Below are positions 1 through 64,000 of a stretch of 64,000 nt of DNA, piece by piece. This DNA is from Antedon bifida. Its lineage: Eukaryota > Echinodermata > Crinoidea > Comatulida > Antedonidae. How positions within the stretch are numbered: the stretch's first letter is position 1; each line of letters begins with the position of its first letter. The DNA is taken from positions 10,955,820-11,019,819 of the forward strand of contig OY727096.1 in assembly GCA_963402885.1 (NCBI GenBank). The letters run 5' to 3'. The notes under the pieces are model-generated. The model had not been told where the DNA came from and did no database searches. It saw only the letters and a list, made by a program, of their open reading frames with translations. Position numbers and translations under genes: made by a program.

Positions 1-66
1 ATTAGAGGAGAAAACATTAAATTTTAAAGTACTGTATAGTTTTATTACATCAACCAGAATCCTTAC

Positions 67-147
67 CCTTGAGGTACCTCCCGGGTCCATCACTCGTCGA
101 ATCTTGTCAATATAGACTTTAGGTGGATCCTTTGCATGAACTTTTTC
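67..147 (-). CDS. FMNL: FMNL exon, continuation of GBD
   Basis: 27 codons with acceptor ...CTGTAG at 148-149 and donor GTAAGG at 66-61, phase 0. It encodes [20 protein letters not shown] followed by DPGGTSR. This aligns with ERFQVKNPPxxYIQKL and xxGGVSRK of vertebrate FMNL proteins. The reading frame continues directly from DQ of the preceding exon. The next exon lies left of the window. Confidence 0.9.
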
Positions 148-3100
148 CTACAGTTCAGGAGAAGAAAAAATATTAAAATCCATACATTTTACATATCTCA
201 TTCTCTCATAATTTCCAATGGTTGCCTGTAGTTACCGTGCAAACATTTCAGTTAGTTTTGCAACCATTTTCAGTTGGAGTTGTAATGCAGTAATAGTTTT
301 TTTAAGGAAGTGATAAGGTTAAAATAATGTGTAATTATAAAAAATAAAATCATGTATGTGAACAAAGTCACCCTCAAATTACTAAGAAATTTCGGATTCT
401 TCAGTAATTGACATACATAATTTTTATTAGAGCCCCATTGGTATGCTTTGGACTGGCCAGGTTTTACAGTAATACATTTTAATCACAGAAACACCCAAAA
501 TTTATGTATTTCTTTACCTGATCACAAATGAGATCCCATTTCTTTGTATCATCATATTGTCGTAATAATTTTGCTTTTTCTGGAGGCAAGTCCATTTGTA
601 CCTAAATAAAAATATAAAATTATTTATTAGAAACATTAAATAAATCTGAAATATTGTATTAAAATACTTTATGGTTACCATCTTTGGGTGGGCCTTACAT
701 CATTACAAAACCATTTTGTTAATGGGATTATGTACGTAAAGTCAAAACTTATTTTTAGAGAATCTCAAACGATTAATGTATCATTGGCAGAATCCAAATT
801 GAGGAGATGGGTGGGGGTAGAATGTCAATCTAGGACAACCACATAACAACCTTTAAGCATTAAAATACTTTAAGCATTAAATTATTATCAAATTATAAGT
901 GAAGATACAAGCAATAAAACACTACATTCTTAAGACTAAATACAAAATATTGTTTTAAATCTTCATTCTTATTCTTCTGTTTTAAGATTACATTGGTCTG
1001 CACACTAAGTTTGAAAATTGAAATAAAACATTACCTTTTTATATAAAAATAGACTTTGATTTTACTAAAATCACTGAAATTTTACAGAGCAAATAATTAT
1101 GGTCTTAATTCAAGAGAAAATAATATTATAAGATGTACATATGCTTTGTGTATGTATGACTTGCAAATTAAAAGTTACCTAATAAAGTTAATATTACACA
1201 GAAGTCCTCAAGGTTAACAATTTGAACAAGGTTATTTTGTTTTATGAACTACTTACTGGCAACCAAGCTTAGCAATTGTTTTATTGTAATGTAAAATGTA
1301 TAAATATTTAGCTTTGAAATAACATTTCACACTGGGCCAAAAGGAGCCAAATGACAATCATAGGTAACTTATTTCTGGGATTCCCTACAATTTGTGACGT
1401 TTTGTAAAAATAATGCATATATATTACTTTAAAAACATTAAACCATGTCATTCCTTGTGTTAAATGTACGTTTTATGGTAAATTGTGATAAAAAGAGAAT
1501 GCACTACCTAAGTAGCTCGCAGTGAATGTCCTCTTGTGGACGGTCTTTAGGCGCAATATTTAATGATTACTGTCTTCATAAAATAGAGGTCGCATCAAGT
1601 AAAAGGAAAATGTCCCGAATTTATCCTTGCTTCGCTGCGTAAGCAGGCGTTATGTCGTGGACTCTTTCACACAGACCAGGCTTACGACCGCGACGGTAAT
1701 ATTACCGCAATTTTACTAGGTCCAGAGGCGGTCTAACGGAAGCCGGCATTAAGGGGTTTTTACCCTTTCACACATAAGCCGGCGTTCGCGAATTACCGCA
1801 ATATTACCGTCTTACAGCTCTGTGTGAAAGGGGCTTTGGAGGAAACCTGGTATTTTCGCTGAAAAGTTAGATGTCTTTATCATTTGTTTTGGCCTCGCGA
1901 TCGATCAAAAAGTGAGTGAATTACAGAAGAAAAACGTAGATATCAATCCGCGTGCAAAGCATGTTGGGATTTATAGCGGGCCTCTTAAATTATTAAAATC
2001 GACTTATTTTTCACATATCTAACCGTTTAAAGACGAAAAACGTTATCTCAATAGAACCATATAGTATTTATTTTTACATTAAATGTAGCTTGTGACCTTA
2101 AATTAGATCTAAAAAACGTATAGAATGTGACTTTAACTATTGGTTGTCCTTGGTGCCTGGAGATAGAAGTTAAGATGTAATTGATACAGTATTTGATGTA
2201 CTTTTTAAACTGAAGTGCAGACAACCATTTAATGTAATTATAGTAACTCTGAAAACTAGTATCAATTTGAACTTGCAACAATGGTAGCATTATAAAGAAC
2301 ACCCATGTTAACTAAATAGAAATTAATTGGCCTTCCATACTGCTGGTGAAATTAACTTAATCAATAATTGCATCATAATGTATAGAGAGAATAAGTGACA
2401 ATGTTGACAAGATGTATCAAATCAATTAAATTATATTATCAAGATATAGAGTGCATTTTCACTTGTGACACGCCATACTGCAATTATATTTCTGTCATTG
2501 TGTTTTAAAATGTACATCCGGTTTTAACATATTTTACACATTGTATAGTATTTTTGCATGTTTTGAACAAATTTCATTTACTTCTACTATATTGGATAAT
2601 AAATTTGAATTTGAACTTAATAGTATTTATACATTTTAAATAACCTTTGATTTAAGTTTATTGATGATTTATCATCCACCAAATTTTCAGATGAAAATAA
2701 ACCTGAAAATGGCAGTATGTTTTTTTTGCCTTTTCAATAACAAAGTTAGTATCAGTAATTGTTGAAAATGATTTTTTTTCTTCGTATGCCTTGAAATGTT
2801 AACCCTTGGGCCCACCTGATGGTCTGGAAACTGGGCACATGGGCAGTAAATTGGGCATAGGGGCCTGTAAACTGGGCACATGGGCTGGTAAACTAGGCAC
2901 ACTATAGTAGATGACCTTGAACCTGGGTTCCATCAAAATCTCTTCCCAAACTAGGGTCTAAAAACAATCTAGATCAAATTTCAATAACTCATAATTTAAT
3001 AATACACTAAAAAAACAACAAAGTTTGAACTTGACATACTGGCTCTAAATGGAAACCAGGATTCACAAACTTCCTTGTGACACACATTGCCTACTTACAT

Positions 3101-6100
3101 GTGTATTCCAAGCTGCCATTTGCTGTCTACGGGATAAAAACTCCTTAGAAGGAATACTCTCAATAATATGTACACTATGAGTCTTTTGTTCCACGTTTGG
3201 ATCTCGACTCTTTCGTCTACCGCGTGCAGAAAATGCACGGCGGCGTGGTATAGAGGAGTTGTGGCTCATCTTGTTTTCACCGGTAGTAGCGGGAGTCGAG
3301 ACTGATCGGCTATGATTCGTTCCCATTGTTTATATATTCCTTCTTTTATATACAAGAACAATCAGCAAATTTAATGCTATAATTCTGTTAAAAGAAATTT
3401 ACAAATCCAAACAGGGAAGGAAGTTCTCCCCAATTCCCTGTAAGATCAACAATCTGTATATGTCACCCTACACAGGAAATACAAAAACAAAGAGCAAGTA
3501 TTCAACAATAATCCATAAAATTAAATCCATGTGAGTTGAAATAGTAACTGCAAATAGTTTCTGTCGTTAAGTATTGTTCACAGTTTCCAAATTCACTCAG
3601 ACAAAAATATTAGAAAGGTATCTATTGAATAAGGATAAACAGTAAACAGAGGATGTCTTCAATTAACCAACTAACCAGTCACAATCTACACAGGAAGTCA
3701 AATACTCAACCGAAATTGTTCGCTTCCATTTTTATCAGATTGTTTTGGGTTACAAACGTAAATGATTCAAAATATATTTACTCGCTGAAAAACAGACAGA
3801 TACAACTCACTGTTTTGTCCGGACAGGAAAACGTCGTTTTAATATACGTAATCCATTAAACGATTAAGTAGAAATTTTCATGTCAATTTAGATTTTCTTC
3901 TTTACTTCCATAACTTGATTGATTTTACCATAAAACCTGAACAGTACAGTAATCGCTTGACAATTTCAAGTCTGGTTGGCTACTGTCGTAGTAGGTTTCA
4001 GAGCAGTGGTCACCTGATTGTGTAATCCAATCAAACTCAAACCAAATCCAATGGGACAATTTGCCCTACTGAAAACTAATGCTAAAACACATCCCGTTTG
4101 GATGTTAGTCATCAAGTATATGACGTTTCGAGTAGCAATATCAACATAAGAGGGAGTCAATAATGCTAATGTCTAATTTTAAAGACATCGTTCAAGGAAT
4201 CTTCTTAAATGTGTATCCAAAATAAATAGACTACTATCGCTAATGAAATAGTACTGAAATCTACACAAACTGTATACAGACAAACCAAGCACTAATAGTA
4301 ATACAGTCCACGGAATGCAGAGATACAACTACAGATTTGTAATTAATTGAACAAAATCAATACAGTTTTCTTTCAGGCTTAGTGTAGCGGTCCTTGAAGT
4401 ACACTTTCATCAGTGGTTAATCTAATAAGAATAGATCCAGTATCCCAGTCTCAACAAAGTTGCATGTTAAAATATAATAAGCATACACCTTTATCTGTTA
4501 ATAGCTTTTGACCAATGACAATGCAAGCTTTTGGTTTCCTTGACATAAATGATTCCGTTTAGAAACAATAGTTAACCTAGCAATTGACAAAATCCCTATT
4601 TCTAGGATGTTAATGTATTGATTTCCATGATATCAAATACACTATTGGTTTAAGACCTTGGATGAACTGATTTGTCATATGCAAGAATCAGAACAAGAAA
4701 ATGAATTGTATAAACAAATTAATTGATCTTGAGGCACATTTGATGACCTTTCAGTAGAATGAGGTGTTCACTATCAATTGAATCATAGAACTAAACATAA
4801 AATACTTCAGCACTTTAGCACTTTACTGTCTCTGAATTGGTTTGTAAGAATTATATTGTTCCCAAATCAGATTAGCAAATCAAAACCAACTTGTTTCTGG
4901 ATTGCAGTCATCAATAATCAACTTCTCAAGCAAACTGTGCAATCTTCAACAAGTTTTGCAGGAACCAAAGTGATATCAATCCCAAACGTGCAAAACATCA
5001 ACTCATTTCAAAAGCTGTCACGGTAACCTGCAAGTCGTATTAAAACTCTGACCAAAAGCTGTTTTCTTTCAAAAAATGAGTGAATATGATTTAAACAACA
5101 ACACATTAGCAAAGCCAAGATGATTTTGAAACTTTGAAGTTAAAACTAATAATTGCAAATGGAAATGATCATCCCTTTCCGTTTTCCATTTAAAAAATAC
5201 AGTGCTTGAATTAACAGTTCTTCTATTGTGAATTGATTGTTAATTTGCATGGGTGGGTCACTGGAGATATCTTTCATTACAATCAACTTCCTGAAGGAAA
5301 ACAATTTTATCTCTAAAAGATATTACCAAGTTAATCAGAATAAACAATATACTAATTACTGCATTTGTTAATTAATGTTTATTTAAAATAAACAAAAGTA
5401 AATGTGGAAAAAAAATGAATGAAATGTTTATTTATATTTTGTTTAATTATCATAAAAAATACCTTCGCCAAAGAGAACTGCTTTGAATATTGCTTACTTT
5501 CTAAGGTATAGTACAGGAGTTGTTCAAATTCTTGTACTTTATTGAAAAATATATGTCTATTAATTTGAATTGAACCAAATCAATCAAGTGGTTTAAGTTT
5601 CCTAGTCAAGTTTTATAATACTTTACTGAACATGTAAAGTTGTTTCTTAAATCTTGTTTCATTGGTTACATCTTTTGTATGTTATTATGTGCTATATCTA
5701 AACAATGACATCACCAATTTCCTATTGCTTGTAAATGCCACTTGACAGACCGCAAAGGTCACATATTGACCTCTAAATCAGTTTTACTGCAATCATTTAC
5801 TGTAGAGGGCAGCCTATATTGTATTGCTCCTGTAGATTGGTTTCTGTTGACTGTGTGCTGACATTCTTGACATTCCAATATTTGTGGAAGGATAATGATA
5901 TCAGAATTAATAATAACTAAAGGTAATAACTGTTGACAACTTTTATAAAAATAGTCATTATCCAAACTCAAACAAAAAAGATGACAACACATTTAAAAAA
6001 CCTTTTTTGCACATACCCTGTATCAGCTAATCAGGGAACACATTCCCTTGAAATAAATGAGGGATAATAATGTGTTGAACACTCAAGTCAATTTTGCTGG

Positions 6101-9100
6101 TTATCGAATATAGGTGTTCTACTGTAGTTTTAAAATATTGAATCACAATAAGCCTAGGTAGCAATGATACTTTATTGTTTGGATTAGAATCATTACATGT
6201 ATTATTTAACATTGTGAAGTTGATTTTATGGACCTTTCGTTATTATATACAGTACAGTCGTATATAATTTAATCAAGTAATAAATGTTTGCTATGAGAAA
6301 TGTACATCAATCCATTAAAAGATATTTTGCATAATGTATTATCTATAATCTAACTAAGGTTATATTATTTACAATTGATCATTATGTACCAAGGATACAA
6401 AGTGTGTTTCATCTCTTGAAGTGGATTAAAAACTACTCTACTACAGTAACATTTGATTCTTAGGATTAGATCGATAGTAGGATAGGCAGTTTTGCAAAAT
6501 AAACAAGAAATATTTCTTACAAAAAACGCTGCTCGACTTTTTTAATCATTGTTCTTTCTTCAGATATAATGGTTTATTATATCAATTATTTTTGTTTAGT
6601 AAACTTGTGTAAATAGTCTGGCCTACTATACAAAAACGTGATCATAAACTAAACTACAGTATATGTAGGCCTACATATTCCAGGGTGGGAGCATTGACCT
6701 ATCTAATTTATTGGTCCATGGTAGGAACATTATGATTAATATACTTTAGTAGCTAGATCAACTTTTGTATGCACTTTGAGGTCCAGAGAATTTGACTTCA
6801 GAAATTGGTTTACAGTAGTCAAACAATCATTTTTGGCTTGGTTACACATTTTGAAAATGTGGCAATAGGTCAAAAGGTCAAAAGGTCAGAGTTCAAATCT
6901 CAGTAGATGACTTTATTTATCGCCAAACGCGAGTGTTGCCACACGAAAATTACACAGTCAATATCATCCTACTCGAGAAATTACTGGATTTTATATGTTT
7001 AATGACAGAGACACGATAATGACGCGAAAATGACTCAGTGTACTCGAGGAAATATACGATTTACGATCCTCGCAGCAGTAGTCATGTGATGCAGTTTCAA
7101 CCAATCACGCTCACGTATTTACATAGGCTATGTAATATAAAAATATATATAACATAATAATTGTTCTACTCCGAGTCTGAAGTTGGAACACTGCCTTTTT
7201 TAATGGAACTTGAATAAAAGTAGAAGATTACTACCATTCACAGCTCAACAAAATAAATACATTTATAGAAGATTACTACCATTCACAGATCAACATCCCA
7301 ACTTTATTTCATACCTACCTGTATACAGGACTTACCAGTATATTATTAATGTATCAGTCATTAGTGTATCATTTTAACTCGGCTCCGCCTCGTTAAAATA
7401 AAGCAGTCAATTTTTCAACTCATAAACATTAATTTTTTGTATAATATAAAATTACCCATGGGTATGATACACTAAAGTCCTATAGGTATGAAATAAGTTG
7501 GGGTGTTGAGCTGTGAATGGTAGTAATCTTCTATGTATTTTTCTTGTATGCGAGTACAGTACATGTTTTAAGTATGGTATATTTTAAAATGATTTTCCTA
7601 AAATTGTCCAATCATGTTTCAATGTCTGTAATAAACTTAAATAAGTTCTTACTTAAATAAGTATTTTACTTCTAGGAATAACATTTTAATTCAAAGTTCG
7701 CATCTGTTAATCTTCTCTGATATAGATTATTTCGTATGGCCACTAGGTTTTTAGATTTTCTTGAATAAATTAATTAAAGTCAGAAAATACAGTTTAAACC
7801 ACAATATAATTACATGTATGAAAATGAGGAAGTAATCCAAAATACGTTGAATAGTACAGATTTATACATTGTAAATTACTAAATAAAGTGCACTGCAAAT
7901 GTAAATACATGTGTGTGGTACTTCTAAGAAAGGAAATGGTTCTACCTATAGTGGCAACCTAGTTCATAATTTTTACATATTTCTAAATTCTAATTGTTTT
8001 TACTAGGCATGTACTGTGGAACAATTACCATTGCGCAAGAAATATCTTGTTTAGAATAAAAATCAAATGGTAATGTCCCCATGATAGGACTGTCCAATGT
8101 CAAGTTTGGACTATTTTTGTTATTTTATTTTATTTTCTTTTACTGTATAGTTCTCCCACTTCAGAGAGAAGGACTAATCAAAAGTAGGCATGAAATAGGT
8201 GTGTAAAATTGAACCCATCGCATGAATAATTGTAAGACTTTTAAGAACAAAATCTATGATGTGAAGTTATGATGCATTTCTAGATACTTTAAAATTTATT
8301 AAGTATCTATGCCAAAGGTTAAAAAGGCCTGTTGGAAAATTATGCATGAACTTCAAAAATATGTTGCCAATAATTGGATACAAATTACATGTGGATTAAA
8401 CATAGTGAGATCTATCAACACTATACAATTATTTCTAAAATACTTACCAAATGGAATACACTACGTTTTACTAAGGCAAGTGTGTAAATGATAAAGCGAT
8501 GAAGATCATAAAAATGGAGGGAATATTATGACATTAAAAATGTCTGCCTTGAAGATGTATGCATTGCTGAGGACAATTTTATCAGCACATAATTTAATAT
8601 GCATGTACTCACAAACTTTATAACTCTGTCTTTAATGTATCTAATAATACACTATTTTTGTTCACTTTTTTCCTGTGCATACACACTTTCAGAAGCAATT
8701 TTCAGGTACGATATTATTTAAATATCGTTATCATAACTAGCAAGTGTTTATTGTTCTTCAAATCCAGTACAAGGGACACAGCATTTGGGTTACAAAGTTT
8801 GGGGTTTTTTTAAATACAAATCATACATTTACAGAATATATTAGAACACAATGAATGAAGAACAATGGCCTTTTGTTGATGATTCCCTGAATAGACGAGA
8901 AATTAGCATGTTCTAAATACAAATTTCACAGTTCAATCAAAAAATATTTCACAACACATTGAACAGTTTAAAAACCAATCACGCTACCAACAAACTTGAT
9001 TAGCCAACAGGAAAAGGCATCAAAATCAATGTATTCCAAACATTTTATAACCAGTAGACATACAAGAATTTACAGAAATAAAATACAATATGCTTTGTTT

Positions 9101-12100
9101 GGTCCTGAAGGTGTCCTATAGTGGTTTTACTGTTATAATTAGTTATAATAGGCACTGTTAAATTTATTAACGAATATGTTATCTAAATTTATCAGGATTT
9201 CATTTCCATTTTTATGGAGAGTTATGGAGAATTATAAAATTCAAAATCTAAATACATGTCCAGTCTATTTTAGGTACACAGATGGCCAGACAATATTTAC
9301 CATACAAATGACATATTAATCATAATCATCTATTGCACATTTTCCAGAACATATGTTCACTGTTAATGTTCTAATTAAAATATGAAACTCCCATCAACCA
9401 ACAACCTTTGTGTTGCAATTATATCTCATCATAAAATTACTCATCCCTATATTGTTTATAATTCATCATGGTTGTTATCATTAGGAAGTTGGTGAGTCAA
9501 TGGGGCAGGTGGGGGAAAACTGATTGACGGATTTTATACAGAGGGGGGATGAATGACTGATTGGTCAATTCTATGAGGATCTAAATACCATACATCCATG
9601 GCTAGAAGCAATATGAAATTCAATAACATGGGAGTTTTCTCACTGTATTTACTATTGATCCATTTAATAGATCTATCCATACTCATGTTGAGAATGTCTT
9701 TGAAGTATATCAGATTAGGATATCTTCCACTCAATGTTTTTATTTAATATACTTTTTAATCTGTCAAATTAAATATCTGATCCTTTCACATAATTTGGGC
9801 TTAAAAAATATTCTTTTTAGCACCATTTCTGCTGCCACAAAATATTAGATACCGAAAAAAGAAACGCTGTATGTATTGTATACTAAACAGGCCTCATCTT
9901 ACATTGCATAATAAATAAATACATTCTATTTCCCTTCATTCATACTGTAGTTCATACATTAATTGAAAATACAGGCACAGTTTGGCAGTAAGAGAAGCCA
10001 TCTGAACACATTCACAACAATTCAATTGTTTTATTGGTATATTCTGTCATTCTGATGATCATTGGGTGTTCATAATATAATATGCTCAGTGACCAAAGAG
10101 CTGAAATTAGCTATGATTTCTAGATGGAAGAGAAAGGTAACTGATGCATGAAATTAAATCAAACAAGCTGGATAGGAGCATGTACACTCTCAGGTGAGAA
10201 CTGACCCATTATGGCCTTAATGTCTCAATCATACCTTGCTCTACAGTATGAATTATTTGTATTGTTTGTTAAATAAATGCCAATATGTGCTACATTCATA
10301 GTGCTCTTATGTGAGATATTGAAAATAATAAATGAAATCATTCACAAACAATATGTTAAGTCTTTTTGGTATAGGTAAAGATGCAGAAACTTTTGTTTTT
10401 GGTCTCAGCATGGTGGTTCCTCCATGGTCTCAGCTATCTATGGGCGGCCATTAGGGCCAAAATAGACAAACGTTGCCGTACGAACAATTCCGCTCCCGTA
10501 AGGCAAACTAATGGCGTTAAAGACATAATTCCTCGAGTGACAAACAAATATTGCCGTACGGACACACAAACACATTGCCATATGAACAAATTGCCGTATG
10601 GTTAAATTGGCAAGGACAAACATTGGCGTAAGGACAAAAATTGGCGTAAGGACAAAAATTGCCGAAAGGACAAAATTGCCGAAAGGACAAAAATTGGCGT
10701 AAGGACAAATCGGCGTACAGTCTACCTAAATATAAACGTTGAGGGCAGCATAGTATTTTAAAACCACGTGACTGAAACCACTCTGTGTCCAGTCCTGCTG
10801 GGGAATAAAATATAATCATGGAAGGCTTGTGTCAAGCTAGCCAACAATAAGCCAGCCGACAATAAGCCAGCCCACTTTTATTTTTTCCAGCCAACAATAA
10901 CTATGAAACGCCGTTTGTGTATTTTTTACATTTTCAGTGTTACTTATGGTTTTTATGGTATTAGAAATTAAATATTTGTGAGAAAACGGCGGATTGCTCC
11001 TGGGAGTCACTTGGTGGGATTATACTAGGGTACCTCTTTAGTCGTCCAGTAAAAGTTAGAGTATGACCACTGGTCCCGTTTACTCAGCCCTCATCTTTTA
11101 AATCTGAGTGTAACTCAATTACGATTTTTAATATTATAGTGAAATTTGATACTGTATTTGTGAGAAAACGGCGGATTGCTCCTGGGTGTTACTTGGTGGG
11201 ATTATACTAGGGTACCTCCTTAGTCGTCCAGTATAAGTTAGAGTAGGACCGCTGGTCCCGTTTACTCAGCATTTATCTTTTAAATCTGAGTGTAACTCAA
11301 TTACGATTTTTTATATATAGTGGAATTTTATAATGTATTTGTAAGAAAACGGCGGATTGCTCCTGGGAGTCACTTGGTGGGATTATAGGGTACCTCCTTA
11401 GTCGTCCAGTAAAAGTTAGAGTATGACCACTGGTCCCGTTTACTCAGCCCTCATCTTTTAAATCTGAGTGTAACTCAATTACGTTTTTTAATATTATAGT
11501 GAAATTCGATCAATCAATCAATCCGCCGTTTTCTCACAAATACAGTATAAAATTCAAAAGATAAATGCTGAGTAAACGGGACCAGCGGTCCTACTCTAAC
11601 TTATACTAGACGACTAAGAAAGTACCCTAGTACAATCCCACCAAGTGACTCCCAGGAGCAATCCGCCGTTTTCTCACAAATATTTAATTTCTAATACCAT
11701 AAAAACCATAAGTAACACTGAAAATGTAAAAATTACACAAACGGCGTTTCATAGTTATTGTTGTCTGGAAAAAATAAGGGCTGACCTATTGCTGGCTAGC
11801 TTGACACAAGCCTTCCATGATTATGTTTTTATTCCCCAGCAGGACTGGACACAGAGTGGTTTCAGTCATGTGGTTTTAAAATACTATGCTGCCCTCAACG
11901 TTTATATTTAGTTAGACTGTACGCCAATTTGTCCTTACGCCAATTGTTGTGCTTTCGGCAATTTTGTCCTTTCGGCAATTTTTGTCCTTACTCCAATTTT
12001 TGTCCTTACGCCAATGTTTGTCCTTACGCCAATTTAACCATACGGCAATTTGTTCATATGGCAGTGTGTTTGTGTGTCCGTACGGCAATATTTGTTTGTC

Positions 12101-15100
12101 ACTCGAGGAATTATGTCTTTAACGCCATTAGTTTGCCTTACGGGAGCGGAATTGTTCGTACGGCAACATTTGTCTATTTTGGCCCTAATGGCCGCCCATA
12201 GCTATCTTCTGGTGATTCTAGGGTGAAGCTAATGTGTCACCAAAATGTTTAGTTCTCCCCTATTAATATTTTACTACAATCCACTTTTCTTGACCTTAAT
12301 TTAAAAAAACTCTAATCTTCTTTGTAAATCTTTGTAAAGTGTAATCCACTATACTTTAAACGCTTTTATTATTTTATATGTTTTTACAAGTTTTCAGTCT
12401 TTTTTAGGTATATTTTATACAAGTGTATCAGTTTTATATTTGTGATTCTTGTGAGCTACAGTATTTCTTCAAGTAAAAATTTCTTCAATTTGCATCAACA
12501 TTCATTACATTAAGTAAAGAATCAGACTGGATATGTGGAAAGGTGGTAGTCGAGGAAGCTATGGCAGTCCCTCCCTCACATTTCTATTATATAAAGTAGA
12601 TATGAAGAAATCTGGCTCTAGGAATATAAACTATAGCGAGTTTGTATAAGCTAATGGAAATAATAAACTAGAAAATAGCATTTAATTTAAATTACAAAAC
12701 CATTAATTGCACAAATGGTCAACTAATTATCATATACTTGCATTCTAATGGTCAATTTGTAATTGAACAAGGTCACTGATACTGCTAACATTAACAATAT
12801 GTTGGTCATCACATCATCTACCAAAACAACTGCAATATCAAAATGCACTTGTTCAGTATACATGATCTTTGATGAGCAATATCAAATTAATGGTTTAATC
12901 GCCTAGTCTGACTGATTACCAGGCTTTTGTTAATTATAAAACCATAATGGAAAAATAATGCCTTCATCATTAATCTGGACAATCAATTAAATTAACTGTC
13001 TAAGAACTTTCTTGCATTGATATGAATAATAATACTGAAATGGTCTAGATATGTCAGGACACAACACTTGTATAGGATTTAATCTAGGTATATCCATTAA
13101 AACAACTATCTACTAAAAACTATATGATCCTCACATAATCTAGATCCTAATCATTAAATGGAAGAATCTAATTCTACTTTCAGATTTAAATACTTGATGA
13201 AGTACAGTCAGCAGCATATATTTCTATTTTTATTATTATGGAATCATCTATATTCTATTATACAGATATTGACTGCCTGCCTAGGCCTAGACACCTACCT
13301 TGCGAAGAATAATATACAGATAATTAATAATTAATGATTCCTTGGCAATAAAATATTCACTAGCCTAGGTCGTTTAAATAATAACAGAAGAATTTCCACC
13401 AATAAGCCTACATATTATTATCAGGTAGGCCGAATAATTTGTCTTTTTCGAGCCGAATCACCGGATGTTCGCCGTGTCGTGCATAACTAACTACTACCGT
13501 GAGTATTAACCAATCACAAACAGTCTTTCATCACATCTAGGGAGGACTAATAACAAATGAGGGCACTATGTATGCATAATTTAAATAGTTTAGTTGATTA
13601 ATTTCTTCAAGCAAGTTCCGTGGCGCAGCGCATGAAGCGTTGTCTTGTGATGGAGTGACAATTTCATCGCGAGTTCAAGACCCAGTAGATGACTTTTGTT
13701 TATTTAACGAAAATTACGCAGTCAATATCATCGTACTCAAGAATTTGCTGGATTTTATATGGTTAATGACAGGGACACGATAATTACGCGAAAGTTACTC
13801 AGTCAATATCATCGTACTCGAGGATATATACGATTTACGATACTCGCAGCGGTAGTCATGTGATGCAGTTTCAACCAATCACGTTCACGTATTTACATAG
13901 GCTATGTAATATATTCAAATAAACACTTGATTCACAAAGAACTCTAATGGCAATGCTGTAATTCCCAAATTGTTTGTCATAGAAGGTGCTCTGCTCATTT
14001 GCACTCAGTACAATAAAAGTCTTTCAAAATGAACAATTAAATTTGCACAGGGTCCTGTAGCCATAGACAGCAGATACTGAATTGATACTGAATTATCCAT
14101 AGATCTTTTTAAGAGGAATTATCATACAAGTGTGGCTAAACAATGATGTCATACAAGATCAAGGTCAAATCTACAATTAGTCACACCACTTGTATTGTTG
14201 GCTATGGATAAAGAAGATACACAAAACAGATACCAGTAGCAATTCAACTCTTGTGATATAAAACAATATTATTAACATCAAATGCTATGCAAACAAACTA
14301 AAAGTTTAGGTTTGATGCTATATAAATTGAACTTTATACTTATAAAGAAAACTAGCTTGTTAATGATTGATATTAAAAGTATGATTTGGAGCCTGCGTAA
14401 AACAACTAAATTCAGAATAAACTGTCAGATTCACTTGTAGTTTATGCAAAGTAAATTTGTGTTTGTGGAAAAATTTGGTAGGATTCAAATACATGACCTC
14501 TAGTATTATTTATTTATTCTGTCTTTATACTGAATGACACTTGAAAGCATTGATTTCCAAAGTGGTTCAGTAGAGAAACATTAACAATATATAATAAAAA
14601 TAATTCAAAGACAACTAACAAAGTAATTTACATTAGTAGATCACTAGTCTGACATTCATAACTGTAGACCATCAAGCTTGCACTTAAGCAAAACATAAGT
14701 TATAAAATAAAGGTTATATAAGAAGAAATTATGCTTAAGTTTGCAAAATAAGCTAAATATGGATTACTGTATATTTACAGTATTCTGATTTTTATGCTCT
14801 TTTGTACTTGGAGTAGACCAAATACTGCGCCTTTGTGAGTGGTAAATGATGTAGGCTGAATTGGTCAGCAACCACTACTACTAGGCCTGAATCATGTGCT
14901 TTAGTTGGTCTTATATAACAAGAGGTATAGACACCTCCAAAATACACCAAACCATCACAGGGAATCTACACATTTTCGGAAATATAGACGGTTTTGCAAG
15001 TAAATTCTCATTAAACACAATCGCTTTGAATTATTATTATTAAACACACTTCTTTTTAACATAATTAATAGAGGCATGTAACTGCATTGTATAAAACACC

Positions 15101-18100
15101 CAGTTAAAATTGTACTACAGGTATTAAATAGTACATAATTCAGTCATAATTTCTTCAACAGGTCCAGTTATAAATAACCAGACATTTTTATTGTTTATCC
15201 TCTGAGACAAGTACTTGTGCCTACTGATATTTCCACATTCCATAGGTTGTTACCAATTGCTATTCAGGTCAAGGAGTGTAAAACTTAGGCATGAAGTTGG
15301 GCTTGTTTCTGCTGCAACTGCCCAAAATACAGTATAAAAATATGGGTATAAAATACGGTATTTTTTATACCATATTTTTTAATACCCCATTTCTGCTAAC
15401 AATACTTTGTGGGTGGTCGTGTTTTTTTTATGAGCCCAGTTTCTGCTGCCAAAAAAATATGATATAAATACGGTATTCAAAAAATACCGTATTAAATATG
15501 GTATTTTCTTGGCAGCAGAAAAAGGAGCGTTGATATGATTATTTTGGATGTATCAGTCACTGTTTAAATTAGGGACCTATTTCAAAAACAATTAAAAAAA
15601 CATCAGTTGGTTTGACATGCATTTTTAAAACAACAATTGAAATCATTGATATTTTTATTTACACTACACTGTTACAGTAGCAACCCCTTCCAACACCCCT
15701 ATGCAGGTGATACTTTCCTAAGAAATGAGCAAGAGGCAGCACTGTGCAGTATATGTTTTAATATTGTAAACTCCTTTTATAAGCATAATGCAGATAAAGG
15801 GTACATTTTTGTTCATTTGATAGGAGTTACTCCAGTTATATTATTTCATATTGGTTGTTAATGATAAACAATCGTTTAATATGGAATATGGTAAATGGAA
15901 AATGTGTTCCAAACTATACTTGGTTATTTTGACTAAAAATACAATTTTTATTTTTACATACAAAAATTGTTTTATTCCACAAACAGAAATAATGACAATC
16001 AATTATTGAATATTTCAAATTCATAGAAAACAATACTATGTATCACATCACTGCTTATCCAATATGTGTTTTAACCTTGACAAATATTTGTATGCAGAAA
16101 AAAATAAGATATAATTAAGTTTAATAATTTAATATATTTTAAAATACATTATAAATATTCACAGTATGACTTAATCTAATGCTGAAAGAGTATTTTTGTA
16201 TTAAATGTTTGAGTATTTTAAAGTTTACTGTAAGTTTATTGATAGTTTACTTGAAATGTTCAAGCATGTGATGTATAGGCATACTGTATGTGTGTATAAT
16301 ATCAACATTGCCATTTTAACATTTCTTTAACATAACTTAATTACTGATGTTGAAGGACATGGTTCAGACACTTCCAATTACCACCACAACAGCCACCCAC
16401 AATGTTCTAGCTCTTTACCATAGGTGTGCATACATACACCTTTTCACTCAGTATACATGAAAAGTCTGGAATTATGAGGCTACTTGAGGAGGACAACTTA
16501 AGTCTAGACAGGTGAAGAGGAAACCACTTCCTTTGTTGACCTAATTACACAGATTTGGAAACTGGCCATTAATTGATATACATACTACCCTTTTACACCA
16601 TAAAAATAAACTGCAGTACCATAACCCATCCAAACACAAACAGATAGATACAACATGTACTATGCCACATGTAGTCCAAGAGCATTAGGGTTTGACCCGG
16701 ACATTTCTGGTAACAAGCTAATTTTTTCAGGAAAGGTCCAGAACTATGATTGGAACATCATACTAAAAGTCCTGAAAAATCCTCCTTGTGCTCTCCGAGA
16801 AATCCAAGATGGCGTCCAAAACGGCTGCCATTTTAATTAGTCTATAACTTTGTAACCGCTTGTCGTAGAGTATTGATTTTGGTGTCAAATAGTTCACAAT
16901 ATATACATTCCTATTTGCTCTAACAGAAAAATTTGTCAAAAAATGGCCGCTACTACAGTTTCTGGCAGTTTGACCTTTGACCTGGTCTTATCATATCTTG
17001 GTAATGGCTTGTCATAGAGAATTGAGATTAGGCCCAAATTGTTCAGAACATGCATATTTTTATTTGGTGTAATGAAATATTTTATCCCAAAATGACCGGA
17101 AGTGAGGTTATTGACCTCTTATTTACCTATTCATATATCTTCCTATCCTATATCTATTCCTATATACAGTATCTCAAGAAACATTTGTCGTATAGCGTTA
17201 CTTTTGGTATCAAATTGTTTGGAACATATACATTTCTATTTAGTCTAATTGAACAGTTTGCCCTAAAATGCTCGGAAGTAAGTTAATTTATTGAAAATTA
17301 AAAAAATCAAAGAGCTGCATAGGCAGAGTATATGAATACTGTAGATAAAATCAAAATCAATGTTTTAACTCTGCCTTAAAACATGTTTTGGGCATAGCAC
17401 ATCATCAGGTAAAGTGAATTGTTACAAAAAGAAAATATTAAGTCAATAACTTACAAAGAATAACTGTTGTCAGTGGCTAATCAAAGTTGGTTAATTAAAC
17501 AAAAAAATGGGTTATTCTACAACAAGTGTTACATTTTATTGGGTATGAACTATACTAGACAAGAAAAAAACCAAAATAATAATTTATTTAACTTTGATAG
17601 AACAAAGAATATCGGTAACTCTTGTTACAAAAAATGGACACGGTAATTGAAATTCTCATACTAGTTATGGTTGAAAAGTTATTGCTACAAAATGTCACCC
17701 TAATATGTAGATGTCATGAATACATTTTAAATGCTTTATTCGTCTGTAACTCGCGTTTATTATTAGTGCTTTTGTTGAAATCACGTCGTTATTTTCTTCA
17801 TATTTTCAGAAATATTATAGAAATTACGATAATTATTTTTGTTAATAGAAGTATAACTTTTATGTAATTTAGGGAATGTAAAGACTTTATGATACTGTGA
17901 GAATGAAATTTTCAGGTCATACATTTCGCATGGAAATGCCCAATTGGCAAACACTATGTACATGGCATATATTATACTCCGGATTGTCAAAAACAAATGT
18001 TAAAGACCATTTTATTTGTAAAAATAATGCATTTTGAAACATGAAACCAGGTCATTCCTTGAGAATGCACTCTTGAATGTTCTCTAACCGGCAAGCCTAG

Positions 18101-21100
18101 ACTTATCACATTTTGAACTGTTTAAAGATGAAAACAAATGAACGTCATAACTGTTTTGGGCAAACATGCAACAACACCCATACAGATGATGATAATGTGA
18201 AAGAAGCAACAAACACTAAGATGTTGAAGATGCAACAAACACCAAGATGTTGAAGATGCAACATCAGATGATGAATGACTGTAACAGAATGCTGCTGATC
18301 AATCTTACAGGGATTTAAAGACCCTTATTTCGCATATTTTTAATATATAATAAATCCTATATAGGGCATATGGCGATAATTTGTTCAGTTTAAACAGTTA
18401 AATATGTAACTGGGGGACTAGCTCAAATGGTAGAGCGCTCACTTAGCATGTGAGAGGTACCGAGATCATTGCCCGGGTCTTCCAATCTATTTTTCATGGA
18501 TTTCTGCAAGGACCAAATAAAATCAGAATCTGAAAAAAAATGTCTATGCATGCCGGGTAAAGAGCGTTGACGTGAAATACCTAGGGTACATTCTCTTTTT
18601 ATCATAAATAAACCATACGGTATAACGAACATTTAAAACAAGGAATGTTTGAAAATGCATTATTTTCACAAAGTCAACAAGGCCATATGGCTGCAGTCGC
18701 GTGCGCAAATTTGATTTATTGTTTACTGACCGACCGACCGATCTACCGACTAATCGACCAAAATTGCTGAAAATGTTTAAAAATGTTGATAAATTTTTAA
18801 AAACATTTATATTTGCCTCCAAGTATTAATATCCACTGTCAAAATAACGAAAAAATATGAATATCAGTTAGCGTTTACCGACCGACCGAAATTGCTGAAA
18901 ATGTTAAAAAATGTTGAACAATTTTTAAAAACATTTATATTTGCCTCCAAGTATTAATATCTATGTCAAAATAACGAAAAAATATGAATATGATTTAGTG
19001 TTTACCGACCGACCAACCAACCGAAATTGCTGAAAATGTTTAAAAACATTTATATTTGCCTCCAAGTATTAATATCCAGTGTCAAAATAACGATAAAAAT
19101 ATGAATATGAGTTAGTGTTTACCGACCAACCGACCAACTGAAATTGCTGAAAATGTTAACAATTTTGTAAAACAATTTATATTTGCCTCCAAGTATTAAT
19201 ATCCAGTGTAAAAATAATGAAAAAAATATGAATATTGAGTTAGTGGTTACCGACCGACATAGTGAGCTATAGAGTCGCGTTTGCACGCGACTAAAAATTG
19301 CCTAACGGGTCCTTGACATTTGTCTTTTGTTACTTAGCCAACTTTGATTAGCCACTTTTGACTTTATATTTTCTTTTTGTAACAATTCACTTTACCTGAT
19401 GATGTGCTATGCCCAAAATATGTTTTAAGGCAGAGTTAAAACTTTGATTTTGATTTTATCTACAGTATTCATATACTTTTCTTTGATTTTTTTAATTTTA
19501 AATAAATTAACTTACTTCCGAACATTTTAGGGCAACCTGTTGTACTAGACTAAATAGAAATGTATATGTTCCAAACAATTTGACTCCAAAAGTAATGCTC
19601 TACGACAAATATTTCTTGAGATACGGTAAAAGATATATGAATAGGTCAATAAGAGGTCAATAACCTCACTTCCGGTCATTTTGGGATAAAATATTTCATT
19701 ACACCAAATAAAAATATGCATGTTCTGAACAATTTGGGCCTAATCTCAATTCTCTATGACAAGCCATTACCGAGATATGATAAGACCAGGTCAAAGGTCA
19801 AACTGCCAGAAACTGTAGTAGCGGCCATTTTTTGACAAACTTTTCTGTTAGAGCAAATAGGAATGTATATATTGTGAACTATTTGACACCAAAATCAATA
19901 CTCTATGACAAGCGGTTACAAAGTTATAGACTAATTAAAATGGCAGCCATTTTGGACGCCATCTTGGATTTCTCAGAGAGCACAAGGAGGATTTTTCAGG
20001 ACTTTTAGTATGATGTTCCAATCATAGTTCTGGACCTTTCCTGAAAAAATTAGCTTGTTACCAGAAATGTCCGGGTCCTCCTATACTTATGAACTAATGC
20101 TCTTGGACGGGTACAGTTCCCAATTAAATTTACAAGAACATTTTTGTATGGAGGATTATTAATTTAACATAGAAAAGGACTCTTCAAGAGAAACACTATC
20201 AAGTGCTATTGGAGAGAGTTCATGGAGGTATGCTTTCATCACAAGCAAGGTTAGAGTCCTCACAGGGAAGCTTTCAGACTCAACCTATGGAGTTGTATAC
20301 TGTATGCTGCATGCAATGTGAAAGCATAACTCTGTAGATCTCAACATGCCCTAACAAACTGAAATGTTGGCTCTTAATATTTGGTGCTTGGTTTCTCAAT
20401 ACAACTGTTTTTATTCATTGGTGTTTCTCTCAAAACTAGGGGGGAAAAACAGATGTTTTGCAGGGTATCATTCTAACTAAGCAATATGGAATAAAGAATA
20501 CTGTTACATACATTTGTGGCATATATGAATTAACCAGCATTGTGATGTATTCCTTTGGGATGTTATAACCACATCCTAATCTACTACAGGGTACTTGGCA
20601 TTGACAACTCCTTTGTATTTGGTTGCCCAATCTTCATAATACCCACACAATTAAGCAAGTGTGACATGAATGAATGAGCCTCTGTTTTTTTTATCCATCC
20701 TATATGGACATTTTTGTAAAAATCGTTTTTTACAGTAAACAAAAACCATAATATAATGTTCAAAATAGGTTAACATTTTAATTAGGTATTGTATGTGTAG
20801 TTATTAGCAAGAGTTTGAAATGAAAATATTTCTAAGGGTCTGTTTCTGCTGAAAAAATAAAAATAATCAATTTTTCCTAAACCACAATGTTTACCACAAG
20901 CCACAGAATTGACCGTGTTGTGCACAACTGAACATTTTTTCCGATGTTAATCGGTTATCTGGTAATTGCTTTTTAAAAATCACGTCATCCATACCAACAG
21001 CGCAGTTAAAGTTATGGAAGGCAGATGAGAGTTGGTTTGTTTGAACATCCTATGGCTGCCTAAAACTCTCACATGTAGGATTAAAAATTAAAAATTGAAC

Positions 21101-24100
21101 TCTTTAATACGTAAAGCTATATTATTTGTAAAATAAACATCTAGGCCTACTACCATACCACATACAACAGAATAATGATGTTATATTAATAAGGGCACGT
21201 CGGCGAGAAAAGTTCGTTTCGCCGTTGGTCCTACTCTAGGCCTTAGCTAGGCTATATATTTCTACCGAAACAACAGGCCTAAAAAAGGACACGCAAAACA
21301 TTGTTAGCCTGGACTGGTGGGATATAACGGTGTACTTGTAACGCAGAGTCTCTTGGTATAATTCTCCCCCACAAAATAATAACAATCAAATGTTTAACAT
21401 TTGATTGTTATTGTTATGTTTGCTGATCGTCGTCGATCGCGCAAATAAACAGCATGCTTTGTAGAATGAGGGTTGCCATACTCTAGAGGTCAAAGTGTGG
21501 TCAATAATCGCTATTTGTGTTGCAGCTCAAAACTGCTCTGCAATAATCGGTTAAAACAAGAAATAATCGATTAAAACATGCAATGGATTGAGTGTTTTTA
21601 ATTGGTTATTTTTTAATCGGTTATTTCATTTTGCGCCGTTTCTGCTGCCAAAAAATAATCGATTAAAAAATAAACGGTTAATTATCGATTATTTCTGTTC
21701 AGCAGAAACAGGCCCTAAGGGCCTGTTCAGACCTACGGAGTTATGCTTTTGTATTGTACGCGGCGTACAACTCCATAGGTCTGAACCAGGAAAAGATTAG
21801 TGGAAGCCACCTCGTACGACACTACTCTTTCGTTCGTTACGACAGCTCAAGGTACAAGATTAGTGGACGCCGCTTATGATACGAAAGTCATGCATCAACA
21901 ATTTTGACCTGTAACCAATCAAATTTACTCCTGCATACCAGATGTTCACCCAAATCGGTGACAATTCAGTTTGAAACGAAAGCGTTAGCTAGGCAAATCT
22001 GAACACTTTGCTGTTACGACGCTAATTATAATATGACATTGCTTGCGATACGAAAGCATAACTCCATGGATCTGAACATACCCTAAGTTTATGATGACAC
22101 CATACCATGCATATTAGAAATACTCTTGATATTGTAAATCACAGGGAGGAATATTCAACTGATAAATCAAAAATTCAAATTATTTTGTGAAGAGTTGGGC
22201 ATGTATGGTATGTATTGTACAAACAAGTGTAATGCTCTAGGCCATCCTAAGTTTTCTAATTTATAGATCTATCATGTGGATTTTAATGGGAATCACTAGG
22301 CATACTGTTAAATTAATCTAGTTAATTCAGGCATGATATAAAGGACTGTATAATGGGAGAGGGGGTAATCTTATAATATTACAAGTCCATCACCACTAAC
22401 CCAGACCTGAATTTATTGTTAGTTATTTTATAATAGTCTGTCTCAACTGATGTCATCGCTCAAATGAACCAGGTCTAGGTTTTCAATGGAACAGGCCTGT
22501 TTAGTCTCCAAGAACAAAGACCTCATTTATACACAGTAAAAACCTCTTCAATTTCAGGTAATAAGAAAAATCTTGACTGAAGATGCTAGCATCTGACCAG
22601 TGGCGTATCCAGTGGGGGGACCAGGGGCCCGGCCCCCCACTGATTTGGTGTCCGTCGGCACATCATCGCGTCCGTCGGCAAACAAAGGTGCCGGGGGAAA
22701 AAAATAAAGTTAGGCAAATAAGAATAAACTATTATTCTGACAATAATTGAACTGTAAATATAAGTGTTTGTTTATTTACATATCATATCATTCCCTTCAG
22801 ATCAACTATTTTTTATTTTCATTACATCTAGCTAATCAAACACGTAAAAAATGTGGTTAAAATATCTAAAGCGTCATTCCCACTAGAACGCAACGCAGCG
22901 ACGCAAAGTGCTGTATGGCGTAATCACAAGTGGGAACCGACGACGCAACAATACTGCAAACATCGCAGGTTTGATTTCACGCAGGCGGGGGCAAACATAA
23001 TTATTGGAAGGGCATTTTGTTACATTGCGTCGGTTGCATTACGTTGCGTCGCCAGTGGGAACCACGCTTTATCAACTAGCACGTATGGCCGTACGCGCTA
23101 GATTGTTTACTCAAAAGTCTTTGAACGGTCCGGTGCCCTTACCCTATTAAACCTTGTTTTTGCAGTTGAGCCTCTCATGACCTGGGATTTGTATGTCTTC
23201 TTACGCTAAGATTATATAGTTCCACATGCCATGTGCTTTTTTCTCTAAGATATATTTATTATAAGTGCCAAAAACCCGTTTTTTTTTCTCGCTATGAGGC
23301 CTTTATTATTCAAATTTTTGAAAGAAAAAGCACACATACCATAAAAAATATCCATGTATTTCATTTTTGGAACAGAATATTCCGTGAGGCTCAACTACAA
23401 AACCAACATTTTGTGATATGATGTCATCGTAAGCCAATCAAAGCTGAGCTTTCTCGTGATTGGCATTGCTCACGGTTGAATGATTTTGGATTCTGGCTGA
23501 TTTGATTGGTGGATGCGAATCACCCGCAGCGGAATGTTTTCTCTCGCGCGTGTACCATGAAGTCGATCATACGGTCTCTCTGATCGTTACTACACAAAGT
23601 TAGAGCAATATATGAATTTGTCCGAATTCCGTTAAGTAAACAACTTTATATATTTTATAAGCATTTAATAACATGTTTTATTGATATTTCCAATGGTGAT
23701 ATATAAAATAAATTACTAAAAAACGTAATTATTTTAACCAAAAATGGCGTAGGCTAGTTAATAGAATTGTCGACTGAGGCCAAAAATTGTTTTACTTCTT
23801 TTGTGGCTAAAAACGATCATTTTCGGCGATGTTTTAGACCCTATATTTCGAAAACTACAAGTCAGATTTTCGTTATTCTTTCTTTATTGTAATATTAATA
23901 CAACATACTAACAGATAATGTTTAATTTGGTTTTAATTTTGCATCGTTATCCCATATAAGACAATATGACTATGCAATCCTAGAACATATATTGATCAGG
24001 TGTATGTACAGGTAATGACACTAATTTTGTCGGCAAATTGGCAATTCCCGGCCCCCACAACTTCAAAATCCTGGATACGCCACTGCATCTGACCCATCAT

Positions 24101-27100
24101 GGTTTATACAAAGTTAAATCAGTAGATCCAGATCCTGCTAATTCGATAGTGCTAATCAAACCCTTCTCGGGTATAAACTTGTTACATACTAATTACTAAC
24201 TACTATCAGAATCAAATGTATTACAGTCAACTCTCCCAATACCAGACACCTTTGGTCTGACCAATGTCTGGTATTGGGAATGTGTTTTTCATGCTAAAAT
24301 GAATTTGGGCATTTTTGGTATTGGGAGAGTTTCTGGTTTTCAAAGAGTCCGGTATTTGGAGAGTTGACTGTATCTACCAATAACTCCCAAAATGTAGAGT
24401 GAACATAACTTTCTGTTAATATAGCATAGTAGTTTTTCAAGTGTTTATTTTTGGTATATCTTCCAGGCCTGTAGGCAGTTTTTGGTTTAAAGTTCTTAGA
24501 AATACTGTGCATTCCACATGTTGTAAGACCATCAAATTTCACTTTGAAGTGTAAATTAAATACCAGAAATCAATATTTTCATCCCTACTGTTATCTTAGT
24601 CCTTTTCACACAGAAATACATTGCGAAATATATGTTGGTAAATAAATAGGCATTATTGATAGTCTAGACCACTTCTCACATAAGGGTATTTAATATTGTT
24701 AATGTTTCTTGTATAAAAGTGATTCCACAGGTTCCAATATTTAAAATCATTTCATATGTGTGTGTGTGAAAGGGACTTTGTAAATCTAAAGGTGTGCTTA
24801 TTTCGACAAGGAACTCAACTCAAAGTAACTAGAACTGATTGTAACTAGTTGCGATTACCAAAACGCATGCACATCATGATATGAACCAGTGTGTGTGCAT
24901 AAGCACTTATTTGGAAACATCAAACTGGTTAAACAAAACCGGTTACCATTACTGATCGTGATTTTTAGTTTTTAGATGCACTCACTTCCTTTCAGTTCCG
25001 AAAAAAAAGTAAACAACTGTATGCTTACAGTATGTTGACATTTTTTGTGTGCCAGTCAGTTGTGTTCAGTTGCTTGAAGTGTGTTTATGTCAATTGAGTT
25101 CCGTGTCGACATAAAAAGCTTCCTAACGCTAATCCGCGGCCTGGTTCAGACACAAAAATATGTACGCCGCTTACATAACTCCACCGTAACTCCGCGAGTC
25201 TGAACATACCCATAGATATAAAAAACATGTCAGACAATAAGTAATTCTCTTGAAAGGGCATTAAAAGGATCAGAGCAGTTCAAGGGTCACACTGACATCA
25301 CATGATTTAGGTATTACTACAGTACTTGCGAAATCCTGCAATATATTGTTCATAACAAAAACCATAATTATAATGAGTATACAGAAAGGTTACGAACAAT
25401 ACCATATTGTTTATTGAAAAAGGACAGAAATTAATAATGCAATCAAATTATTTGTTTTGCCATAGTATTACAATCATATGACATCTGAAAGTAAAATAGG
25501 CCTACTGTTATGATTCCATGCATCAGTCTTGCTGTTTCTGCGGTCCAATTAAATTAAACAATTTTAATTAATTTATAAATGTTGGCAAGGTGACCTCCTA
25601 ATGATTTGTGAGGTCCCCCAATTTTTAGGGTTAATGTATTCTTATATTTTACAGAATTAACAAATGCTTGCACTGTTTACAGCAACACCCTTATATTCAA
25701 TGAAAGAAAACAAAAGCATTCTTGGCCCATTCTTTTGCCTACAGACTGCACCCTTTGAGAGTGTGCAAAACATTGTCACCAAAATATGTATGGAACTGGC
25801 CATTTTCACTCACAGCTTTTTCTGCCACTAAAAAATAACCGGTTATTAACCGTGTGAATAAATTAATCCCAATTTCTTGACAGCAGAAACAGGACAAATT
25901 TCTGGTTAAATAGTAGCCTGAAAATAATGGTTAAACACCATATAACCAGTTATTTGCTGTGCAACTTTTAGCTGAAACGCAAAATAACGTTTATTTGATT
26001 GACAGCCACTGATCTTGAGTCAACTAAACGTTTGAATTGACCACCAGAGCTCATTGCATTTTGGGTAAGTGCTAACAATTTCTGTCAACGACCACCCACT
26101 GATTGAGCAGAAACTATTTTTACATCTATTTTTAAATAAACGGTTTATTCGGCAATGCAGAGAAACACTGGCTGGCATAGTGAATAAAATGACTACTACA
26201 ATCAAATTGAAAAGATTATTTGAGGTCTATACCACACAGTGACCTGTAAAGCAACTGATACCAATTGGAACAGGTTGGGAGATGGCACACTGACAAAATG
26301 TACACTATTATAATGCACTATTTTATAGTGCTGGTGCCAATAGCTTATGCCAAATAATTATAGTGCCTCTATTGTTTGGTCATGCTTTTATAAATTACCT
26401 GAACATTTATTTTTCCATCTTGGAACCTCTGTCTGATGGCTCATACAATGTTATCCCTGGCTGCATCAAAGTGCCTATTGTATTCCTTACAGAATAGGTG
26501 CTGATGTAAACAAATTGGAAGTGTTAAAAGTTTGCAACTGTTTGTAATTGGTCAGATAATTGCTCACCCTCAATGATATTTAACAAATTGACATAAATGT
26601 TGACAATATATTTATTTAATGTAAATTGTATTATTTGATGTAAACAAAACGAATAACTTAAAGTACACAGTACTGCCAATTTATGATTTTTTTTTTATTT
26701 TTAGTCAATAGGAGTATTACTTGCTGAAATTTTGAACTTTACACGCCTAAACCACAGGATACAAAAATGGTTTTGTGGTTAAAAAATGTGTTTTTAAATG
26801 AAATGAACAATATTATCATGTTGTTGTATCCTATAAGTTGTATTTTAGGTTTATCTGGGATTGGAATATAAACAATGAATAACAGTACAGTAATTGCTTT
26901 CCCAGTTCTCATGTGGGATATTACATTTGGAAATGGTTTACAATGTGTTAAGACACTATGGGGAGCTCTATACTTCCTTTTTTTTATATTGATCTACCAT
27001 CAGTAGTTTCAGATACGGTAGGTTAGAATTTTGTTACAAAATAAATGAGAAAGATGGCAGATTTTGCAGAATCTGCTTTCCATCCAGCACATCAGATTTT

Positions 27101-30100
27101 ACATCATTACAGTAGACTCTGCTCGTAGTTAACATTAAAAAAAAAATCTCTTTGAATTTTGAGGAGAGGCATTGGTTCCCACTTGGACGAAACAAGCGAC
27201 ATTTTGGATTATGCATCGTTGTGGTTTATCGAATGTGTGGTGCTAAACTGCGCAAACCAAGCGCAAACAGCGCAAACCAAGCGCAAACCTCAAAAAACCC
27301 TGCGCAAACCTCCTCCAAATGGCTTATTATTGGTTCTATCATGACCAGGACTATCATAGCAGGTAATTTATAAAAAAAAAAATTATGAAATTGCTGAAAG
27401 TTGGGCGAAAAACATCATTTTTTGGGTAAAATGTCAGATTTTACAGTGCAAATCGCGCAAATTTAAAAAAAAACCTGCACAAATCTCCTCCAAATGGCTT
27501 ATTATTGGTTCTATCATGACTAGGACTATCATAGCAAGTAATTTATGGAAAAAAAATAATGAAATTGCTGTAAGTTGGCTTTTTTTGGGGCGAAAAACAT
27601 CATTTTTTTGGGTGAAATGTCAGATTTTACAGTGTAAATCGCGCAAACCTAAAAAAAACCTGCGCAAACCTCCACCAAATCACTTATTATTGGTTCTATT
27701 ATGACTAGGACTATCATAGCAAGTAATTTATGGAAAAAAAATAATGAAATTGCTGTAAGTTGGCTTTTTTTGGGGCGAAAAACATCATTTTTTTGGGTGA
27801 AATGTCAGATTTTACAGTGTAAATCGCGCAAACCTAAAAAAAACCTGCGCAAACCTCCACCAAATCACTTATTATTGGTTCTATCATGACTAGGACTATC
27901 ATAGCAAGTAATTTATGGAAAAAAAATAATGAAATTGCTGTAAGTTGGCTTTTTTTTGGACGAAAAACATCATTTTTTGGGTGAAATGTCAGATTTTACA
28001 GTATAAATCGCGCAAGCCTTAAAAACCCTGCGCAAACCTCCACCAAATCACTTATTATTGGTTCTATCATGACTTGGACTATCATAGCAAGTAATTTATG
28101 AAAAAAAAATAATGGAATTGCTGTAAGTTGGCCTTTTTTTTGGCCGAAAAACATCATTTTTTTGGTGAAATGTCAGATTTTACAGTGTAAATCGTGCAAA
28201 CCTAAAAAAAACCTGCGCAAACCTCCACCAAATCACTTATTATTGGTTCTATCATGACTAGGACTATCGTAGCAAGTAATTTATGGAAAAAACTAATGAA
28301 ATTGCTGTAAGTTGGCTTTTTTTTGGGCGAAAAACATCATTTTTTGGGTAAAATGTCAGATTTTACAGTGTAAATCGCGCAAACCTAAAAAAACCTGCGC
28401 AAACCTCCTCCAAATGGCTTATTATTGGTTCTATCATGACTAGGACTATCAAAGCAAGTAATTTATGGAAAAAAAATAATGAAATTGCTGTACGTTGGCT
28501 TTTTTTTGGCCGAAAAACATCATTTTTTTGGTGAAATGTCAGATTTTACAGTGTAAATCGCGCAAACCTAAAAAAACCCTGCGCAAACCTCCTCCAAATG
28601 GCTTATTATTATGGTTCTATCATGACTAGGACTATCATAGCAAGTAATTTATGAAAAAAAAATTATGAAATTGATGTAAGTGGTAATGTAAATATCAATT
28701 TTGGATTTACGAAACATTTCAACAAAAGAAGACAGAATTAACAAATGCTTGCACTGTTTACAGCAACACCCTTATATTCAATGAAAGAAAACAAAAGCAT
28801 TCTTGGCCCATTCTTTTGCCTACAGACTGCACCCTTTGAGAGTGTGCAAAACATTGTCACCAAAATATGTATGGAACTGGCCATTTTCACTCACAGCTTT
28901 TTCTGCCACTAAAAAATAACCGGTTATTAACCGTGTGAATAAATTAATCCCAATTTCTTGACAGCAGAAACAGGACAAATTTCTGGTTAAATAGTAGCCT
29001 GAAAATAATGGTTAAACACCATATAACCAGTTATTTGCTGTGCAACTTTTAGCTGAAACGCAAAATAACGTTTATTTGATTGACAGCCACTGATCTTGAG
29101 TCAACTAAACGTTTGAATTGACCACCCAAAAAATGATGTTTTTCGCCCAAAAAAAGCGCCAACTTACAGCAATTTATTATTTTTTGTTCATAAATTACTT
29201 GCTATGATAGTCCTAGTCATGATAGAACAAATAATAAGCCATTTGGAGGAGGTTTGCGCAGGGTTTTTTTAGGTTTGCGCGATTTACACTGTAAAATCTG
29301 ACATTTTACCCAAAAAATGATGTTTTTCGCCCAAAAAAAAGCCAACTTACAGCAATTTCATTATTTTTTTTTTCATAAATTACTTGCTATGATAGTCCTA
29401 GTCATGATAGAACAAATAATAAGCCATTTGGAGGAGGTTTGCGCAGGGTTTTTTTAGGTTTGCGCGATTTACACTGTAAAATCTGACATTTTACCCAAAA
29501 AATGATGTTTTTCGCCCAAAAAAGAGCCAACTTACATCAATTTCATTATTTTTTTTCCCATAAATTACTTGCTATGATAGTCCTAGTCATGATAGAACCA
29601 ATAATAAGTGATTTGGTGGAGGTTTGCTCAGGTTTTTTTTAGGTTTGCGCGATTTACACTGTAAAATCTGACATTTCACCCAAAAAATGATGTTTTTCGC
29701 CCAAAAAAAAAGCCAACTTACAGAAATTTCATTATTTTTTTTTTCATAAATTACTTGCTATGATAGTCCTAGACATGATAGAACAAATAATAAGCCATTT
29801 GGAGGAGGTTTGCGCAGGTTTTTTTTAGGTTTGCGCGATTTACACTGTAAAATCTGACATTTTACCCAAAAAATGATGTTTTTCGCCCAAAAAAAGCCAA
29901 CTTACAGCAATTTCATTATTTTTTTTCCATAAATTACTTGCTATGATAGTCCTAGTCATGATAGAACCAATAATAAGCCATTTGGAGAAGGTTTGCGCAG
30001 GTTTTTTTTTAATTTGCCCGATTTGCACTGTAAAATCTGACATTTTACCCAAAAAATGATGTTTTTCGCCCAACTTTCAGCAATTTCGTAATTTTTTTTT

Positions 30101-33100
30101 TCATAAATTACCTGCTATGATAGTCCTGGCCATGATAGAACCAATAATAAGCCATTTGGAGGAGGTTTGCGCAGGGTTTTTTTGGTTTGCGCTTGGTTTG
30201 CGCTGTTTGCGCTTGGTTTACGCAGTTTGCGCAGTTTAGCAATACCCTTATCGAATTGCTTGCAATGGAGCTCTACTCTTATTTTTATAACTCAAGGTCT
30301 GGTAGCTAAAGCCTGTTTTCCAGTCGACGTTATCATCGTTGAACTTTTAATGATCAACGATGTTAGCGTTTCTTGAAATGATAACGATAGAACATTTACT
30401 TTCTAGCACTGAACGTTAGAGTTGAAACCCCTGTCTTCTTCCTCGACGTTGTCATAATGCGAAAAAATGAAACAGAAAAATTAAGTTCTCGGATCTCAGA
30501 AGAAGAGCCAATTTTTATAAAAGAGAGAGTTTTCCTACCAATTCTAGGCCGACACCTGATGATGTAGGAGATGTAGCCTACTAGCCCTACTCTACTATTT
30601 CTAAACTGATAATTCTTCATTCTTAGTATGCCTAACCTAGTTGTACAGTAATAGAATTTTGGACTAGGCTGAAGACCCTACCTAATACCACGGCTACTTT
30701 CCAGAACAACATTCATTCGCCGATTATTATTAACGATAGCGTCGACTGGAAAACAGGCTTTATAAAAAGTCATTTGAAATGCCTACTGTATATTTGAAAA
30801 ACGACTAATGTTTTGTACACAACATAATTCAAATGAAAGCTTATGTTTACGTACAGTATGTCAACAGTTCATGACATAATAATTGTTGATTATTATAAGG
30901 CTGACCAACTTCAATATGAAGTATTGATTTTATTGTGGCAACCTGCCAAACAGAAGGTTAAATAAACAGAAGGTTAAATATTTGTTTTCTATTCTGCATG
31001 TGTACGAACCAAAATGTACAGACAATACATTGTTATTGCAATTAACACTCATTTCCAAACTTTCTGTTAAACATGTTTTAGCAAAATATGATTTAATCAT
31101 ATGGGTACGGTGATTGTCCACTTCATTATTAACAATGTATTTACTGTAGGTAGTAAAATGGTCAAGATGCTAGCAGTTAGTTGAGGTCAAAAGCGTTCAA
31201 CAAGATTATGTGATATCCATTGTTATGGCCTTCCAAATGTGATCACTGGGTATAATTTATGTATTTTGAGAACATCTTAAACAGTTATTTGTACAGGTAA
31301 TGGGTCATTCTTCAGTAAGTGTCTAAAATCGTGTCCCGATACTTTGGTGGGATAGAGACTGAAAATTCATCATTAAAAAATAAAAATTCTTGACTTAAAT
31401 CACAATCAACATTATTGTAAATATAATTAATTACATAAAACAAAGATAATTACATTGATATTGTTAATTTTTATAAAAATGTTTCAGGCAACCCCCTAAA
31501 ATCCTATGTCCCGATCGTACATCTTCATTTTTATGATCGCCATATATATTTGATAACAGGACTTTTGTTATCGAAAATATTGTAAAAAGTTAGTTAATCA
31601 TGATTTCATGCGATTATATTCTTCGAAATACATCTCTACATACATTAAATCTCAAACTTTAAAGTTTTTGTTTGGAAAAAGCTTGTCCCGCAGTTTTGTG
31701 TCATTTCCGTCACATAATTTAAATGTGCCGTCTACAGTTTAATGAACGGCGGGGAAAAAAATTTACTGTGCGTTGTAAACATGCGAAGATATTGAAATAA
31801 AATTAGCCGCACATAATTTTCAATAAAAGAGGAAAAAAACTAATAAAACAAGGTTTTAGAAAAATTACAGTTGCATACCTTTATTGAATGTCATATCCGA
31901 ACGGTATAGAACTCATTAAATAATTATAATTTCTGTTTTTTTTCAACTGGAAGTACAGGTTATTCACGGTATCTAGAAGTATGCAATCCGTCTCCGCTGT
32001 CAGACATGCCTATGATGTGATCCTAGGCTGTCCTATGCTAAATACATCATCTCCGTCACGGTCAGCTCCGTCACATTTCTCAATGTTTCGTTGTGACGGA
32101 GATGACGGCCCGTGACGGATATGACTTTTTGTTATTGCCAGGGCCTTTTTTGTTGTACATTTTGTTTTGTATATCTTTATTATATTATTACATTGTATAT
32201 CTATGTGACTCTGGTCAATAAACATATTCAAATCATATCTTAAAGTCATCTCCGTCACATGATTTTTTAGGTTCGTCATATCCGTCACATGGATATTTTA
32301 TCCTTTTAAATCCTAAAATATTTAAGTAATGAATGCAATTATGTGGTATAATTGAAATATAAACAATATTCTTCTATGTCAATGGATAGTAATATTACTT
32401 CAACAGAATTTTGTAAAACATCACTAATAGTCATACTATTTTCTGAAAATTATTATTTTTTGGAATAGTAAATGGTTTTGAACGTATAACATCATACTAA
32501 TAAATGTTAAAACAATCATTTTTTGATTAATAGAGACAAAAATAATGTATAGTATCAAAGAATTAATAATGGAAATAATTTTATAAATACTAAACCGTTA
32601 GTTTTTCTATCTTTGTATATTCCATAAATGTGAGGGAAATGACAGTAACATAGAACCATGTATTTATAAATACGAATAAAATACGAAATATATAGTAAAG
32701 ATTGCACCAAACATACGCTTGCCATGTAATACATGTTTATTTATCTGAATAAACTTTTAAAATTTAAAAAATGCAAATTTTAAAATCGATTTTTTATAAA
32801 CCTGAAATTAGACACTTACTGAAGAATGACCCTAATATGTCGCGTTTTATAGCCAAGAGGTGACAAATAATGTATTAACATATCGACTGAGTGGTCGACT
32901 GGTTAAAACAGTACAGTGGTAATGTAACACAGCCATAAATTCAGCAAGGGTTCTACACTCAATCGCTTCTGGTTTTGGATGAGTCTTCTCGGATAAGGAC
33001 TAAAAACTGTAGGCCAAGTGTAACTGTGATAATCAACATGATGATTGTGGGAACTACAATGATATAAAAGGGCTATTTGTTTGCAGCAGAAACCAAATCA

Positions 33101-35728
33101 ATCAGGGACAATTTTTAAAAATTGTTCAGACAACACTAAATATCAACTGCTGTTCAGACAACACTAGAAATCAATTGATATAAATTATTACTAAATATAT
33201 TAGGAAATTATCAGAAAAAATGTTATTTTATTTCCTTATTAATATCATTGTACTTGAGAGTTTGGATGTTCATTTCACTTTCTATGTAGAACAATGTGTT
33301 CTCTATTTAATTGGTGTATTATAATACTTTATGATACTGTTGTTGGTAAATGATTAAAAAAAATAAGACATCATTAAAATGTTGATTTGGTACTTTTACT
33401 ATCATTACCAGCAGACTTGTATACATCGACCACTTTCACCTTCAGAATTCTGTAAACATGCCAATGTTGCACCTTTTGGTACGCCTCTTTTTACACATGA
33501 ATAAAAGTATAAACTCTAGCATGCACACAGTATATTGCCTAGTTTCTGTGTGAAATTGTCTTATAACTTCATGGTTGTACTATATACTGTACAGTTGTGT
33601 ACACATTGTTGATATTCAACATCAATAGATTTGTACCATTAATAACTCTGTAGTAGGTCTGACAAGCCCTAAACTAAAGACAGACCTTTAGATGATGAAT
33701 CTGTGATTGAATGATCAAAACTTCTAAAAAATGTAATAGATAGAACTACTTTAGAAATATTTACTATTTAAACCAGTCTTGCACAAAGGCTGATGATCGC
33801 ATTCAAATATCTTTCAAAAGGTAATGAATAGTTACTGTAGTTTATTTTTCAGATAATCCTTCTTAATCTTTTGAAATACACTAGCATACAGTACAATCAT
33901 CAAGAGAAATTACAACAAAATGCAAGTAAGTAGTTGTACTGTAGCCAGTTTATACTTCATAACTACACTCAATTTATTCTTTCTTTCCTTCCTAGGAGCA
34001 TTGCCTAGGCCATTTATTATACGTAGGCCATTGGATCAAATACATCATAAATATAAACAATAAAATAAACTTATGTGTGTGTTAAATAATGCTTTCTCTT
34101 TTTATAAGCAAAGTAAATGAACTTAGCAAGGTTAGAATAAATATTTTCTTTTTTACACTTGACATATTTTTCAACAGAAGGAAATTTTAAGTAAAAAGAT
34201 GAAAGTAATTGTTTTCTTAAATTATTAAAAGGACATTGTAATGAAAAATGAAACTCGTTTTCAACTAAATTATTGTTACAAACTTTGTAGTTATAATTTG
34301 TTTAATTTTAAATTCTTTACTATGGTTATGAAAACTGTATTATGTAAAGACATTGAGCTTAGGTTTAACCAAACGAATACTAAACTGAATGCTAAAAACA
34401 TATTTGATTGTTGAATATAGTAGAATAGTTTGATAGAAAAAACACAATAGAGTAGTCTGTTTATAGTTAGGTATATTTGGTTGATAGGGGGAGCAACTAT
34501 CAACCAAATAAACCTAAATAATCAATGAGGCCCATGCTGTCCGTCGTATCGTCAAATCAGGCGAACCGGTGCATAGGGTGGCTACAAAATTTAGGTACCT
34601 TGTTTTAATTAATACCGAAAAATACATTGCGTGTGTGCGCATTGTCCATGCTTCTAAAAATGCGATGGCAATTGGTGTTTATTAACTCTACGAACCACCC
34701 TACGTTTGACGTGTAATTATCATAACATCGTAGGCCTACTACGCCGTCGGATATGATACGAACAATACATCGTAGGCCGGCTACGTTCAGAACAATGACA
34801 TTAGGCCTAGTCGCGACTCCTGCAAATCCTGTGTGAAGCTGTGATATTTATCAACTATATAATAAAGTAATACTAGACCCCTACTAATACTATTGTTTTA
34901 CTAGGACTATTATTGTCCTTTTTAATAAAATATGTAAAAATAAATATATTTATTAAATTAAAAAGAGGCTATTTTTATTTGTTTACTGAATACTGCCAAG
35001 TCGACATACAACAAAAATATAGTTATTAACATTAATTAATAATTAATGTTAATAATGAGCTTCCCTAACACCTCAACCACTTTTAAAATGTTATAAATTG
35101 ACAACTGTTTATTTTATTTTCAATACAAAAATTAATAAACTGTCATTGAACTCTGAAATTATTAGGGCATGACCTGTCATCCACTAAATTTTAGCAGTAA
35201 ACAATTTTTTATTATATTAAAAAAGGGGGTCATAAGGAAATGAATTAGAAGGGGTATAATGTATTGATGGCAGGAACTAAAAAGGGGCAAGGTACAGTAT
35301 GGGAATATCTAAACAATCGAGATGTTATGCAAAATCTTTAGTTTTATCGATACTCGTTGCAAATTGGGCTGACATTAACCCCTTATAAGTAAAGTAAATA
35401 ACAAGGTTCAATTGAATTCATCGAAGCTTGACCTCTATCTATTTATACCCAGGTATTGCTTTCCTGGGAATCAAGTAAACGTTTTTGTTGGAAATTGAAG
35501 AAGGGGTATGGTACCTTTTTTGGGAATGTAAATTTACTTATTATCTCACTACATAATATACCAGAAGTAGTTTTTATTGCAACCAAAATAAAACACATCA
35601 ACCGTACTTACCAGTACTTTGGTAAATCTTGCATCCAGATCTGTTTTGGCCGGCATTGGTTCCTGTAGGTGGACATTGTGAGGTCTTCTTCTGCCAGACT
35701 TTTCACTAGTGCTAGGCTCATTACCCAT
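67..35728 (-). CDS. FMNL: Formin-like protein (FMNL/FRL family), 5' part of gene, spliced
   Basis: Minus-strand gene. The first coding exons encode the N-terminus and the start of the GTPase-binding/FH3 region of a formin-like protein, an actin nucleator/elongator that acts downstream of Rho-family GTPases at the plasma membrane. Visible coding exons are 35612-35728 (distal first exon), 3099-3326 (alternative first exon), 518-601 and 67-147. All junctions are phase 0 with GT-AG sites. The joined reading frame contains [32 protein letters not shown] and DPGGTSR, which line up with the start of vertebrate FMNL1-3 (LPPDK, LLRQYD, KKWELICDQ and so on). The FH1, FH2 and DAD parts lie beyond position 1. 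The intron between the distal exon and the shared exon is about 35 kb and packed with transposons. The gene is divergent from CLP1. Assignment as FMNL is from residue matching by eye; a multiple-wing-hairs-like GBD/FH3 protein is the main alternative. Confidence 0.88.
518..601 (-). CDS. FMNL: FMNL shared exon, start of GBD
   Basis: 28 codons between an acceptor reading TTTAG (position 602) and a donor GTAAAG (position 517), phase 0 at both ends. The encoded residues include [19 protein letters not shown] and WDLICDQ. This is the most conserved stretch at the start of the FMNL GTPase-binding domain (LPPDK...LLRQYD...KKWELICDQ in vertebrates). The exon is compatible with either upstream first exon. 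Confidence 0.92.
1662..1838. mobile_element. MITE with CTTTCACACAG terminal inverted repeats
   Basis: The left end reads CTCTTTCACACAGACC and the right end CTCTGTGTGAAAGGGG, imperfect inverted repeats. Inside, ACGGTAATATTACCG and ATTACCGCAATATTACCGT are further inverted copies. GC content is clearly above the surroundings. The element is non-coding. A clean target duplication was not found, so the superfamily is open. The same terminal word recurs at 24599-24776. Confidence 0.5.
2814..2900. repeat. Short minisatellite, CTGGGCACATGGGC-type unit
   Basis: About four imperfect units of 20-22 bases built on AACTGGGCACATGGGC run through this interval. No function is apparent. Confidence 0.5.
3099..3326 (-). 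CDS. FMNL: FMNL alternative internal first exon
   Basis: 76 codons from ATG at 3326 to CAT at 3099, followed by the strong donor GTAAGTAG, phase 0. Splicing to 518-601 gives ...[16 protein letters not shown]. An in-frame TAA lies two codons upstream of the ATG, so this is a true initiating exon and not an extension of an internal one. The N-terminus MGTNHSRS again fits the myristoylation pattern (Gly2, Ser6), although the sequence is otherwise unrelated to the distal exon. The middle is very basic ([15 protein letters not shown]), and the end ([17 protein letters not shown]) looks amphipathic. The clean start, open frame and matching splice phase argue for a genuine alternative promoter isoform. 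Transcript support is not visible from sequence. Confidence 0.75.
3343..3352 (-). promoter_or_regulatory. TATA-like element next to FMNL alternative exon
   Basis: On the minus strand TATATAAAAG lies about 17-26 bases upstream of the ATG at 3326. A start site 30 bases downstream would fall at or just past that ATG, in which case translation would begin at the in-frame Met20. The region is AT-rich, so chance occurrence is likely. Confidence 0.2.
3353..6880. other. Non-coding intron sequence, nothing recognised
   Basis: Low-complexity, AT-rich sequence of the large FMNL intron. The short open frames have no recognisable motif, no Kozak-like context and no splice partners that extend them. No structured RNA was recognised. 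Confidence 0.5.
6885..7135 (+). mobile_element. tRNA-headed SINE, copy A (5' end degraded)
   Basis: From the GAGTTCAAATCTC B-box-like segment (about 6890) onward this matches the copy at 13615-13915. Shared blocks include CAGTAGATGACTTT, TTACACAGTCAATATCATC or its variant, ACTCGAGGA.ATATACGAT, GTCATGTGATGCAGTTTCAA and TTACATAGGCTATGTAATAT. The divergence indicates an old insertion. The A-box half is poorly preserved compared with the second copy. Confidence 0.6.
7222..7533. mobile_element. MITE with about 50-bp inverted repeats
   Basis: TAGAAGATTACTACCATTCA at the left is the inverse of the right end (7503-7533), and the homology continues inward through a TTTCATACCTA/TAGGTATGAAAT pair. The left terminal block is itself duplicated (7222-7250 and 7266-7300). 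The centre carries a GC-rich hairpin, TTTTAACTCGGC...GCCTCGTTAAAA. Target duplication is unclear. Confidence 0.6.
7534..10439. other. Non-coding intron sequence, nothing recognised
   Basis: AT-rich FMNL intron sequence with no supported gene or RNA. A single TTTCTGCTGCC word near 9829 resembles one end of the small hairpin family described at 15298-15526 and 20836-21715. Confidence 0.5.
10440..12199. mobile_element. Palindromic foldback element with 8-bp TSD
   Basis: Inverted ends ATGGGCGGCCATTAGGGCC are flanked on both sides by the direct repeat AGCTATCT (10432-10439 and 12200-12207). Each arm, about 480 bp, contains a small tandem array of TTGCCGTAAGGACAAA-type units (10535-10715 and inverted at 11925-12090). 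The loop holds three roughly 182-bp tandem units and an inverted partial unit. The apparent open reading frames (for example 11645-11911 and 11929-12201) are arm sequence, not genes. No transposase is present. The 8-bp TSD fits hAT, P or foldback-type elements. Confidence 0.8.
10975..11515. repeat. Three tandem units of about 182 bp
   Basis: Three head-to-tail copies, starting near 10975, 11157 and 11337, each begin TTTGTGAGAAAACGGCGGAT (or TTTGTAAG...), pass through ACTTGGTGGGATTATA and end near ACTCAATTACG. A partial fourth copy follows in inverted orientation at about 11521-11690. Confidence 0.75.
12208..13614. other. Non-coding intron sequence, nothing recognised
   Basis: AT-rich FMNL intron sequence with no supported coding potential, structured RNA or terminal repeats. 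Confidence 0.5.
13615..13915 (+). mobile_element. tRNA-headed SINE, copy B (more complete)
   Basis: The head GTTCCGTGGCGCAGCGCATG resembles a pol III A box, and CGCGAGTTCAAGACCC, about 50 bases later, resembles a B box. The body matches the copy at 6885-7135 over about 230 bases with scattered substitutions. The tail ends at GGCTATGTAATATA. The precise parental tRNA was not identified. Confidence 0.65.
13916..15297. other. Non-coding intron sequence, nothing recognised
   Basis: AT-rich FMNL intron sequence without recognisable genes or elements. Confidence 0.5.
15298..15526. mobile_element. Pair of TTTCTGCTG hairpin elements
   Basis: Two adjacent short hairpins. The first runs from GTTTCTGCTGCAACTGCCC to CCATTTCTGCTAAC, with an AT-rich self-complementary core (ATACGGTATT, TTTTTTATACC). 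The second runs from GTTTCTGCTGCCAAAA to TTTTCTTGGCAGCAGAAAAA, with core ATACGGTATT...AATACCGTAT. The ends match the Harbinger-like termini at 20836 and 21715, so these look like very short internally deleted relatives. Confidence 0.5.
15527..16673. other. Non-coding intron sequence, nothing recognised
   Basis: AT-rich FMNL intron sequence. The frame at 15637-15861 begins at a non-ATG codon and shows no motif. Confidence 0.45.
18412..18484 (+). tRNA. tRNA-Ala(AGC)-like, probably a decaying gene
   Basis: 73 bases fold as a tRNA. The acceptor stem pairs GGGGGAC with GTCTTCC (two G-U pairs). The A box TAGCTCAAATGG is canonical for tRNA-Ala. The anticodon arm is CTCAC-TTAGCAT-GTGAG with anticodon AGC, and the discriminator base is A. 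The T arm is weaker: CCGAG/CCCGG has one mismatch, and the T loop ATCATTG departs from the usual ATCGATG, which damages the B box. A T5 tract follows at 18490-18494 and could end pol III transcription. It sits inside the loop of the palindromic element, so it may be a captured or retroposed copy. It is either a functional divergent gene or a pseudogene. Confidence 0.6.
18722..19260. repeat. Tandem array, about 117-150-bp unit with ACCGACCGACCG
   Basis: Four to five units begin with a TTTACCGACCGACCG-type tract (near 18728, 18878, 19003, 19120 and 19249). They continue through AAATTGCTGAAAATGTT, ATTTGCCTCCAAGTATTAAT and AAAATAACGA..AAATATGAAT. Unit length varies by small deletions. The array lies in the loop of the palindromic element. 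Confidence 0.75.
20109..20835. other. Non-coding intron sequence
   Basis: No supported gene. A diverged copy of Harbinger-like ends occurs near 20268-20352 (TTTCAGACTCAACCTATGGA ... AAAGCATAACTCTGTAGATC ... CATGCCCTAA). It resembles the element at 21719-22083 in miniature. Confidence 0.45.
20836..21715. mobile_element. Harbinger-like non-autonomous element, TAA TSD
   Basis: Left end GGGTCTGTTTCTGCTGAA and right end TTCAGCAGAAACAGGCCC form an 18-base terminal inverted repeat with one mismatch. Both sides are flanked by TAA (20833-20835 and 21716-21718). A 3-bp TWA target and GGG-starting ends are typical of PIF/Harbinger elements. The interior has no transposase. It contains a hairpin TAACAATCAAATG...CATTTGATTGTTA near 21385-21415 and several ATCGATTA/CGGTTA words near the right end. 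Confidence 0.7.
21719..22083. mobile_element. Harbinger-like MITE, TAA TSD, abutting its neighbour
   Basis: The left end GGGCCTGTTCAGACCTACGG and the right end (inverse GGGTATGTTCAGATCCATGG) continue inward through AGTTATGCTTT. TAA flanks both sides (21716-21718 and 22084-22086). The left TAA is the same trinucleotide that ends the element at 20836-21715. There is a second nested inverted pair GGAGTTATGC...CGTACAACTCC. The element is non-coding. Confidence 0.72.
22598..24085. mobile_element. Non-autonomous hAT element, 8-bp TSD
   Basis: Inverted ends CAGTGGCGTATCCAG and CTGGATACGCCACTG are flanked by the 8-bp direct repeat CATCTGAC (22590-22597 and 24086-24093). The subterminal GGGGCCCGGCCCCCC / CCCGGCCCCCAC stretches are also inverted. 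The 8-bp duplication and CAGTG-type end fit hAT. No transposase is present. A 201-bp element is nested inside at 22869-23069. A diverged fragment of the same family lies at about 41300-41500. Confidence 0.8.
22869..23069. mobile_element. MITE nested in the hAT element, TA TSD
   Basis: AAGCGTCATTCCCACTAGAA at the left pairs with CAGTGGGAACCACGCTT at the right, with further inverted CGCAACGCAGCGACGCAA and TTGCGTC... blocks. TA flanks both ends. The core is rich in ACGCAACG/TTGCGTC words. The open frame covering it (22853-23101) is element sequence only. Confidence 0.65.
24224..24370. mobile_element. pogo/Tc1-like MITE, TA TSD
   Basis: Left end CAGTCAACTCTCCCAATACC and right end (inverse CAGTCAACTCTCCAAATACC) are flanked by TA at 24222-24223 and 24371-24372. 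CAGT-type ends with a TA duplication are typical of pogo/mariner relatives. A third inverted copy of the terminal region lies inside. It is related to the element at 63595-63704. Confidence 0.7.
24599..24776. mobile_element. MITE with AGTCC(C)TTTTCACACAG ends
   Basis: AGTCCTTTTCACACAG at the left and GTGTGTGAAAGGGACT at the right form inverted ends around a 178-bp AT-rich non-coding core. The terminal word is shared with the element at 1662-1838. The target duplication is not clear. Confidence 0.5.
25138..25211. mobile_element. Very short Harbinger-like MITE relic
   Basis: GGCCTGGTTCAGACAC at the left and GAGTCTGAACATACCC at the right resemble the ends of the element at 21719-22083. About 40 bases lie between, including TACGCCGCTTACATAACTCC. 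This looks like an extreme internal deletion. Confidence 0.5.
25651..26045. repeat. 395-bp segment duplicated at 28732-29126 (outer copy)
   Basis: It begins ACAGAATTAACAAATGCTTG and ends GTTTGAATTGACCACC. Read line by line against 28732-29126 I find no difference in 395 positions. This copy lies in ordinary intron sequence. It includes a TTTTTCTGCC...CAGCAGAAACAG hairpin with an ATAACCGGTTAT core. Confidence 0.85.
27235..30247. mobile_element. Palindromic Mutator-like element, 9-bp TSD, captured insert
   Basis: The 9-bp direct repeat TTATCGAAT lies at 27226-27234 and 30248-30256. The ends are imperfect inverted repeats sharing TGCTAAACTGCGC. Each arm starts with GCGCAAACCAAGCGCAAACA-type repeats. 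It then consists of tandem units of about 184 bp (CAAATGGCTTATTATTGG, TAGGACTATCATAGCAAGTA, TTTTGGGCGAAAAACATCAT), eight in the left arm and six inverted in the right. The centre holds a perfect-looking copy of 25651-26045. A 9-bp TSD is characteristic of Mutator-like elements. No transposase is encoded; the open frames (27516-27704, 27701-27889, 29840-30073) are the repeat unit. Confidence 0.82.
28732..29126. repeat. 395-bp captured copy of 25651-26045
   Basis: Same orientation and, by eye, identical sequence to 25651-26045. It occupies the loop of the palindromic element. The right boundary runs directly into arm sequence (ACCACC|CAAAAAATGATG). A short non-arm stretch (about 28690-28731) precedes the left boundary. 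Confidence 0.85.
30309..30760. mobile_element. MITE, AAGCCTGTTTTCCAGTCGAC ends, TA TSD
   Basis: AAGCCTGTTTTCCAGTCGAC at the left and GTCGACTGGAAAACAGGCTT at the right are perfect 20-base inverted repeats flanked by TA. The inward sequence continues as GTTATCATCG / CGATAGC. It is non-coding and lies 50 bp outside the right target repeat of the palindromic Mutator-like element. Confidence 0.75.
31302..32832. mobile_element. Non-autonomous DNA transposon, 25-bp TIR
   Basis: GGGTCATTCTTCAGTAAGTG (continuing TCTAA) at the left is the perfect inverse of the right end (32808-32832). TAAT flanks both sides (31298-31301 and 32833-32836), so the TSD is 4 bp, or TAA plus a shared base. The interior contains repeated CTCCGTCACA / TGTGACGGAGATGACGG words near 32040-32290 in both orientations. 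No transposase is present; the frame at 32010-32288 is built on those repeats. Confidence 0.72.
32837..35611. other. Non-coding intron sequence with two strong hairpins
   Basis: AT-rich FMNL intron. Two near-perfect hairpins stand out: TATTTGGTTGATAG/CTATCAACCAAATA around 34470-34512, with a 9-base loop, and ATTAACATTAATTA/TAATTAATGTTAAT around 35025-35057. A CAGCAGAAACC word occurs near 33083. No gene is supported. Confidence 0.5.
35612..35728 (-). CDS. FMNL: FMNL distal first coding exon (myristoylated N-terminus)
   Basis: 39 codons from ATG at 35728 to the donor GTAAGTAC just after 35612, phase 0. The start MGNEPSTS matches the FMNL start MGN and fits the N-myristoylation pattern (Gly2, small residue at position 6). 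The end, [10 protein letters not shown], aligns with the ELEERFAIVL-type end of vertebrate FMNL first exons and runs straight into VQMDLPPEK of the exon at 518-601. An in-frame TGA lies 21 codons upstream of the ATG, which supports this start. The 5'UTR boundary is not certain; a CAG just upstream of the open stretch could be an acceptor for an upstream untranslated exon. Confidence 0.88.
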
Positions 35729-35791
35729 GTTGATTTGCAGCTTATATCCAACTGGTCGCTCTCCAGCAAAAACCTGAAGTCGATGAACTCA

Positions 35792-37201
35792 AAATAATGT
35801 TAAATTTTGAATGTTATTATGAAGTTCCTTTTATAGTTTCCACAACGTTAGAGTGATTGAAGGTCAATATAAATCCCTATATGACGTAATAGTATGTTTA
35901 GTCAGAACTTAAAATCCATTTGGGTAATCGAAAAACAAGCATTAAACGAGGATCACTTCCTCTGAGTTTTGTATCCAGCTTAATAAGGCCTTGAATAAGT
36001 GCTACAGAAATAAAATTTGTGTGCAGCAGGGCGTGAAACCAGTAGTTGTATGTATGGCTTTATTTAATACCAACTTCACGTACCGGGTAGCGGGATAAGA
36101 TCCGTCATATATATGACTTATCGTACACAGTATACCAAAATTCTAATGTACGTGTACAATCCCAAAGAAATCAGAATTCAATGTGGCTATTTTTCAGGTC
36201 GAAGGCTCATTCATGGTAATCCACTCCTACCACCACCACTCCATAACGCGGTTGTTTATCTTTCTCTAAAGTGCACACTTCCAATTCAATCAATTTGACT
36301 GGTGGTAAATAATAATTGAGGGCGCTGTAGCAAGTTCTAAAAACAACCGACACGCCGGAAAATGCACGCTGCTGCTTTAGCCAGGTACGTCCCAAGAGGA
36401 CTACTCATTCAGAAGTTAAAGCAAGCAGCAGTTATAGTTCTAGAGGCCGACGTTTTTGGTACTTTGTAAACTAGGACGGGTCATGCTAAAATTACAAACC
36501 CCAAAGCACATCTGGGAGAAGAGAGTCTATGAAAAAAATTAATTTTTAATAATTCGCTGTCAGATAATCATGGAATTATTATCAAAAAAGTTCATATACA
36601 GTAGTAGTAAAGTTTTTGGTTGTACTGTAATAGGATACAATTTGTTGACACTTGATGCATCTAGGCTTGATGAAGTGACTCCCAGATTAATATAATAAAG
36701 TAATATTATTTAGACATCATTTTTATTTAAATTATTTAATAAGCACATCATCTTTTACAGATTCAGTATTTTTTATTTTTCAATTTCAATTGCACAATTA
36801 TGACACATCAAATTATGAATTCTTGTTGTATTTTACTTCAAATACAAAAGTTATTCACTTCTGTAACAAACAAAATAATATTTATTCATGTATAAAAACA
36901 GAAAAGAAACGTTTAATTATAACCCAAAAACCATTGTCTGACAGACAATTTAAGTACTTTTTGCTTTAAATTACATTTTTTCAGGTAAATAATTGTTTGG
37001 TTAATGTGAATAACTATGATGTGACAATAAAATGACACATTCAAAAACAAATTTGAAATAAAAAATATTTTTCAGGGGGACAATATATCTTTAAAACTGT
37101 TACGTCAACAAGCGAGCAGCGTTTTTTGTGAGAAATATTTCTTGTTTATTTGTGGGCCGATTAGAATATTTTATTTTTACATTAGTGGTTTACATTTGAA
37201 A
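35792..37201. other. FMNL upstream region, promoter not resolved
   Basis: Upstream of the in-frame TGA that precedes the FMNL distal start. It probably includes 5'UTR and promoter sequence. I see no reliable TATA box or untranslated exon boundary. The overlapping frames at 36113-36298 and 36207-36395 have no homology. Confidence 0.35.
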
Positions 37202-37407
37202 AAAAAATAAAGGCATTTTACAACCATGGTCTTACACACGAGGATATAAGAGTAGTAAGGACGTTCTTTTATATCACTTCAAACGCTGGTCTGCCAAAAT
37301 TGGAGATTGGATCCGATAGCACACAGGATTGGACAACATCGAGAGCACACAGCCATAGAAAGCGTAGTAGCACATTTAGAAGACAAATTTGTTGAAGCTT
37401 CGGGAGC
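37202..37407. repeat. 206-bp tandem duplication, copy 1 (period 361)
   Basis: AATAAAGGCATTTTACAACC to GAAGCTTCGGGAGC, repeated at 37563-37768 with only a few substitutions (for example CGAGG/CGGTG, GACAAC/GACTAC). An open frame crosses it (37307-37528) but starts at TTG and is truncated in the second copy. A gene call is not supported. Confidence 0.75.
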
Positions 37408-37562
37408 CTGTTTGATAAAATGGGTCGACACTAAAGGAAATTGGAAAAGAATGTATTCTCGCCGGTATCAACGACCGTTCATTAATGATGTCATCGAAAT
37501 GCTGACCGACAAAATGCACAATTTGTAATAATAATAATTTAGGTATTTGTATATTAGATGTT

Positions 37563-37768
37563 AAAAAATAAAGGCATTTTACAACCATGGTCTTACACAC
37601 GGTGATATAAGAGTAGTAAGGACGTTCTTTTATATCACTTCAAACGCTGGTCTGCCAAAATTGGAGATTGGATCCGATAGCACACAGGATTGGACTACAT
37701 CGAGAGCACACAGCCATAGAAAGCGTAGTAGCACATTTAGAAGACAAATTTGTTGAAGCTTCGGGAGC
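37563..37768. repeat. 206-bp tandem duplication, copy 2
   Basis: Second copy of the 37202-37407 segment in the same orientation. Homology stops at GGGAGC, where copy 1 continues CTGTTTG and copy 2 continues GTTAAAA. Confidence 0.75.
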
Positions 37769-37940
37769 GTTAAAAAGATGCGTTTTAAGTTATATAAAAA
37801 AATAGCAATAGGCCTAGATTAGTCGAGGGAGAGAAGCAGCAGAAAACATAAAGTCCATAAGATTTGGTGTTTATTCTAGGAACAACCAGTAGGTTTTGAT
37901 TAACCGAACGAGAGGAGGGAAGAAGATCAAGAAGATATTA

Positions 37941-38200
37941 TGAATAATAATAATAGTTCATTCTTATATAGCGCTCTACAAGTAAGCTTCTCGGAACATT
38001 ATTACCCCAGTCATTTTTGGATCAAACACGTATGGAAACTTACTCCCATAATGCAGCTAGTAATCAGCGCAAAGTTGTGTCTTGATCAACGTAAGTAAAG
38101 TATCTTGCCTAAGGATACAAGCAATGCGGCGAGAGTTGGATTCGAACCTCGGTCTCACGATCAGTAGTCCAACGTCTAACACCCTGCGTCACACGCCCTT
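37941..38200 (-). mobile_element. tRNA-derived SINE with LINE-like tail
   Basis: Read on the minus strand it starts GGGCGTGTGACGCAGGGTGT. It has an A-box-like GTGACGCAGGGTGTTAG and a perfect B box GGTTCGAATCC about 50 bases later. It continues through AGGCAAGATACTTTACTTAC and ends GCGCTATATAAGAATGAACT plus ATTATTATTATT. The 3' end resembles the 3' end of the LINE at 46809-50232 (GCGCTATACAAGTAATAATA). This suggests that a LINE of that type mobilised it. Confidence 0.7.
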
Positions 38201-39049
38201 ACTATAAAATAAGTAAGTTGTTTAAGAAGTAGCGCTTTAAATGTTAGTAAAGTGATTTTTTTATACGGGAGTCAGTAGGTAGCTGATGGAGGTTATATAT
38301 AATAGGAGATTTGTGTGAGGATCTTCTAGTAAGTGTTAGAATGCGTGCAGCAGTGTTCAATCTGGAGACGTCGAAGTCGATTCATCAAAGATTTCGGTAG
38401 GGCAAAAAAAAAAGAGTTGCAACAGTCAAGGCGAGAAGTGACTGAGGCTAGGCATTTATTTATGTAGCGGTAGTACGCTTTGGCAGATACTTTCGAATGC
38501 AAGCAATGTTACGTAGATTATGTTAGTAGTTTTCGTAACATGACTTATAATATGGTTGTTGAAGGATAATAATTCATCAAAATAAACCCCAAGAATTTTA
38601 ACAAAAAGTAATGGAAAAATTGTAGGCCTACAGGAATTAAAAGAAATCGAGAGAATGTTGAATTTAGAACGTATGTGTTTGGTGGCAAAAAGATAAATTC
38701 GGTTTTAGTATTGTTAAGCAAGAGCATGTTGGATAGCCAGGATGATATTTTTTATTTAGAGATACAGATTTCAAGTCGTTAAGTTATATCATGAGATTCA
38801 GAAGGATTAAAATCGATATAATACTGTAACTCATCAGCATATATGGTTATTTAATTTAACCCTGAAATCTGTAAATAATACCACTGTATAGTAACATTGC
38901 AAATTGAAGCAACGTAGCATAAAGCGTATTGTTTATGATGAAATAGTTTAATAAAAATGTTTTAATGAAGAAATACTTGATAGCTGATAGTAGTGGGAAA
39001 AGGTTAGACCTTACATGGCCGTTACAACTCCACGTTCGCTCGAGACTTC
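38201..39049. other. Intergenic sequence, nothing recognised
   Basis: Between FMNL and CLP1. Possible heavily mutated retroelement coding sequence, but no motif can be named. Confidence 0.3.
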
Positions 39050-39420
39050 TTGAAACTATTCATAGGGGGAGAGAGGGCAGTTACCACGTAGTCATGGGAG
39101 AATTCCAGAAATTAATGATTCTTTGAAAGAAGAAGTAGGCTACTTTTTGCATTTGAGGGATTTAACTATAAGTTTATTTTTAAACAATATAGATGTCCTC
39201 TAGTTCTGGTAAAATTCAATTTGGTAAAGAACAGATCTGGGTCTACATCCTCAAAGTAAGATTTTGAAAATTTCAATAAGATCTCCTCTTGCTGCTCTCC
39301 TTTTTCAAGTGGTAATAGGTTTAACATTAATTGAATTAGCCTATTGTCTCTTTCACATGTGGTTTTCTTGAGGATGTTAGTCCGGTTTTTAGAACCGCGA
39401 TTCACGCAGCTACGTTTTCT
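39050..39420 (-). pseudogene. Relic of LINE reverse-transcriptase C-terminus
   Basis: The minus-strand translation (frame 39166-39405 and its continuation) contains RDNRLIQLMLNLLPLEKGEQ, FEDVDPDLFF and TRTRGHLYCLK. The order matches the region after the RT domain in CR1/L2-type LINEs (RLxxLNLxxLExRR, DVDPxxFF, TRGHxxKLxK). A degraded SFKESLISGILP follows, resembling the F..RVxNxWNxLP block, with a stop codon. It is a truncated, non-functional fragment. It is unlike the intact LINE at 46809 in sequence, so it comes from another family. Confidence 0.6.
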
Positions 39421-40035
39421 AACATTAAATTGTAATAAACCAGTGAGTTATTGAACCATTCTCATACAGTATCCAAGTCTTTGAAAAGAAAATTTTGCTC
39501 CTGATAACGATAAGACCAGTAGGGCCTACTGGTTCTTTCGGGACTCAACTGGAAACGGAAGAGATACTTGATTTCGTACGGCAAACAAATCGCGATCTTT
39601 TGCAAAGGTAATCAATTCTCGATCCAACTCATTTGGAGTGATACCCGATACGATTGTAATTTTGATAACCGAAGATATCGTACCGTGTCGAAGTCTTGAA
39701 ATATAAAATTCACTGCCGGGACTCCATAATCTAAATCCTTGCGTAACAAGGTCTTTATACTTTATTAAATTGGTCAAGCAATACTTATTTTGTTAATGAC
39801 TTCATATCTTTTCATTCATTATCGCTTCTAATGCTAATGCTAATGAGACTGATTTGTCGAAAGTTCCTTTCTATGGAACCTTTTTTTTTAGAGGAATAAA
39901 GTAAAAAGTTTATAATCCGAGTATCGGCAATCGTCCGATCCTCAAGATGAGGCGAGGAGCAGAAGGATGTCGGATTAAAAAGAGCAGGCCTACAGTAGGC
40001 CTAGTTTTGTCAAACAGTCTGTAGTAGCAAACTAA

Positions 40036-40160
40036 AACTCTGTCTACACTATCAAACTAGTTTGACAAAAAAAATGTGCCCAAATAATATGGTAGTGATA
40101 TAACATTATCATGTCTATATATGGGCACATCATATTTTTTTGTCACATAAAGTTTGATTT
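40036..40160. mobile_element. MITE-like inverted repeat
   Basis: CTATCAAACTAGTTTGACAA...ATGTGCCC at the left is partly inverse to GGGCACATCAT...TTTGTCAC.TAAAGTTTGA at the right, over about 120 bases. Outer ends are degraded and no target duplication is visible. Confidence 0.4.
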
Positions 40161-40199
40161 AGAAAGAAAAGGCAGTGGATATATATAGTGGTGGTATAT

Positions 40200-40322
40200 C
40201 TTATATAGAGGGCGTTCTTCCATTTTCAATAATCATCAACAAACAAAAAAAGAATTGAAAAGAAGACATCAAGGGCCTATTAGGCCTAATAGCGTGTTAT
40301 ATACTTTTTGTCTAATAAAAAG
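40200..40322 (+). other. CLP1: Possible CLP1 5' untranslated exon
   Basis: The first CLP1 coding exon is preceded by a good acceptor (TTTATTACAG at 42265-42274), only ten bases before the ATG, which implies an upstream untranslated exon. A candidate donor AAG|GTAAGCAT lies at 40323. The sequence before it is transcript-like but unverified, and the start of the exon is a guess. Confidence 0.25.
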
Positions 40323-40988
40323 GTAAGCATATAACTAAATTGTGATTTCATTTAACCTTTAGCCAGGCCTCCCAAGCCTGTCCACTACTACAGAGAAGCA
40401 AGTCACTTGTTTGACTAGGCCTATTACGTAGGCCTATGTCTAGCTGGCTAGGAATACAATCGTTCTCTCACTGATTAAGAGCATCACTTTCCTACCTGAC
40501 CTTTTATGCCGAGTCGTTTCGTACCGGTCAGGCTAAACTAATCTTCATCATCGCCAGTTAGGGGCCCGGTATCGCCTGGTATGATTTTATGATGTAAAAT
40601 TATGTCAATCAAGTACATGTTATTAAGATGCTTTTTTTAGGCCTAGCTAGGTAGTAGTAGCCTAAATGTAACTTATAGGGCTAGCCTTTTTAGGCTATCT
40701 ACCTAGCCTAGTAGCTAGGCCTATATTTTTCTTTCCAGAAACAAGTTTTCAGTTGTCAAATAATTATTAAACTTTTCATTTGTCACAACGCGCGTGTCAA
40801 CAAAAACAAAACATTACTTATCACAGAAAAATAAATACAAATTTTTGGTCTCTGGATGTATGATATATACTATATACCGCACTACAGCGAGCTAGGCCAC
40901 GAACAATATGATTCATGAACGATTCGTACAAAGTACACCGCCAGACAACCGCGTACCTATTGTTTAGTGGGCAGTGACCCAAATACTT

Positions 40989-41732
40989 GGTTCAGGGACG
41001 ATTCGGCCCTGAGACGATTCGGCCCGAGACTATTCGGCCCACTTTTGGTGGGACGATTCGGCCCACTTTCGGGCCGAAACATCCCACTTTGTGGGCCGAA
41101 ACGTCTCACCTCAGACCAAATTCATATTAATAATAATAATAATAATAAATGAAAATTTATATAGCGCCGGTATCCTCCACCCATGTGGCGCTCATGGCGC
41201 TTTGTGCATTAACAACGTGCGAGAACATCAGCGAATAGCGACGTCTTTTGGTTGGTCTTGAAACTGTGGGTATTTATCAAGTTTTTAAAGGTGTTTAACA
41301 ATCCGTATTTTATTGATATTGACATTTTGATATAATATATATAATAAATTACTAAAAAAAACGTAATTTTATAATGAATTTATTACTTCGAAAACCTTGT
41401 TTATTTCGTGCATTCGCCAAACGGCCAACAGAGGGCGTAACTTGTTTACATCGTTCGCGTGACTAAAAATTGATCATTTTCGACAATGTTTTCAAAATGT
41501 TTGCTTTATTGCATCTTTATCCCTAGTAGTACTACCCCATAGTCTCTCTGGAAATAAAGTTTGGGGAAAAAGCTTATTTTTGCTTATAAAATGCATATCA
41601 AAGCCGATAAATGTAAGTGTGCCGAATCGTCTCAGGGCCGAATCGTCCCGGGCCGAATAGTCCCGGGCCGAATCGTCCCAGGGCCGAATCGTCCCGGGCC
41701 GAATCGTCTCAGGGCCGAATCGTCCCGTTACC
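40989..41732. mobile_element. Small palindromic Mutator-like element, 9-bp TSD
   Basis: The direct repeat CAAATACTT lies at 40980-40988 and 41733-41741. Ends GGTTCAGGGACGATTCGG and the inverse of the right end (GGTAACGGGACGATTCGG) match at 15 of 18 positions. Both arms are tandem arrays of a 15-base GGGCCGAATCGTCCC unit in opposite orientations. The loop contains a retroposon tail (41112-41240) and a diverged piece of the hAT family of 22598-24085 (about 41300-41500). The plan is the same as the element at 27235-30247. Open frames rich in RIVPGPNRP are just the repeat. Confidence 0.75.
41112..41240 (-). mobile_element. SINE/LINE 3' tail fragment
   Basis: On the minus strand, GCACAAAGCGCCATGAGCGC ... 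CCGGCGCTATATAAATTTTC followed by an ATT/TTA triplet array. The GCGCTATA(T/C)AA plus triplet tail is shared with 37941-38200 and with the LINE 3' end at 50200-50232. Confidence 0.55.
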
Positions 41733-41741
41733 CAAATACTT

Positions 41742-42274
41742 AGTGTCCGAATCCCCTCTTGAGAAATTCTGGCTACGGCCCTGGTTAGCATGTACAGTAC
41801 TTGATTTACATTTTATACCGGGCCCTGTAGGGCCTACCAGACGAATATTAGCATGACCCTTTCGTGCTCTTATATATGTCAAAATCGGCAGAAATTATTA
41901 CTCTAAAAATTATTTAAGAAGAGATGAAGCCTATCTCTAGGCATGCTAGGGGCTCGTACTAATCTACTAGTTAGTTGACTAGTTTAGTTATCGGGGCACC
42001 CAAGAGAAAGGGCGTATTTAGCCTAACCTAGGTCTAGCCTAATTAGTCATATTTCCAGGTATTCCTTGGCCCAACTAAATTTTACCTGAAATTTTAAATG
42101 TTTTAATATAGCCTACTAAACTCAACCGGACTATAACTACGCACGCTACCACTGATATTAATATTAAGCCACTATAGTCTTACTATTGGCTGCTACTAAC
42201 CTCGACTACACCAAGGTACAAAATATTAGGCCTAGACGTAGATAATTAATAATAAATATTTGTGTTTATTACAG
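41742..42274. other. CLP1 upstream sequence / 5'UTR intron
   Basis: AT-rich sequence with several TAGGCCTA-type words. It ends in the acceptor TTATTACAG. No other feature is recognised. Confidence 0.4.
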
Positions 42275-42284
42275 ATTATAAACA

Positions 42285-42323
42285 ATGGAACCAAGTACAT
42301 CTCAATTACAGCCTGAAAATAAG
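42285..42323 (+). CDS. CLP1: CLP1 exon 1 (coding)
   Basis: ATG followed by 12 codons ([13 protein letters not shown]), donor GTAGGC, phase 0. The acidic/polar start is poorly conserved in the family. This ATG is chosen because it follows the acceptor closely and joins in frame to the conserved exon 2. Confidence 0.8.
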
Positions 42324-45300
42324 GTAGGCCTACTGTAGTGTATAGGTGGTAGGCTCTATCAGGTTCGCAAATCTAAAGGATACAAAACAATTGAGTCCTG
42401 TCTCCAGCTACCAGTTACACTACAATATTAGATAATAATAATCAAAATCACCAATGAATTTTGTTTTGCTGCAAACCAAAAATGGGAGATCTATATATTT
42501 TTCAACTCAGTCTAAGTTATGATTGATGATAGTTGTTTGTTTGCCTTCTAAATAGTGCAGTCAGTTGTTATTTACCACAAATAACATTCTTGATAATCTA
42601 GTAGTGAGCAAATTAATAGACGATGAATACATAATTAAACTATTTGTTTTTTATGATTTAATGTTCGGTCAGTTAAAAGTGCTGAACTAAACAAATGTAT
42701 ACTTCTCTAATTTAAAAAAAAATATCAATTATATAAATAAAAACAGTGCACACAAGTTGTGTGTGTTTTATTTCTATTCATTCATAAATGTTTATGTTAT
42801 TCTGCACTAATAATATAGGAATGGCGAGAATTCCGTCTTGAAAAAGATAATGAATTGCGCTTCGAAGTTGAACATGAGGTGCAGATGGAAGTAAGTCATT
42901 AAAATTGACCCATTTAAAACTGTATATGTACACTGGTACTAATTTGTGTGTAGGACAAACACTGTAATATCATTTTTGATTTTTTTTCACCTTCCACATT
43001 TACTCTAATATTTTCATGCTACTCAACTATTGAAATTGTTGCCCCAAAAAAGCATTTTAAATTATTTTATAATAGCCATCCAAAAAATCAATGTTTTTGA
43101 ATAATTGCAACTGTGTAAATGAAATACTAGTGAAATTTAGTGCAGTGCTGTTTATTACATGGGAATATTTAAAATTGACCACACTGGCCTGTTTATACTG
43201 AGAATGTTAAACAATAAATACATGAAATATACATTACATCATCAGCAATAAACATAAGAACATTGTATCGATCATATTGCTTTTATACTGATATGTTCAT
43301 TATATTACTGTATCTTCTTTAAAGACAGTATTACTATTAATGTTTATTCTATAGTTATATGATGTTTATTTTTAAACCAAACTACAGTAGGCTACAAAAT
43401 AATCCATATTCTCTATTATAAAATATTCACAAATTATAATTAATACTTTGTTACTTTTATTAGTTAAAAGAAGGTCTAGCTGAGGTATTTGGTACAGAGC
43501 TTTTACGCAATCACATTTACAAGTTTACTGCAGGGGCCAAAGTAGCTGTGTTCACATGGCATGGATGTTTAATCTATATATCCTTCTTTATTTACAGTTT
43601 TATTAGGAATTTTTATTTGTCTTGCCACGCCTTTAGACAGTTATATTCAAGAGGACGGAAGCATTAGGAAATTGTATCACGTTTTAGCTTATAGTTTACT
43701 AAGGCTGAAAAAATTGGAATTTGTAAACTCAGACCTTGGGCATGTGCAAAGCATGAAACCATAGTCTGTAAGACCTGTTCAATAAACAATTTTTTTTATT
43801 TTGGCTTTATAATACTATCGATTTATCATTTAATAATGGTCAAAACAAGCCTTCATCTGTGGTAAATATTGTTGCCGAATGGTGTGTATAGATAAAGAAT
43901 TGTTTGATTAGTGAGTACATTTGTCGGCAGCTGAGAAATTAGACATTTTGTTTACTGGAATGTCAGGGTGTGGGTCACTATGACCTTAAAGTGGAGCTCC
44001 ACCCAGAAAATTGCTATTTTTCATACATTTCAACTATTCTTTAAAAATATCATCCCTCATACTTCATATTTTTTTGAAAATTTTTTCAATGAGTATGATT
44101 TTCGTGAAAATCACGCCTTTTTGCGTTTTGGGGGGATACCTTGTAATTTCCTATTCTTTTACATGCAAAAGGGGGGTATATTTGAATATTCCTAAAAAAT
44201 TAATTTCTTCACTAAAAAAAAAAAAGGAAAATGTTTTTATATGTAATTTTTTCAGATCTTTTCATTTCTGGTATTGTTATTGCGTATACACTGCGCAATT
44301 TCGTGTAAATAGACACTTTCCCCCGTTGGGTCCAATTGGGTTTTTTACTTTGCTAGGGAGTATGATCACGTGACATTTCTCACGACATTTTTCACACTGC
44401 AGCTGGCGATCTGTTATTGTCGCGATGTTATTTTTGACGGGCGAAAAGTATATTAAAACATTCTGGATGTGACCCTATCATGTTTCACAGTGTAATAAGT
44501 GATTATGAGATTATTACTAAAATGTCAAATTTAACGAGATTTGAGAAAGACGTGGCTATATATTCAATAAAGCTAGGCCTAGGCCTACTAGAGTCTAGGT
44601 ATGTAACGATGCTGCTTGGCCTCCTAGCTGGCTGCCTGATAGCCTTACACTACAGCAGTCCAGTGAAGTTTGTTCTGGAACCCAATCTCGGCCTACCCAT
44701 GGGCCATGATAGGGTGCCTGAATAGTTGCTTTTCAGTCAGACATAAGCTTCTACATCCGTTACTATTCTTTACTATTCTGAGCAATACCAGTCTTGTTTT
44801 GTAGAGAATTTTGTGTTTCACAATTCTTAATGTGCGAGAAAACCCAGGAACGATAAATGGGACGAAACGACCAAGCATTTTCGAACCCATGACTACAGTC
44901 CTACCTAGATATGAATTCAAGCCTAGCTAGCTAGGCTGAGCAGACGATTTAGCTAGGCCTAGCTTAAAATTAATAAGCAATTTGATTAAGATTATTATGC
45001 TGTTGTTGTACAGTGCAAATCATGATGTTACATGTAAATTATGCTGACATTTTTATCGGAAATATTACTTGGGCCTAAACAAATCGTATTAATTGTGTGT
45101 ATAAACAGGGAGTTGTAAAAATTATTTTACAACTCCCTGGTATAAAATTGATTCGCCATTTTCCCAACACATAATTTACCAAAGGGGAGACATTTCACCA
45201 ACGCGTTCACCGGCGACTAAAACGCGTCAGTCGCTAAGTGTATTGTAAACTAATAACCCCTAAGTTACTGAAAAAGTGTAATGTAGTAAAAAACACTATT

Positions 45301-48300
45301 TTCTGACCGATTTTTTAGAAATTAATTTTTGGAAAATATTGCCATATCTTCCCTGTTTTTTGTATGTAATCACTTTCAATTAAACATACTTAAACATAAT
45401 ATAAGCTGAGAAAGTCTGAGTGTAGCTCCACTTTAAGGAGTATGGTTTTGTTCATTTCAGACTATATTTACATTACAAAACGTCTACACTAGTGATTGTT
45501 AAACAAAAATAATTAAAAAAGAATCATTATTTATTATTATAAAATAGAATATCAATACAAAAATAGCATCATTTAATGAAAAAAGGAAAAAAAAGAACTA
45601 ATATTTCTTGTTTATTTAAAATCTTTATGCCAATAGAAAATGAATCACTGTTGTATCAGATAAGTGGTAATTCTCCAGACACAGGGATTTTTTTCGTAAC
45701 CCCTCCTCAGCTTGAATGATGAACGATGTTATTTAAAGTGCACGGCTGTGTACAGTACACTGGACCTACAGTTTATAATGCTTACATGAGAAGACTTGTT
45801 TAACCACCAAACCCATGCCGATATTGTAGGCTCTTTAGGTATAGTAAACGGTGCCCCTTTCCTTAACTGCTCAACCATTTGACTCGCTCGAATGAGAAAT
45901 ATTTTTTTGTATATTAATTTACTTGTTTATTACTTATATTCTATGACACAATCTATGACACTACTATTTGCAGAAGTACATTTTATTTATTTATGGCCTA
46001 TATCTCATGATGATTTGTTTTAAAGCTATTCTTCCCTCAATGTAATTATTAGGGAGGAATTATTATCTAACAGAGACATAAATAACATTTTATCAGAATA
46101 TTACATTGTTTAACCCTTAACCTCAATGCACCTACGAGGACAAACAGAGGCTGCTTATGTATCTAGAGACACACCAATGTTGATGTACCTCAACACTCAT
46201 GCTGCATTAGAACAGATGAGAAACCAAGCAGAGATGGATGGAACCAGAGGGCCTAGAGTAAGTTAGGTGCATTTATGGAGGTCTATTATGTTAACCTTCT
46301 AACCTGCTGCTAAAAGTATAATCTGTTTAATTTAAAGAATAATTGTTGAAGTTTCCTTTTATAAGGTAATAATTCCAAACAATGTATACAGTACTTGCAT
46401 TATATAATATGAAAAAAAGGTGTTCATCAAATAAAGGTGAAAAGGCACAAAAGAGGACAAGACGCAAGAGATGACAAAAGTCATGCAAATTTATTTTTTT
46501 GTATAACAATTGTTTTTCTTTTGTTGTATTTGATGGATCAACATAGTTTTTTTTTTTACATCTATCTACATGTTTGTCTGTTAGAATTCAATCAACCTTA
46601 TTAATAATACTCGTGATTGATTTATTTTATTACACATAGGTTATGGTAGTTGGGCCTCAGGATGTTGGTAAGAGTACAGTTTGTAAGCTGTTACTGAACT
46701 ACGCCATCAGAGTTGGTAGACAACCAACTTATGTAGAGCTAGATGTTGGACAGGTCAGTGGAACAATAGTTCTCATTTTGTTTTATATATTGTAACGTTT
46801 TATCTGCCTTGTTGAGTGGGTTCGGCATCGGTGTTATTCCTAAGACGATAATAAATACAGATGATTCACAGAAACACACACTACGATCTGCTAATGGTTC
46901 GATGACCTTTAATTATCCTTTAAACTTATTTATTTATCGTTCCATTGTTCGCGAAAACAAGCTTAGCTATTCTAAAGCTGAACTACTATCGCTACGTTAT
47001 CAAACTACAAACCAAAATCAATACTCGGATATTATTATAAACAAGATTATAGCATTCAACAATTCAGTTCTATTAAAGAAGAAATGGTTTCGCCGTCGCC
47101 GAGGAAAACGAGGAGGGAAGAACAGTAGGAGGCCACCCAGTTGTGATGTTTACACATATAATCTTCAAAACTCATGCCCCGTTATTATTGGAAATAGACC
47201 GTTCAATCAAACAAGCCGAATTCAAATGATCAATTTGGACTACACAAATACCGGTATTCACTTTGAACATTTAAGGTATCTTTCGCGTTCTATTACGGAT
47301 TACACCCGAGATCCACATCTGTCTTTCGCTACAGTGAATACGCAGTCCATCCGCAACAAGATTGGTGAATTTATACATCACATCACAATAAACGATTACG
47401 ATATCTGTACGGTCACTGAGACGTGGTTATTGGAGAATGATGATGCACACAGGGCAGACCTCAACACATGTGGCTATACATTCCTTGATAAACATCGCAT
47501 AGACAGACGCGGAGGAGGAACAGGAATTATATTCAAGGATTGTCTAAATGTCAATCAACTTAATTCAGGCGCAAAATCGTCTTTTGAATTTTCCGAATGG
47601 AATTTCGTGGACACAACCCTACACACCACTTTCGTTGTCATCTATCGCCCGCCTTACTCCACCGTCAGACCCATTAGTACTGCCACCTTCTATGATGAAT
47701 TCGCAGAATATGCTTCGGATATTCTATCGTTACATAGTTCTGTAATATTTTCGGGTGACTTCAACATTCATATGAACAGCAGCAATGACCCGGATAAAAT
47801 AAAATTCGACGATGTACTTGAGTGTTTAAATCTTGATCAACACGTGTCTCTCCCAACACATCGTTCGGGAAATACTCTTGATTTGCTAATAACGAGGGGT
47901 AAGGACACTCTTTGTGTAACCGAGCCCGCTTCAAATTATTACATCAGTGACCATTGTTTTGTAGAGACTATTTTATCGAGACCAAAACCGAAATGTTACC
48001 GTCAAAAGAAAAAGTTTCGAAAGATAAATAAAATAGATCACACGAACTTTGATGAAGCTTTGTCTCAAGTAGTTATATCATCAATGAATATCGATGATAT
48101 CGATGAATTGGCAAATCACTACAACACTAAACTACTTGCTGCTCTGGATAAGCATGCTCCTATTGTTGAGAAAACTACCACTGTCAGAAGATCGTTACCT
48201 TGGTTTGATGACGAGGCTAATGTGTTGAAGAAGCAACTTCGTCGTGCTGAGAAGACCTTACGGAAGTCTGCCACCGACGAAAATAGGTCAGCTTACAATG

Positions 48301-51300
48301 ATCTACGCAATTCATACAAACGTTATCTTCGTTTAGCCAAGTACAAATTCATTAATGGTGCTATCAAAGAAGCTGGCAACAACTCAAAAAAGCTTTACAA
48401 GATCGTGTTTGAGCTCATTGGTAGACGTAAAAATAACCCACTTCCACCACATGAAACTGATAAACAGTTAGCAGACGACTTCATATCTTTCTTTATGGGC
48501 AAAATAGAGAAAATACGAGAGGAATTGGAACACTTCCCTTTGTATGAACAAGAACGGCTAATGGCAAATGAATTTATTGCATTTCAGGAAGTTAGCGAAG
48601 ATGATGTTAGGAAGTTGATCATATGCGCAAAACCAACAACCTGCTCCACTGACCCCCTACCGTCGACACTGGTGAAACAGCATCTGGTTACACTTCTACC
48701 ACTTATTACAAGGATGATCAACAACTCGTTGTGTAACGGCGTATTTGCTCATAGATGGAAAATATCAGTTATAAAACCGCTTATAAAAAAGAAGGGTGTT
48801 GAATGTATCCTCAGGAATTATAGGCCAGTAAGCAATCTGTCCTTCGTATCTAAGCTGGTTGAACGCGCATGCTTGAACCAATTCATAGCTTATGTTGAGA
48901 ACAATACCTTATTACCGGCGTACCAATCTGCCTATCGGAAAGGTTTTAGCACAGAGACGGCTTTGGTTAAGTTAACCAATGACGTACTCTGGAATATGGA
49001 GTTGCAAAGGGTGACTGCGCTGGTATGTATAGACTTGTCAGCCGCCTTCGACACAGTGGACCACGAAGTACTCCTCAACGTTTTGCATAACAAATTCGGA
49101 GTGGCCAATGCGGCATTGAACTGGTTTGATACTTACCTTCGTCCTCGATTTGCCAACGTAACAATCGGCGAAACTAACTCGGAGACAGCCAATTTGTCCT
49201 TCTCTGTACCTCAGGGTAGTATATGCGGTCCAGTTCTATACACCATATATGCCAGCACTTTACAAGATCACATCAGTAAGTTTGATATTTCTGTGATGGG
49301 ATATGCCGATGATCACTCAGTGTATGATTCATTTAATCCAAATTCTAGTTCTAGTATGGTAAATACAATCACCAAATTACAAGAGTGCCTCATATCCATC
49401 AACGACTGGATGAAGTCCAACAGACTAAAAATGAACAGTGAAAAAACAGAGTTCATACTATTGGGAAGCAGAGCTCAACTCCTGAAATGCGAGAAAGATC
49501 ATATCATCGTATGTCAGGACAGAATACCACGTGGTTCATCTGTAAAATACCTTGGTGTTAATATCGACGACCAGCTATCTTTCAAGAACCATATACGCGA
49601 TAAATGCAGAACGATAGCTGTTAATTTATACTATATTCGTCAAATTCGCAAATTTCTCTCCAAGGACCTTTGCCAACAACTAGTTCAATCGCTCGTGCTG
49701 TCACATATTGATTACGCCAATGCATTGTATTATGGTCTACCTGCTAATACCCTTGCTCCAATGAAGAGGTTACTGCACCAAGCTGCGAAAATAATTGTCA
49801 GGAAAGGTCGGTATGACAGTGCAACTAACGCCATGCGATCCTTGCACTGGCTTCCGATGTCTCATAGATGTCAATTCAAAATAGCGTGTCTTGTATGGCG
49901 TTCGCTTAAAGGTTCCGCTCCAAGTTACCTGAGAGATATTCTTACTGTGCGGAATGTTTCTCGCAGTACTCGTTCAAGCACCAGCAATTATAACCTGACA
50001 ATCCCACGAACTAAACGAAAGACATTTGCTGACCGTTCGTTCGCCGTAGCAGGACCCAAAATTTGGAACAGTTTACCAAGTCACATTAAACACTTAGACG
50101 ACTATAATCAGTTTAAAAAACATTTAAAAGCACTATATTTCAAACAATGTTACGATACTAATTGATGTGAAGCGCCGCTGATTATAATTAAATGTTGTAT
50201 AAATGTGCGCTATACAAGTAATAATAATAATAAACTTAAACAATACAATACACAATAATAACTAGAAAGCCACTCCAAGAGTGCATACCTCTGCCTACTG
50301 TAAAATTCTCCTACATAAGATTTCTCTGGGGAAAAATATATATATATTTGTGTGTGTCTTAATGCTGTGTGTGATTTAATTTCACTACATACAAGCATGT
50401 GTATGCGAATTTTGTTTAATGGTTATGTAACCAGCCTTTCAACTAACAATAGATTCTGTTGACTAACAATAAAACAGCAACGGCAAAAACAAACGGGTGA
50501 ATTTGAAAAGAAATAGGTTTTTGAAAACTACTCGTATCAAAAAACCTGTAAATTAAATCAATTTATGTTTTAAAATTACAAATCACAAATTATAACTCTT
50601 GCCTCTTGTACAAAAATGAAGTTTTTTGGACAAGTAGTTCTCGAGAAAATGGAATTTCAGTTTACTTGTTATTTTAAGACTGCTCACCGGCTTTTGAAGA
50701 TTCTGTCCTATCTTTTAACACTAGCAGGTCTGAAAATTATACTAAAAATTGGTCCAGAATTGGGACCATGGTCCAGATTGCCTCCAAAATATAATGGAGT
50801 GGTCGTTGACCACATATCTATCTGTATTTTGGTAAAGATCTTGTAATTACTTGTCTATTTCGTGCCTAGCTTACCTGGATAAACCAACAATAGCCCCTTC
50901 TCCTCGAAGAGTGAGATATAACTCGAAAAGTAGAAGTTTTCATTAAATTCCCCTCTCCACAAATGGTATAGTCCATGAACTATGCCCTCAAGTGGGAGCC
51001 TGCCCACAAACCACCATCATCATTTCTTTTCGAGACATGAAAGAGTAAACATGTCTTCAAAGAGCTTGCACAGTTTTCTTGCTGTTGCAATAGAGTTTTT
51101 GATACTGAGACTGCTGCTATATGAAGCTAAGTAGTTTTTCTTGGTTACAGAGATTCATTGAACTTTGAAATGTCAATAAAATGACTTTTAGCAAGCATTT
51201 TTGTGAATGTTTTCACTTAGGCCAACTGGCTGAAATGTTTGCAGTACCATAGTGGCCAGGCCTAAATCTAGCAGGACAGCTTGTCTACTGCCTAGCATAG

Positions 51301-54300
51301 TGGTTTAGGCTTATTGTAGGCTGGCCTCCTGAGTTTCTTAAATTTATTAATGCTCTCATAGGGGGCCTAGGCCTAGATCTTGCAGGGTCAGATGTTGCCC
51401 ATGCATGTTGCCTAACAATAACATTGTGGCTAGACATAATTTTGTAAGGCCTAGCTGGAACTTAGTCTATATATGAGGCCTAGGCCTACATACTGCAGGA
51501 TCAAAGATCTTGTCTATGCTTCTTTCCTGACTGGTCTGGTTTTCTAGCTGAGTCATAGTTGACATTTTGGACACGGTCCGTATATTCGGATCAGCTGTTG
51601 TTTTCAGTGCAGCTACAATGCACCTCCAATCATGACTGCACCCGCTGCGGCCTCTGCGGTCCCGGGGGTGAATGAGTTTTCTCCGGTGTTACTGCAAGCC
51701 ATCGTTGCAGCAGTGAGAGCTTGCCGAGGGATGAGCCCAACGCACCCTCTCACATGAGACCTCCTCCCCCAGTTTCATATATCGATATATAGGCCCACAG
51801 CAAACCTCGTTTTTACGATGGTCCGTCTATCCGGCAAGAGATGACAGTGATAGGACGATGGTCTCGCTCTCCAAGAATAAGTATGGGAGAACGAGACGGG
51901 CCTGGGGAGGAAGGTCTGCAGGCATTCATGAAACGGACGGCGGTACTGTCCTTTATTTTCTTGCCGTTGAATTCATAAACCTAACGGTTCATTCGGCCCT
52001 GCAGGTAGGATGGAGACAGCCTCATCTATCCTGTTGGGGCTAAGACTGGGCTGCCACAATAGACCGAAAGACGCTAAAGAGTGCTTTCACATGCCTATTG
52101 CAGATCAGGATCATGTGCTTCCGAAACCATGATCACTTCTACCAATTCGTCGCTGCTGTTTGGCCTCTCAACGGCCCTGCGTGTGTGACACGCCTGGTAC
52201 GAACGCCGGTAGCGTTCTTCCACCAACACAGCATTCAAATATTTATGTACTTAGATGATTGGTTATCGTGGCCCAGTCCAGGGACTAGCTGTTAAACAGC
52301 CTAGCATTTGTCTGCCTCGTAACGGAACAAGCAGGATTCCTTATAAACGAGGCAAAATCATGTCTTCTGCCTATACAGAATCCTCGTTTAATATCTCGGA
52401 GCTCAAATTAATTAGGTAACGGGCCGTGTGTGCCCATCCATATGAGCGAGTGGCCAAGGCAAGATATGCAGTGCTACATCTCGCGCTCATGCTCCGACGG
52501 GGTACGACTGGCTACGCACATTAAAGTCACTGGCCAGCTTCGTCGCCCTCGTTCCGTGCTGCCGGCTCAGGATGTGACCATAACAATTGCACCTCCCGGC
52601 AGCTTTCCGCCAAAGACAGTATCGCGATCGCCGGCTCCCCTGCTGCTCCTTTGCAGATGCAGCTACCCCCTCCACCACCGGCACAGCCTATGCAAAGAAA
52701 CGAGGCTTCTACAGGGTTCGTACGCGTCCTTAAATTCCTTGAATGTCATGGAAAAATAAATCTCTTTTTTCAAGTACTGGAAAGTCCTTGAAATTGGAAT
52801 TTGTCCTTAAATGTCCTGAAAATTGTTAAAATACAATAAAGTTATATGAATTCTTTTTAATAAAGTTTTGAAAACACTGAACAATAAAAGTAATAAGTAT
52901 GAAAGTACATGGAAGATAACAACGTTTGTACGTGCCGACTTTTCCGCCGCCGATAAATGCTCGTACATGAAATAGGCTTTCTTATCAGGTTGGTTGTTGA
53001 CTGTAGAACGCCACTGGCCAGTGATGTTCAGATGACAATCACCTTGAAAAAACTTCGCCCAACTATTGTTTTGTTCCCCCACAGTACATTATTGCATAAT
53101 AGCTATTACTATTGAAATAAATACTTGGCCCTTTTTGTGTTCCGATTAATTTAACGAATGTATTATTGCAAACACGCATAGCATTTTAGCATTACACTTT
53201 AATTAGTGACTATACTCGCATTCTATTTATAGCCTCTGAGAGGCTATAAATAGAATGTGAGTATAGTGACCTCTCTCAGCGAGGCTCTCTCACACCGCAA
53301 GCGCGTATATTAGCGGTCTCTATATGGCTGCCGTTGAGTTTTTTATCGTGCTTTTCTCGTCAGTGGAAATCTATCCAACATGCCGCGTACATGCTTTTTT
53401 CAAGAGTCCTGGCTTTTTGATAGCAAATTTTCCCCGTGGATTAACCGTGCGTCAATAAAAACGGAGGCAAAGTGTAAACTATGTAGAAAAACATTCGATA
53501 TCTCCAACATGGGACGGTCGGCGTTAATATCTCATCAAAACGGAAAAAAGCATAAACAACAAATGGAGTTGAGGTTTAACAATACGACGCAAGAAGTTAA
53601 TCAATTTTTTAGTAAGTCCAACCCAACAACATCCACCAGTAAATCTAATACTACCATCACCAGTATTATTGAACAACAAGACATGCCAGGAACTAGTGTT
53701 GATAATAGTATACCGAAACGTACGAACCCGAGTGGCCCGGCGACGATGCAGTATTTCAGTAGTAGTGAGGAGATTCGTAAAGCAGAAATATTGTGGGCCT
53801 TATTCATGACTAACCGGCACTATTCGAACAAGTCGATGGATGAAATAAATGAAGTATTCCAGGCGATGTTTCCAGATAGTGGAATAGCTGCAAAATTTAG
53901 TTGTGAAAAAAAGTCTGCTTATGTTGTTAATTATGGGTTAGCGCCATATTTTAGGTAAGTTTTGTTTGATATCGATTGATATAGGCCTACAATTTATATT
54001 AAATAAATAATTGTAATAGGCATTTCTGTATTGAGTAATAGCCTGGTGAGTATGAAAAACAAATGTTTTTAGTCTAAGTTTTGTTCATTTTAGGTCATTA
54101 CTTCTGAAACGTGTTACGGATGAGTCAGATTACGTCCTACTATTTGATGAAAGTCTAAACAAAGGTACACAACTAAAGCAAATGGATATCCATGTCCGAT
54201 TTTGGGCCGACAACCACGTGGAAACTAGATTCTTTGATAGTACATTCATGGGCCATGCTACTGCTGAGAAAGTCGTCACCGATTTTAAGATATGTGCAGA

Positions 54301-57300
54301 CAAACTGAATCTCGCAAAATTACTTCAAATCGGTATGGATGGTCCAAACGTCAATTGGAAGTTTTATAAACTTCTCTCTGCCGATATAAAGACGAATTAC
54401 AATACATCAGTTCTCAACATTGGGTCGTGTGGCCTTCATGTAATGCACAATGGGTTTCAAAGTGGTGTGCAGTCAATTGATTGGAAGGTCTACGACATAC
54501 TGTCCAGTTTACATATACTGTTCAAAGACACCCCTGCTCGTCGGGAAGATTTTGAGAACGCTACTGGCACACATGTGTTTGGCCTTAAGTTTTGTAAACA
54601 CAGATGGGTGGAGAATGCTGCAGTTGCGAAGCGGTTTCTCAGTGTTTTTCCGCACCTTAAAACGTACATCAAGCAGGTGACCGAAAAGAAAATAAATGAC
54701 CCAAAAACAAAGTCGTATGACACTCTGAAGGCTGCTTCAGTAGACTTATTTACGGTGCCCAGAATGCACTTTTTTGTGATGGTTGCCACACAAATGGAAA
54801 CGTTTCTTAAAAAATATCAAACAGATCAACCAATGATACCGTTTCTTGAGAAAGATCTAGTGGCATGTTTGAGAGGGCTATTGAGATTGGTCATTAAACC
54901 AGACGTCCTTTCCGGGCTCGTGAATGGCCAAAGTTTTACTAATTTTAATATAGATGAAACGAAAAACCATTTACTTGCTAACAAAGTAGACTGTGGAATG
55001 TTAGCTTCAGAGCATATAAAGGAGTTGATCAAGAAAAAGAAGGTGTCAGAGTTACAAGAACTCGCGTTTAAAAATGAGTGCAAGACCATGGTTCTTACAA
55101 TTGTTAAGAAAGTGCTATCTAAATGCCCACTTGGTTTCAGAATCGTTCAAAAAGCGAAATTTCTCGATCCAAGAAATTTTTGTTTAAGTGGTAATGCGCG
55201 ATCCCTTAATGTTGGTAGACTAAAGGCTGTATTAAAAATATTAGCAGACAACCAAAAAATCAACCATGACATGTGTGATGAAATTGTTAACCAGGCAAAC
55301 GAATTCTATGATTTTGTTGTGTTAAATAATTTATCAGATTTCACTGAATACGATCCTAAATGTAGAATTGACGAATTTTACTATGACCGCCTTAGCAAAA
55401 CCACTAAGTATCACGCATTCTGGGGGGTAGTAAAATTGATTCTAATGCTTTCCCATGGCCAGGCGACTGTTGAGAGAGGTTTTAGTGTAAACAAGGTGGT
55501 AGCGGCTGTCAATATGTCAGAGAGTACATATGTTTCGAAGCGCGTTGTATGCGGTCACATAGCTTCAGTTGGTGGTGTTTTGTCTGTAAAGATAACGCCC
55601 CAATTAATTACTTCTGTGAGTGGGGCTAGACAACGCTATAATCTCCATCTTGATAATGAAAAACGTAAAGCGGCAGAATCTTCAAAGGCTATTAAGAGAA
55701 AATCGACGATCGATGAGTTAGATAACTTAAAGGAAGCCAAAAAAAGATGTATTGCAGATATTACGGGTTTAGAAAAATCGTCTGCAAAGTTTTCCGATCA
55801 AGCTGAAAGTAAAGGTAGTCTTACTCTCATTGCCAAAGCTAATAGCTTGCGTAGAACCGCTTCAGAAAAAAAAGAGCAATTAGCTCAACTTGAGGAAGAC
55901 ATTAGACATAAATTAGAGGAAATCAGAAATAGCTAGGCTATTGTGTTTGATAAAATTAGCAGAAATTGCTAAGTTGTAAAAAAAAAGCAATGTAAAAATC
56001 TCATGTGTTTATGATCGTTTTGAATAAAGTTCAGAGTGAATTAGAATATGGTTTGATTTATTTTATTTATACCTTCTAAAAAAACATACAGTATACAGAA
56101 ACGGCATTTAAACTCCGAATTCCGAACGAATTGTAGAACGTTATCCTATAGTAGTATCAAATTACCAAATATCGTCGACAGTGCAGTGACTATGGAAACA
56201 TCAGCCTTTGTTCAATACGCGCTGTGACTACCCTTGATAGGCGCGGAAGTCTGGCGCGGTTCCACAAAGGCTTTACCAGGGAGTTGTTACAACTCTTTAC
56301 GCTTTACTACCGTTACGTGTCATTTTACTCGATTTCCCACGCCTATGTTTTCAGTACTGTATGTTTTTTTAGTGGCTACAGTTAGTACTTGAATTTCTGA
56401 AAAACATCGTAACTACGAATTCATTTTTTTTATTAATCTGTTGAACTTAATATTTAGGTATATGTCCTTGAAATTTTAAAATGTTGACATTGAATGTCCT
56501 TGAAATGTCCTGGAATTTTACTAGCTCACAGGTGTACGAACCCTGCTTCTACTTCTAGACAAGCTTTACATAATCCCCGTCATGGAAATAGTGGCGAGAG
56601 AGGCGCTCACCACAGAGGTGGTCGACGCCACAACAATGTGAAGTGCCGGTGACGGTTTGGGGGCGCCCGTCCCTCCGAGCGAGGGCGGGCAGGTGGGAGG
56701 GGTCGTCTGAGATGGTTTTGTGCAGGTATGGTAGGCCATGACAAAGGATAAGTAAGTCTCTACTATTAGCGCTCGGGTATCGCATATCATTTCGAGCCCC
56801 TATGAGAGGTGGTGCCCGACATACGAGGTTCCGCCCGAGCCGATTAACAGACAGGCGCTCATGGCCGGCCTCAACGCACTTCTCCAAAAGGAGCTGTGGT
56901 GCAAGTTCACATTCAATATGCGATCCCGGGACACAAGTCCACCATCTCTTGCCAGAAAAGAAATCTGGCAATTGGCACCCCCCTTTAAGTCTGAACAAAC
57001 GGTTCATTCGGCCCTGCAGGTAGGATGTAGACAGCCTTCATCTATCCTGTTGGGGCTAAGACGAGGCGACTGGGCTGCCACAATAGATCGAAAGACGCTA
57101 AAGAGTGCTTTCACATGCCTATTGCAGGTCAGGATCATGTGCTTCCGAAACCATGATCACTTCTACCAATTCGTCGCTCTGCTGTTCGGCCTCTAAACGG
57201 CCCTGCGTGTGTGACACGCCTGGTACAAACGCTGGCAGCGTTCTTCCACCAACACGGCAGTCAAACATTTATGTACTTAGACGATTGGTTATCGTGGCCC

Positions 57301-60300
57301 AGTCCGGGGACCAGCTGTTAAACAGCCTAGCATTTTTCCGCCTCGTAACGGAACAAGCAGGATTCCAATATGCAGCTACAATGCACCCGCTGCAGCCTCT
57401 GCGGTCCCGGGGTAAATGAGATTTCTCCGGTGTTACTGCAAGCCATCGTTGCAGCAGTGAGAGCTTGCCGAGGGATGAGCCCAACGCACCCTCTCACATG
57501 AGACCTCCTCCCCCAGTTCATATATCGATATATAGGCCCACAGCAAACCTCGTTTTACGATGGTCTCGCTCTCCAAGAATAAGTATGGGAGAATGAGACG
57601 GGCCTGGGGAGGAAGGTCTGCAGGCGTAAATGAAGCAACATCTTGTCTTCTGCCTACACAGAATCCTCTTTATATCGGAGCTCAAATCAATTTGGTAACG
57701 GGCCATGCGTGCCCATCCATATGAGCGAGTGGCCAAGGCAAGATATGCAGTGCTACATCTCATGCTCAAGCTCCGACGGGGTACGACTGGCTACGCACAT
57801 AGAGTCACTGTCTAGCTTTGTCGCCCTCGTTCCGTGCTGCCGACGCAGGATGCGACCATTATAATTGCACCTCCCGGCAGCTTACCGTCCAAAATCAGAC
57901 TCACTTCACAAAGTGGTTGTAACGAATGCGTTCATTCTCACGCATCTGGTAGCTTGCGGAAGGCTGGTTGCTTGTGGGCAGACCCATTCCTGGGCTCGCA
58001 CTGGCCGATCGCCAAGTCGCCATGGGCGAAAACGTTTCCAGATTGGCGAAAAATAAAACGGCTACTTTAGCCATTTTGGCTATGACATATGATAAAATAG
58101 ATAATAAAATAATCATTTTGGCGAAAGCATAAAGTCCAACTAAAAGGTCCATTTGTCGATCTTCAAGCATTTATTTTGTTCGTTATCATACTTCAAGCTC
58201 CATTTTCGTCAACTTGTTTCGTTGTACCAGGCGTCTCTTTGTTATTTCAATATGATGGAGATAGCAGAGGTAGACTGCACAGAGAGACAGACGTTACACG
58301 ACACATGGATGATGGAGTCTACCCAAACTATCACGTGTTGCGCTGCACAAACGAACGACGACTCGACAGTCGACGGTCGGGTATTTACCGGGATTGTCTA
58401 TGTTTCGATAAGGGTGTTCTTTTCAGATTAAAAAAAAACATAGTATCTTCAATGAATGATCTTATCGAAATCAATATTTATGCGTTATGCATTTTAGGCT
58501 CCAATAATTTAGTTTTATATTTTACCCTTAATAAAGTTTCCTCGTGCGTGCAGTGCGTCAGTAGAGTAAACAAAACAACATTCAGGAAATGGTAGAGTCT
58601 AACGAGGATTTAGCTAAACACACACGTGCATTTATTGCGGACTATATATACAGCAAGGCCGGCCGCCGGCTTCTGTGTTGTTGGGTAATAAATAATCGAG
58701 CCGGGATGGTATAAATTTCTCCCCCGACAGAAACGCCTTTTCCCTGTGCTTTGGCCTATATTTTCTGCACGTTCAACAACGATACGAGTGTTGGTATGCT
58801 AGAAATATTTTTAGCATATAGGCCTACGACGTACCGTCGTACATAATTTTGTAGGCCTAGGCCCCTAGCCTAGGCCTGCGCTACTGCACTTTCGCACCTC
58901 TTGAGCATACCCAATTTAAAAACATTCACCCGCTGCGCGGCGGTGACGGTGGGTGACCGTGAAAGTCTTAGGACACGATTTTCGCGTGGTACGGAAGCCA
59001 CCAGCCAAGCGTAAAAAACAAAAATAACATAGCGTTCAGGGGATTTCAGAAAACTGTAAAATGTTTCTTATTAAATTGATAACTGCATGAATGCTGTATG
59101 ATTAAAAACAATTTGAACAATTGTTTTGATCATATAAAATACAACAACAATTATTTTTTAAAATCAAATATACAGTGATTTAGGCATGGCTCTCTTTCCC
59201 CAAATGCCTTACAAAAACGTTCAGGGGGAACAGTGTATAGACCTATTGACATAGATAAATTAACTAAAACGTTTTTACCATTATATTTCAACAATTTTTA
59301 ATTTTGGCTAATGACCGATTCATTTGGCTAAATAAAAAAATTGAACTTTAGCCATTTTGGCTATAGATAAACTGATTTGACTAAAAAAAATATTTGAACT
59401 TTCGCCAAATGGCTAAACAAAATGAAATGTTAGTACTACCCCAGCATTCAGGGGTCAGAACCGGACTTCCGTTTTTAAACGGATGCGTCCGAAGTAGGTT
59501 GGGCGGCTACGCACTGTCAGTGGAAGTCGCTTCTCCGGCATCTGATCATGCAAGGAGACATGCCCACATCAACCGTTTTGAACTGGGCAGTTGAGCATGG
59601 AAGCTCTCCTACCCCATCTGGCAAATCGCCATGTTGTCGCTAATTCCATCAATACAACTGTGGTTGCTCACATAAACAGCAGGCATGTGGTAGCCAACAT
59701 TGTGATGCCACACATGGACGTTACTAATGTGTTGCACAGACCACAACGTAGACCTCAGTGGCCCAAGTTGCGGGCCGACTGAATGTGGAAGCGGACACTC
59801 TGTCCCAACCCACATCTACATCCTACGGAATAGCGTTCCTTCCGCCGATTGCCACCCAAATTTCAACCACTTTGGGCGGCCCCACATAGATCTGTTTGCG
59901 ACGTCAGGCAACACGCATCTTCCGCACTGTAGTCAAGATGAACATGCGTGGGCAGTGGATGCCTGTCCATACCGTGGGACGGTTTTGGGCTCATGCATTT
60001 CCACCAATTTCGATACTGCCGTTGGTCCTGACGCACATTCAACGCCATTAATGCCGAGTACTTCTGATAGAGCCATTGCCCACAACAGACTTGGGTTTTT
60101 CTGCTCATCAGCCTGCTTTACGATCAGCCTCTACATCTCCAGATTCAGGGAGACCTGCTGACGCAGGACTGAACTTTGCCGAATCCCCGATCCCTCGACC
60201 TGATTGTATAATCACTGTCAGGGATCAGCTCAGAGTCTCGGACTTTCCAAATGACGAGATCCCGACAGGAACCCTACTCGCCGTCTATAATAGCCAACTA

Positions 60301-63300
60301 AAACACTGTTTTAAATGGTGCAAGCGCCAATAGACTGACCCTATGAAAGAGATCTAGGTAAAGTCTGCGCCTTCCTGCATTATCTGTTTGAGTCAGACCT
60401 GCAGGTCCGCACCGTGTCTGGCTACCGGTCTGCCTTGGGTGCTGTAATTCCGACCTTTTAAGACAGCTTGAGCATACCTACATCTCCTGCAGTTTCAGGT
60501 TGCTTTGCGAGATGTTTAGAGATCGGCCTCATGTTAAGGCCCTAGTTCCTGTTGGGACGTCAGTATCGTACTAGCCGTTCTGATACATCAGTCAGATGCC
60601 TTTCGACAAGGCCCATTACAATTCTCACCTTTTGGCATTCTTATTGGCAATGAGAAGAAACAACATATGAATGCTGAGGCGTGTTGCACACTCCTCAGAT
60701 CTGGTTAGTTTTGAATGTGGCTAGTATTGATGCTTGACGGCTCGCAGATTGCTGACTGTGTTTATCATTCCCAAATCTACTTATCTTTTGGGTGATATAA
60801 TACATATATATACTTGTCTCCAGTGAGGGCAGTTAAGTTACAATCCACTGCACTGCCAGAAGGAGTGTCTCAATATCACTGCCTCGGTGCCCCGCACCAG
60901 TCAAGCGCAAATTCAACTGAAAATTTCGTTATGTGCTTTATCAGACACTCCACCACCGGTTCACATGCATCACTTGTGTGTGATTGCATACGTGTTGTAT
61001 ACTGGTGGTACCAGCAAGCTGGTGTACACAGTCAGTTTTCTCTCCCACCTACCGAATATCTCCACAAACCTTGCACCAGTAGCCACAGCAGAGCTGAAAG
61101 TAATGGATACACAAAGCTCTTTTTAAACTTGTCTCCCACCGCCGACTAGTATCTAGTCCGGTGCTACACTGGCTATTGTTGGTTTATCCAGGTAAGCTAG
61201 GCACGAAATAGACTACACAAACCAACAGTGGTGTTGGTAGTCTATGAGTCCCCTCAGACAAGAGGTCTTGCGAAATGATGATGGTGGTTTGTGGGCAGGC
61301 TCCCACTTGAGGGCATAGTTCATGGACTATACCATTTGTGGAGAGGGGAATTCAATGAAAACTTCTACTTTTCGAGTTATATCTCACTCTTCGAGGAGAA
61401 GGGGCTATTGTTGGTTTATCCAGGTAAGCGGCACTCATAGACTACCAACACCACTGTTGGTTTGTGTATTTGAGTACAGTAATCATAGAGATATTCATAG
61501 AGGTTCACTATAATATCTCTATGGAGTAATCCTGCTAACAAACAAACAAACAGACAAACGTGATCGACTACATATACATCCTTGGTGGAGGTAAACAATG
61601 TATTACCTAAGATTCAATAGAGGTGTTTTAGCTAATGCAGTCAGTAATAATAATATAGGTCTTTAATCTTTGGAGATTGATTGACTACCATGTGGTTTCT
61701 CCTGTCTATATGTTACCCATATCTACCCACCTATCAGCCATCTCATAAGAGGATTGTTCCATAAATAAAGAAAGGGGTGTCAAAGTCTTGCATATGGGTA
61801 TCAGATTTCACTACAATATCAATTGATTGATTTTCCTAAACACATTTTTATCTTTCTCACATCTAGGGAACTCTGTCAGTGCCTGGTACAGTGGGAGCAC
61901 TTCTTGTAGAACGACCAGCAGATGTTGAAGAAGGCTTACCACTAAATGCACCATTAGTATATCACTTTGGAGTCACTACGCCAGGGGCTAACCTCAAACT
62001 TTACAACTTGCTCACATCACAGATTGCAGATATTTTGAACACACGCTGCAAACTCAATCCTTTAGGTAGGCATACTTGTGAAGTTACTATTATATATCCT
62101 GTACACTAATAATGTATTAGTACATCAAACAACCATCAGTACACAATATTGAATCTGTACTCTTTGTCAATTGACTGCAAAAGTGAGAGATTTGTGTATG
62201 ATCATGTGTTCATAGTAGTGCCATAAATTGCATTTCCAAACAATGATTATTTTGATTATTAACAAATACTAGTAGTCATGAAGATTCTATCGTACATAGT
62301 ACAGTACTTAAAATCTAAGCCAACAGGCTTCGGGTTACTTATTGCTAATGTTAATTTTATTTACACCAAATACTAAAAATAAAAAGATTACTGGATGTTT
62401 TTGTTTTGTTTTACATAGCTTCTACAAGTGGCTGTGTTATCAATACATGTGGTTGGGTCAAAGGTGATGGATATAAATGCATCACTCATGCAGCACAAGC
62501 ATTTGAAGGTAATGAACAATAGTTCAAATTAAATCTTACAAGTTGTAGTGTTATCCCAGGTTTCTGAATGTTCACAGTACTGTAACATTTTGAACCTCTA
62601 TCCATGACACTCTCCTTAAATTTATAAGCCCAGAAACCTCTAGTCTCTTAGTCCAACACTAACTATATTTAAAATCAGGTAATATAATAATTGTTATTAT
62701 GTTATTTATAATTAAAACATTCTTATTTTAGTTGATGTAATTGTTGTACTTGATCAAGAAAGATTATACAATGAATTAGTTAGAGACATGCCATCTTTTG
62801 TAAAGGTGGTGCTTCAGCCTAAATCAGGAGGGGTAAGTAAGTAAAATGGAAATGAGAAAATGAGTGCAATATGACTCATGTTAAAAACTGTAGTAACCAC
62901 TTTCTAAAAATATTTTATTTATCCTCTTAAATCCTCTTATTTTTAAATAATAAAAACACCCAAGAAATGTTAATATAAACCTTAATGAATTATTGAAATA
63001 AAACCATTTTATATACCTGTTTCACATCTGCATACATTGTTACAACTTGTATGTAACAAGGTTTGATCTCTTGACGTTTTCACACACGCATACGCGAACC
63101 ATGTGAAATCTTGTTGCGCTGTGAAAAGTGAAGTGAAGAGGTGAATCATCTGCATAAAAAAGTTAAATTTAAATTTTCAGTAATGAACTTAATATTCGAA
63201 TGCTCTTGATTGATAAATCCAAATAATATACAGGTAATTGTATAATATTAATTTGACGGAATTCAGAATCTCTTTTTGATTGCTGATTGCTGAATAAATA

Positions 63301-63886
63301 AATACATTTATTTGTATACAATTAATTTGTATTGTATTGCAGACTGTGGACAGATCACAAACATTCCGTAGAACAACTAGGGATGACCGAGTGAGGGAAT
63401 ACTTCTATGGATTCAGAAATTGTTTTTATCCTCATTCTTTTGATGTGGATTTCGGTTCAGTTGAAATATATAAGATAGGAGGTATGGAATTGTTTATACT
63501 AAATAGTGTTGCCTTAAAGTCTTAAAATAAGGAAATTGAAAAGTGCATACTTTTGTGATTTGCTTTCGTTGTGGTGTTTGTTTTGTTTTTTATAGAGTCA
63601 ATTCGCCCCAAAAACTGGATGCTGTTGTGGTAGCTAAAAATTGTCTGACTGACAATCTGTTTACAATCTCCAGACAGTTTGGTTTCAGTCTGGAGAATTG
63701 ACTGTACTGCCATACGGTTTAAATAAATGCACATTTAAATAATGCAAGTTTTTGAGGACATTTCATTCTCTAAAACTACATGGGTAATTCGGTTTATTCT
63801 TCTAGCACCAGCTGTACCAAACTCTTGTCTTCCAATTGGTATGACGCCAGAAGACAACCAGACAAAACTTGTACCAGTCCAGCCAA
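42285..63886 (+). CDS. CLP1: CLP1 polynucleotide 5'-kinase / cleavage factor subunit, 10 exons, 3' end missing
   Basis: CLP1 is a nuclear RNA 5'-hydroxyl kinase. It is a subunit of mRNA 3'-end cleavage factor II and a partner of the tRNA splicing endonuclease. Coding exons: 42285-42323, 42819-42890, 43464-43577, 46132-46257, 46640-46753, 61867-62065, 62419-62508, 62732-62832, 63343-63481 and 63806-63886. All join in frame without a stop to about 355-360 residues; the family usually has about 425, so the C-terminal exon or exons lie beyond the window. Family landmarks, in order: [21 protein letters not shown], the P-loop GPQDVGKST with [61 protein letters not shown] and [17 protein letters not shown]. 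Nine introns are seen. Eight are GT-AG; intron 3 is AT-AC with U12-type signals. Intron 5 is 15 kb and loaded with transposons. Confidence 0.95.
42819..42890 (+). CDS. CLP1: CLP1 exon 2
   Basis: 24 codons, [18 protein letters not shown] and on, acceptor AATATAG, donor GTAAGT, phase 0. It matches the FELERETELRFEVE region at the start of the CLP1 N-terminal domain. Confidence 0.92.
43464..43577 (+). CDS. CLP1: CLP1 exon 3
   Basis: 38 codons from [13 protein letters not shown] to FTWHGCLIY. The acceptor is TTATTAG. The 3' boundary is set by the U12-type donor ATATCCTTC at 43578, which leaves phase 0. Any GT choice near the end truncates or breaks the family pattern WHGCSVQLSG. Confidence 0.9.
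43578..43586 (+). other. CLP1: U12-type AT-AC intron 5' splice site
   Basis: ATATCCTTC directly after exon 3. It matches the minor-spliceosome 5' consensus ATATCCTT at all eight positions. The codon before it is TAT, phase 0. Confidence 0.85.
43990..45432. mobile_element. TTAA-target DNA transposon (Kolobok/piggyBac type) inside the U12 intron
   Basis: AGTGGAGCTCCACCCAG at the left and the inverse of the right end (AGTGGAGCTACACTCAG) match at 15 of 17 positions. Both sides are flanked by TTAA (43986-43989 and 45433-45436). It makes up more than half of CLP1 intron 3. No transposase is found; the open frames at 44011-44373 and 44480-44725 show no motif. A 15-bp perfect hairpin lies at 45106-45139. 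Confidence 0.75.
45106..45139. repeat. Perfect 15-bp hairpin
   Basis: CAGGGAGTTGTAAAA, loop ATTA, then TTTTACAACTCCCTG. It may be the remains of an extremely short foldback insertion or an RNA hairpin. A related GGGAGTTGTTACAACTC word occurs at 56280-56296. Confidence 0.6.
46114..46131 (+). other. CLP1: U12-type branch site and AC acceptor
   Basis: CCCTTAAC (46114-46121) fits the U12 branch consensus TCCTTAAC at seven of eight positions. The likely branch A at 46120 is 11 bases before the terminal AC (46130-46131), within the usual short U12 spacing. No AG lies between this branch site and the first conserved codon of exon 4. Confidence 0.82.
46132..46257 (+). CDS. CLP1: CLP1 exon 4
   Basis: 42 codons beginning [20 protein letters not shown] and ending DGTRGPR, donor GTAAGT, phase 0. 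It matches LSGRTEVAYVS...LYLNTHTALEQMR. The start follows from the AT-AC intron. Confidence 0.92.
46640..46753 (+). CDS. CLP1: CLP1 exon 5 (P-loop)
   Basis: 38 codons, [20 protein letters not shown] through ELDVGQ, acceptor CACATAG, donor GTCAGT, phase 0. It carries the Walker A motif GPQDVGKST that binds ATP and the start of the LDVGQG loop. Confidence 0.97.
46800..50232 (+). mobile_element. CR1/L2-type LINE insertion
   Basis: The element includes the ORF and a short 3'UTR ending GCGCTATACAAGTAATAATA with a triplet tail at about 50216-50232. The left boundary is not defined by a target repeat and is placed just before the open frame; the insertion is probably 5'-truncated or lacks ORF1. Its tail resembles those at 37941-38200 and 41112-41240. 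Confidence 0.75.
46809..50165 (+). CDS. LINE ORF: endonuclease / reverse transcriptase (CR1-L2 type)
   Basis: Uninterrupted frame of 1118 codons; the first ATG is at 46902 (codon 32). Around residues 171-390 lies an apurinic-type endonuclease with [32 protein letters not shown] and SDHCFVE. Around 650-930 lies the reverse transcriptase with [46 protein letters not shown] (about 742), [13 protein letters not shown] and the catalytic YADD (832-835). The C-terminal part ([34 protein letters not shown]) is typical of CR1/L2-type elements. It is nested sense-oriented in CLP1 intron 5. With no stop or frameshift it may be recently active. A separate ORF1 was not identified, and the true 5' end is uncertain. 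Confidence 0.92.
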   Translation: MLSGFGIGVIPKTIINTDDSQKHTLRSANGSMTFNYPLNLFIYRSIVRENKLSYSKAELLSLRYQTTNQNQYSDIIINKIIAFNNSVLLKKKWFRRRRGKRGGKNSRRPPSCDVYTYNLQNSCPVIIGNRPFNQTSRIQMINLDYTNTGIHFEHLRYLSRSITDYTRDPHLSFATVNTQSIRNKIGEFIHHITINDYDICTVTETWLLENDDAHRADLNTCGYTFLDKHRIDRRGGGTGIIFKDCLNVNQLNSGAKSSFEFSEWNFVDTTLHTTFVVIYRPPYSTVRPISTATFYDEFAEYASDILSLHSSVIFSGDFNIHMNSSNDPDKIKFDDVLECLNLDQHVSLPTHRSGNTLDLLITRGKDTLCVTEPASNYYISDHCFVETILSRPKPKCYRQKKKFRKINKIDHTNFDEALSQVVISSMNIDDIDELANHYNTKLLAALDKHAPIVEKTTTVRRSLPWFDDEANVLKKQLRRAEKTLRKSATDENRSAYNDLRNSYKRYLRLAKYKFINGAIKEAGNNSKKLYKIVFELIGRRKNNPLPPHETDKQLADDFISFFMGKIEKIREELEHFPLYEQERLMANEFIAFQEVSEDDVRKLIICAKPTTCSTDPLPSTLVKQHLVTLLPLITRMINNSLCNGVFAHRWKISVIKPLIKKKGVECILRNYRPVSNLSFVSKLVERACLNQFIAYVENNTLLPAYQSAYRKGFSTETALVKLTNDVLWNMELQRVTALVCIDLSAAFDTVDHEVLLNVLHNKFGVANAALNWFDTYLRPRFANVTIGETNSETANLSFSVPQGSICGPVLYTIYASTLQDHISKFDISVMGYADDHSVYDSFNPNSSSSMVNTITKLQECLISINDWMKSNRLKMNSEKTEFILLGSRAQLLKCEKDHIIVCQDRIPRGSSVKYLGVNIDDQLSFKNHIRDKCRTIAVNLYYIRQIRKFLSKDLCQQLVQSLVLSHIDYANALYYGLPANTLAPMKRLLHQAAKIIVRKGRYDSATNAMRSLHWLPMSHRCQFKIACLVWRSLKGSAPSYLRDILTVRNVSRSTRSSTSNYNLTIPRTKRKTFADRSFAVAGPKIWNSLPSHIKHLDDYNQFKKHLKALYFKQCYDTN
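50233..50852. other. Intronic spacer between LINE and DIRS
   Basis: AT-rich CLP1 intron 5 sequence. No gene or repeat recognised. Confidence 0.45.
50867..51027 (+). repeat. DIRS left inverted terminal repeat
   Basis: AGCTTACCTGGATAAACCAA through CCACCATCATCATTTC. It is the inverse of 61277-61435 with at most a few differences (for example ATTAAATTC against ATTGAATTC). Confidence 0.85.
51600..52712 (+). pseudogene. DIRS gag-like and truncated RT fragment, copy 1
   Basis: Order of blocks: a proline/cysteine-poor gag-like block (51610-51940), an RT block with [14 protein letters not shown]...FMYLDDWL (YLDD at 52248-52259), and a later block (CPSI...[12 protein letters not shown]). Multiple frameshifts and stops. 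The RT block has lost its 5' half compared with the copy at 56860-57370. The frame then passes into [16 protein letters not shown], which continues after the hAT as [11 protein letters not shown]. Confidence 0.7.
53380..53954 (+). CDS. hAT transposase exon 1 (BED-like zinc finger)
   Basis: 191 codons plus two bases from a true ATG ([11 protein letters not shown]). It carries C-x2-C and H-x5-H spaced as in BED-type fingers used for terminal-repeat binding, then a Ser/Thr/Asn-rich linker, then [20 protein letters not shown], typical of the region before the catalytic domain. Confidence 0.88.
53380..55936 (+). CDS. hAT transposase, two exons, apparently intact
   Basis: Exon 1 is 53380-53954 and exon 2 is 54094-55936. 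The donor AG|GTAAGT and the acceptor TTTTAG join AG to G in frame and give about 805 residues. The N-terminus has a BED-like zinc finger, C32-x2-C35-x16-H52-x5-H58. LLFDES, around residues 203-208, holds a plausible first catalytic Asp. Near residues 620-655 [20 protein letters not shown] and FSVNK form the hAT C-terminal dimerisation signature. The last 90 residues are charged and predicted coiled coil ([27 protein letters not shown]). No stop or frameshift was seen, so this may be functional. If intron removal failed, translation would stop soon after exon 1 (frame ends 53958). Confidence 0.9.
54094..55936 (+). CDS. hAT transposase exon 2 (catalytic and dimerisation)
   Basis: Starts by completing the split codon, then [20 protein letters not shown] and MDIHVRFW, and runs to the TAG at 55936. 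It contains the catalytic region, RVVCGHI and the [11 protein letters not shown] dimerisation block. An ATG at 54182 could be misread as the gene start, but the 29 codons before it are open and join exon 1 in frame. Confidence 0.9.
56023..56028 (+). promoter_or_regulatory. Polyadenylation signal of the hAT transposase
   Basis: AATAAA 87 bases after the transposase stop codon. Confidence 0.5.
56545..57989 (+). pseudogene. DIRS gag end and RT, copy 2
   Basis: Resumes the frame broken by the hAT. The frame at 56861-57196 reads [73 protein letters not shown] and [13 protein letters not shown], the DIRS RT core. YLDD follows at 57274-57285. A block duplicated from 51610-51940 then interrupts (57365-57630), followed by the downstream RT block (57640-57890). 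Frameshifts are frequent. Confidence 0.75.
57990..59444. mobile_element. Unclassified insertion in the DIRS, possible 5-bp TSD
   Basis: DIRS coding similarity stops before and resumes after this interval. CATTC lies on both sides (57985-57989 and 59445-59449). The ends share only CTGGG/CCCAG. TTTAGCCATTTTGGCTAT occurs near both ends (58066 and 59349). The interior has no recognised protein. Assignment as a transposon is inference. Confidence 0.45.
59445..61160 (+). pseudogene. DIRS RNase H / recombinase remnant
   Basis: Frames with [20 protein letters not shown] and HINRFEL, then NVEADTLS-like and [20 protein letters not shown], match the RNase H and following region of DIRS elements. They also carry RVSDFPND and [10 protein letters not shown], as seen at the start of the tyrosine recombinase. 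Many stops and frameshifts. No intact R-H-R-Y set is visible. Confidence 0.65.
61173..61249 (+). repeat. DIRS internal complementary region
   Basis: 61173-61213 is the inverse of 50853-50893, and 61214-61249 is the inverse of 61433-61468. The two termini are thus juxtaposed in antisense, as expected for the DIRS circular-intermediate mechanism. Confidence 0.85.
61277..61435 (+). repeat. DIRS right inverted terminal repeat
   Basis: Inverse of 50867-51027: GAAATGATGATGGTGGTTTG to CAGGTAAGC. Confidence 0.85.
61469..61866. other. End of CLP1 intron 5
   Basis: Host intron sequence between the DIRS right end and the acceptor of exon 6. Nothing else recognised. Confidence 0.45.
61867..62065 (+). 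CDS. CLP1: CLP1 exon 6
   Basis: [20 protein letters not shown] onwards to ...NTRCKLNPL, 66 codons plus one base. Acceptor CATCTAG, donor GTAGGC. It continues directly from exon 5 across the 15-kb intron. Confidence 0.96.
62419..62508 (+). CDS. CLP1: CLP1 exon 7
   Basis: Encodes [20 protein letters not shown] and then a conserved AAQAFE. Acceptor TTACATAG, donor GTAATG, phase 1 on both sides. It matches [16 protein letters not shown] of the kinase core. Confidence 0.96.
62732..62832 (+). CDS. CLP1: CLP1 exon 8
   Basis: [16 protein letters not shown] through LQPKSGG, 34 codons including the split first codon. Acceptor TTTTAG, donor GTAAGT, leaving phase 0. Confidence 0.96.
63343..63481 (+). 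CDS. CLP1: CLP1 exon 9
   Basis: [20 protein letters not shown] then [13 protein letters not shown] and VEIYKIG. Acceptor ATTGCAG, donor GTATGG, leaving one base of the next codon. Confidence 0.96.
63595..63704. mobile_element. pogo-like MITE in CLP1 intron 9
   Basis: GAGTCAATTCGCC at the left and the inverse of the right end (CAGTCAATTCTCCAGACTGA) are flanked by TA. The internal inverted pair CTCCAGAC/GTCTGGAG suggests repeated foldback. It is related to the element at 24224-24370. Confidence 0.5.
63806..63886 (+). CDS. CLP1: CLP1 exon 10
   Basis: Encodes [20 protein letters not shown] and KLVPVQP. Acceptor TTCTAG, donor GTAAGT after one base of the next codon. It matches [21 protein letters not shown]. 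The following exon or exons are outside the window. Confidence 0.95.
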
Positions 63887-64000
63887 GTAAGTTTGGTATT
63901 CTGATTAATAGACAATATTGAATGGCATTGTGTATAGGCTGACAACACAATTTATTGGTTCATTTTGAATTATTTGCTGTTCAGTATTAGTTCTATTGCA

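Follow-up and report, generated by a model that had tools for sequence, protein, structure and literature searches.

Evidence for a U12-type AT-AC intron in the CLP1 gene of the crinoid Antedon bifida

Introduction

CLP1 is an RNA 5'-kinase and part of cleavage factor II. Its gene in Antedon bifida raises the question of how an interruption of the coding sequence that opens with AT and closes with AC is removed: by the minor spliceosome, by the major spliceosome, or by way of other borders or an additional exon? The consensus of the U12-type donor is (A/G)TATCCTT and that of the branch point is TTCCTTRAC. An earlier note on this DNA had read the interruption as a U12-type intron on the strength of such motifs. 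The whole stretch of DNA that was analysed, 64 kb in length, is referred to below as the window.

The CLP1 gene and its product

The CLP1 gene was found in the window, save for its last two exons; the gene model joins 12 coding exons into a protein of 426 amino acids with no internal stops. Of the 11 introns, ten are GT-AG, and intron 3 alone is AT-AC. The coding exons are as follows.

42285..42323, + strand: exon 1 (gene model; absent from the genome-search matches, probably because it is short)
42819..42890, + strand: exon 2 (gene model, genome-search match)
43464..43577, + strand: exon 3, with C-terminal WHGCLIY (gene model, alignment, genome-search match)
46132..46257, + strand: exon 4 (gene model, alignment, genome-search match)
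46640..46753, + strand: exon 5, with the P-loop GPQDVGKST (gene model, Pfam, genome-search match)
61867..62065, + strand: exon 6 (gene model, genome-search match)
62419..62508, + strand: exon 7 (gene model, genome-search match)
62732..62832, + strand: exon 8 (gene model, genome-search match)
63343..63481, + strand: exon 9 (gene model, genome-search match)
63806..63886, + strand: exon 10 (gene model, genome-search match)
L009:251-344 and L009:743-854 (with stop): exons 11 and 12, shortly past the window end (gene model)

The joined protein displays three Pfam domains in order: CLP1_N (5.1e-33, residues 20-108, reaching across the intron 3 junction), CLP1_P (1.5e-69) and Clp1 (2.2e-35). Its alignment to chain 8hmy_E, which we take to be human Clp1, reaches an E-value of 8.7e-202; three further chains used below are presumably those of C. 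elegans clpf-1 (4ohv_A) and of yeast (4c0b_A and 4oi4_A). Judged from its predicted protein, the gene is an animal CLP1. When that protein was searched against the genome, all 11 matches fell at this one locus, so that no intronless copy was found that might bypass intron 3; relatives of CLP1 were also sought in viral contigs, and none were found there.

Borders of intron 3 and the protein join

The features of the interruption are listed here.

43578..46131, + strand: intron 3, AT-AC, 2,554 nt, phase 0 (borders, gene model, motif scans, border enumeration)
43578..43586, + strand: U12-type 5' splice site ATATCCTTC, matching ATATCCTT at 8 of 8 positions
46114..46121, + strand: CCCTTAAC as branch-point motif, the branch A being 46119 or 46120
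46130..46131, + strand: terminal AC acceptor (sequence, gene model)
43984..45438, no strand assigned: transposon-like insert, with 24-nt inverted repeats at its ends that are 92% complementary

Exon 3 ends in ...ATCTAT at 43577, the intron opens with ATATCCTTCT at 43578 and closes with ...CCCTTAACCTCAATGCAC at 46131, and exon 4 opens with CTACGA at 46132; these boundary letters agree exactly with the coordinates and the AT-AC ends that the earlier note had given. The intron falls between query residues 75 and 76, which align to residues 94/95 of chain 8hmy_E; these would be human residues 74/75 if that chain carries 20 additional N-terminal residues. In isoform 2 of human CLP1, residues 75-138 are missing.

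Joining 43577 to 46132 leaves no gap at the junction against 8hmy_E or 4ohv_A, and small gaps there against 4c0b_A and 4oi4_A, the remaining alignments shown. Alternative borders were enumerated by combining donors at 43520-43667 with acceptors at 46000-46209; of the 31,080 pairs, 4,602 stay in frame without a stop, including 10 that are GT-AG. The AT-AC choice scores 299, and the top 15 choices listed all slide without a gap, with scores of 297-304. Six of the slides score above it, at 300-304, with termini of no known class; the best scores for other termini were 259 (GC-AG), 276 (AT-AG), 287 (GT-AC), 291 (AT-AA) and 288 (AT-AT). The 'exact fit' of the join to the family is thus one of equal length. 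As read from the alignments and motifs, the amount of DNA removed is set by the protein, and the exact borders are set by the U12 motifs.

Splicing signals

The donor of intron 3 matches CAG/GTAAGT at 3 of 9 positions and ATATCCTT at 8 of 8; among the ten GT-AG introns of CLP1 the corresponding matches are 6-8 of 9 and 1-4 of 8. In the window ATATCCTT occurs once on the + strand and not at all on the - strand, with about 1.7 copies expected on the + strand under a first-order Markov model; the octamer is thus not itself rare, and it is the location of the copy that matters. The joint chance of finding ATATCCTT together with a correctly spaced CCTTAAC and terminal AC is ~3e-8 (any of 20 gap-free registers, first-order Markov model), a figure for which the motifs were picked after the site had been indicated, though they equal the known consensus. 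Both the donor and the branch-point motif named in the earlier note are indeed those of the minor-spliceosome consensus.

The distance from the branch A to the last intron base is 12 or 11 nt, inside the optimum of 11-13 nt given for minor introns in parts of PMC3584512. U12-type introns characteristically have no distinct polypyrimidine tract; in intron 3 pyrimidines make up 61% of positions -20 to -3, a share that does not set it apart from the GT-AG introns of CLP1, where the ten values run from 56 to 89%. A crude genome-wide pattern count (350+295, against 396+398 for the reversed control) displayed no excess and is uninformative on introns.

A second branch-like motif, TTCCTTAAC, is located at 45859-45867, and the AC that ends at 45875, 9 nt past that motif's second A, could on its sequence be a rival acceptor.

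As a separate observation, the phase 0 position of intron 3 counts against the U12-type reading, phase 0 being rarer among minor introns (on average 22%, according to portions of PMC10639083).

Competing explanations

Taken together, the signals and the protein join make it very probable that 43578-46131 is a U12-type AT-AC spliceosomal intron of phase 0 that interrupts the part of CLP1 coding for the N-terminal beta-sandwich domain. That a U2-type GT-AG intron spans the frame instead has next to no probability. The assertion that no GT-AG pair can bridge the frame went too far, as 10 stop-free GT-AG choices leave it open within the scanned range; the best of them (43597-46138), however, scores 280 against 299, inserts four residues absent from 8hmy_E and 4ohv_A, replaces LRG, employs a donor (ACA/GTTTTA) that matches CAG/GTAAGT at the GT only, and would reduce the U12 motifs to a coincidence of the order computed above. 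The acceptor side bears on the same question: all six AG dinucleotides in 46000-46131 would bring an in-frame TAA ahead of exon 4, so that an AG acceptor must sit either within exon 4 or far upstream, beyond another exon.

Such an additional exon within 43578-46131, dividing the interval into two introns, is extremely unlikely, even though 2,554 nt leave space for it and the upstream branch-like motif with the AC ending at 45875 would offer it an acceptor. The flanking exons are already gap-free against 8hmy_E and 4ohv_A, and because every AG in 46000-46131 yields the in-frame TAA, the AC acceptor at 46131 would be needed all the same; the genome search used the CLP1 protein as its query, and a novel exon outside that query is hence beyond its reach. 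Removal of the AT-AC ends by the major spliceosome, as a U2-type AT-AC intron, is allowed for by the statement, in the relevant part of PMC3584512, that the class of an intron does not follow from AT-AC ends by themselves. The donor and branch motifs, which do define it, fit the U12 consensus, and the spacing from branch to acceptor is U12-like, which leaves this explanation a negligible probability. The U12-type reading proposed in the earlier note is upheld by donor, branch motif, spacing, termini, protein join and snRNA genes, all of which fit it.

Minor-spliceosome components and proposed mechanism

All four minor-specific snRNAs are encoded in the genome, as found by Rfam searches with matches above the cut-off: U6atac (E 1.5e-33), U12 (2.2e-24), U11 at two loci (1.0e-14 and 4.9e-14) and U4atac (1.8e-15). 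For each snRNA, 0 of 14 control genomes matched, a weak control in that the identity of those genomes is not stated. PDCD7, which we take to be U11-59K, has two matches in the genome above the Pfam cut-off (3.6e-7 and 8.6e-6).

The genome's U12 retains GAGTAAGG, which pairs with CCTTAAC leaving one A over, and its GTAAGG is complementary to the branch-point motif CCCTTAAC. The duplex of U12 and branch site has a predicted energy of -8.1 kcal/mol; among 4,000 random sites, 2.6% pair at least as strongly. The best predicted duplex bulges two bases (A, C), where textbook pairing bulges one A. The energy of the U6atac-donor duplex did not discriminate, 17% of 4,000 random sites being equally good.

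Recognition by U11 and U12, followed by removal by the minor spliceosome, is the standard mechanism of established biochemistry. Applied to intron 3, the U11/U12 di-snRNP would bind ATATCCTT and CCCTTAAC jointly; U4atac/U6atac.U5 would then join, and U6atac would take the place of U11 on the donor. A43578 would be attacked by the branch A (46119 or 46120), and with the AC at 46131 as 3' splice site WHGCLIY would be linked to the peptide encoded by exon 4. We infer that the intron is spliced in cells via the minor spliceosome; it would be spliced more slowly than the neighbouring introns and may limit CLP1 output.

Contents of the intron

The inverted-repeat end of the transposon-like insert, scanned across the window, recovered just the insert's own two copies, from which the pattern had been derived, and 15 of 100 shuffles reached the same count at <=3 mismatches; for both reasons the scan offers no independent support for the insert.

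An AATAAA at 43781 lies downstream of an in-frame stop (43665-43667), with a U-rich stretch behind it. It is conceivable, though very unlikely, that a slow intron 3 acts as a sensor, such that cleavage and polyadenylation at this AATAAA, aided by cleavage factor II (CLP1 included), may take place while splicing is awaited. CLP1 would in that case restrict the amount of its mRNA, and how much mRNA 3'-end and tRNA processing goes on in this lineage would depend on the minor spliceosome.

Significance and comparison with known systems

Intron 3 clearly exemplifies the minor AT-AC class in a gene whose product serves mRNA 3'-end and tRNA processing, with matching snRNA genes in the same genome, and its exact position in CLP1 is now available for comparing intron class among animals. 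An annotation limited to GT-AG introns would split the CLP1 gene or insert false residues. Minor introns have already been reported, in sections of PMC10639083, to be enriched in RNA-processing genes (to a degree that is somewhat disputed), so that their occurrence in CLP1 is unsurprising. Among the papers searched, none relevant linked CLP1 with minor introns, and we do not claim that the intron is unreported; excerpts of PMC11817330 handle CLP1 and U12-type introns separately, excerpts of PMC7367187 make no mention of CLP1, and those of PMC9201487 yielded no exon structure.

Mouse Clp1 belongs to the same family, but in the portion of PMC8488643 that describes it the gene has three exons, with codon 139 within the second, and is without most introns of the CLP1 gene described here. 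A likeness of another kind is offered by CstF-77, also a gene for a 3'-end-processing factor, whose intron 3 is described in part of PMC3708835 as weakly spliced, as carrying a poly(A) site and as acting in feedback. CLP1 intron 3 differs in that AATAAA is rarer in it than expected from the window (2 against 4.9), with no enrichment. The PCF11 gene is said to display feedback intron behaviour like that of CstF-77.

The closest comparison is with the U12-type AT-AC introns of animals, which share with intron 3 the same termini, the donor ATATCCTT, the CCTTAAC branch motif, the spacing of 11-12 nt and a genome that encodes all four minor snRNAs. There is no difference in kind between them, and intron 3 is a convincing yet fairly ordinary further example of a known intron class.

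CLP1 gene and protein

The entire CLP1 gene was rebuilt from the window together with the 1 kb past it (stretch L009), giving twelve coding exons that encode a protein of 426 amino acids with no internal stops, in which the three CLP1 Pfam domains are present and in order. Residues 10-426 match PDB chain 8hmy_E, which we take to be human Clp1 (E 8.7e-202), and the protein also matches 4ohv_A, presumably C. elegans clpf-1 (E 3.8e-127). When the animal's own genome was searched with this protein, all eleven matches fell at this locus and corresponded to exons 2-12, exon 1 probably being too short to be found; no second or processed copy of CLP1 appeared among the best candidates at E up to 0.01.

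Splice signals and borders of intron 3

Ten of the eleven CLP1 introns have GT-AG termini, with donors that share 6 to 8 of the 9 bases of CAG/GTAAGT. The donor of intron 3 (43578-46131, + strand, AT-AC) fits that consensus at 3 of 9 positions and ATATCCTT at 8 of 8. On the + strand of the window ATATCCTT occurs once, precisely at the end of exon 3, and on the - strand not at all; as 1.7 copies are expected on one strand, it is the position that is telling, rather than the octamer itself. The branch motif CCCTTAAC has its two As at 46119 and 46120, leaving distances of 12 and 11 nt, respectively, to the final base of the intron; the optimum reported for minor introns is 11-13 nt (PMC3584512). 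Under a first-order Markov model, donor, branch motif and AC together in any of 20 gap-free registers have a probability of about 3e-8, for motifs chosen with the site already known. Pyrimidine content upstream of the acceptor (61%, versus 56-89% in the other CLP1 introns) gives no separation. The intron is in phase 0, a minority among minor introns (22% on average), and about 26% of human minor introns are described as AT-AC (PMC10639083). At 45859-45875, some 250 nt before the acceptor, TTCCTTAAC precedes an AC whose end lies 9 nt beyond the second A of the motif; this is a possible decoy or competing minor acceptor.

Every pair of donors in 43520-43667 and acceptors in 46000-46209 was scored against pieces of the two CLP1 chains, and 4,602 of 31,080 pairs left the reading frame intact and free of stops. 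The top 15 pairs printed were gap-free slides across about 17 bases with scores of 297-304; the AT-AC pair scored 299 and was exceeded by six others. Because several slides score alike, the protein comparison sets the length removed, not the exact borders, which on the sequence are set by the U12 motifs. The assertion in the earlier note that no GT-AG pair could bridge the frame was too strong: ten do so within the scanned range, the best of them scoring 280, adding four residues and having a donor that fits the consensus at GT only. All six AGs between 46000 and exon 4 would put the same in-frame TAA into that exon, which excludes an ordinary AG acceptor shortly before it. Alignments to 4c0b_A and 4oi4_A, presumably yeast chains, have small gaps near the exon 3/4 junction.

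Minor-spliceosome machinery

All four minor-specific snRNAs were found above Rfam cut-offs in a search of the same genome.

Rfam matches to minor-specific snRNAs, by contig
C9:26008012-26008136 (stretch L010:1501-1625), U6atac, E 1.5e-33
C13:3031731, U12, E 2.2e-24
C10:10010369, U11, E 1.0e-14
C13:13162309, U11, E 4.9e-14
C15:6907062, U4atac, E 1.8e-15

None of the four was matched in 14 control genomes, a weak control. For PDCD7, which we take to be U11-59K, C15 carries two matches (E 3.6e-7 and 8.6e-6), separated by about 2.3 kb. The genome's U12 holds ATGAGTAAGG, whose GUAAGG is able to pair with CCUUAAC and leave one A unpaired; the best predicted duplex with the branch site (-8.1 kcal/mol) bulges two bases rather than one A, and its energy is matched or beaten by 2.6% of 4,000 random sites. 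Pairing of U6atac with the donor does not stand out in energy, 17% of 4,000 random sites being as good. The proposal of a U12-type AT-AC intron in CLP1 is supported by the donor (8 of 8), branch spacing, AC end and genes for all four minor-specific snRNAs, and intron 3, judged by these sequence features, is a member of that class.

The U6atac gene sits on the opposite strand between exons of SF3B6 (p14, a branch-site protein), whose joined pieces match 2f9d_A at E 1.5e-59. The two U11 genes (in stretches L012 and L013, on separate contigs) differ in stem-loop sequence and share AAAAAGGGC near the 5' end.

Transposon-like sequence in CLP1 introns

Within the 2,554 nt of intron 3, 1,455 nt (43984-45438) lie between 24-nt inverted repeats that are 92% complementary. 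This segment looks like a transposon insertion, which would account for most of the intron's length; its size (1.45 kb) and 24-nt inverted terminal repeats are in the range of non-autonomous DNA transposons. Intron 5 (15,113 nt) contains several transposon-like frames, including:

46770-50165, LINE-like open frame of 1,131 amino acids with endonuclease and reverse transcriptase domains

Two long frames at 53338-55936 (206 and 626 amino acids) look, by eye, like a transposase gene of hAT or similar type, and parts of the surrounding repeat apparently recur at about 51600-52700 and 56540-57900.

Proposed splicing and comparison with known systems

The donor and branch point of intron 3 would be bound together by the U11/U12 di-snRNP, which is described as recognizing the two jointly (PMC3584512). 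Removal of minor introns is reported to be three- to fivefold slower in vitro and at least twofold slower during transcription (PMC3584512), so that intron 3 is likely to be one of the last introns spliced out of the CLP1 RNA. Translation running on past its unspliced donor would end at a stop codon at 43665-43667, and a retained intron would therefore encode a truncated CLP1 without the P-loop domain.

Minor introns have been reported, with some dispute, to favour RNA-processing genes (PMC10639083). A literature search linking CLP1 with minor introns found nothing relevant, intron databases and supplements being outside its scope, and we do not claim that the intron is unreported. CLP1 and PCF11 are described as forming cleavage factor II (PMC11817330), and autoregulation has been reported for the 3'-end factor CstF-77, through a poly(A) site that lies within an intron of weak splicing (PMC3708835). 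CLP1 is likewise a 3'-end factor, with a presumably slow minor intron and an AATAAA at 43781, and could conceivably regulate itself in the manner of CstF-77, though on thin evidence: AATAAA is rarer in intron 3 than expected from the window (2 observed versus 4.9). Mouse Clp1, in contrast to the twelve coding exons of the Antedon bifida gene, is described as a three-exon gene whose second exon holds codon 139 (PMC8488643), and the mammalian gene may therefore have lost intron 3.
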